From: Cryptosporangium minutisporangium
Lineage (GTDB): Bacteria > Actinomycetota > Actinomycetes > Mycobacteriales > Cryptosporangiaceae
Direction of reading: 5' to 3'
NCBI RefSeq assembly: GCF_039536245.1
Contig: NZ_BAAAYN010000010.1
Location: 250 to 33,945, forward strand
DNA: 33,696 nucleotides
Below are positions 1-33,696 of the stretch, one piece after another. The notes under the pieces were generated by a model, which searched no databases, was not told the DNA's origin, and saw nothing but the letters and a program-made list of their open reading frames with translations. Position 1 is the first letter of the stretch; each line of letters begins with the position of its first letter. The position numbers and the translations under genes are program-made.

Positions 1-224
1 CTCGCAGGCGCCCGAGAGGTGGCCTTCCCGAAAATCCGCCCGGCGGGCGCCCGGTTCGCGGCAGCGCGCGGAAACGGCGGCGAGCGCGGCGGGCGGCGGG
101 CGGCGCGTGTCGCGGCCGGTCGCGCCCGCGTCGCTGGCAGCCCTGGGGCGCGATGGCTGTCGCGCCTTCCGGGTGCGGTCGCCGATGGGTGTCGCGGATT
201 CCGCACCATGGCACGGAAAGCGCA

Positions 225-1180
225 ACATCCACTTCGCGCAGCCCCCGGAAAGGCGACAACCAGGTCGCAGCGCGCCCGGGAAGGGCGACAACCACCTCGC
301 GGGCACCCGGAAAGCGCGACAACCAGGTCGCGTCCCGCCCGGGAAGGGCGACATTCACCTCGCGCCGCCCCCGGAAAGGGTGACAACCACGTCGCGCCGC
401 CCCCGGAAAGGGCGACAACCACGTCGCGCCGCCCCCGGAAAGGGCGACAACCACGTCGCGCCGCCCCCGGAAAGGGCGACAACCACGTCGCGCCGCCCCC
501 GGAAAGGGCGACAACCACGTCGCGCCGCCCCCGGAAAGGGCGACAACCACGTCGCGCCGCCCCCGGAAAGGGCGACAACCACGTCGCGCCGCCCCCGGAA
601 AGGGCGACAACCACGTCGCGCCGCCCCCGGAAAGGGCGACAACCACGTCGCGCCGCCCCCGGAAAGGGCGACAACCACGTCGCGCCGCCCCCGGAAAGGG
701 CGACAACCACGTCGCGCCGCCCCCGGAAAGGGCGACAACCACGTCGCGCCGCCCCCGGAAAGGGCGACAACCACGTCGCGCCGCCCCCGGAAAGGGCGAC
801 AACCACGTCGCGCCGCCCCCGGAAAGGGCGACAACCACGTCGCGCCGCCCCCGGAAAGGGCGACAACCACGTCGCGCCGCCCCCGGAAAGGGCGACAACC
901 ACGTCGCGCCGCCCCCGGAAAGGGCGACAACCACGTCGCGCCGCCCCCGGAAAGGGCGACAACCACGTCGCACCGCCCCCGGAAAGGGTGACAACCACGT
1001 CGCGCCGCCCCCGGAAAGCGCGACAACCACGTCGCAGCGCGCCCGGAAAGTGCGACAACCACCTCGCAGGCACCCGAAAGCGCGACAACCACGTCGCGTT
1101 CCGCCCGGGAAGGGCGACAACGACCTTGCACCGCGCCCGGAGAGCGCGACATCTACGTCGCGGCGCGCCCGGGAGGGGCA
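225..1180. repeat. 32-bp tandem repeat array (satellite), about 30 units
   Basis: The motif ACAACCACGTCGCGCC recurs every 32 bp. Eighteen consecutive units from 383 to 958 look identical. Units at 959 and 991 carry one or two changes. The outer units (225-382 and 1023-1180) are degenerate, with spacings of 30-32 bp. Each unit has short inverted words, GTCGC and GCGAC, flanking a C-run and a G-run, so each could fold into a bulged hairpin. There are no unique spacers, so this is not a CRISPR array. The period is not a multiple of three and several frames stay open only because stop codons are absent, so I do not call a gene. Perfect centre and decayed edges are typical of arrays homogenised by slippage or unequal exchange. 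Bases 1-224 hold degenerate GC-rich sequence with no gene I can support. Confidence 0.95.
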
Positions 1181-1185
1181 GCCAG

Positions 1186-1845
1186 CTAGCTGGGGGTTAC
1201 TCGGCGGGTGGCGTAGGCCCACATCGCTACCTCCACCCGGTTCCGGGCGCCGAGCTTCGCCATCAAGCTCGCGATGTGGGTCTTCACGGTGCTGAGCGTG
1301 ATGTGGAGGTCCGCGCCGATCTCGTCGTTCGTCCGCCCCCGTGCCACCGCCACGAGCACCTGCTCCTCCCGCCCGGTCAGCGGCTCGATCGGTTGCCGGG
1401 GCGCCGCCGCGGGCTCCGCGTCGGCGAAAGCCCGGAGCAGCCGCGTGGTGACGTTCGGCGCGATCAACGCGTCCCCGCTCGCTGCAGCGTGCACGGCCTG
1501 GGCGAGCAGCGCGGGCCCGGCGTCCTTGAGCAGGAAACCCCTGGCACCGGCGCGGAGGGCTGCGTAGACGTACTCGTCCAGATCGAACGTCGTGATGACG
1601 ACGACCGCCAGCGGATCGGCGACACCGGGGCCGGCGAGCGCCCGGGTGGCCTCGATCCCGTCGACGTCCGGCATCCGCACGTCGAACAGGCAGACGTCCG
1701 GGCGGAGGCGCCGGGCCAGCTCGATGGCGCGCCGCCCGTCCGCGGCCTCGCCGATCACCTCGATGTCCGGCTGCGCGTCGAGGATCATCCGCAGCCCGGT
1801 CCGGACGATCTCCTGGTCGTCGGCGAGGACGACCCGGACCGTCAC
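1186..1845 (-). CDS. NarL/LuxR-family response regulator
   Basis: A 219-aa response regulator, the normal length for the NarL/FixJ class. The receiver domain (about 1-120) has the acidic pair D9-D10, the phospho-acceptor D55 in LFDVRMP and the conserved lysine in GFLLKDAGP. A LuxR-type helix-turn-helix occupies about 150-212 (LTGREEQVL, then STVKTHIASLMAKL). It starts with GTG, which overlaps the stop codon of the upstream sensor kinase gene (GTGA), so the two are translationally coupled partners. It should bind DNA when phosphorylated by that kinase; the target genes are not evident. Its stop codon lies about 5 bp from the 32-bp satellite array, so read-through transcripts would carry many copies of the repeat. 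Confidence 0.95.
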   Translation of the reverse strand: MTVRVVLADDQEIVRTGLRMILDAQPDIEVIGEAADGRRAIELARRLRPDVCLFDVRMPDVDGIEATRALAGPGVADPLAVVVITTFDLDEYVYAALRAGARGFLLKDAGPALLAQAVHAAASGDALIAPNVTTRLLRAFADAEPAAAPRQPIEPLTGREEQVLVAVARGRTNDEIGADLHITLSTVKTHIASLMAKLGARNRVEVAMWAYATRRVTPS

Positions 1846-2960
1846 GCCGCTGTCCGCGGGAGCACGACGTCCACGGTCCAGCCGCGGCCGGGGGCGGGTC
1901 CGGCCGCGCAGCGCCCGCCGAGCAGGTCGGCGCGCTCGATCATGCCGAGGATCCCGTAGCCGGGCGCGCGGGACGATCCGGGATCACCGTCGTCGCTCAC
2001 CCGGAGGCTCACCGTGTCGGCGTCCGCGACCACCCGCACCTCGATCCGCGTCGCGTGCCGCGCGTGTCGCCGCGCGTTGGTGATCGACTCCTGCCCCAGG
2101 CGGTAGATCGCGCTGTCGATCGGCGGCGGCAGCTCGTCCAGGTTCCCGACGAACCGGACGTCGACGGGCGGGCCACTCGCGGGATCCGCGGCGAGCCGGG
2201 CGAGGTCGGCGGCGCGCGGCGCGGGCATCCGCTCGGCCGCGTCGTCCGAGCGCAGCACGCGGACGATCGAGCGCATCTCGGCGAGCGTCCGGGACGCCTC
2301 GGCCTCGATCACCCGCAGCGCGTCGACGGCGGCGTCCGGTGCGGTCGCGGCGACCGCTATCCCGGCCTGCGCGCGGATCACCATCGCCGAGACGTGGTGG
2401 GCCACGGTGTCGTGCAGGTCGCGGGCGAGGCGTTCCCGCTCGACGAGCGTCACCTGCGCGAGCTCGCGGGCGCGCGCGTTCGCCCGGTACCGGACCGCCG
2501 CTCCGGTCGCGGCGGTCGCGACGAGAACGGCGAGACCACCGGCGGCGTCGCCCGGGCTCAGATCGAGGAGCAGCCCGCTGCCGACCTTGGCGACCAGGAC
2601 GCCGGTGCCGACGACGATCGCCCGGCCCGAGCCCCAGCGGAACAGCCCGTACGGCAGCAGGAGCAGGTAGACCATCGACGCCAACCGCGGCTCGGCGCCG
2701 ATCACCGGGGACGCGAGCCCGGTGACGCCGAACGCGACCACGACGGCGAGCAAAGGGCGGGTACGTCGCCAGAGCAGCGTCGGGAGGACAGCGAGTCCGA
2801 CGACGACCGTCGCCGCCCGCCACGGGAGCTCCGGGCGGAGCAGCCCTTCGAGCAGGACCGCGGCCGCGAGGACGGCCAGCAGCACGGCGTCCCACCGGAT
2901 CGGGACGGGACTGCTGGCGGGAGGAGGCTCGTCCCACAGCGACCTGAGCAGGCGTTTCAC
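1842..2960 (-). CDS. Sensor histidine kinase (HisKA_3 type, DesK/NarX-like)
   Basis: A 372-aa membrane kinase. The N-terminal 160 residues hold several hydrophobic segments (about 23-41, 50-63, 70-87, 95-107, 114-132 and 140-156), so the sensor part is membrane-embedded. The dimerisation/phosphotransfer motif ERERLARDLHDTVAHH has phospho-acceptor H183. The ATPase domain shows the N-box (QESITNARRHA) and a G-box region (SDDGDPG, then GYGILGMIERA). It starts with GTG at 2960. A possible -10 element, TACGAT, at 2973-2968 lies 7 nt upstream, which suggests a leaderless mRNA. It pairs with the overlapping downstream response regulator. The stimulus is unknown. LacI-type sites at 3030-3089 lie within 130 bp upstream and might affect this promoter as well. 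Confidence 0.93.
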   Translation of the reverse strand: MKRLLRSLWDEPPPASSPVPIRWDAVLLAVLAAAVLLEGLLRPELPWRAATVVVGLAVLPTLLWRRTRPLLAVVVAFGVTGLASPVIGAEPRLASMVYLLLLPYGLFRWGSGRAIVVGTGVLVAKVGSGLLLDLSPGDAAGGLAVLVATAATGAAVRYRANARARELAQVTLVERERLARDLHDTVAHHVSAMVIRAQAGIAVAATAPDAAVDALRVIEAEASRTLAEMRSIVRVLRSDDAAERMPAPRAADLARLAADPASGPPVDVRFVGNLDELPPPIDSAIYRLGQESITNARRHARHATRIEVRVVADADTVSLRVSDDGDPGSSRAPGYGILGMIERADLLGGRCAAGPAPGRGWTVDVVLPRTAA

Positions 2961-3029
2961 GGGCGTGATCGTACGGCTGGGGGCGGCGGCGCCGGATCAG
3001 CCGGAAGAACGCCGGATTTTCGTAGGAGG

Positions 3030-3089
3030 CTTTACCGGTATAGAGGACATGTGCTATACCGGTAAAGGACGGTTGCTTTACCGGTATAG
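3030..3089. promoter_or_regulatory. Three LacI-type operator-like sites (TACCGGTA cores)
   Basis: CTTTACCGGTATAG occurs at 3030-3043, inverted at 3054-3067 and again directly at 3076-3089. Every copy is centred on the self-complementary core TACCGGTA. Core starts are 24 and 22 bp apart, about two helical turns, so bound proteins would sit on similar faces of the helix. A central CG flanked by ACC/GGT is typical of LacI/GalR-family operators, and a LacI-family gene starts 390 bp away. The third copy contains TATAGA, a plausible -10 for the small gene at 3113. Binding is inferred. Confidence 0.75.
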
Positions 3090-3112
3090 AGTCGCATGAG
3101 GAGATGTTCGTG

Positions 3113-3325
3113 ATGGAGATTCCCGCTGCTTTCCTGATCGCCCGCAGTGCCGACGCGCACCGGATGTCCGAGGCGCGTCTCGACGGACCGGTCGCCGCCC
3201 GGCCGACCCTGTTCGCCCGTGCGGGGCGGGCGCTGGCCGGCGTCGCCCGCCGCCGTTCCGCCTCCGGCCGCGCGCCGCGGCGGGCCAGCCGGGCCGCCGA
3301 GGTCAGCGGCTGCGCGACGGCCTGA
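3113..3325 (+). CDS. Small basic hypothetical protein
   Basis: A 70-aa protein with no family I recognise. The start at 3113 is chosen because GAGGAG (3098-3103) lies 9 nt upstream; an in-frame ATG at 3104 directly abuts that ribosome-binding site and is less likely. The first residues (MEIPAAFLIARSADAHRM) are followed by an Arg/Ala-rich half containing RRRSASGRAPRRASRAAE, likely disordered or nucleic-acid binding; it has no clear membrane segment. It lies just downstream of three LacI-type sites and is followed by a 13-bp hairpin terminator, so it looks like a complete, separately regulated transcription unit. Function unknown. Confidence 0.6.
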   Translation: MEIPAAFLIARSADAHRMSEARLDGPVAARPTLFARAGRALAGVARRRSASGRAPRRASRAAEVSGCATA

Positions 3326-3360
3326 CCCTCGGGCCGATGGCGCGCTCCCTGGACAACCGC

Positions 3361-3396
3361 GAACCCGCCGTCACGGCGGTCCCTGACGGCGGGTTC
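3361..3396. terminator. Strong hairpin terminator after the small gene
   Basis: GAACCCGCCGTCA (3361-3373) pairs perfectly with TGACGGCGGGTTC (3384-3396) around a 10-nt loop. There is no T-run, as is common for actinobacterial terminators. It lies 36 bp after the small gene's stop and 85 bp before the LacI gene, and would isolate the two units. Confidence 0.75.
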
Positions 3397-3480
3397 GTGG
3401 TTCCCCACCCGGCCGGGCCCCGGCACCCCCGCACTCCGCTGCCGCCGGATACGGTGGAGCGGCGGAAGGCGGTGGCAGGC

Positions 3481-4560
3481 ATGGCGCGGGTGACCTTGCA
3501 GACGATCGCTGACCGGGTCGGGGTGAGCCGGATGACCGTCTCCAACGCGTTCTCCCGCCCGAACCAGCTCTCCCCGACGCTGCGCGAGCGCATCCTCGCC
3601 GCAGCCCAGGAACTGGGGTACGTCGGCCCCGACCCGTCGGCCCGGGCGCTCGCCAAGGGAACGACCGGCGCCGTCGGGTTCCTGCTCACCGAGTCGCTCG
3701 GCTTCGCGTTCACCGACCAGGTCTCGACCCAGCTCCTCGGCGCGATCGCCGAAGAGCTCAAGCCGACCGGGCTGGCGCTGACGCTGCTGAGCGCGTTCGA
3801 CACCGGAGACATCGTCCAGGCGCGCGACGTCGCGATGGACGGGGTGCTGGTGTACTCCTGCGATCCCGGCACGTCCGCGGTCGACTGGCTGCAGCGACGC
3901 CGGCTGCCGATGGTCTTCATCGACCAGGACCCGCTCGACGACGTCCCGAGCGTCAACGTCGCGGACCGGAACGGCGCCCGGGCCGCCGCGCAGCACCTGA
4001 TCGACCTGGGACACCGTCGGATCGGCCTCGCCCTGGCCGGCGTGCGTGGCCCGCAGGGGATGATCGAAGACGTGGAGGAGGTCGCGAGCCCGAAGGTCTC
4101 CGGGTACGCGTCCCGGGAGCGCCTGGCCGGGTGGATGGAGGCGTTCGACGCGGCGGGCGTCGAGCCGTTGGTGGCTCGCCAACTCGACGACACGATCGAG
4201 CACGCGCGAACCGCGGGCCGGTTGCTGCTCGACCGGGACGATCCGCCGACCGCCGTGCTCTGCTTCTCCGACGTCATCGCGTTCGGCATCATCCGGACCG
4301 CGAACGACCTCGGGCTCCGCGTCCCGCAGGATCTGTCGGTCGTCGGGTTCGACGACCACCCGCTGGCCGGGACGTTCCGCCCCACGCTCACCACCGTCCG
4401 GCAGAACGTGCCGGACAAGGGGAAGGTCGCGGCGGAGCTGCTGACCGCGGCGCTCGGACGAGCCGCGTCCGAATCCTCGGTGCCCCTCGCGTCGGTTCCG
4501 CACGTCCTGCTGCCCACCGAGCTGGTCGTGCGGGACAGCACCGCTCCGCCGCGCGTCTGA
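3481..4560 (+). CDS. LacI-family transcriptional regulator
   Basis: A 359-aa repressor of standard family length. The DNA-binding headpiece begins at residue 4 with TLQTIADRVGVSRMTVSNAF, followed by the hinge region (SPTLRERILAAAQELGY, then SARALAKG). Residues from about 60 form the periplasmic-binding-protein-like effector domain (for example GFDDHPLAGTFRPTLTTVRQ near the C-terminus), which would bind a sugar or similar small ligand. The start at 3481 puts the headpiece at the N-terminus; a longer in-frame start at 3337 would add 48 residues spanning the terminator hairpin and is rejected. A weak -10-like TACGGT lies at 3450-3455. The three TACCGGTA sites upstream are its likely operators. 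It converges on the next gene with a 2-bp gap. Confidence 0.95.
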   Translation: MARVTLQTIADRVGVSRMTVSNAFSRPNQLSPTLRERILAAAQELGYVGPDPSARALAKGTTGAVGFLLTESLGFAFTDQVSTQLLGAIAEELKPTGLALTLLSAFDTGDIVQARDVAMDGVLVYSCDPGTSAVDWLQRRRLPMVFIDQDPLDDVPSVNVADRNGARAAAQHLIDLGHRRIGLALAGVRGPQGMIEDVEEVASPKVSGYASRERLAGWMEAFDAAGVEPLVARQLDDTIEHARTAGRLLLDRDDPPTAVLCFSDVIAFGIIRTANDLGLRVPQDLSVVGFDDHPLAGTFRPTLTTVRQNVPDKGKVAAELLTAALGRAASESSVPLASVPHVLLPTELVVRDSTAPPRV

Positions 4561-4562
4561 CC

Positions 4563-5405
4563 TCAGAGCGCGAGCATCGCCGCCGCGACCTCATCGGCAT
4601 CCGCGGCGGGGATCGCCGTGGATGCTCGGTCGAGCACCAGCAGCCGCGCGCCGGGGATCTCCCGCGCGAGGGCTTCCGCGTTGCCGACCGGGAAGAACCG
4701 ATTACGGCGGCCGTGCACCACCAGCGTCGGGAGCGCGAGCTCGGGCAGGCGCTCGCGCCAGCGCGGCGTGCAGTCGAGCTTGGCGAAGACCATGCCCAGC
4801 TGGTTGGCCATCTGCGCCGCGGGTTGCGTGCTCGGCGTGCGGTCCCAGATGCGCTCGGCGGTTCCGCGCGCGGCCTCGGGGTCGTCGCCGAGGATCTCCG
4901 CGCGTTCAGCGGCGAACTCCGCCACGGCGGAGCGGTCGGACCAGTCGGGCATCGCGCGGGAGAACAGCTGCCCCATCATCGCCCCGTCGTGGTCGGGCAG
5001 GTCCTCGTCGACCGGCCCCGGAGCGACGGACCGGGTACCGGCGAGAGTGAGCGCCGAGAACGCGTCCGGGTGGTCGAGCGCGGCGATCTGGGCCACCATC
5101 CCCCCGACGCCGATTCCCGCCAGGTGCGCCGGGCGGTCGTCGAGCTCGCGGGCGAGCGCCGCGGCGTCGGCTGCGAGATCGCGCAGCGTGTACGCCGGAG
5201 CGTCGGGATCGACGGTGGTCGAGGTGCCGGAATCGCGCAGGTCGTACCGCACGACGTGGCGCCCACCGCGCGCGAGTGCCTCGCAGAGCGCATCGGGCCA
5301 GGACAGCATGGTCGTGCCGCCGGCGAGCAGTACGAGCGGTGCCGTCGCGTCGCCGAAGTGCTCGACGCCGAACGTGAGGCCGCCGGTCTCGACTGTCCGG
5401 AGCAT
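4563..5405 (-). CDS. Alpha/beta-hydrolase-fold protein lacking the catalytic triad
   Basis: A 280-aa protein with the overall pattern of the alpha/beta-hydrolase superfamily: an oxyanion-strand region LVLLAGGTTML, the YDLRDSGTS stretch, a nucleophile-elbow region at about 94-106 and a C-terminal cap plus core. All three catalytic positions are substituted. The elbow reads G-I-G-V-G, with Gly99 where serine is expected. The acid position in VHGRRNRFFP is Asn235. The histidine position in LDRASTAIP is Thr263. It is therefore probably not a classical hydrolase; it may be a binding or regulatory pseudoenzyme. GGAGG lies 7 nt before the ATG. It is last in an ArsR-SRPBCC-hydrolase gene row, 56 bp after the SRPBCC gene. 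Residue assignments rest on alignment by eye. Confidence 0.85.
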   Translation of the reverse strand: MLRTVETGGLTFGVEHFGDATAPLVLLAGGTTMLSWPDALCEALARGGRHVVRYDLRDSGTSTTVDPDAPAYTLRDLAADAAALARELDDRPAHLAGIGVGGMVAQIAALDHPDAFSALTLAGTRSVAPGPVDEDLPDHDGAMMGQLFSRAMPDWSDRSAVAEFAAERAEILGDDPEAARGTAERIWDRTPSTQPAAQMANQLGMVFAKLDCTPRWRERLPELALPTLVVHGRRNRFFPVGNAEALAREIPGARLLVLDRASTAIPAADADEVAAAMLAL

Positions 5406-5461
5406 TCGTCACCCTCCAGGATGTGGTGAGGCGAGTTCGGGAAGCCCGAAACGCGGTGTGC

Positions 5462-5950
5462 TCAGGCGGCAGCGAGGATCTCGTCGATCTGCCCGACGGC
5501 CAGGGCCATCCCCTCCGCCATCCCCATCTCGACCATCTTCTCCAGGTCCTCCGCCGAGCCGAATCGCATCGTGATCGTCATCCGCGTGCCGGACGGGATC
5601 TCCGCGATGTCCACGCGGGCGGTCGCCGTCGGCATCGCCGGGTTCGGGTTGCCCTGTTCGTCGGCGAAACCGTCCTCGAACTCCAGCGCGTGCGGCTCGT
5701 CCAGCGTCAGGAAGCGCCACCAGCCGTTCGAGCGCTCGCCCGCCGGACCGGTCATGTGGTACTTCGCCTCGCCGCCGACCGTGAAGTCGTGCTCGCGGAA
5801 CGTCGCCGGCCAGGTCGGTGGGCCCCACCAGCGCTCCAGCAGGCGGGGGTCGGCCCAGAGCTGCCACACCGCCTTCGGCTGGGCCGGGAACTCGGCGAGC
5901 ACGGTCAGCGTGCGGGCCTGGGCGTCGGGCGTGGTGCTGATGACGGTCAT
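5462..5950 (-). CDS. SRPBCC/AHSA1-domain protein
   Basis: A 162-aa START-like protein of the AHSA1/CalC group (Pfam AHSA1 type). Diagnostic features are the early F-PAQPKAVWQLWADPRLLERWWGP motif and a C-terminal helix ending VGQIDEILAA. The fold forms a hydrophobic cavity that binds small lipophilic ligands; no enzymatic activity can be assigned. The ATG overlaps the stop of the upstream ArsR gene (ATGA), an arrangement very common for ArsR-AHSA1 pairs in actinobacteria, so it is translationally coupled and probably repressed by that ArsR protein. Confidence 0.92.
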   Translation of the reverse strand: MTVISTTPDAQARTLTVLAEFPAQPKAVWQLWADPRLLERWWGPPTWPATFREHDFTVGGEAKYHMTGPAGERSNGWWRFLTLDEPHALEFEDGFADEQGNPNPAMPTATARVDIAEIPSGTRMTITMRFGSAEDLEKMVEMGMAEGMALAVGQIDEILAAA

Positions 5951-6285
5951 CGCGTGTCCTCCCCGGACTGTGTCAAAAGATCGTGCATACGGTCGATCCG
6001 GCCGCGCCACACGTCCTCGTACTGCCGGAGCAGCTCCCGGACGCGTCGGATCGTGTCGATGTCGCCGCGCACCAGTTGTTCCCTTCCGCGGCGTTCCTTG
6101 GTGACCAGCCCGGCCCGCTCCAGGACCGCGACGTGCTTCTGCACCGCGGCGAAGCTCATGTCGTACTGCCGGGCGAGCGTCGAGACCGACGCCTCCTGCC
6201 GCAGAACGCGGGCGACGATGTCGCGTCGGGTCGCGTCGGCCAGCGCGGCGAAGACCCGGTCCGCGTCCCTCTGACCTACAACCAT
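5947..6285 (-). CDS. ArsR-family helix-turn-helix regulator
   Basis: A 112-aa winged-helix regulator. The order is FAALADATRRDIVARVL, then recognition helix region STLARQYDMSFAAVQKHVAVLERAGLV, then the wing KERRGREQLVR. No metal-binding cysteine motif is present, so it belongs to the non-metal group usually paired with AHSA1 proteins. The ATG at 6285 sits inside a perfect 18-bp palindrome (6277-6294), so bound repressor would cover its own start codon and probably block the divergent decarboxylase promoter too. It overlaps the SRPBCC gene by 4 nt. Confidence 0.93.
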   Translation of the reverse strand: MVVGQRDADRVFAALADATRRDIVARVLRQEASVSTLARQYDMSFAAVQKHVAVLERAGLVTKERRGREQLVRGDIDTIRRVRELLRQYEDVWRGRIDRMHDLLTQSGEDTR

Positions 6286-6294
6286 ATGGTTGTA
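6277..6294. promoter_or_regulatory. Perfect 18-bp palindrome over the ArsR start codon
   Basis: TACAACCATATGGTTGTA is its own reverse complement. It covers the ArsR ATG and lies 39 bp before the divergent decarboxylase start. It is a likely ArsR operator; autoregulation and divergent control are inferred. Confidence 0.8.
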
Positions 6295-6332
6295 CGTTAG
6301 TCCGGAGGGCGGGAGGCCGCAAGACTGGGGCG

Positions 6333-7676
6333 ATGGACGAATTGCTGGACGCCACGGCAGCGCTCGCGGCGGAGTATCTGAACAGTGCGGGCACGCGTCC
6401 GGTGGCTCGGCCGGTGTCGCTGGAGGAGATGGTCGCGGCGATCGGGACGGACCTCCCGGACGAGGGCGTCGACCCGCTCCGGGTCGTGCAGGACCTCGCG
6501 CGCGACGCCGACCCGGGGTTGGTGCTCACCACCGGCGGCCGGTTCTTCGGCTTCGTCGAGGGCGGAGTACTGCCGGCCGCCCGCGCCGCCGACTGGCTCG
6601 CGTCCACGTGGGACCAGAACCCCGGCTTCTACGCGCTGTCCCCGGCCGCCGCCGCAGTGGAGGAGATCTGCCGGCGCTGGCTCTGCGACCTGCTGGGCGT
6701 GCCCGGAACCTGGTCCGCCGGGTTCACCACCGGCGCGCAGCTGGCCAACTTCACCGGCCTCGCGGCCGCGCGCCACCACGTCCTCACCGAGGCCGGCTGG
6801 GACCTCGAACGGCGCGGGCTGTTCGGCGCGCCACCGGTGACGGTCGTGGTCGGGCGCGAGCGGCACGCGACGATCGATCGGGCGCTGCGGTTCCTCGGGA
6901 TCGGCTCGGACCAGCTGGCGGTGGTGGACGTCGACGACCAGGGCCGGATGCGCGCCGACGCGCTCGCGACGCACCTGACCGGCGGCCCGACGATCGTCTG
7001 CGCGCAGGCGGGCAACGTGAACACCGGCGCGGTGGATCCGCTGGGCGAGATCTGCGACCGGGCGCACGCCCACGGCGCCTGGGTACACGTCGACGGCGCG
7101 TTCGGCGCGTGGGCCGCCGCGTCTCCCGAGCTGAAGCATCTGACCGACGGCCTGGAGCGCGCCGACTCGCTCGCGATCGACGGCCACAAGTGGCTGAACG
7201 TTCCCTACGACTGCGGGGTCGTGCTCTGCGCCCGCCCGGACGCGCACCGTACGGCGATGCGGCTCGCCGCGGACTACCTGGTGCGCGACGGTGAGCGGCA
7301 CGGCTCGGATTGGACGCCGGAGAGTTCCCGGCGGGCGCGCGCTTTCGCGGTGTACGCCGCACTCCGAAGCCTCGGGCGCCTGGGCGTCGCCCAGCTCGTC
7401 GAACGGTCCTGCGCGCAAGCGCGCCAAATCGCCGAGACGCTCGCCGCCGACGACGACGTCGAGGTCCTGAACGAGGTGACGCTCAACCAGGTGCTGATCC
7501 GGCTGGGCGACGACGAGCGCACCCGACGCGCGGCCGCGGCGATCCAGCGCGACGGCGCCACCTGGCTGGGCACGACGTCGTGGCAGGGCCGGGTGGCGAT
7601 CCGGATCAGCGTCTCCGACTACGCGACCGACGACGCGGCGATCGAGACGCTCGTGGCGGCGCTGCGGGAATCGTGA
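6333..7676 (+). CDS. PLP-dependent group II amino-acid decarboxylase family protein
   Basis: A 447-aa fold-type-I PLP enzyme of the pyridoxal-dependent decarboxylase family (glutamate / aromatic amino acid decarboxylase group). The Schiff-base lysine is K286 in DGHKWLNVPYDCG, and the cofactor-pairing aspartate is D254 in VHVDGAFGAW. The region GFTTGAQLANFTGLAAARH matches the phosphate-binding part of the family. The substrate cannot be read from sequence. The ATG at 6333 has only a weak ribosome-binding site. It is divergent from the ArsR-SRPBCC genes across a 47-bp gap holding the ArsR palindrome, so it is probably co-regulated. It is followed by a large nested hairpin structure. Confidence 0.93.
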   Translation: MDELLDATAALAAEYLNSAGTRPVARPVSLEEMVAAIGTDLPDEGVDPLRVVQDLARDADPGLVLTTGGRFFGFVEGGVLPAARAADWLASTWDQNPGFYALSPAAAAVEEICRRWLCDLLGVPGTWSAGFTTGAQLANFTGLAAARHHVLTEAGWDLERRGLFGAPPVTVVVGRERHATIDRALRFLGIGSDQLAVVDVDDQGRMRADALATHLTGGPTIVCAQAGNVNTGAVDPLGEICDRAHAHGAWVHVDGAFGAWAAASPELKHLTDGLERADSLAIDGHKWLNVPYDCGVVLCARPDAHRTAMRLAADYLVRDGERHGSDWTPESSRRARAFAVYAALRSLGRLGVAQLVERSCAQARQIAETLAADDDVEVLNEVTLNQVLIRLGDDERTRRAAAAIQRDGATWLGTTSWQGRVAIRISVSDYATDDAAIETLVAALRES

Positions 7677-7680
7677 TCGG

Positions 7681-7779
7681 GACACGTAAGTGTGGTGTGG
7701 GCGGATGCCCACACCACACTGAGGCCGTGTCTCAAAGGCCAGCAACCCGCCTGAGCCTTTGAAACACGGCCTACGTGTC
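7681..7779. terminator. Nested inverted-repeat structure between convergent genes
   Basis: GACACGTA (7681-7688) pairs with TACGTGTC (7772-7779) and encloses two hairpins. The first is a perfect 14-bp stem AGTGTGGTGTGGGC/GCCCACACCACACT (7689-7702 and 7707-7720) with a GGAT loop. The second has 17-nt arms 7723-7739 and 7755-7771 with one mismatch. The whole could fold as a three-way junction. It fills the gap between convergent genes and overlaps the amidase stop codon, so a bidirectional terminator is the simplest reading. The second hairpin also resembles insertion-sequence ends. Confidence 0.75.
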
Positions 7780-9184
7780 AGCGCGGGTCGACCGGAGTGA
7801 GCGGGGCGCACGCCCCCTCGATGGCGCGCGCCGCGGCGAGCGCCACGTGGTCGCAGTGCAGCGCCGCGATCACCTGGACGCCCTGCGGCGCGCCGTCCGT
7901 GACCCCGGTCGGCACCGCCACCGCGGGTAGCCCGAGGAAGTTCGCGGTCACCAGCAGCCGGTGCGACCGCCACTGTGCGGTGGTCGCCTCCGGGCCGCTC
8001 AGGTCGTACCCCACCAGCGGCATCCGCTCGGTGATCACCGGACCGAGCACCACCGGGTACCGGCTCTGGAACGCCCGCCACGCCGACGCGATCGCGAACC
8101 GCTCCGCCCACGCCGCCTGGTACGCCGCCGAGCTGTCCAGCAGCTCGACCCCGGCGACGTTGTCCCGGAAGTACCGCACGGTGCCGTCCGACAGCCGCCC
8201 GGGGAACACTCCGGGCGTCAGCAGCATGGGCGCCATCTCGGTGGCCGAGAGCTGACGCCAGAGCGTCGCGGCCCGGTCGACCTGCGGTGGCTCGACCTCG
8301 TCGATCTCCCAACCGGCGGCGACCAGCGCGTCGGCGGCCCGGCGGACGGCGTCCACGACCTGGGGTTCCACGCCCCACCCGGCAGGGTCGACGGTGACCG
8401 CGGCCCGCCGCGGCCCGTCGTACGACGAAGGGTGCGGCACGGTGACGCTCAGCGGATCGCGGTCGTCGGCGCCGTGCAGCACGGTGAACAGCGCGTCGAG
8501 GTCGTCGACCGAGCGCGCGAGCGGGCCGTTCACCGCGAACGCCTGCAGCGACAGCGGCACCGGAGCCCCGTCTTCCCGGCTGGGAGCGGTGACGCGTCCG
8601 GCGGACGGGCGCAGCGCCGCGATCCCGGCGGCGTGCGCGGGCAGGCGCAGTGAGCCGCCGTAGTCGTTGCCGAGGCCGGCGGCGACCATGCCGGTGGCCA
8701 CCGCGACCGCGTCACCGCCGCTCGAGCCGCCGGGCACCCGCGTGGCGTCCCACGGGTTGCGGGTCCGTCCGAACAGGTCGTTGTCGGTGTCCCAGCGCAG
8801 CCCGACGTCCGGCATGTTGCCGCGCGCCACCGGGATCGCCCCGGCGTCGAGCACACGCTGGACGAACGTCGCGTTCGCTCGCGGGACGAGGTCGGCGAAG
8901 AACGGCAGGCCGGACGTGGTCGCCGACCAGGTCAGGTCGATGTTCTCCTTGACCGAGATCGGCACACCCGCGAGCGGGCCGGGGTCCTCGCCGCGGGCGA
9001 TCCGGGCGTCCAGCTCGGCGGCGGCGGCCCGGGAACGGTCGGCGAGGACGACGGTGACCGCGTTGACGGCCGGGTTCACCTCCGCGATCCGCGTCAGGTG
9101 GGCGTCCACGACCGCGCCGGCGGTCAGCGTCCCGCTGCGGACGGCGTCCGCGATCTGGGTCGCGGTCAGGTGAGTGATCTCCAT
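7778..9184 (-). CDS. Amidase-signature family hydrolase
   Basis: A 468-aa enzyme with the amidase signature and an apparently complete Ser-cisSer-Lys triad: K79 in GVPISVKENIDL, the cis-serine in PGGSSGG (154/155) and nucleophile S178 in GNDYGGSLRLPA. The family hydrolyses amide bonds of diverse substrates; the substrate here is unknown. AGGA lies 6 nt before the ATG, and the start is 8 nt after the CocE-like gene, so this is the last gene of a three-gene operon (DUF3237, CocE-like, amidase). No transamidosome partners are nearby, so it is more likely catabolic than tRNA-related. Cytosolic: no signal peptide is visible. Confidence 0.94.
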   Translation of the reverse strand: MEITHLTATQIADAVRSGTLTAGAVVDAHLTRIAEVNPAVNAVTVVLADRSRAAAAELDARIARGEDPGPLAGVPISVKENIDLTWSATTSGLPFFADLVPRANATFVQRVLDAGAIPVARGNMPDVGLRWDTDNDLFGRTRNPWDATRVPGGSSGGDAVAVATGMVAAGLGNDYGGSLRLPAHAAGIAALRPSAGRVTAPSREDGAPVPLSLQAFAVNGPLARSVDDLDALFTVLHGADDRDPLSVTVPHPSSYDGPRRAAVTVDPAGWGVEPQVVDAVRRAADALVAAGWEIDEVEPPQVDRAATLWRQLSATEMAPMLLTPGVFPGRLSDGTVRYFRDNVAGVELLDSSAAYQAAWAERFAIASAWRAFQSRYPVVLGPVITERMPLVGYDLSGPEATTAQWRSHRLLVTANFLGLPAVAVPTGVTDGAPQGVQVIAALHCDHVALAAARAIEGACAPLTPVDPR

Positions 9185-9192
9185 GGGAAGTC

Positions 9193-10854
9193 CTAGGTTC
9201 GGGGCAGGACCGTGCAGCGCAGGCGGACGCCGTCCGGGCCGCCGAGCCGTACGCACTGCCGGTTGGGAACGGTGGTGGCGGCGAGCCAGCGGTGCTCGCC
9301 GGTGCCGGGCGCGGGCACGAACTCCGGCGCGTCGCTGCTGGCCAGCGTGAGCCGTAACGCGTGCCCGGCGGGGACGCGGTAGCCGGTGTGCCCGAGGTCC
9401 AGCTCGACCGCGAAGCCGTTGCCCGGCGCCAGGATCGTCTGCTGGCCCCGCGCGATCAGCCGCGCCGCGCCGTCCGGGGTGACGTCGAGCAGGCGGGCGA
9501 ACAGGTCCATCTCCGCGCCGTCGGAGCCGACCGTGGCGCTCAGCGCGATCGGCCCGGCCAGGTCCAGCGGTTCGGGAAGGGCGGCGCCAGTGAACACCAG
9601 GACGTCGGCGCGGTCGGCGGCGTCCCGCTCGTCGGGGTTCTCGGCCAGGAACGCGAACGGGTTCCCGACCGGGGACGGGACCGGGTCCGCGGCGTCGTGC
9701 ACCCAGGTGGCCTCCTCGGTGGGAACGGCCGAGCCGTCGTCGACCAGCGCCCCGCCGGGAGCGGCATCGGCCGCCGCGGCCGCACCCGACGCCACCCAGG
9801 TCAACTCCACCGCCTCCGGTGGCGGCCACGCCGCCGACACGCGGAGCGAGGCGTCGCCGGAGTTCGCCAGCTGCCACCGCACCGCCGGGATCTCGCCCGG
9901 GCAGCCGCGCAGGAACACGTCGAAGAACTCGACCGCCGGGCCGAGGTACCGATCGAGGGATTCGACCGCCGGCCGGGGGGCGTCGACCTCGAAGTGCGAC
10001 GTGTTCTCGTGGTCGATCGCTTCGAGCAGCAGGTACTCGTTCCGCGCCCACCCCGGACGCCGGGCCAGCTCACGGTGGTCGGCCCACTGCCAGGGAGCGC
10101 AATTGTCCCACCAGCCGATCGTCATCAGCACCGGCACCGCCGGGGCCTCGAACGGGCTGCCGGCCGGGAAGCGCCGCAGTGACACCGGGTGGGGGAACCA
10201 CAGGTCGTAGGAGGCCGACCGGCTGCCGACCGCGGCGAAGAACTCCTCGACGGCGGCCGCGAGCGGACGGCGGGACCAGTCCAGCTCCCACTCCAGCAGG
10301 TCCCGGTCGTGGAAGTACGAGAGCGGATAGAACCGGTGCACGGACATCTCGACGTCGTGCGTCCGCGCGCCGGGGGCGGGCACCGGCAGCTCGCCGAGCC
10401 GCGTCCCGGTCACCCGGGGGACCATGGCGCGCAGCGCCGGATGTGCCGTGGAGACCGCTGCCCACTGGGTGAACCCGTAGTAGGAGTCGCCCCACATCCC
10501 GACGATGCCGTCCGACCAGTCCTGGTGGACGACCCAGTCGATCGTGTCGTACCCGTCGTAGGCCTCGTTGACGAAGAGCAGCGTCTCGCCCTCGGACCGG
10601 AACTTGCCCCGGACGTCCTGGACGACCATCCGGTACCCACGCGCGGTGAAGTACGCCGCGACCTGCGGCATGAACGTGTACTCGCCGGTCTTGTCGTACG
10701 GCAGCCGGGTGACGATCGTCGGCCCGGGGCCCACGTCGCCTTCGGGCAGGTAGACGTCGGTGGCCAGGTGGACGCCGTCCCGCATCCGCACCATGTACTG
10801 GATGGCGTTCGGGGAGAGCGGCCCGGGGCCCGTGCGGTGGATCTCGAGCGACAT
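9193..10854 (-). CDS. CocE/NonD-family (X-Pro dipeptidyl-peptidase S15-like) hydrolase
   Basis: A 553-aa protein of the CocE/S15 group (cocaine esterase, cephalosporin ester hydrolase and acylase relatives). The N-terminal alpha/beta-hydrolase domain has RDGVHLATDVYLP and nucleophile S124 in GMWGDSYYGF. The likely acid and base lie in IGWWDNCAPW and near LEAIDHENTSHFE. The C-terminal third (from about 330) is the jelly-roll domain with LDLAGPIALSATVGSDG and the late segment GYRVPAGHALRLTLASSD. No signal peptide. Its ATG overlaps the stop of the DUF3237 gene by one base (TGATG), and it is followed within 8 nt by the amidase gene, so an ester and an amide bond of one compound may be cut in sequence. 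Confidence 0.93.
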   Translation of the reverse strand: MSLEIHRTGPGPLSPNAIQYMVRMRDGVHLATDVYLPEGDVGPGPTIVTRLPYDKTGEYTFMPQVAAYFTARGYRMVVQDVRGKFRSEGETLLFVNEAYDGYDTIDWVVHQDWSDGIVGMWGDSYYGFTQWAAVSTAHPALRAMVPRVTGTRLGELPVPAPGARTHDVEMSVHRFYPLSYFHDRDLLEWELDWSRRPLAAAVEEFFAAVGSRSASYDLWFPHPVSLRRFPAGSPFEAPAVPVLMTIGWWDNCAPWQWADHRELARRPGWARNEYLLLEAIDHENTSHFEVDAPRPAVESLDRYLGPAVEFFDVFLRGCPGEIPAVRWQLANSGDASLRVSAAWPPPEAVELTWVASGAAAAADAAPGGALVDDGSAVPTEEATWVHDAADPVPSPVGNPFAFLAENPDERDAADRADVLVFTGAALPEPLDLAGPIALSATVGSDGAEMDLFARLLDVTPDGAARLIARGQQTILAPGNGFAVELDLGHTGYRVPAGHALRLTLASSDAPEFVPAPGTGEHRWLAATTVPNRQCVRLGGPDGVRLRCTVLPRT

Positions 10855-11330
10855 CACTGCACCTCGAAGAACCGGATGCACACCGTGTGCTGTCCGTCGG
10901 GGCTGGTCTCGCCGCGGGCGAGCCCGACGAACACCGACTCGGCGAGCCAGCGGTGCGCCGGGTGATCGGTGCGGAAGACCGGGCTGGTGCGGTAGTAGTA
11001 CTCGGTCTCCGGGACGTCCTCGCCGGCCTCGATCCGGGCGTCGATCTCCGGCGTCGCCCGCCAGAAACCGAGGTTGACGATGTCGATGACCGCACCGTCG
11101 TCCGCGCGCAGCAGGTACCGCGCGTCGAGCGACGCGCACGCGCCGCGCGTCGTCGACCAGTCACCACCGCCGGGCAGCACCGTGCCGCGCAGCCGGGGGC
11201 CGTCGACCGTGCCGCCGGTGATCGGCGTGAACATCAGGACCTCGTCCGGTCCACGGCCGACGTGCAGCGACTCCGCGACCTCCACGCGCGCCTCGAAGGC
11301 GAAGGTCAGCTGCGGGTCGGGCAGCACCAT
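10854..11330 (-). CDS. DUF3237-family protein
   Basis: A 158-aa protein matching the DUF3237 pattern: the opening LTFAFEARVEVAES, the central GGTVDGPRLRGTVLPGGGDW, then GFWRATPEIDARIEAGEDV, YYYRTSPVFRT and C-terminal YxxxxV-like strands ending FFEVQ. The family is a small beta-barrel-like fold of unknown function, often beside catabolic genes. The start at 11330 is chosen because GAGGTG lies just upstream; an ATG at 11342 would add four residues and precede that site. It is first in the operon with the CocE-like and amidase genes, and divergent from the TetR gene. Confidence 0.88.
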   Translation of the reverse strand: MVLPDPQLTFAFEARVEVAESLHVGRGPDEVLMFTPITGGTVDGPRLRGTVLPGGGDWSTTRGACASLDARYLLRADDGAVIDIVNLGFWRATPEIDARIEAGEDVPETEYYYRTSPVFRTDHPAHRWLAESVFVGLARGETSPDGQHTVCIRFFEVQ

Positions 11331-11350
11331 GGGACACCTCATCTGTCGGA

Positions 11351-11392
11351 GAGTTATTGTTTATCAGAGTGACAATCAAACCTGCGGGTCCA
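11351..11392. promoter_or_regulatory. Divergent promoter/operator, TetR versus DUF3237 operon
   Basis: An AT-rich patch in GC-rich surroundings. It contains TGACAATCA (11370-11378), continuing as AACCTG towards the TetR gene. The same element, with one A fewer, precedes the ABC-transporter binding-protein gene at 17527-17511 in the same orientation relative to its gene. GTGACA (11369-11374) could be the -35 of the TetR promoter. On the minus strand TGATTGTCA and TGATAAACA form a loose 12-bp direct repeat. TetR-protein binding is inferred. Confidence 0.6.
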
Positions 11393-11436
11393 GTAGCGTG
11401 GACCTACCGCCAGACACGTCGAGAGGAGCGGACGAC

Positions 11437-12051
11437 ATGGGGCGCCCGAGTCGCGCTGCCGAGCGGACCGAGCAGATCATGGAGGCGACCGGTCGCTGCC
11501 TGCGTACCCACGGGCTCGCCGGTACCACGCTCGAGCGGGTGGCCGAGGAGTCGGGGCTGAGCCGCAGCCACGTCCGCCACTACGTCGGCAACCGCGACGA
11601 CCTGCTCCGATCGTTCGCGACCTGGCTCTACACCGGCTACGAGGCCGAGTTCATCCGTGCGGTCGCCGAGGCGGAGCCGCGCGACAAACTGCCGTTCACC
11701 ATGGATTACCTGTTCGGTCAGGGCCTCATGCCGACCAGCGACGACGACACGATCATCCGTGAGCTGGTCACCGCCGGCCTCACCGACGAGAGCGTCCGCA
11801 CGATCCTCCAGGGCAAGTACCAGCGGGCGGTGGACACGATCGGTGACGCGCTCGCCGCCGAGTACCCGAGCGCGACCCCCGCTGCCCTGCGGTCGACCGC
11901 CTACGGCCTGTGGTGCCTCGCGCTGGGCAACTCGATGATCGGCGACCTCGGGATGCCGGTCGCCAGCGGCGGACTGGTGCGCACCGCCGCCGACGCGCTC
12001 CTCGACCAGCTCGCGACCAAGATGGCCGCCGCCGCAGCGGCCGCCGGCTAG
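11437..12051 (+). CDS. TetR/AcrR-family transcriptional regulator
   Basis: A 204-aa repressor. The N-terminal helix-turn-helix runs over about residues 8-55 (RTEQIMEATGRCLRTHGLAG, then TLERVAEESGLSRSHVRHYVGNRDDLL). The C-terminal ligand domain is all-helical and has no recognised specificity. GAGAGGAG (11421-11428) lies 8 nt before the ATG, fixing the start. It is divergent from the DUF3237-CocE-amidase operon and ends 4 bp from the stop of the ABC-transporter operon. The shared promoter element suggests it controls both operons and itself. Confidence 0.94.
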   Translation: MGRPSRAAERTEQIMEATGRCLRTHGLAGTTLERVAEESGLSRSHVRHYVGNRDDLLRSFATWLYTGYEAEFIRAVAEAEPRDKLPFTMDYLFGQGLMPTSDDDTIIRELVTAGLTDESVRTILQGKYQRAVDTIGDALAAEYPSATPAALRSTAYGLWCLALGNSMIGDLGMPVASGGLVRTAADALLDQLATKMAAAAAAAG

Positions 12052-12055
12052 GGGT

Positions 12056-12874
12056 TCAGCTCGCACGATCGCCTCCCCGGCGCTGCGGTACCCACCCCGG
12101 CCGGGGGATCGATCCGACCAGCCGCTGGGTGTAGGCGTCCGCCGGAGCGTCGAGCACCCGCTCGACCGGCCCGGTCTCCACCACCCGTCCGCGCGACATC
12201 ACGACGACGTCGTCACAGACGTGCCGGACCACCGACAGGTCGTGGGTGATGAACAGGTACGCGACGCCGGTGGCCGCCCGGGCGTCCGCGAGCAGGTTGA
12301 GGACCTGCGCCTGGATCGAGACGTCGAGCGCGGCCACCGCCTCGTCCAGCACCAGCAGCCGCGGGTTCGCGGCCAGCGCGCGGGCGATCGCCACCCGCTG
12401 CCGCTGTCCGCCGGAGAGCGCCCGCGGCAGCGACCGGCCGTGCGTGGGATCGAGCCCCACCAGGCCGAGCAGCTCGTCGATCCGGGCCTTACGGCCCGCG
12501 CGGTCGAGGTCGGTGTGGTGCGCGACGACCTCGGCCAGGCACTGCGCGACCGTCTGCCGGCGGTCCAGCGACTGGTACGGGTCCTGAAAGACCATTTGGA
12601 CGCAGGACGCGCGCCGCCGCCGGTCCCGCAGCGAGGTACCGGCGACCGACTGGCCGTCCAGCCGGACCGTGCCGGACGTCGCGGTCGCCAGCCCGGCGAC
12701 GATCCGCGCGCACGTCGTCTTACCGGACCCGGACTCACCGACGATCGCCAGCGAGCCACCGGCCGGCACGGTGAACGACACGTCGTCGACCGCGAGGAAC
12801 TCCTCGTGCCGCAGGCCGGAGCGGCTGCGGAACACCTTGCGCAGGCCTTGCACGTCGAGGATCGGGTCAGCCAT
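12056..12874 (-). CDS. Oligopeptide-type ABC transporter ATPase (DppF/OppF-like)
   Basis: A 272-aa nucleotide-binding subunit. It has Walker A GESGSGKTT, Q-loop FQDPYQSLD, signature LSGGQRQRVAIARAL, Walker B LLVLDEAVAALD and switch His in FITHDLSVV. The usual LDEPVSALD is LDEAVAALD here, with the proline after the catalytic Glu replaced by Ala; this is unusual but unlikely to abolish activity. The C-terminal part is short for the OppF type. The ATG lies within the end of the DppD-like gene (8-nt overlap), so it is translated in a coupled way. It is last of five genes in the importer operon. Confidence 0.94.
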   Translation of the reverse strand: MADPILDVQGLRKVFRSRSGLRHEEFLAVDDVSFTVPAGGSLAIVGESGSGKTTCARIVAGLATATSGTVRLDGQSVAGTSLRDRRRRASCVQMVFQDPYQSLDRRQTVAQCLAEVVAHHTDLDRAGRKARIDELLGLVGLDPTHGRSLPRALSGGQRQRVAIARALAANPRLLVLDEAVAALDVSIQAQVLNLLADARAATGVAYLFITHDLSVVRHVCDDVVVMSRGRVVETGPVERVLDAPADAYTQRLVGSIPRPGWVPQRRGGDRAS

Positions 12875-13889
12875 GGAGCGCCTCCGCTCCGACCAGGTGG
12901 CAGGCGACCTCGCCGGTCCCGACCACACGGAACTCCGGCGCGGTGGTGCGGCAGATGTCCTCGACCGCCGGGCAGCGGTCGGCGAACACGCAGGTGGCGG
13001 GCGCGTCGAAGGCGGACTGCGGCCGTCCGGGTACGGTCTCCAGCCGGGCACCGGGCGCCACCGACCCGGGGCGGGCCCGCAGCAACGCCTGGGTGTACGG
13101 GTGCCGGGCCTCTTCGTGGAGACGATCGGCCGGCAACACCTCGACGATCGTCCCGGCGTACATCACCGCGATCCGGTCGCAGACCGCCGCCGCGAGCTCC
13201 AGGTCGTGCGAGATGAACAGCAGCCCGACCGATCGTTGCCGGCGTTGCTCGTCGAGGATCGCGACCACCTCCTCCTGGGTGGTGACGTCCAGGGCGGTCG
13301 TCGGCTCGTCGGCGAGGATCAACGCGGGCTCGGTGGCGAGCGCCGCCGCGATCACCACCCGCTGCAGTAGTCCGCCGGAGAGCTCGTACGGGTGCTGGCG
13401 CAGCCGCTGTGGAACCCGGTCGACGCCGATCTCGGTCAGGATCCGGGACGCCCGTGCCTCCGCGTCCGCACGGCTCACGCCCTGCTCCCGGAGCACCTCG
13501 CCGAGGAAGTCGCCGATCGTCCGGACCGGGTTGACGGTCGCGCGCGGGTCCTGGAAGACCATCGCGACCTCCCGGGAGCGCAGCCGGCGCAGCCCACCGG
13601 CGTCCAGGCTGCCGACGTCGGTGTCGCGGACGTGGACGGTGCCGCTCGTCCGGGCGCCCCGGGGCAGCAAGCGCAGCACCGACCGGGCCGTCAGCGACTT
13701 CCCGGACCCGGACTCGCCGACCAGCCCCAGCGCCTCACCCGGGGCCATCCGGAGCGAGACGCCCCGGAGCACCGACCGGTGCCCCTTCGGGCCGTGTGCC
13801 CGATGGCCCTCCGGGCCGTGTGCCCGATGGCCCTCCGGGCCGGGCAGCTCCATCCGCAGATCGTCGATCCGCAGCAGATCCGTGCTCAT
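12867..13889 (-). CDS. Oligopeptide-type ABC transporter ATPase (DppD/OppD-like)
   Basis: A 340-aa nucleotide-binding subunit. It has Walker A GESGSGKS (58-65), Q-loop FQDPRATVNP, a signature region LSGGLLQRVVIAAAL (the canonical Q of SGGQ is L here), Walker B LILADEPTTALD and switch His in FISHDLEL. The C-terminal oligopeptide-transporter extension carries a cysteine cluster (CVFADRCPAVEDIC, then C) of the type that binds an iron-sulphur cluster in DppD proteins. Residues 17-38 are a short tandem repeat (GPEGHRAH twice, then GPKGHR) inserted before the first core strand pair. The ATG overlaps the upstream permease stop (ATGA). Confidence 0.94.
   Translation of the reverse strand: MSTDLLRIDDLRMELPGPEGHRAHGPEGHRAHGPKGHRSVLRGVSLRMAPGEALGLVGESGSGKSLTARSVLRLLPRGARTSGTVHVRDTDVGSLDAGGLRRLRSREVAMVFQDPRATVNPVRTIGDFLGEVLREQGVSRADAEARASRILTEIGVDRVPQRLRQHPYELSGGLLQRVVIAAALATEPALILADEPTTALDVTTQEEVVAILDEQRRQRSVGLLFISHDLELAAAVCDRIAVMYAGTIVEVLPADRLHEEARHPYTQALLRARPGSVAPGARLETVPGRPQSAFDAPATCVFADRCPAVEDICRTTAPEFRVVGTGEVACHLVGAEALHG
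13777..13842. repeat. 24-bp in-frame tandem repeat within the DppD-like gene
   Basis: About 2.75 copies of a 24-bp unit begin at 13777, 13801 and 13825. Each unit encodes the octapeptide GPEGHRAH; the copy at 13777 encodes the variant GPKGHR. The period keeps frame, so copy-number changes would lengthen or shorten an N-terminal loop of the ATPase without breaking it. Confidence 0.85.
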
Positions 13890-14746
13890 CGGCCGCCTCC
13901 GAACCGGGTGGCGAGCCGCTCGGCCACCACCGTGAACGCCACCACCGTGACCACCACCGCGCTCGCTGCCAGGATCGACTGCTGCGGGTACCCGGCCAGG
14001 ATCGACGGCTGCCCGTTCGCGATCATCAGACCCCAGTCGGCGGCGGGTGGCTGCATACCGAGACCGAGGAACGAGACCGACGCCAGGTCGAGCATCGCGT
14101 AACCGAAACCGATCGCCGCCTGGGCGAAGAGCAGCGGTCCCAGGTTGGGGATCAGGTGCCGGACACAGATGTGCCAGCCGGAGAAGCCCTGGACCCGCAG
14201 CGCCTCGATGTACGGCAACGACCGTTCCCGCATCGCCGCGGCCCGCATGACCCGGGCCACCAGCGGCACGAACGCGATCGAGAGCGCCACCACCGGTGCG
14301 ACGAACCCGGTGCCGAACACCGCCACGACCGTGATCGCCAGCACCAGGCCGGGGAACGCGAACAGGACGTCGATCACCCGGGAGACGGCGGCGTCGAACC
14401 AGCCACCGAACCAGGCCGCCGACACCGCGATCGCGGTACCGGCCACCCCGGACGCCACCACGACGATCAGCGGCCCGACCAGGCTCGACCGGGATCCGAC
14501 GAGCAGTCGGGAGAGCAGGTCACGCCCCAGGTCGTCGGTGCCGAGCGGATGCTCGGCGGAGAACGGGGCCAGCGCGTTGAGCGGGTCGACCGCGTTCGGG
14601 TCGTGCGGAGCCAGCCAGGGTGCGAGCACCGCGATCAGCACGACCGCGACGCAGATCGTCCCGGCGACCCCCGTGGCCCAGCCGACCGACGCGAGCCGGT
14701 GCACGGGGTTCAGCCAGCCCCGGCGGGCCACCGTCAGCGCGGTCAC
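13886..14746 (-). CDS. Oligopeptide-type ABC transporter permease (DppC-like)
   Basis: A 286-aa inner-membrane permease. It has an N-terminal transmembrane helix (about 25-47), the family motif HPLGTDDLGRDLLSRLLVGSR, then five hydrophobic segments in the permease domain. The coupling-helix motif region is EALRVQGFSGWHICVRHLIPN. It starts with GTG overlapping the stop of the DppB-like gene (GTGA). It forms a heterodimeric channel with that protein. Confidence 0.94.
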   Translation of the reverse strand: MTALTVARRGWLNPVHRLASVGWATGVAGTICVAVVLIAVLAPWLAPHDPNAVDPLNALAPFSAEHPLGTDDLGRDLLSRLLVGSRSSLVGPLIVVVASGVAGTAIAVSAAWFGGWFDAAVSRVIDVLFAFPGLVLAITVVAVFGTGFVAPVVALSIAFVPLVARVMRAAAMRERSLPYIEALRVQGFSGWHICVRHLIPNLGPLLFAQAAIGFGYAMLDLASVSFLGLGMQPPAADWGLMIANGQPSILAGYPQQSILAASAVVVTVVAFTVVAERLATRFGGGR

Positions 14747-15699
14747 GAGGCCTCCCCGGCGCGCAGCAGGCGGGGGTCGAGCAGCGCGTTGACGACGTCG
14801 ACCAGCATGTTGACGACGACGAACCCGGCGACCAGCAGCAGCGAGATCACCTGGACCACGACCAGGTCCTGCCGGGCCGCGCTCTGGACCAGCAGCGATC
14901 CCAGGCCCGGGACACCGAACGCCTGCTCGGCCACCGCGGTGCCGGCGAACAGGCCGGCCACCGTGATGCCGGAGACCGCGAGCACCGGGGGAGCGGCGTT
15001 GCGCAGCACGTGCCGTCGCAGCACCGACCGGCGTCGCAGGCCCCGCGCGGCGGCGGCCTCGACGTGGTCCGCGGCGAGCGCGGTCCGTACCTCGGCGCGG
15101 GTGATCCGGGTGACGTACGCGAGGTAGCTCAGGCTCAGCGCGAACGCCGGCAGGGTCAGGTGGTAGATCCGGTCGACGAAGCCGGTGCCGGATCCGTACA
15201 CCGGGAACCAGGCCAGCTTCGTGGCGAACACCCAGATGAGGACGATCGCCGCGACGAACGCCGGCGCGGCGATCAGCACCGTCGTCGTCCCGGTGATCGC
15301 GACGTCCACCGTCCGGCGGCCCAGCGCCGCGACGATGCCGCCGGTCACGCCGAACCCCAGGATGAGGACCGACGCGTACCCGACCAGCAGCACGGTGTTG
15401 AGCAGCCGCGCGCCGATCAGATCGGTGACCGGCTCGCCCACCACGATCGACTCGCCCGGGTTGCCGGACAGGACCCCGGTGACCCAGTGCCAGTACTGGG
15501 CGAGGAACGGGTCGTCGAGGTGGTACTCCGCACGGATCTGGGCCAGCGCCGCCGGGTCCGGCTGATGACCGCCGACCAGCAGGACGGCCGCGTCACCGGG
15601 TGCGGCGTAGAGCGCACCGTAGATCACCAGGCTGGCGACCGCGACGGTCGCCAGGACCCCGGCGAGCTTGCGCCCGACGAAGATCAGCAGTGCTCTCAC
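14743..15699 (-). CDS. Oligopeptide-type ABC transporter permease (DppB-like)
   Basis: A 318-aa inner-membrane permease of normal family length. The first transmembrane helix (about 6-28) is followed by the periplasmic loop with APGDAA and LAQIRAEYHLDDPFLAQYWHW, then the permease domain with coupling region ARGLRRRSVLRRHVLRNAAPP. The GTG start at 15699 overlaps the binding-protein stop (GTGA), which decides it over longer in-frame starts. It partners with the DppC-like subunit. Confidence 0.93.
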   Translation of the reverse strand: MRALLIFVGRKLAGVLATVAVASLVIYGALYAAPGDAAVLLVGGHQPDPAALAQIRAEYHLDDPFLAQYWHWVTGVLSGNPGESIVVGEPVTDLIGARLLNTVLLVGYASVLILGFGVTGGIVAALGRRTVDVAITGTTTVLIAAPAFVAAIVLIWVFATKLAWFPVYGSGTGFVDRIYHLTLPAFALSLSYLAYVTRITRAEVRTALAADHVEAAAARGLRRRSVLRRHVLRNAAPPVLAVSGITVAGLFAGTAVAEQAFGVPGLGSLLVQSAARQDLVVVQVISLLLVAGFVVVNMLVDVVNALLDPRLLRAGEAS

Positions 15700-17375
15700 G
15701 ACTTCGCCTTGCCGACCTGCGCGGCCCACGGCGAGCTGATGTACGAGAACGAGGCCGGCGCGCCGGTGAGTCGCTTGTTGAGGAACAGCCGGTTGTACGA
15801 CTCGGCGAGCGTGATCTGCAGCTTGGCCGGCGCGTACACCTTCTGAGCGGCGACGAACGCGTTCGCCGACGCGGTCGGGTCGGTGGCCGACGTCGCGGTC
15901 AGGATGTTCTTGGTGACCGACGGGTCGCTGTAGTTCGTCCAGTTGAACAGGCCACCCTCGAGCACGAAGCCCGGCGCGTAGTACAGCGCTCCCGGCACCT
16001 CGATGTAGCCGGTGGTAGCGACCAGGTCGAACTGGGCGCGGGCGGCCGGGTCGTAGAACAGGGTGCCGAACTGGGTGGGCTGGAGTTGCTTGATCGTCAG
16101 CGTCAGGCCGAGCTTCTCCGCCGCGGCCTGCGCCAGCGTCGCGGTCTGCAGTAGCGACTGGTTGCCGGCCGGCACCGCGAGCGTGAGCGACTTCCGGCTG
16201 GGCGCGGCCTCGGCGACGAGCTTCTTCGCCGCCTCCAGGTCGGCCTTGCTGGTGTCCAGGAGCGCGTCGTACCCGGCGTCGTAGACCTCCTTGGCCGGGC
16301 TACCCGACCAGACCAGGGGAGGGGTGAACGTCTTGAGCGGCCGGCCGGTGCCCTTCAGCACGCTGCTCGCGAAGCTGTTCTTGTCGATCGCGAGGTCCAG
16401 CGCCTGACGGATCCGCGGGTCGGCGGCCGGGCCGGAGTCCGACGCCGGGCCGAGGCTGTAGGTCTCGGTGCTCTCACCGAAGTAGACGGTGCCGACGTCC
16501 GACCGGCGCAGCGCGGCCAGGCCGCCCAGCGGCACGCCGTAGATGCCGTCCACCTCGCCGGAGAGCAGCGCGCTGGTCAGCGTGCTGTCGTCGCTGAGGA
16601 ACACGAACTCGAACGTGGCCGCCTTGGCCTTCCGGGCGGCGTCCCAGTAGGTGGGGTTGCGCTTCAGCGTGATGTTCTGCCCGGACTTCCAGCTCCCGAC
16701 CGTGAACGGTCCGGTGCACTGGACGCCGGTGCTCGGCGTGCCGAACTTCGGCCCGGCCTTGGTCGCGAAGGCCTGGTCGACGATCATGCCCGGCACGCCG
16801 GCCATGCTGTTCACGAACTGGACGTCCGGCACCCGGAACCGGACCGTGACCTCCAGCGGGCCCGTTTTGTCGATCGAGGCGACGTTGAAGAAGACGTGCG
16901 CGGCGTAGGACGCGAGCTTCGGGTCCATGTTCCGCTTCAGGCTGTAGACGACGTCCTCCGCCGTCATCTCCGAGCCGTCCCAGAACGTCACGCCGTCCCG
17001 CAGCGAGATCACGACGGTCGTCGGGTCCTTCTGGGTGACGGCGGTCGCCAGTCCGGGCGCGGTCGAGAAGTCCGGCTGCAGGAGCAGCAGGCTCTCGCAG
17101 AGGTTCGTGACGATCGAGTTCGCCGAGTAGTCGCCGGTCTTGGCGGGGTCGAGCGATCGCGGTTCGCCGTACGGTAACGCCCACGTCACGGAGTCGACGT
17201 CACCGACGGCGGCCGGCGTGGTTTCGGTGAGCGTGATCTTCCCGTCGGCGGCCTTGTCGTCCGACGAGCCACCTCCGTTGCAGCCGACGAGCACGAGGCT
17301 CGCGACGAGCGTGGAGGTCACCACCGGAAGGAGCCGTCGCAGCCTGGCTCCGGACGTCCTACGAGTCGGGTTCAT
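15696..17375 (-). CDS. ABC transporter substrate-binding lipoprotein, family 5
   Basis: A 559-aa extracellular solute-binding protein (SBP_bac_5 family: peptides, nickel, glycosides and related ligands). The signal peptide has a basic start (NPTRRTSGARLRR), a hydrophobic core and the lipobox LVGC with lipidated Cys32. The mature part has the family features EPRSLDPAKTGDYSANSIV, GVTFWDGSEMTAEDVVYSLKR and RQALDLAIDKNSF. The start at 17375 is supported by AGGAG 8 nt upstream; a longer in-frame start at 17528 would bury the signal peptide. It is first of the five-gene importer operon. The promoter region (17376-17613) carries the element shared with the TetR promoter. Confidence 0.94.
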   Translation of the reverse strand: MNPTRRTSGARLRRLLPVVTSTLVASLVLVGCNGGGSSDDKAADGKITLTETTPAAVGDVDSVTWALPYGEPRSLDPAKTGDYSANSIVTNLCESLLLLQPDFSTAPGLATAVTQKDPTTVVISLRDGVTFWDGSEMTAEDVVYSLKRNMDPKLASYAAHVFFNVASIDKTGPLEVTVRFRVPDVQFVNSMAGVPGMIVDQAFATKAGPKFGTPSTGVQCTGPFTVGSWKSGQNITLKRNPTYWDAARKAKAATFEFVFLSDDSTLTSALLSGEVDGIYGVPLGGLAALRRSDVGTVYFGESTETYSLGPASDSGPAADPRIRQALDLAIDKNSFASSVLKGTGRPLKTFTPPLVWSGSPAKEVYDAGYDALLDTSKADLEAAKKLVAEAAPSRKSLTLAVPAGNQSLLQTATLAQAAAEKLGLTLTIKQLQPTQFGTLFYDPAARAQFDLVATTGYIEVPGALYYAPGFVLEGGLFNWTNYSDPSVTKNILTATSATDPTASANAFVAAQKVYAPAKLQITLAESYNRLFLNKRLTGAPASFSYISSPWAAQVGKAKS

Positions 17376-17510
17376 CAGGGTTGCTCCTGGGGGAGGGCGA
17401 GGGCCGGCACCGCACCGGTGGTGCGTCGCGGACGGTCGGCAGGCGTTGGAGGCCGCATGGCGGGGGTCACGCGGTCGTCCTGCGATGACCGGTTCAGGCT
17501 GCCGCCACCC

Positions 17511-17527
17511 AGGTTGATTGTCAATCA
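17511..17527. promoter_or_regulatory. Operator/promoter element of the importer operon
   Basis: TGATTGTCAATCA (17515-17527) is a perfect inverted repeat around a central T. Read towards the importer genes it gives TTGACAATCAACCTG, in which TTGACA (17524-17519) is a consensus -35. The TetR promoter at 11369-11384 has TGACAATCAAACCTG. The -10 here is not convincing. An AT-rich tract (17529-17544) flanks it. The rest of 17376-17613 holds no gene. Confidence 0.6.
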
Positions 17528-17613
17528 TGGAAATTAATTATTTACGGTGCTCGTCGCCGAGGATCCCGTGGCGTGGGCCTCCTTGGAGGGGGATAGATAG
17601 TCGCGATGACCAG

Positions 17614-18495
17614 TTATCGGGGTTGGTGCGGAGTGCTGCTGATGGCGCGCCGGTAGTGCGCGGCGATCTCGTCGCTGGTGGTCAGCCACGCTTCCGGCTG
17701 GGCCGCGAGGTACGCCAGTGCCTCGTCGAGGTAGCGGGCCCGGAACGGCTGCCCGATCACGAACGGGTGCAGAGCCAGTGCGAGCACCCGGCCGCTCGGG
17801 TGGGCATCGTTCCGCAGTTGGTCGAACTGGTCCCGCACGATCCGGACGAACTCCGGCCCGGGCGTGCCCTTACCGAACAGCAGCAGGTCGTTGAGCTCGA
17901 CCGAGTACGGAACGCTGAGCATGCCGGGCACCGCGAACTCGTACGGCTGGTCGTCGTTCGTCCAGTCGAGGACGTACTCCAGGCCGAGCTCGGCGAGCAG
18001 GTGCGGGGTCCGCGCGGTTTCGGTGAGCCCTGGACCCATCCAGCCGCGCGGTCGCCTGCCGACGGCGTCCGCGATCGTGTCGACGATGTCGGCGAGGACG
18101 CGACGCTCCTCGTCCGGCGGCAGGTCGGCGTGGAGTGCCGAGTTCGTGCGTCCGTGCGCGAGCCAGGCCCAGTCCCGCTCCAGGCCGGCCCGGATGATCT
18201 GCGGGTACTCTGCCGGGACCATCGAGTTCAGCAGGACGCTGGGGCGAATTCCGTGCCGGTCGAGGCTCTCGATCGTGCGCCAGATCCCGACCCGCGCACC
18301 GTAGTCCCGCCAGCCGTAGTTGAGCGGGTCGGGCACCAGGTCGGCGGTGCCGGGCCAGATGCTGGTCGACGGGCGGTCCACGAGGAAGTGCTCGACGTTG
18401 AGGCCCACGTACACGGCGACGGTGGCGCCACCGGGCCACTCGATCGAGGGGCGCTCGGTGATCGGGCTGTACGGAAAGGGTGGAGTGTTCGTCAT
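17614..18495 (-). CDS. Polysaccharide-deacetylase-fold protein (PuuE-like)
   Basis: A 293-aa protein of the NodB-fold superfamily, closest in pattern to the PuuE allantoinase-like group: PGGATVAVYVGLNVEHF near the start, then YGWRDYGARVGIWRTIESLDRHGI, RGWMGPGLTET and ALHPFVIGQPFRARYLDEAL near the end. The metal-binding H-x3-H motif of classical deacetylases is not visible, as expected for the PuuE-type branch. The likely reaction is hydrolysis of a cyclic amide or another C-N bond; the substrate is unknown. A TACCGT -10 lies 6 nt before the ATG, implying a leaderless mRNA. The promoter has a 20-bp spacer with an internal palindrome, typical of MerR control, and the MerR gene is divergent 40 bp away. 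Confidence 0.85.
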   Translation of the reverse strand: MTNTPPFPYSPITERPSIEWPGGATVAVYVGLNVEHFLVDRPSTSIWPGTADLVPDPLNYGWRDYGARVGIWRTIESLDRHGIRPSVLLNSMVPAEYPQIIRAGLERDWAWLAHGRTNSALHADLPPDEERRVLADIVDTIADAVGRRPRGWMGPGLTETARTPHLLAELGLEYVLDWTNDDQPYEFAVPGMLSVPYSVELNDLLLFGKGTPGPEFVRIVRDQFDQLRNDAHPSGRVLALALHPFVIGQPFRARYLDEALAYLAAQPEAWLTTSDEIAAHYRRAISSTPHQPR

Positions 18496-18501
18496 GTAGG
18501 G

Positions 18502-18533
18502 ACGGTAAAACCTGACACCGGTGTTAAGTTCAA
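18502..18533 (-). promoter_or_regulatory. MerR-type promoter with 20-bp spacer
   Basis: Minus strand: -35 TTGAAC (18533-18528), -10 TACCGT (18507-18502), spacer 20 bp, centred on the palindrome ACACCGGTGT, which extends imperfectly to AACTTAACACC/GGTGTCAGGTT. Overlong spacers with a central dyad are the hallmark of promoters that MerR proteins activate by DNA distortion. Confidence 0.7.
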
Positions 18534-18535
18534 GC

Positions 18536-18892
18536 ATGCGAATCGGCGAACTCGCCCGGCGAACCGGGGTCAGTGAACGGTCGCTGCGGTACTACGAGCA
18601 ACGCGGCCTGCTCGCCTCCGCGCGGACCGCCGGTGGGCACCGCGACTACCCGGAGCGCGCGGTCGAGCGGGTGATCCGGATCCAGGAGCTGTTCGCCGCC
18701 GGCCTGCACAGCGCGAAGATCGCGCAACTGCTGCCCTGCATGCGGGACGCCGACGGGGGTCCGTCCGAGAAAGCGACGCCGCGGCTCGTCGCCGAGCTCA
18801 CCGCCGAGCGCGAGCGCATCGACCAGATGCTCACCGAGCTGGCGAACTCCCGGGCCGTGCTCGACGAGGTGATCGACGCCGCCAAGCAGTGA
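18536..18892 (+). CDS. MerR-family transcriptional regulator
   Basis: A 118-aa regulator. The MerR winged helix-turn-helix is at 1-70 (MRIGELARRTGVSERSLRYYEQRGLL, then GGHRDYPERAVERVIRIQEL), followed by a coiled-coil dimerisation helix (about 80-115). There is no C-terminal metal-binding cysteine set and no effector domain, so the signal is unknown. It starts 3 nt from the -35 element of the divergent deacetylase-like gene and likely controls it. It converges with the DUF4185 gene with a 12-bp gap. Confidence 0.93.
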   Translation: MRIGELARRTGVSERSLRYYEQRGLLASARTAGGHRDYPERAVERVIRIQELFAAGLHSAKIAQLLPCMRDADGGPSEKATPRLVAELTAERERIDQMLTELANSRAVLDEVIDAAKQ

Positions 18893-18904
18893 CGGCACCG
18901 CAAC

Positions 18905-20104
18905 TCAGTCGTCGAACTCCACCCGGATCAGGCGCTGCTGGTACGTCGCTTGCTGGTAATAGCTGAAGTACTGGACCAAGCCGTCCTGCTCGGCGTACTC
19001 CGGATGCGCGAACCCGGCGTAGTTCGTGCCCGCTCCCGCGTTGTCGGTCTCGGCCACCGCGAACGGCCGCGACCACGGCCCGGCGGGCGACGCACCCATC
19101 TGCGCGGTGAGCGTGTTGCTCAGCGGCGGGAGGTACACGTTGAGCCACGCGTCCAGCGCGGGTACCCGGACGACCGAATTACCTGCCGACCCCGCGGAGA
19201 GATTGGTCGCCGAGTCGTCCTGGTCGGCGGTCCACTTCGCGGCGCCGCTCCCGTCGCGTCCGGCATAGAACTGCCACCGCGACCGGTCGGCGAGGTCGTC
19301 GATCGGCGCCCGGGCCAGGTGGCAGCGGCTGTCGCAGTCGCCGTAGACGTACAACTGGTCGTCGACGACGACCGCGGCCGCGGTGTAGCCGGTCTCGTGC
19401 GGGAAGAACATCGTCGGATCGGGTCCGTCGACGCTCTGGAGCACCGACTCGTCCCGGGCCGCCAGCCGCGTCACCCGGCGGGTCTTCATGTCGATCACGG
19501 CGATGCCGGTCCCCAGCCCATGGCCGAGCGGCCCGGAGCACCGCGAGTTCTCCGGGCCCTGGCGACACAGCTTGCTGTAGAGCACGAGGACGCGGTCGCG
19601 CTCCGGGTCGGCGACGATCGCCCCGGGCCACAGCCCGATCTGCGCGCCGCAGTTCGGATCGCTCTTCGGCGTGCAGCGTTCCTTCGCGTGCTTCTTGGTG
19701 AACGCCTTCTCCGAGGGCGAATAGGGCAGCAGGTCGACGGGCTCGGCACCGTTCGCGCCGAAGACGTCGGTCGTGGTGATCGTGATGCCGTCGCTCGCCC
19801 GTAGGTCCGTGGTCGCGGCGCCGGTGCTGGAGATGAACTTCCACGGCTCGCGGACCACGGTGTCGCCGAACACCCAGAGCGAGCGATCGCCGTACCGGGT
19901 GCTCTGCCCGTTGTCCCGGCCGTTGACCCGGGGGTGCTGACGGAGCGGCCCCAACTCGGTGGTGCCGACGATCTCCGGGATCGAGGGCGCCCTGCCGTCG
20001 TCGTCGGGGTGCAGTACGCGCCAGGCGACCACGGTGCCGACGAGGAACCCGGCGACGAGTCCGGCCACCACCGCGAGCGTCCGCCGGGAGAGCGGGTGGG
20101 GCAC
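18905..20104 (-). CDS. Membrane-anchored or secreted DUF4185 protein
   Basis: A 399-aa protein with a signal anchor at about 5-30 (RRTLAVVAGLVAGFLVGTVV) and an extracytoplasmic DUF4185-like beta-propeller region. Recognisable pieces are SLWVFGDTVV, QLYVYGDCDS and GAGTNYAGFAHPE. Six or more cysteines (for example CTPKSDPNC, CRQGPENSRC, CDSRC) are consistent with export and disulphides. The GTG start at 20104 is chosen because GAGGA lies about 6 nt upstream. ATGs at 20143 and 20176 are in frame, but the latter overlaps a CATAAT -10-like element. Family function is unknown; glycan binding or cleavage is possible. The neighbours give no functional clue. Confidence 0.8.
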   Translation of the reverse strand: MPHPLSRRTLAVVAGLVAGFLVGTVVAWRVLHPDDDGRAPSIPEIVGTTELGPLRQHPRVNGRDNGQSTRYGDRSLWVFGDTVVREPWKFISSTGAATTDLRASDGITITTTDVFGANGAEPVDLLPYSPSEKAFTKKHAKERCTPKSDPNCGAQIGLWPGAIVADPERDRVLVLYSKLCRQGPENSRCSGPLGHGLGTGIAVIDMKTRRVTRLAARDESVLQSVDGPDPTMFFPHETGYTAAAVVVDDQLYVYGDCDSRCHLARAPIDDLADRSRWQFYAGRDGSGAAKWTADQDDSATNLSAGSAGNSVVRVPALDAWLNVYLPPLSNTLTAQMGASPAGPWSRPFAVAETDNAGAGTNYAGFAHPEYAEQDGLVQYFSYYQQATYQQRLIRVEFDD

Positions 20105-20228
20105 GGGCCGTCCTCTTTTCGGTCGGTGCGGGAGCTCTGCACGCATCCGGCGTCCGTTGGGTGAGGCGTACGCCATTATGGGATGTCGAGGTAGGCGCCT
20201 CCGAACGCCCCCGCGGTAACGACGTCGC

Positions 20229-20822
20229 TCAAGCCTTTTTCGTCGACGGGTCGGTGCGTCGGCGGGCGCGGTAGGCGCGCATCGACGCCTGGCTCGCGCA
20301 TTGCGGGCTGCAGTAACCGGCGGACGTGTTGCGCGTCCGGTCGACGAACGCGAAGTGGCACGGCGCGTTACGGCAGGCCTTGATCCGGGGCCAGTCGCCG
20401 GCGAGTGCGAGTTCGCCCGCTGCGGCGAGAACGCGAGCCAGCGTGCCGGGAAGTCCATCCTGGACGGGGCGCAGTCGTGCTCCGCTGCGGTCGATGTCCG
20501 CCGCCATCGGATACCGCTGGCCGGCCCGCCGCAGCAGCGTCTCGGCCGTGGCGAGGTCGGTATCGGTGACAGCCGGGTCGTTCGCGTGCGCGAGGAGCAC
20601 GGTCACGAGCGCGTCGCGGAGTTGGCGCGCCTCGGCGGCGTCGGCGTCCGTGGTGACGTTGCGGCCGGGTTCTGCACCGAGCCAACCGACCTCGCCGAGC
20701 CACGCGTGCAGGTGCTCGGCGTCGGCGAAACGCTCGATCGCGCCCCCGCCGTCGGCGTGCGTGTTCGCGAACGTCAGCAGGGCGTGTCGCGCGTCGTCGG
20801 CTGACCCGTTCGGACCGTCCAT
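20229..20822 (-). CDS. CGNR zinc-finger (ABATE-domain) regulator
   Basis: A 197-aa protein. The N-terminal ABATE-like helical domain (about 10-130) precedes a C-terminal CGNR-type zinc finger at about 145-190: C-x4-C in CRNAPC, then YCSPQCASQASMRAYRARRR with the second C-x3-C and a basic tail. The CGNR position itself reads CASQ. The family is thought to bind DNA as regulators. The stop lies 124 bp from the DUF4185 start. It is divergent from an SDR gene, and the shared 80-bp gap has three GTTAGG/CCTAAC words, so autoregulation and control of the SDR gene are plausible. A TAGGAT -10-like element 7 nt from the ATG suggests a leaderless mRNA. Confidence 0.87.
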   Translation of the reverse strand: MDGPNGSADDARHALLTFANTHADGGGAIERFADAEHLHAWLGEVGWLGAEPGRNVTTDADAAEARQLRDALVTVLLAHANDPAVTDTDLATAETLLRRAGQRYPMAADIDRSGARLRPVQDGLPGTLARVLAAAGELALAGDWPRIKACRNAPCHFAFVDRTRNTSAGYCSPQCASQASMRAYRARRRTDPSTKKA

Positions 20823-20830
20823 GACCTGAT

Positions 20831-20901
20831 CCTAACGGGATCCCAGCAGGGCTGAGCCGGCGGCGTTTTGCCGTTAGGGTCTAAACGTCTATGGTCCTAA
20901 C
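20831..20901. promoter_or_regulatory. Divergent promoter with three GTTAGG/CCTAAC words
   Basis: CCTAAC at 20831-20836, GTTAGG at 20873-20878 and CCTAAC at 20896-20901. The last two form a 29-bp inverted pair. Plus-strand promoter elements TTGCCG (20868-20873) and TATGGT (20890-20895, 16-bp spacer) end 7 nt before the SDR ATG, so that mRNA is probably leaderless and the operator pair overlaps it. Confidence 0.6.
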
Positions 20902-20902
20902 C

Positions 20903-21763
20903 ATGACCTCTTCGAGCAGCACCTCCCGATCGACCCGCACCTGGTTCGTCACCGGCGCCTCGTCCGGTATCGGATTAGCCCTGTCCCGCGCTGCCGCCGG
21001 CCGCGGCGACACCGTGGTGGCCGTGGCCCGCCGAGCGCACAACCTGGAAACACTGACCCGCGAGTTCGGCAACCGGGTCCTCGTCCGCGCCGCCGACGTC
21101 ACGGACCAGGCTCAGCTCGACCAGGCCGTCGCGGCCGCGGTCGAGAAGTTCGGCCGCATCGACGTCGTCGCGAACCTCGCCGGCTACGGGCTGTTCGGCG
21201 CCGTCGAGGAGGCCACCGACGAGCAGGCCCGCAGCATCTTCGGAACGAACGTCCACGGTGTGCTCAACGTGCTGCGCGCGACGTTGCCGGTCCTCCGGGC
21301 GCAGGGCTCGGGGCACGTCCTGCAAGGCTCGTCCTACTACGGGCAGACCGCGCACCCCGGCGTCGGCCTGCTGGCGGCGACCAAGTACGCGGTGGAGGGC
21401 CTCTCCGACGCCCTGGTCGGCGAACTCGCTCCGCTGGGCATCCACGTGACCCTCGTCGAGCCCGGGTACACGGCGACCGCGTTCCTGGACAACCTCGACG
21501 TCGCCCCCGCCATCGGCGCGTACGACGGCACCGTCCGGGAGGTGCAGAAGGCCCTCGGCGCCCTGCCGTCGTCGGCGTTCAACAGCGCCGAGCGCGTGGC
21601 GGACGCCGTCCTCGCAGCCGTCGACGCGGAGAACCCCCCGCGACGGCTCGCCACCGGCGCGCACGCCGTGCGGGAGATGCGTGCCGCACTCACCACGCGC
21701 CTGGCCGAACTCGATTCGTGGGCGCCGGTCAGCGAGAGCGTCGACCAACTCGTCGTCGCGTAG
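20903..21763 (+). CDS. Short-chain dehydrogenase/reductase fold protein, catalytic Tyr replaced
   Basis: A 286-aa SDR. The cofactor motif TGASSGIG lies at 17-24, D65 follows in the AADVTD stretch, and NLAG at 91-94 stands for the usual NNAG. The active-site serine aligns at S144 (QGSSYYG) and the lysine at K161 (AATKYAVEG), but the YxxxK position is L157 (GVGLLAATK), so the catalytic tyrosine is absent. The overall pattern is the classical group that resembles retinol/ketone reductases. Either a neighbouring residue substitutes or the protein binds NAD(P) without classical reduction. The ATG at 20903 follows the promoter closely; an ATG at 20891 would overlap the -10 and is rejected. Likely regulated by the divergent CGNR protein. 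Confidence 0.9.
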   Translation: MTSSSSTSRSTRTWFVTGASSGIGLALSRAAAGRGDTVVAVARRAHNLETLTREFGNRVLVRAADVTDQAQLDQAVAAAVEKFGRIDVVANLAGYGLFGAVEEATDEQARSIFGTNVHGVLNVLRATLPVLRAQGSGHVLQGSSYYGQTAHPGVGLLAATKYAVEGLSDALVGELAPLGIHVTLVEPGYTATAFLDNLDVAPAIGAYDGTVREVQKALGALPSSAFNSAERVADAVLAAVDAENPPRRLATGAHAVREMRAALTTRLAELDSWAPVSESVDQLVVA

Positions 21764-21773
21764 GCCACGCTGG

Positions 21774-21812
21774 GAGTTCGCGGGCTCCGGCGGCGGGCGG
21801 GCCCGCGAACTC
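21774..21812. terminator. Bidirectional hairpin terminator
   Basis: GAGTTCGCGGGC (21774-21785) pairs perfectly with GCCCGCGAACTC (21801-21812), 12 bp with a 15-nt loop. It lies between the convergent SDR and PaaX genes and is followed on the plus strand by ACATATTA. Confidence 0.75.
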
Positions 21813-21858
21813 ACATATTACCGAGCGGTGACGAGCGTTGAGAAACTGCCGATCGTGG

Positions 21859-22737
21859 TCACCCCGGACGAAATCGCCCGAGTTCCAGGTCGAGCATCCG
21901 CTCCGCGCCCGGCAGCAAACCCTGATAGCACCGTCGGTACACCGCGGCGCTCTGGTCGGCCGGCCAGTCCGGGGACAGGTAGCGCGCGGGGAGCCCCGGA
22001 TCGGCGCGCAGCACCCGTAGCCAGTCGGCGCCGAGCCGGGTGATCTGAGCCAGCGGATCCTCCGCGCCCGGGCCGCTCCACCACGCGTGGATGAACGCGT
22101 CGTGCCGTTCGCGAATCCGGTCGACCGGCCAGGCGCGGCGAATGAACGCCTCCACCTGCACGCCGGCGAGCGGCGAGGCGCCGAACCACTCCGCCAGTTC
22201 GGCGACCTCGTCGAGGCCGGCGTCGGCCAGGACCGCGGCGACGTCGACGGTGCCCGGAGCGATCCACACTCCGTCCCGCAATCCCCCGAAACCGGCCCAC
22301 GTCAACGCCGCGCGGACCCGGTGCCGGAGATCGCGCCGGCTCTCCGGCATCGAGTAACTCAGCAGAGTCCACTCACCGTCCGGATGCTCGAACGGCGCCG
22401 ACGACTCGACTCGAACGGCCGCCTTGCCGACCAGCTCCGCCGCTTCGTCGCTCAGCCGGTAGTGGGCGGCGCGACCGACCCGGGTGCGCTCCAGAAGCCC
22501 TCGCCGAGTCATGCGGGCGAGCGTCGCCCGGGCCGCCGCTTCGGCGACACCGAGACGGCTCAACAGCCGGAGGAACACCGCCGCGGGGATCGGCGGCAGG
22601 TCGCGTCCGTGCACCACGCCACCGAAGAAGCTGAACAGCAGCGCCTGCGGGCGGTAACTGGTCCGGCTCCCGGCGGTGTTGCCTGCCTCCTGACCCGCCC
22701 CGGCGGCCGCACCTGCCCGCTCTTCCAGCGCCCTCAC
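21859..22737 (-). CDS. PaaX-family transcriptional regulator (copy 1)
   Basis: A 292-aa regulator of the PaaX family (repressors of CoA-thioester catabolic pathways; they sense aryl-CoA in the phenylacetate system). The N-terminal winged helix contains LPPIPAAVFLRLLSRLGV and ARATLARMTRRGLLERTRVG. The central region has HPDGEWTLLSYSMPESRRDLRHR and GGLRDGVWIAPG, followed by the C-terminal domain. By eye it is about 70% identical to the second PaaX at 30185-31060, so the two are paralogues bracketing one operon. The start is uncertain: GTG 22737 gives an N-terminal arm like that of copy 2, and GTG 22785 is also possible. The palindrome at 22789-22800 lies in its promoter. Confidence 0.9.
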   Translation of the reverse strand: MRALEERAGAAAGAGQEAGNTAGSRTSYRPQALLFSFFGGVVHGRDLPPIPAAVFLRLLSRLGVAEAAARATLARMTRRGLLERTRVGRAAHYRLSDEAAELVGKAAVRVESSAPFEHPDGEWTLLSYSMPESRRDLRHRVRAALTWAGFGGLRDGVWIAPGTVDVAAVLADAGLDEVAELAEWFGASPLAGVQVEAFIRRAWPVDRIRERHDAFIHAWWSGPGAEDPLAQITRLGADWLRVLRADPGLPARYLSPDWPADQSAAVYRRCYQGLLPGAERMLDLELGRFRPG

Positions 22738-22787
22738 GTTCGTACGCCCTTCGTCGGCCTCCGTGGCGTCCCACGTTAGACACACTA

Positions 22788-22816
22788 TTGACGTACGTCA
22801 GCAACACTTCTACTTT
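22788..22816 (+). promoter_or_regulatory. Promoter of the import/CoA-ligase operon with PaaX-type operator
   Basis: TTGACG (22788-22793), a 17-bp spacer and TACTTT (22811-22816) form a good vegetative promoter, giving a leader of about 75 nt. The perfect palindrome TGACGTACGTCA (22789-22800) covers the -35 and lies upstream of the divergent PaaX gene, as expected for a repressor acting on both. PaaX binding is inferred. Confidence 0.75.
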
Positions 22817-22898
22817 CCATGTGACCCCCGCCACGCAACCCCTTCGGGTCGGCCCGTCGTCTCGGCCGTCGTCGAAGGACTGGCTCGGAAGGCCACGT

Positions 22899-24482
22899 AT
22901 GCGCGATCCACTCCTGGCCATCGACGATCTCGAGGTCGTGTACGACGGCGCCGTGCAAGCGCTCCGCGGTGTCTCGTTGCGAGTCGACGCGGACAGCGTC
23001 GTGGCGGTACTCGGCAGCAACGGCGCGGGCAAGACGACGCTGTTACGCGCGGTGTCCCGGTCGTTGGGCGCCGTCGGCGGCACGATCAGCGCCGGCTCCG
23101 TCCGCTTCGACGGACACGACCTGGCGCGCCGGGACGCCTCCTGGGCCGTGCGTGCCGGGTTGGTCCAGGTACCCGAGGGGCGGCGGATCTTCCGCGACCT
23201 GACCGTCGAGGAGAATCTCCGGGCCGGAGGCACCACGGTCCGCGACGCGCGGACCCGCAAGAGCGCGTTCGAACGGGTCTACGAACTCTTCCCGATCCTC
23301 GCCGAGCGCCGTCAGCAGCGCGGAGGCCTGCTCTCCGGCGGACAGCAGCAGATGCTCGCGATGGGCCGGGCGCTGATGACCGCACCGAAGTTGCTCCTGC
23401 TCGACGAGCCCTCGCTGGGGCTGGCCCCTCAGCTGGTCGAGCAGATCGGCGACCTGATCGGACAGATCCACGCGCAGGGCACCTCCGTCCTCCTCATCGA
23501 GCAGAACGCGGCCATGGGCCTGCGGGTCTCCGACCGTGCCTACGTGCTGGAAGTCGGCCGGATCACCGCGGAGGGCACCTCCACCGAGCTGGCCGCGACC
23601 GACGACATCCGCGACCGGTATCTCGGCGTCGGCGCCACCTCGTCGACCCGGACGACACCGCGGGACGAACCGATCGAGGTGTCGGTGCACCTCCAGCGCT
23701 CCTCGACGGCCGAGGCCCGGGTACTCCGCGTCGACGATCTCCAGGTGCGGTTCGGCGGCATCGCGGCGCTCTCCGGAGTGTCGTTCACCGTCGAGGCCGG
23801 CACGGTGCACGCGTTGATCGGACCCAACGGCGCAGGGAAGTCCACCTGCCTCAACGTTCTCGGCGGCGCCTACCGCGCGACCTCCGGCTCCGTCCACTAC
23901 GGCGACACCGAGCTCACCACGCTCCCGGCGCACCGCATCGCCGACCTCGGGGTCGCCCGCACTTTCCAGAACCTCTCGCTGTCCCTGGAGGCCACCGTCG
24001 AGGACAACCTGTTGGTCGGCCGCCACCGGATCATGCGGGCCGGCACCTCGTCCCAAGCGCTCCGGCTCCCACGCGCCCGGAAGGAGGAGCGCACCGAACG
24101 CGCGACCGTGCGCCGCATCGCCACGCTGCTCGGTATCGACGGACTCCTCGATCGCAGCGTGCACACGCTCTCCTACGGCGACCGCAAGCGGGTGGAGATG
24201 GGCCGCGCGCTCGCCGCCGAGCCCACGCTTCTGCTGCTCGACGAGCCGGTCGCCGGCATGACGCACGGTGAGTCGATGGCGATGGCCGACACGATCCGGG
24301 CCGTGCAGCAAGAACTGGGACTGTCCATCCTCCTCGTCGAGCACGACATGCCGTTCGTCATGGGGCTCGCCGAACGCGTCACCGTGCTCGATTTCGGCAA
24401 ACGCATCGCCGAGGGCAGCCCCCAGGACGTTCAGCGGGACCCCGAGGTCCTGCGCGCCTACCTCGGAACGGCGGCGGCATGA
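22899..24482 (+). CDS. Fused LivF-LivG type ABC transporter ATPase
   Basis: A 527-aa single chain holding two complete ATPase domains of the branched-chain amino acid (HAAT) importer type. Domain 1 (about 1-245) is LivF-like: Walker A GSNGAGKTT (39-47), signature LLSGGQQQMLAMGRAL, Walker B LLLLDEPSLGLAP. Domain 2 (about 275-527) is LivG-like: Walker A GPNGAGKST (308-316), signature TLSYGDRKRVEMGRAL, Walker B LLLLDEPVAGM, and switch EHDMPFVM. A Thr/Arg/Asp-rich linker (about 246-274) joins them. The two subunits are usually separate genes, commonly G before F, so this is an F-then-G fusion. GGAAGG lies 6 nt before the ATG, fixing the start over a longer in-frame reading from 22788. It overlaps the LivH gene by 4 nt. 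Confidence 0.95.
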   Translation: MRDPLLAIDDLEVVYDGAVQALRGVSLRVDADSVVAVLGSNGAGKTTLLRAVSRSLGAVGGTISAGSVRFDGHDLARRDASWAVRAGLVQVPEGRRIFRDLTVEENLRAGGTTVRDARTRKSAFERVYELFPILAERRQQRGGLLSGGQQQMLAMGRALMTAPKLLLLDEPSLGLAPQLVEQIGDLIGQIHAQGTSVLLIEQNAAMGLRVSDRAYVLEVGRITAEGTSTELAATDDIRDRYLGVGATSSTRTTPRDEPIEVSVHLQRSSTAEARVLRVDDLQVRFGGIAALSGVSFTVEAGTVHALIGPNGAGKSTCLNVLGGAYRATSGSVHYGDTELTTLPAHRIADLGVARTFQNLSLSLEATVEDNLLVGRHRIMRAGTSSQALRLPRARKEERTERATVRRIATLLGIDGLLDRSVHTLSYGDRKRVEMGRALAAEPTLLLLDEPVAGMTHGESMAMADTIRAVQQELGLSILLVEHDMPFVMGLAERVTVLDFGKRIAEGSPQDVQRDPEVLRAYLGTAAA

Positions 24483-25369
24483 CGTACCTCCTCACCCAGC
24501 TCGCCAACGGCCTGTCGCTGGGCTTGATCCTCGGCCTGATCGCGGTCGGCTTCGTCATCGTCTTCACCTCGACCGGTGTCCTCAACTTCGCGCACGGCTC
24601 GGTGCTACTGGCCGGCGTGTACCTCGTCGCCGTACTCCACGAGTCCCTCGGCTTCTGGTTCGCCGCCCTCGTCGGGATACTCGGCGCGGCCTTACTGGCG
24701 GTACTGATCAACGCCGTCCTGGTCCGCAACCTGGCCGAGTCGAACCCCGGCACCGCGGCGATCCTCATGCTCGGCGTCGACATCCTCCTGCTCACCGAGT
24801 TGACCCGCCGGATCGGCAGCGACGTCAAGCCGCTGGGTGCCCCCTGGGGCGCCGACGTCGTCTCGGTCGGCGGTGTCACCCTTCCCTGGAGCCGAGCGAT
24901 CGCCGCGGCCGTGGCCCTCGTCGTCTTCGGTCTGCTCTGGTACCTCTTCGCCCGCACCTCCGCCGGGGTCGCGATGCGAGCGGCGGCCGCCGACGGGGAC
25001 ACCGCGGCCCTGATGGGCATCCGCCTGTCCCGTACCGGTGCGGCCGGCTGGGCGCTGGCCGGAGCGCTCGCCGCGGTGGCCGGCATCTTCCTCGCGTCCT
25101 TCCCCGCGCCCGGGGTGACACCGACGCTCGCGGTCAGCGCCTTCGCCGCGATCCCCGCCTGGGTGCTGGGCGGCTTCGACTCGGTCGTCGGCGCGATCGT
25201 GGGGGGCCTGGTCATCGGGGTCGTGACCGCGCTCGCCGTCGGCTACGAGTCCGAGCTGCACTTCCTCGGCCGCGGACTCGGGGAGGTCGTCCCGTACGCG
25301 GTGATGATCCTCGTGCTGCTGGTGCGGCCCTCCGGCCTGTTCGGCGGCAAGGAGGCCGTCCGTGTCTGA
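24479..25369 (+). CDS. HAAT-type ABC transporter permease (LivH-like)
   Basis: A 296-aa membrane permease with about eight hydrophobic segments. The opening LLTQLANGLSLGLILGLIAVG and the family motif NFAHGSVLLAGVYL are typical of LivH. The coupling region includes AAAADGDTAALMGIRLSR. The start ATG overlaps the ATPase stop (ATGA). It would form the channel heterodimer with the next gene product. Substrates of this family extend beyond amino acids to urea, amides and aromatic or aliphatic acids. Confidence 0.94.
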   Translation: MTYLLTQLANGLSLGLILGLIAVGFVIVFTSTGVLNFAHGSVLLAGVYLVAVLHESLGFWFAALVGILGAALLAVLINAVLVRNLAESNPGTAAILMLGVDILLLTELTRRIGSDVKPLGAPWGADVVSVGGVTLPWSRAIAAAVALVVFGLLWYLFARTSAGVAMRAAAADGDTAALMGIRLSRTGAAGWALAGALAAVAGIFLASFPAPGVTPTLAVSAFAAIPAWVLGGFDSVVGAIVGGLVIGVVTALAVGYESELHFLGRGLGEVVPYAVMILVLLVRPSGLFGGKEAVRV

Positions 25370-26528
25370 GCTCCTCCGCAAGGCCCCGGTGCTGGCGCTG
25401 CTCCTCGTCGGATTGGCACTGCCGCTGGTCCTGGACGACTTCTGGCTCCAGACCGGACTGTTCGCGATGGCTGCGGCCGTCGGCGCGATCGGGCTGACGC
25501 TGCTGGTCGGTACGGCCGGCCAGCTCTCTCTCGGCCACGCGTTCTTCGTGGCGCTCGGCGCCTACTCCTACGCCTGGACGGTGGGCGAGGTTGGCGGACG
25601 CGCCGCCGGTCTCGGCTTACCCCCGCTGCTGGGGCTCGTCCTGGCCGGTCTGGTGGCGGCGGTCGCCGGTGCGGTGTTCAGCCCGATCTCCGGCCGCCTC
25701 CGCGGGATCTACCTGGGACTCGCCACCATCGGACTGGTGTTCCTCGCCCGGCATCTCATGGTCAACATCGAGGACGTGACCGGCGGGTTCAACGGCCGAA
25801 CCGTCGAGCCGTTCGCGGTTCCCGGCTTCAGCTTCAGCAACGCCGATCCGGACTACCTCGCGATCGCCGGTGTCGAGTTCCAAGGCCTGCACCGGCTCTG
25901 GTACCTCTTCCTCGGCATCGCCCTGCTCGCCGCCTGGCTGGGACGCAACGTCAAGTCCAGCCGGGCCGGCCGGGCCCTCGCCAACGTCCGCGACAGCGAG
26001 GCAGCGGCGGCCGCGATGGGCATCCACGTCGCTCGCGCCAAGGCGACGGCGTTCGTCATCTCCTCCGCCTACGCCGGTGTCGCCGGTGCCCTGATGGCGC
26101 TGGCCTACGGTCGGATCGCTCCGGACCTCTTCGGCTTGCAGCTGTCGATCGACTTCCTCGTGATGATCGTGCTCGGCGGTCTCGGCTCCGTCGCCGGCGC
26201 CGCGGCCGGCGCGGTGTTCGTCGTCGCGCTGCCGCTCGTGCTCACGCAGTACGGGTCGGAGCTGCCGTTCCTCGCGGCCCCCGGCTCCGGCGGATTGGAC
26301 GCGGCCACCCTGTCCCGGCTGCTCTACGGCGCGTCGATCATCGCCGTCCTGCTCTTCTTCCGCGGCGGCCTGGCCGGCGCCGCACAGAGGGTCCGTCACC
26401 GCTGGACCCGCCGGTCCACGGACGCCGAACTGCCGCCCCCCACGCCCGACTCCTCGCCCACCGCTCCGAACGCCGACGCCCCCCTCGCCTCCGACGCCCC
26501 GCTCACGTCCAAGGAGACCGCTCCATGA
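25362..26528 (+). CDS. HAAT-type ABC transporter permease (LivM-like)
   Basis: A 388-aa membrane permease. The LivM core (about 1-340) has GTAGQLSLGHAFFVALGAYSYAW, the coupling region VRDSEAAAAAMGIHVARAK and GGLGSVAGAAAGAVF. After the last helix a cytosolic tail of about 45 residues is rich in Pro, Ala, Ser and Asp, longer than usual and probably disordered. The GTG start overlaps the LivH end by 8 nt, so translation is coupled. Confidence 0.93.
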   Translation: MSELLRKAPVLALLLVGLALPLVLDDFWLQTGLFAMAAAVGAIGLTLLVGTAGQLSLGHAFFVALGAYSYAWTVGEVGGRAAGLGLPPLLGLVLAGLVAAVAGAVFSPISGRLRGIYLGLATIGLVFLARHLMVNIEDVTGGFNGRTVEPFAVPGFSFSNADPDYLAIAGVEFQGLHRLWYLFLGIALLAAWLGRNVKSSRAGRALANVRDSEAAAAAMGIHVARAKATAFVISSAYAGVAGALMALAYGRIAPDLFGLQLSIDFLVMIVLGGLGSVAGAAAGAVFVVALPLVLTQYGSELPFLAAPGSGGLDAATLSRLLYGASIIAVLLFFRGGLAGAAQRVRHRWTRRSTDAELPPPTPDSSPTAPNADAPLASDAPLTSKETAP

Positions 26529-27775
26529 GAAACCGGATCCGCACCGCACTGGTGGCCGTCGGCTGCGTCGCAGCCCTGGCCGCCTGCTCGACACAGGACC
26601 CCGACGCCGGCAAGGACGGCGCCAACGGGGACGTGAAGACCGGAAACGGCGTCACCGGCGACACGATCACGGTCGGCATGCTCACCGACCTCTCCGGACC
26701 GTTCGCCGCCGGCGCGGCCGTCCAGGTCACCGAAACCAAGGCCTACTTCCAGCAGCTGAACAAGGACGGCGGGGTCTGCGGTCGGCAGGTCGAGGTCGAC
26801 GTCCGGGACCACGGTTACGACCCGCAGAAGGCCGTCACCCTCTACCGCAGCATGGCCTCGAAGGTCGTCGCGCTGCAGCAGGTACTCGGCGGTCCGACCT
26901 CGGCCGCCGTGCTCCCGCTGGCCGAAGCCGACGGCGTCTACCTCGGCGGGCACGGCTGGTCCAGCGTCGCGCTGGAGTACGAGAACGCCCAGCTCCCCGG
27001 CACGACCTACAGCGTCGAGTCCGCCAACGCCGTGGACTACCTGGTCGACGAACTCGGTGTGTCGAAGGGTGACAAGGTCGGCGTCGTCTACTTCGTCGGT
27101 GACTACGGCAACGACTCGCTGGCCGGCGCGAAGCACGCCGCCAAGGAACGCGGCCTCGAGATCGTGCCGCAGGAGATCACCCCGCGCGACGCGGACCTGT
27201 CGGCCCAGGCCTCCGCGCTGAAGCGCGCCGGGGTGTCCGCCGTGATCCTCGGCGCCGCTCCGGGCCAGCTCGCCTCGCTCGCCGGGGTCATGGCGTCGCA
27301 GGGCCTCAACGTGCCGATCGTCGGCAACACGCCGACGTTCGGACCGTCGCTGCTGAAGACTCCGGCCGGCCCCGCGCTGCTCCGCAACTTCTACACGGTC
27401 ACCAGCATCGCGCCGTACAGCCTCGACGAGCCCGCCGTCAAAGACGCCCAGCGCCTGTACACGGCCGCCGACCCGGACGGCGAACTCGGCTGGGAGGTCC
27501 CGCTCGCCTACGCCCAGGCCGAGCTGCTCACCGTGGCGCTGAAGGCCGCCTGTGACGCCGGAGACCTCACCCCCGAGGGTGTCGTCGCCGCCATGCGCAA
27601 GACCGCGGACCTGGACACCAAGGGCCTCTACGCCACCCCGCTGGACTTCACCGACGCCACGCAGCCCCCGACGCGCACGGTCTACGTCTCGCGGGCCTCG
27701 GCCGACGCTCCCGGCGGGCTGAAGGTGCTGACGACGCTCAGCGGCCCCAGCGCCAAGTCCTACAAGTTCGAGTGA
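26525..27775 (+). CDS. ABC transporter substrate-binding lipoprotein (LivK-like, Peripla_BP_6)
   Basis: A 416-aa lipoprotein. The signal peptide has the basic start RNRIR and the lipobox LAAC with Cys21, followed by an Asp/Gly/Lys-rich linker. The mature domain begins ITVGMLTDLSGPFAAGAAV, the characteristic start of type I binding proteins. It would hold the ligand outside the cell and deliver it to the Liv-like permeases. The ATG overlaps the LivM stop (ATGA). Its position among CoA-ligase and PaaX genes suggests the ligand is an organic acid rather than an amino acid. Confidence 0.94.
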   Translation: MRNRIRTALVAVGCVAALAACSTQDPDAGKDGANGDVKTGNGVTGDTITVGMLTDLSGPFAAGAAVQVTETKAYFQQLNKDGGVCGRQVEVDVRDHGYDPQKAVTLYRSMASKVVALQQVLGGPTSAAVLPLAEADGVYLGGHGWSSVALEYENAQLPGTTYSVESANAVDYLVDELGVSKGDKVGVVYFVGDYGNDSLAGAKHAAKERGLEIVPQEITPRDADLSAQASALKRAGVSAVILGAAPGQLASLAGVMASQGLNVPIVGNTPTFGPSLLKTPAGPALLRNFYTVTSIAPYSLDEPAVKDAQRLYTAADPDGELGWEVPLAYAQAELLTVALKAACDAGDLTPEGVVAAMRKTADLDTKGLYATPLDFTDATQPPTRTVYVSRASADAPGGLKVLTTLSGPSAKSYKFE

Positions 27776-29373
27776 CGATGGTTGGTCCCGTTCGGCGCTG
27801 CGAGCTCACCGCTTCGGCAGCGAGCGGCCTGGCGGAGCGCGTCGTCGGCGACGTGCTCCGCCGGCCCGCCCGGCTCGGTCCGACCGACATCGTCGTCCGA
27901 GCCGTAACTCCGTCCGGCGAGACGGTCTGGACCGCGGCGGAGCTCCTGAGCGACGCGGAAGGGGTGGCAGCCGGTCTCCTGGCGCGGTACGCGCCGGGGG
28001 ACCGGATCGCCACCTGCCTGGTCAACGGCCCCGAGGCCGTGCTGCTCCAACTGGGCGTAGCGCTGGCCGGGATGACGCTGGTCCCGGTGAACCCGCGCTC
28101 CCGGCCGCAAGAGATCGAACACGCGCTCAGCCTGTCCGGCGCCACCGCGATCTACGCGGCTGAAGACGCGGCGGGCAACCCGGCCGCCGATATCGCCACC
28201 GATCTCACGCTTCCGCTCGAGGTATTCCGTTGCGACGGTGACTGGCGAGCGCTCGTGACCGCCGAGACCGTCCCCCTTCCCGACGTGGCACCGGACGCGC
28301 TGGCCCAGATCCAGTTCACCTCCGGCACGACCGGCCGCTCCAAAGGCGTCCGGATCACCCACCACGGAATGGTGGTCACCTCGCACGCCTTCCGCGATCG
28401 GATCGGACTGCCGACGGGCGGCACCTGGGTCAACCCGATGCCGCTGTTCCACACGGCGGGCAACGTGCTCGGAGTGCTGGGCGCGCTCTGGCAGCGGTGT
28501 GAACACGTGGTGCTGCCGTTCGCGCCGGCCCCGGTGTTGTCGCTGCTGGCCGCGCGGGAAGCCACCCTGCTCTCGGCGGCGCCGACACTGCTCGACCTGC
28601 TCATGGCGCGGCCCGAGATCCACACCGCGGACCTCGACGCGCTGCAGGTCGTGTTCACCGGAGGCCAGACCATCGGACCCGCGTTCGCCGAGCGGGTCGA
28701 GCGCACCTTCGGTGCGCGGCTGTCGACCACGTTCGGGATGACGGAGACCTGCGGCGCCGCTCTGCAGACCGCACCGACCGACCCCGACGAGGTCCGCTGG
28801 ACGACGGTCGGGCGTCCGCTACCCGGCACGGACGTCCGCATCGCGACTCCGGCGGGCCACGCCACGGCACCGGGCGAGCCGGGGGAGCTGTGGCTCCGCG
28901 GCGCCCGTCTGACCACCGGCTACTACGGGGACGACCAGGCGACCGCCGCCGCGATCGACCGGGACGGTTGGCTGCACACCGGCGACCTGGCCATCATGGA
29001 CGCGACGGGGGCCTGTCGTATCGTCGGCCGGCTCAAGGACATGATCAAGACCGGGGGAGAGAACGTCTCCCCGGAGGAGGTCGAGGAAGTCATCGCCGCA
29101 CATCCCTCGGTGGCCCGGGCCGCCGTCGTCGGTGCTCCCCACGACCGCTGGGGCGAGTTGGTCGTCGCGTTCGTGGTGGCCGCCGAGGGCGCCGGAACCG
29201 TCGAACCCGCCGCGCTCGAGCAGCACTGCCGCGAGCGACTCTCCCCGTTCAAGGTGCCCCGCGCCTGGCGAGTCACGGACGAGCTGCCGATGACCGCGTC
29301 GACGAAGATCCAGCGTGCGGAGCTCCGTCGTCGAGCGGCCGCCGACCCGACCCTCCGACCGAGGACCTCATGA
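27772..29373 (+). CDS. AMP-dependent acyl/aryl-CoA ligase (ANL family)
   Basis: A 533-aa ANL-superfamily enzyme: organic acid + ATP + CoA giving acyl-CoA + AMP + PPi. Motif A3 is TSGTTGRSKG (about 183-192), A5 is TFGMTETCG, A7 is HTGDLAIMD (about 402-410), A8 is GRLKDMIKTGGENVSPEEVEE, and the catalytic lysine is in STKIQR (about K512). All are intact. The pattern resembles medium-chain or cyclohexanecarboxylate/benzoate-like ligases, but the acid is not identifiable. The start is GTG at 27772 overlapping the LivK stop (GTGA); ATG at 27778 is an alternative. It likely activates the compound imported by the upstream transporter and thereby makes a CoA thioester that PaaX proteins could sense. 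Confidence 0.94.
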   Translation: MTMVGPVRRCELTASAASGLAERVVGDVLRRPARLGPTDIVVRAVTPSGETVWTAAELLSDAEGVAAGLLARYAPGDRIATCLVNGPEAVLLQLGVALAGMTLVPVNPRSRPQEIEHALSLSGATAIYAAEDAAGNPAADIATDLTLPLEVFRCDGDWRALVTAETVPLPDVAPDALAQIQFTSGTTGRSKGVRITHHGMVVTSHAFRDRIGLPTGGTWVNPMPLFHTAGNVLGVLGALWQRCEHVVLPFAPAPVLSLLAAREATLLSAAPTLLDLLMARPEIHTADLDALQVVFTGGQTIGPAFAERVERTFGARLSTTFGMTETCGAALQTAPTDPDEVRWTTVGRPLPGTDVRIATPAGHATAPGEPGELWLRGARLTTGYYGDDQATAAAIDRDGWLHTGDLAIMDATGACRIVGRLKDMIKTGGENVSPEEVEEVIAAHPSVARAAVVGAPHDRWGELVVAFVVAAEGAGTVEPAALEQHCRERLSPFKVPRAWRVTDELPMTASTKIQRAELRRRAAADPTLRPRTS

Positions 29374-30188
29374 ACTCCGCACTGCTCACGCAGCTCCTGG
29401 ACGACCTCGCGCAGGAGGGCAGCGAACTCGACCTGCTCGTCGCGGAGCTGCCCGCGGCGGCGTGGGCCACCCCGACGCCCGCCGCCGGCTGGACGATCGC
29501 CCATCAGATCGCCCACCTGGCCGGGACCGACGAAGTCGCCCGTCTCGCCGTGGTCGATCCCGACGAATTCCGCACGCAGCGCGACAGAGTCGACCCGACG
29601 GCGAACGGAACGATCGACGCGGCCGCGGAGGCCGGAGCGGCCGCCGCCCCGGACGAGTTGCTCCACCGCTGGCGGACTGCGCGCGCCGCACTCGCCTCGG
29701 CCCTGCTGGCGCTGCCCCAGGGCACGCGCATCCCGTGGTTCGGCCCCGACATGGGTGCGACCTCGATGGCGACCGCCCGGCTCATGGAGGTGTGGGCCCA
29801 CGGCGTCGACGTCCGGGACGCGCTCCACCTACCCACCCTCGCCACCTCTCGACTGCGGTCGGTCGCGCACCTCGGCGTCCGAACCCGCGACTTCGCCTTC
29901 TACCAGCGGTCGCTGAACCCTCCCGCGGCCGAGTTCCGCGTCGAACTCACCGGACCGAACGGCGAGCCGTGGACGTGGGGTCCGCCCGACGCCGCCCAGC
30001 GAGTCACCGGCCCGGCCCTGGACTTCTGCCTCTGCGTGACCCGCCGCAGGCACCGCGACGACCTCGCGCTGCAGGTGATCGGAGACGACGCGAACCGCTG
30101 GATCGACGTGGCGCAGGCGTACGCCGGACCGCCCGGACCGGGACGACGGCCGTCCCGGGACAGCACGGAGGATTCGATCCCCCGGTGA
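29370..30188 (+). CDS. TIGR03084-like protein with MDMPI/DinB-type N-terminal domain
   Basis: A 272-aa protein. The N-terminal helical bundle resembles the maleylpyruvate isomerase/mycothiol-transferase N-terminal domain (MDMPI), with metal-ligand candidates H45 and H49 in GWTIAHQIAHL and a further His in EVWAHGVDVRDAL. The C-terminal part (about 165-260) matches the TIGR03084 pattern with FELTGPNGEPW-like text. Members of the wider fold can use mycothiol, so an isomerase or thiol-transferase step on the activated acid is possible, but no reaction is proven. The ATG overlaps the ligase stop (ATGA). The C-terminal tail is Arg/Pro/Ser-rich. Confidence 0.82.
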   Translation: MNSALLTQLLDDLAQEGSELDLLVAELPAAAWATPTPAAGWTIAHQIAHLAGTDEVARLAVVDPDEFRTQRDRVDPTANGTIDAAAEAGAAAAPDELLHRWRTARAALASALLALPQGTRIPWFGPDMGATSMATARLMEVWAHGVDVRDALHLPTLATSRLRSVAHLGVRTRDFAFYQRSLNPPAAEFRVELTGPNGEPWTWGPPDAAQRVTGPALDFCLCVTRRRHRDDLALQVIGDDANRWIDVAQAYAGPPGPGRRPSRDSTEDSIPR

Positions 30189-31060
30189 CGCGCGTGGAAC
30201 TGCAGGAGACCGAGCACGACGATGTCGACGGCGCCAACCAGTCGGTCGGATCCGGGAACGGCCGCCGTCCGCAGACGCTGGTGTTCGCCTTCTTCGGGGG
30301 CGTGATCCACGGCCGCGACCTGCCGCCCATCCCGACGGCGGTGTTCCTCCGGCTGTTCGGATCGCTCGGCGTCGCTCCCGCGGCTGCGCGCGCCACCCTC
30401 GCCCGCATGACGCGTCGCGGACTGCTCGAGCGCGTCCGGATCGGGCGGGCCGCCCACTACCGATTGAGCCCGGTCGGTGATGCGATCGTGCGCAAGGCGG
30501 CCCAGCGCGTCGAGGCGCCCGCGCCGTTCGAGCACCCCGACGGGCAGTGGACGCTGTTGAGCTACTCGATGCCGGAGACCCGGCGCGACCTGCGACATCG
30601 GATGCGGGCGGCGCTGACCTGGGCGGGGTTCGGCGGGCTGCGGGACGGACTCTGGATCGCGCCGGGCCTCGTCGACGTGGGCGAGGTCTTCGCCGAGGCG
30701 GGGCTCACCGAGGCCGCCGGACTGGCCGACTGGTTCGCCGCTCAGCCCTTGCCCGGAGTGCAGGTCGAGGACTTCATCCGCCGGGCGTGGCCCGTCGACC
30801 GCATCCGGGAGGAGCACGACCGGTTCATCCAGAAGTGGTGGACCTGGTCCGACGAGGAGGACCCGCTCGCCCAGCTCACCCTGCTGGGCTCGGACTGGCT
30901 GCGGGTGCTCCAGGCCGACCCCGGACTTCCGGCCCGCTTCCTGGCCCCGGACTGGCCCGCTGCGCAGAGCACCTCGGTCTACCGCCGGTGCCACCAGGCG
31001 CTGCTACCGGCCGCGGAACGGCGTCTCGACGTGGAGCTGGGTCTGGCTACCGTCGATTAG
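30185..31060 (+). CDS. PaaX-family transcriptional regulator (copy 2)
   Basis: A 291-aa PaaX-type regulator. The winged-helix region includes PPIPTAVFLRLFGSLGV and ARMTRRGLLERVRIG, and the central domain has HPDGQWTLLSYSMPETRRDLRHR and GGLRDGLWIAPG. It is about 70% identical by eye to the divergent copy at 21859-22737. The start is GTG overlapping the previous stop (GTGA), so this regulator is produced as the last cistron of the operon it may control; the first 28 residues are Asp/Gly-rich and divergent from copy 1. A strong terminator follows 38 bp downstream. Confidence 0.92.
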   Translation: MTRVELQETEHDDVDGANQSVGSGNGRRPQTLVFAFFGGVIHGRDLPPIPTAVFLRLFGSLGVAPAAARATLARMTRRGLLERVRIGRAAHYRLSPVGDAIVRKAAQRVEAPAPFEHPDGQWTLLSYSMPETRRDLRHRMRAALTWAGFGGLRDGLWIAPGLVDVGEVFAEAGLTEAAGLADWFAAQPLPGVQVEDFIRRAWPVDRIREEHDRFIQKWWTWSDEEDPLAQLTLLGSDWLRVLQADPGLPARFLAPDWPAAQSTSVYRRCHQALLPAAERRLDVELGLATVD

Positions 31061-31098
31061 CGGTACCGCGCGCCAGCGCAGCGGAGGGTAACGCCGGT

Positions 31099-31131
31099 GC
31101 GGGGCGGCACGCCGATGGCGTGCCGCCCCGC
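31099..31131. terminator. Strong 15-bp hairpin terminator
   Basis: GCGGGGCGGCACGCC (31099-31113) pairs perfectly with 31117-31131 around a GAT loop. It ends the seven-gene operon and also faces the remnant gene converging from the right, so it may work in both directions. Confidence 0.85.
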
Positions 31132-31141
31132 GTTGTGGAGG

Positions 31142-32367
31142 TCAGCCCGTGCTGAGCGTGCCCGCCAGCTTGGCGTCGCTGACCGAGCTGCCGACGTAGA
31201 TCGGGACGGCGCCCTTCGGCGTCACCCAGGCGTCGGCGGCGCTGTCCCAGTAGGAGAGCGACCGCTTCGGAATGGCGATCGTGATCGTCTTGCTGTCACC
31301 GGCCGCCAGCGTCGTCTTGGCGTACCCGACGAGCCGCCGGTCCGGTGTCGGGACGGAGCCCGGGAGCGGTCCGGCGGAGACCTGGGTGACGTCGGTGCCG
31401 GCCCGGCTGCCGGTGTTCTTCACCGTGAGCCGGACGCTCGCGGGGTCGCCGCTGAGCGGTAACAACGCGACCGCGTCCCGGCTGAACGTGGTGTACGACA
31501 GCCCGTAGCCGAACGGGAAGAGCGGTGTCCGGCCGGCCTTGCGCAGGTACTGGTAACCGACGAAGACGTCCTCGTCGTAGGTGACCGTGCCGTTCGTGCC
31601 CGGGTAGGACGCCGGCGACGACCCGACGGGCCGCTGGCTGTTGCTCGCGGGGAAGCTCACCGGCAGCCGCCCGCCCGGATCAGCGTCGCCGAAGAGCACC
31701 GACGCCGGACCGGTTCCGGTGGCCACTCCCGGGTACCACGCCTGCAGCACGCCCTGCACCTTCGACAGCCAGGGCATCAGGACGGCTCCGGGCGTGTTGA
31801 GCACGACCACGGTGCGCGGGTTCGCGGTGGCGACCGCGTCGATCAGCTGGTTCTGGTCGCCGGGAAGGTCGTAGGAGTCGCGATCCATGCCCTCGCCGGT
31901 GCTCTGGTTGACGTAGACGATCGCGACGTCGGCCTTCTTCGCGGCCTCGACCGCGGCCGGAATGAGCGACGTGGGCTGCCAGCCCAGGTGCAGTTCCGGC
32001 CCGAAGTAGCCGGGGCCCTGCGCCGAGACCGTGGAGTACTCGACGGTGATCGGCACCGCCTTGCCCGCGGTGAGCGGCACCTGTCCGGAGAGCGGGTAGG
32101 TCTCCGGACCGAACTGGAACCGGGAGAAGCTGCGGTCCCCGTCGATCACGGTCTTGCCGCCGATCGTCACCTTCACCGAGCCGGAGAGCACGGTGGAGAT
32201 GTTCGCGGTGCCGGTGGCGGTCGGGGTGAGCGTGCCGGTCCACCGCGCCGACCAGGCCTGCGGTAGCCCGGTCGTCGGAGCGCCGGTGAAGTCGACGGTC
32301 GGCGTGGTCTGGGTCTTGACCGGGCTGCCGGAGAAGTCCGCGGACGGGTAGAACGTCGCCTGGAGAC
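31142..32367 (-). pseudogene. Truncated GH3 beta-glucosidase, N-terminal half missing
   Basis: About 408 codons remain in frame. They encode a PA14-like domain (from LQATFYPSADFSGSP to GYFGPELHLGWQP), then the second part of the GH3 C-terminal domain (ADVAIVYVNQSTGEGMDRDS, YDLPGDQNQLI, PGGRLPVSFPAS) and the Fn3-like domain (PFGYGLSYTTFS to the stop). The (beta/alpha)8 domain carrying the catalytic aspartate and any signal peptide are absent. Homology stops at about 32367, where an unrelated plus-strand remnant begins, so the 5' half was lost by deletion or rearrangement. The reading frame continues upstream by chance but without GH3 features. The intact C-terminal frame suggests a fairly recent loss. 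Confidence 0.8.
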
Positions 32368-32547
32368 CTGTTACCGGCGCTGGCGGCCGCGGTGTTCTTC
32401 GCCGGAGTGGTCCGGGCGCAGTTCGTGCGGCGTTGGCGCCCCGACCTACTGGCCGGGCTGACCGGACGACGAAGGCTGGTGCCCCAGCCCGAGACGTCCA
32501 GAGGCCGCCACGCCGCGGCGCCGGGTGTTTCCCGCGCTCAACGCTGA
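32368..32547 (+). pseudogene. 3' remnant of an unidentified membrane-protein gene
   Basis: An open stretch of 59 codons to a TGA. It starts abruptly at the junction with the GH3 remnant and has no start codon or ribosome-binding site at its 5' edge. It encodes a hydrophobic segment (LLPALAAAVFFAGVV) followed by a strongly basic tail (RAQFVRRWRPDLLAG, TGRRRLV), the look of the last transmembrane helix and cytosolic tail of a membrane protein. I do not recognise the family. Part of it could be chance coding in GC-rich DNA. Confidence 0.45.
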
Positions 32548-32590
32548 GCGATCGGCGGCGGGCGCGGTTCGTGTCGGCGACCATGGGGTG

Positions 32591-32809
32591 GTGTCCATTC
32601 GGCGCCTCACTGTCCAGGGCCACGACTGGACCGTGACGGAAAGGACCGGGGAGCGCGGGATCTATGACTTCGAGTGGCTCACCGGCCCTCATCCGTACGG
32701 GTTCACCGCAGGGATGCTCGGCGACGGGTTGATGAATGAAGCGGATCTGGAGTCTGCGATCGCCGACTTCCTCGCTCAGATCAACCCCGAGACCGGCTAT
32801 CTCGACTGA
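32591..32809 (+). CDS. Small hypothetical protein
   Basis: A 72-aa protein that starts SIRRLTVQGHDWTV after GTG and ends AQINPETGYLD. The composition is balanced and acidic, with regular-looking strands and a C-terminal helix (NEADLESAIADFLAQI), unlike random GC-rich frames, so it is probably real. The start is uncertain: GTG at 32588 or 32591 has no strong ribosome-binding site, and a longer reading from GTG 32525 overlaps the remnant upstream. No family recognised. It stands alone between a rearrangement scar and the tRNA array. Confidence 0.55.
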   Translation: MSIRRLTVQGHDWTVTERTGERGIYDFEWLTGPHPYGFTAGMLGDGLMNEADLESAIADFLAQINPETGYLD

Positions 32810-32953
32810 CAGTTCTTGCCCTGCCGAACTGGGGGTTGGCGCGGTTCGTCTCGCCGGGCAGGCAAGTGGGTCGCCGGCTTCGCCGAGGGCCAAAGTTGGG
32901 CCGTGTCGCTGGGGTCTGCGAACCAACCGCTGACGCGGACGTCCAGAAAGCAA

Positions 32954-32986
32954 ACCAGGTCAGGGCCGTTGAGGCTCTGACCTGGT
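32954..32986 (-). terminator. Intrinsic terminator of the tRNA array
   Basis: On the minus strand ACCAGGTCAG and CTGACCTGGT (10 bp, extended by 3 bp after a mismatch) form a hairpin with a TCAAC loop, followed by the T-rich tract TTTGCTTTCT. It lies 6 bp past the tRNA-Val 3' end. Confidence 0.85.
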
Positions 32987-32992
32987 CAAATG

Positions 32993-33067
32993 TGGTGGGC
33001 GATACTGGGATTGAACCAGTGGCCTCTTCCGTGTCAAGGAAGCGCTCTCCCACTGAGCTAATCGCCC
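32993..33067 (-). tRNA. tRNA-Val (anticodon GAC)
   Basis: Acceptor GGGCGAT pairs with ATCGCCC. The D arm is GCTC/GAGC, the anticodon stem CTTCC/GGAAG holds the loop TTGACAC with anticodon GAC, and the T arm is ACTGG/CCAGT with TTCAATC. The body is 72 nt and the 3' CCA is encoded (32995-32993). It is the last gene of the Gly-Cys-Val array. Confidence 0.96.
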
Positions 33068-33068
33068 G

Positions 33069-33140
33069 AGGCGGCGGCGGGAATCGAACCCGCGTACAGG
33101 GCTTTGCAGGCCCTTGCCTAAGCCACTCGGCCACGCCGCC
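33069..33140 (-). tRNA. tRNA-Cys (anticodon GCA)
   Basis: Acceptor GGCGGCG pairs with CGCCGCC, discriminator T. The anticodon stem AGGGC/GCCCT encloses the loop CTGCAAA with anticodon GCA, and the T arm has GGTTCGATTCC. 72 nt, CCA not encoded. It is separated from tRNA-Val by one base. Confidence 0.95.
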
Positions 33141-33192
33141 GGAGTCACTGCTGGTGCTAGCGGCCCGGCACAACGCCCGAGGGCGCCTGTCG

Positions 33193-33265
33193 AGCGGACG
33201 ACGGGATTCGAACCCGCGACCCTCACCTTGGCAAGGTGATGCTCTACCAACTGAGCCACGTCCGC
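33193..33265 (-). tRNA. tRNA-Gly (anticodon GCC)
   Basis: Acceptor GCGGACG pairs with CGTCCGC. The D arm has GGCTCAGTTGGTAGAGC, the anticodon stem TCACC/GGTGA holds the loop TTGCCAA with anticodon GCC, and the T arm has GGGTTCGAATCCC. 73 nt, CCA not encoded. It is first in the array. Confidence 0.96.
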
Positions 33266-33313
33266 GTGTTAGCTCCGACCGGGTTTGTGGCCCGCTCGCT
33301 GCTGACAGGGAGA

Positions 33314-33343
33314 ACTGTAGCCGAGTCCCGCGACAAGGTTCAA
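33314..33343 (-). promoter_or_regulatory. Promoter of the tRNA array
   Basis: Minus strand: -35 TTGAAC (33343-33338), 18-bp spacer, -10 TACAGT (33319-33314), about 49 bp upstream of tRNA-Gly. These are good matches to the actinobacterial vegetative consensus. Confidence 0.75.
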
Positions 33344-33533
33344 ACCCGGGGGACGTGTCGCCGACCACCCACGGTCATCCGAGGGTCGTCACCACCCGGT
33401 GTCGGGTGGGGTCGGCTCTGGTAAAGCCCGGGTTACCAGGAGGTTGTGGCTGGTCGGCGCAGAGGGTTCGGGTGCCTGTCGTTCGCTCCGACGGCGGCAG
33501 CCGAGTGGCCGGACAGTCGGCCAGTTCCGGCAG

Positions 33534-33589
33534 CCGGGTGGCCGGGTGGCCGGGTGGCCGGGTGGCCGGGTGGCTGGGCGGCCGGGTGG
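33534..33589. repeat. 8-bp minisatellite (CCGGGTGG)n
   Basis: Seven contiguous 8-bp units of CCGGGTGG start at 33534. The sixth is the variant CTGGGCGG, and a further decayed copy follows. Similar words occur upstream at 33500-33533. The rest of 33344-33696 is GC-rich sequence in which I see no gene, RNA or mobile element. Confidence 0.85.
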
Positions 33590-33696
33590 CCGGAGCGAGT
33601 GCGCCTGGCGCACTCCGCGGCCAGCGGGGTGGTGTTGCTAGGCGGGACCCTGCACAAGTCGCCGCTCTGGCGTTGTGTCAAGCGCCGGGTTTGGTG

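Follow-up and report, generated by a model that had tools for sequence, protein, structure and literature searches.

A Liv-type transporter and CoA-ligase operon between two PaaX genes in Cryptosporangium minutisporangium, with a probable role in hydroxycinnamate uptake

A seven-gene operon of the soil bacterium Cryptosporangium minutisporangium is best read as a PaaX-repressed unit for the uptake and CoA activation of hydroxycinnamates, feeding a separate, CouR-controlled catabolic operon on another contig (C24) of the same genome. We put the probability of this reading at roughly two in three. The window, that is, the whole stretch of 33,696 nucleotides analysed, makes up nearly all of contig C10 (33,945 bases) of a 9.23 Mb genome assembled in 152 contigs.

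Operon anatomy and promoter region

The gene paaX1 diverges from seven plus-strand genes, which encode a LivF–LivG fusion, LivH, LivM, LivK, an acyl-CoA ligase, a TIGR03084 protein and a second PaaX. Open frames and protein families agree with the initial annotation that two PaaX genes bracket the operon. Pfam and NCBIfam confirmed the complete Liv importer, acyl/aryl-CoA ligase and MDMPI-type protein that it had placed between them.

21859..22785, minus strand: paaX1, divergent PaaX-family regulator; Pfam PaaX, PaaX_M and PaaX_C all above cut-off
22773..22801, minus strand: promoter-like site of paaX1, which shares the palindrome (CTGACG ... TCTAACGT); two mismatches to the conserved promoter pattern
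22788..22816, plus strand: promoter-like site of the operon, TTGACG-N2-CG-N11-TCTANNTT; the pattern precedes paaX in 29 of 34 related loci
22789..22800, no strand: 12-bp palindrome TGACGTACGTCA, predicted to be the PaaX operator; relatives have a cognate site in the corresponding position
22899..24482, plus strand: LivF–LivG fused ATP-binding protein; two ABC_tran stretches and BCA_ABC_TP_C
24479..25369, plus strand: LivH permease; BPD_transp_2
25362..26528, plus strand: LivM permease; BPD_transp_2
26525..27775, plus strand: LivK-type substrate-binding protein; Peripla_BP_6
27772..29373, plus strand: acyl/aryl-CoA ligase; AMP-binding
29370..30188, plus strand: TIGR03084 family MDMPI/DinB-type metal-binding protein; 342.3 bits, cut-off 247.95
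30185..31060, plus strand: paaX2, terminal PaaX-family regulator; Pfam PaaX, PaaX_M and PaaX_C all above cut-off

The importer has the composition of the Liv (branched-chain amino acid) type, with two ATPase domains, here joined in a single polypeptide, two permeases and one binding protein. At every junction adjacent plus-strand genes share 4 or 8 bases (livFG/livH, livH/livM, livM/livK, livK/ligase, ligase/TIGR03084 and TIGR03084/paaX2), and one coupled operon is therefore likely. The stretch 30900–31400, 3′ of paaX2, showed neither a terminator nor a promoter pattern. The start codon of paaX1 is likely at 22737. The livFG open frame runs from 22788 to 24482, but its start, inferred from relatives, is likely 22899 rather than 22788 because 22788–22816 is promoter-like. 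The TIGR03084 protein matched no PDB chain at E 0.01 and its gene is present in 11 of the 34 related loci within the flanks examined; as a core part of the system it was rejected.

The site at 22789–22800 named in the initial annotation is the palindrome TGACGTACGTCA. The sequence TTGACGTACGTCA, between paaX1 and livFG, occurs once in the 9.23 Mb genome and forms the centre of two back-to-back promoter-like sites, 22788–22816 forward and 22773–22801 mirrored. The exact promoter pattern is found at two places in this genome, the other being C6:145499. With up to two mismatches the counts resembled those of the control (13 forward and 23 reverse matches versus 16 and 15), and the exact matches alone stand out. 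The window holds no CouR box at up to two mismatches.

Related loci and the hydroxycinnamate pathway on contig C24

A single scan of a genome collection, queried with four aligned PaaX, yielded 34 related loci in Geodermatophilaceae, Pseudonocardia, Streptomyces and Actinomadura, with flanks of up to 10 kb (some contigs end sooner). Because it relied on two exact peptide patterns, the scan missed loci that are more distant or variant. At the thresholds used, a close PaaX is carried by 24 of 397 genomes of the order (E 1e-60) and by 3 of 394 of the class (E 1e-75), the present genome included in both.

The set livFG, livH, livM and livK is found in 18 of the 34 loci. The ligase gene adjoins the Liv genes in 17 of these; the eighteenth, from Streptomyces apricus (L058), has a CouL-like ligase instead, 75% identical to the CouL-like ligase on C24. 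Uptake and CoA activation beside PaaX, as read in the initial annotation, is conserved in other actinobacteria at these 18 loci, with a conserved operator-like site. Of the seven-gene order, the part livFG-H-M-K-ligase is conserved. Neither the terminal PaaX, on which the two-regulator idea of the initial annotation rests, nor a second PaaX of at least 50% identity appeared at any of the 34 loci within the flanks examined (up to 10 kb); among the loci examined the full order is therefore specific to this strain, which by the annotation's own criterion counts against that part of its proposal.

Genes of cou type accompany this PaaX in 27 of the 34 loci. A cou-type SDR or amidohydrolase lies within 10 kb in 17 of the 18 Liv loci (16 with the SDR, one with the amidohydrolase only), and ten more loci, all from Actinomadura, have cou-type genes without Liv. 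Gene by gene, the 34 loci contain the SDR in 25, the amidohydrolase in 26, MaoC in 22, a CouL-like ligase in 16, a CouR-like gene in 9 and vanA in 5. All nine CouR-type genes are no more than 1.5 kb from PaaX, and eight are directly adjacent to it. A strict CouR box (at most one mismatch) is absent from these nine loci; a variant repeat is visible there by eye.

The promoter–operator sequence is conserved along with the genes. Relatives show the same promoter layout in the paaX–livFG or paaX–SDR gap, and the pattern (at most one mismatch) lies upstream of PaaX in 29 of the 34 loci, which are related and so not independent cases. Every one of the 28 loci that carry Liv or cou-type genes has it, as does one of the six others, L056, which retains a livFG remnant. 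The box is missing at L060, which has a looser site, L068, where the one match is located away from PaaX, L082, where the PaaX match starts at contig base 33, L084 and L085. At L071 the PaaX BLAST match crosses a stop, and its upstream end overlaps the box. The same kind of site, TTGACGACCGTCAC, precedes a Streptomyces relative of PaaX2.

In C. minutisporangium itself the pathway genes lie apart from the window, on contig C24:

C24:10647-11087, minus strand: couR-like gene (MarR); matches the RHA1 CouR structures 3fm5 and 5cyv at about 3e-32
C24:11180-12088: SDR
C24:12085-12984: amidohydrolase
C24:12977-14497: feruloyl-CoA-synthetase-like (CouL-like) ligase; feruloyl-CoA synthetase match at 1.7e-159
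C24:14494-14958: MaoC
C24:19678 to about 22056: vanA and vanB

Between the couR-like gene and the SDR stands CATTGACACTCTCAATG, which equals the CouR box cATTGA-5-TCAATg as given in PMC4737184; its exact form occurs on C24 only in the whole genome. CouO of RHA1 is described in the same source as an amidohydrolase. The promoter of the C24 operon is without a PaaX box, so no PaaX link between the two operons is visible here, and the linkage of PaaX to CouR-, CouO- and CouL-type genes, found among related loci, is not repeated in this genome.

The amidohydrolase is present in all five sampled genomes of the family, and three genus-mates carry couR, SDR, amidohydrolase, ligase and MaoC in a row. 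These three have no PaaX close to those of the window (34–37% at best; none at E 1e-60) and no close LivK (39–40% at best), and the window operon is therefore dispensable. All four sampled species of the genus thus share the breakdown operon, and only this one has the Liv operon in addition.

The initial annotation was right that the window operon holds no catabolic enzymes, but this does not extend to the genome. Its stand-alone capture-and-activate system does not survive: relatives place these genes beside hydroxycinnamate catabolic genes, and C24 carries a cou-type pathway under a CouR-type regulator. An operon that seems an orphan on one contig is thus explained by the rest of the genome.

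Proposed mechanism, substrate and the second PaaX

We propose that the Liv-type ABC transporter would import plant p-hydroxycinnamates (ferulate, p-coumarate and relatives), which the window ligase would turn into CoA thioesters. These would feed the SDR–amidohydrolase–ligase–MaoC operon on C24, giving 4-hydroxybenzoate or vanillate, the latter presumably demethylated by VanAB. When substrate is lacking, PaaX1 is predicted to sit on the palindrome, which overlaps both divergent -35 regions, and so to repress the operon and itself; hydroxycinnamoyl-CoA made by the ligases would release it. PaaX2 would be made only after the operon has been switched on; it would probably bind the same operator and bring about shut-off as the thioester is consumed.

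A hydroxycinnamate or close phenylpropenoid is rather likely to be the substrate. It is unlikely, though a serious contender, that the operon handles a different acid (a phenylpropanoate, fatty or alicyclic acid) and that the cou linkage reflects merely a shared use of plant-derived carbon. The solved structure nearest to LivK, at 40% identity, is 4n03, whose title names it a fatty acid ABC transporter binding protein (TM 0.88 by query length, 0.94 by target length), and a profile search at 1e-10 returned 4n03 and 3lop only. However, two other LivK-type proteins of this genome are equally close to the window LivK (39–40%), so 4n03 is no close guide. Aromatic-acid binders come lower in the fold list, at 16–20% identity (4q6w at rank 3, 4ey3 at rank 12, p-coumarate-bound 4f8j at rank 45); they are interspersed with binders of amino acids and urea, so the substrate cannot be read from the fold. 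The catabolic operon keeps a CoA ligase of its own, with which the window ligase shares only 34% identity, so their substrates may differ; the 25 NCBIfam matches listed for the window ligase are general acyl-CoA ligases below cut-off. Its two best solved matches, which it shares with the C24 ligase, though more weakly, are 8weu, named fatty-acyl-CoA synthase (E 1e-62), and 8wev, named feruloyl-CoA synthetase (E 2e-62). Against a different acid stand the latter match, the CouL-like ligase in this position in S. apricus and the cou-type set at all but one of the Liv loci. Control of phenylacetate degradation by both PaaX, as the family name would have it, is highly improbable: both have the Pfam PaaX domains, but they score 104.1 and 98.9 bits against TIGR02277, the phenylacetate PaaX equivalog (cut-off 264.55), their predicted site differs from that of E. 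coli PaaX, and cou-type genes recur beside this PaaX. It was set aside on the TIGR02277 score and the gene linkage.

The origin of PaaX2 bears on its role. The two proteins, which the initial annotation had put at about 70% identity, are identical at 201 of 270 aligned residues (74%) and at 84% of the positions in the HTH domain, with AAARATLARMTRRGLLER fully identical; in both, the HTH, Cas2-like middle and C-terminal domains of the Pfam PaaX superfamily score above cut-off. In a tree of 44 proteins PaaX2 is sister to S. apricus PaaX (support 100/99), followed by that of Geodermatophilus amargosae (98/92). PaaX1 falls outside this group and clades with PaaX of Pseudonocardia (nearest by path) and Geodermatophilaceae; both lie within a larger clade of 10 rows (98/97) that is resolved only in part. 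PaaX2 is therefore no recent local duplicate, and recent tandem duplication was ruled out. Distant second PaaX (39–46% identity) are found at L056, L057 and L068, and several other genomes of the order have a second PaaX at 44–49%. One order genome, G275, has two near 60–70% (68 and 59%), 2.2 Mb apart; one of them adjoins a sulfatase-like gene.

Judged by its sequence, PaaX2 most likely binds the same operator as PaaX1 and, as the product of the last cistron, made mainly after induction, it may exert negative feedback. Such operon-internal feedback is simpler than the heterodimers or two-threshold response to the thioester suggested in the initial annotation. The near-identical DNA-binding domains and the different promoters of paaX1 and paaX2 would suit that arrangement; we nevertheless consider it quite improbable, since a second close PaaX is absent from the examined flanks of all 34 loci, a single PaaX suffices in the other Liv loci seen, and the separate ancestry of PaaX2 does not suggest a co-evolved pair. 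A stronger competitor, if still a doubtful one, holds that recombination brought in another copy of the operon and that PaaX2 is the regulator left over from it, a passenger with no role of its own. Its grouping with Streptomyces and Geodermatophilus PaaX, a terminal position seen in this genome only and deviations at 4 of 105 strongly conserved PaaX columns (none in PaaX1) all fit this. Against it, the frame is full-length with all three domains intact by score, paaX2 overlaps the upstream gene by 4 bases, and the recognition-helix region is unchanged.

Relation to known systems and significance

Aromatic CoA sensors listed in PMC4424350 include CouR and HcaR for p-coumaroyl-CoA, FerR and FerC for feruloyl-CoA, and PaaX and PaaR for phenylacetyl-CoA. 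Where PMC2265553 and PMC4424350 mention both PaaX and hydroxycinnamate, PaaX goes with phenylacetate. Our searches of open PubMed Central papers gave no description of PaaX control of hydroxycinnamate genes. We tentatively suggest, as a possibility we hold at less than even odds, a PaaX lineage that senses hydroxycinnamoyl-CoA rather than phenylacetyl-CoA and works through a compact operator of 12 bp. Across several actinobacteria it would accompany or replace the MarR sensor CouR, to which it is unrelated. Two regulator families would then respond to one thioester, one controlling uptake and the other breakdown; in the present genome the operon would have gained a second PaaX of separate origin that acts as an inducible self-repressor. 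This second, separately derived copy of the putative repressor at the operon end is the unusual part.

A previously unassigned PaaX clade and a recurrent actinobacterial Liv transporter thereby gain a likely substrate class, lignin- and cell-wall-derived hydroxycinnamates, together with an operator that can be tested. Should hydroxycinnamoyl-CoA prove to be the effector, the sensing task of the MarR-type CouR, FerC and HcaR would have been solved independently by a PaaX-type sensor, which could be used as a biosensor for lignin-derived acids.

Three systems invite comparison. E. coli and pseudomonad PaaX share the three PaaX domains with the window proteins, and E. coli PaaX is reported to repress an aromatic CoA pathway and its own promoter (PMC9493321). 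Its site, given there as TGATTC(N27)GAATCA, contrasts with the compact palindrome here, and the window PaaX differ further in their recurrent linkage to cou-type genes and in scoring far below the TIGR02277 cut-off. CouPSTU of Rhodopseudomonas palustris, implicated in phenylpropenoid acid uptake and encoded beside coumarate genes according to PMC3610893, is likewise an ABC importer with a dedicated binding protein, so an ABC system can serve hydroxycinnamate-type acids. The window importer differs in that LivF and LivG are fused, the regulator is from another family, and LivK is closer to 4n03 than to p-coumarate-bound 4f8j. The cou regulon of Rhodococcus jostii RHA1, as described in PMC4737184, is matched on C24 by the CouR-like MarR protein, the exact CouR box, the amidohydrolase-family enzyme and the CoA ligase, the enzymes being likened by family. 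Compared with that regulon, transport and a second ligase are here set in a separate operon, beside PaaX-family genes and without a CouR box.

PaaX genes beside other functions

Within 7934-10574 of locus L132, in genome G275, a close PaaX (69% identity) is divergent from a gene judged by eye to be sulfatase-like, and the gap between the two genes contains TTGACGACCGTC together with a similar -10 element. The same type of regulator is possibly applied there to sulfated phenolic acids. In Modestobacter lapidis (L060, 7701-10789), the genes divergent from a close PaaX (64%) encode an ABC system with a binding protein of a different type, as assessed by eye; the palindrome at this locus, TTGACGCTCGTCA, is a looser one. 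A distant PaaX (45%) was found in genome G019 (L044, 8379-10469), where it immediately adjoins a hydroxycinnamate locus and is flanked by genes that resemble, on inspection by eye, those for CoA-transferases and epoxide hydrolases.

Operon remnant and a second promoter motif

At 9595-10786 of locus L056, in Blastococcus saxobsidens 67B17, PaaX and its promoter box adjoin only a short livFG remnant; the Liv operon appears to have been lost from this locus. Many of the Liv promoters compared carry, by eye, a second motif, approximately GTGACC-N3-ACCAC, downstream of the -10 element.

Window outside the operon

One further transporter region was recognized by eye in the window:

7778-18537, minus strand, peptide-type ABC transporter set with flanking genes

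The set comprises two ATPases, two permeases and a binding protein, and is flanked on both sides by amidase-like and deacetylase-like genes (all by eye). Close to the contig end, at 214-1179 of the window, a 32-bp unit is repeated in tandem in about 30 copies, with 90% matches.
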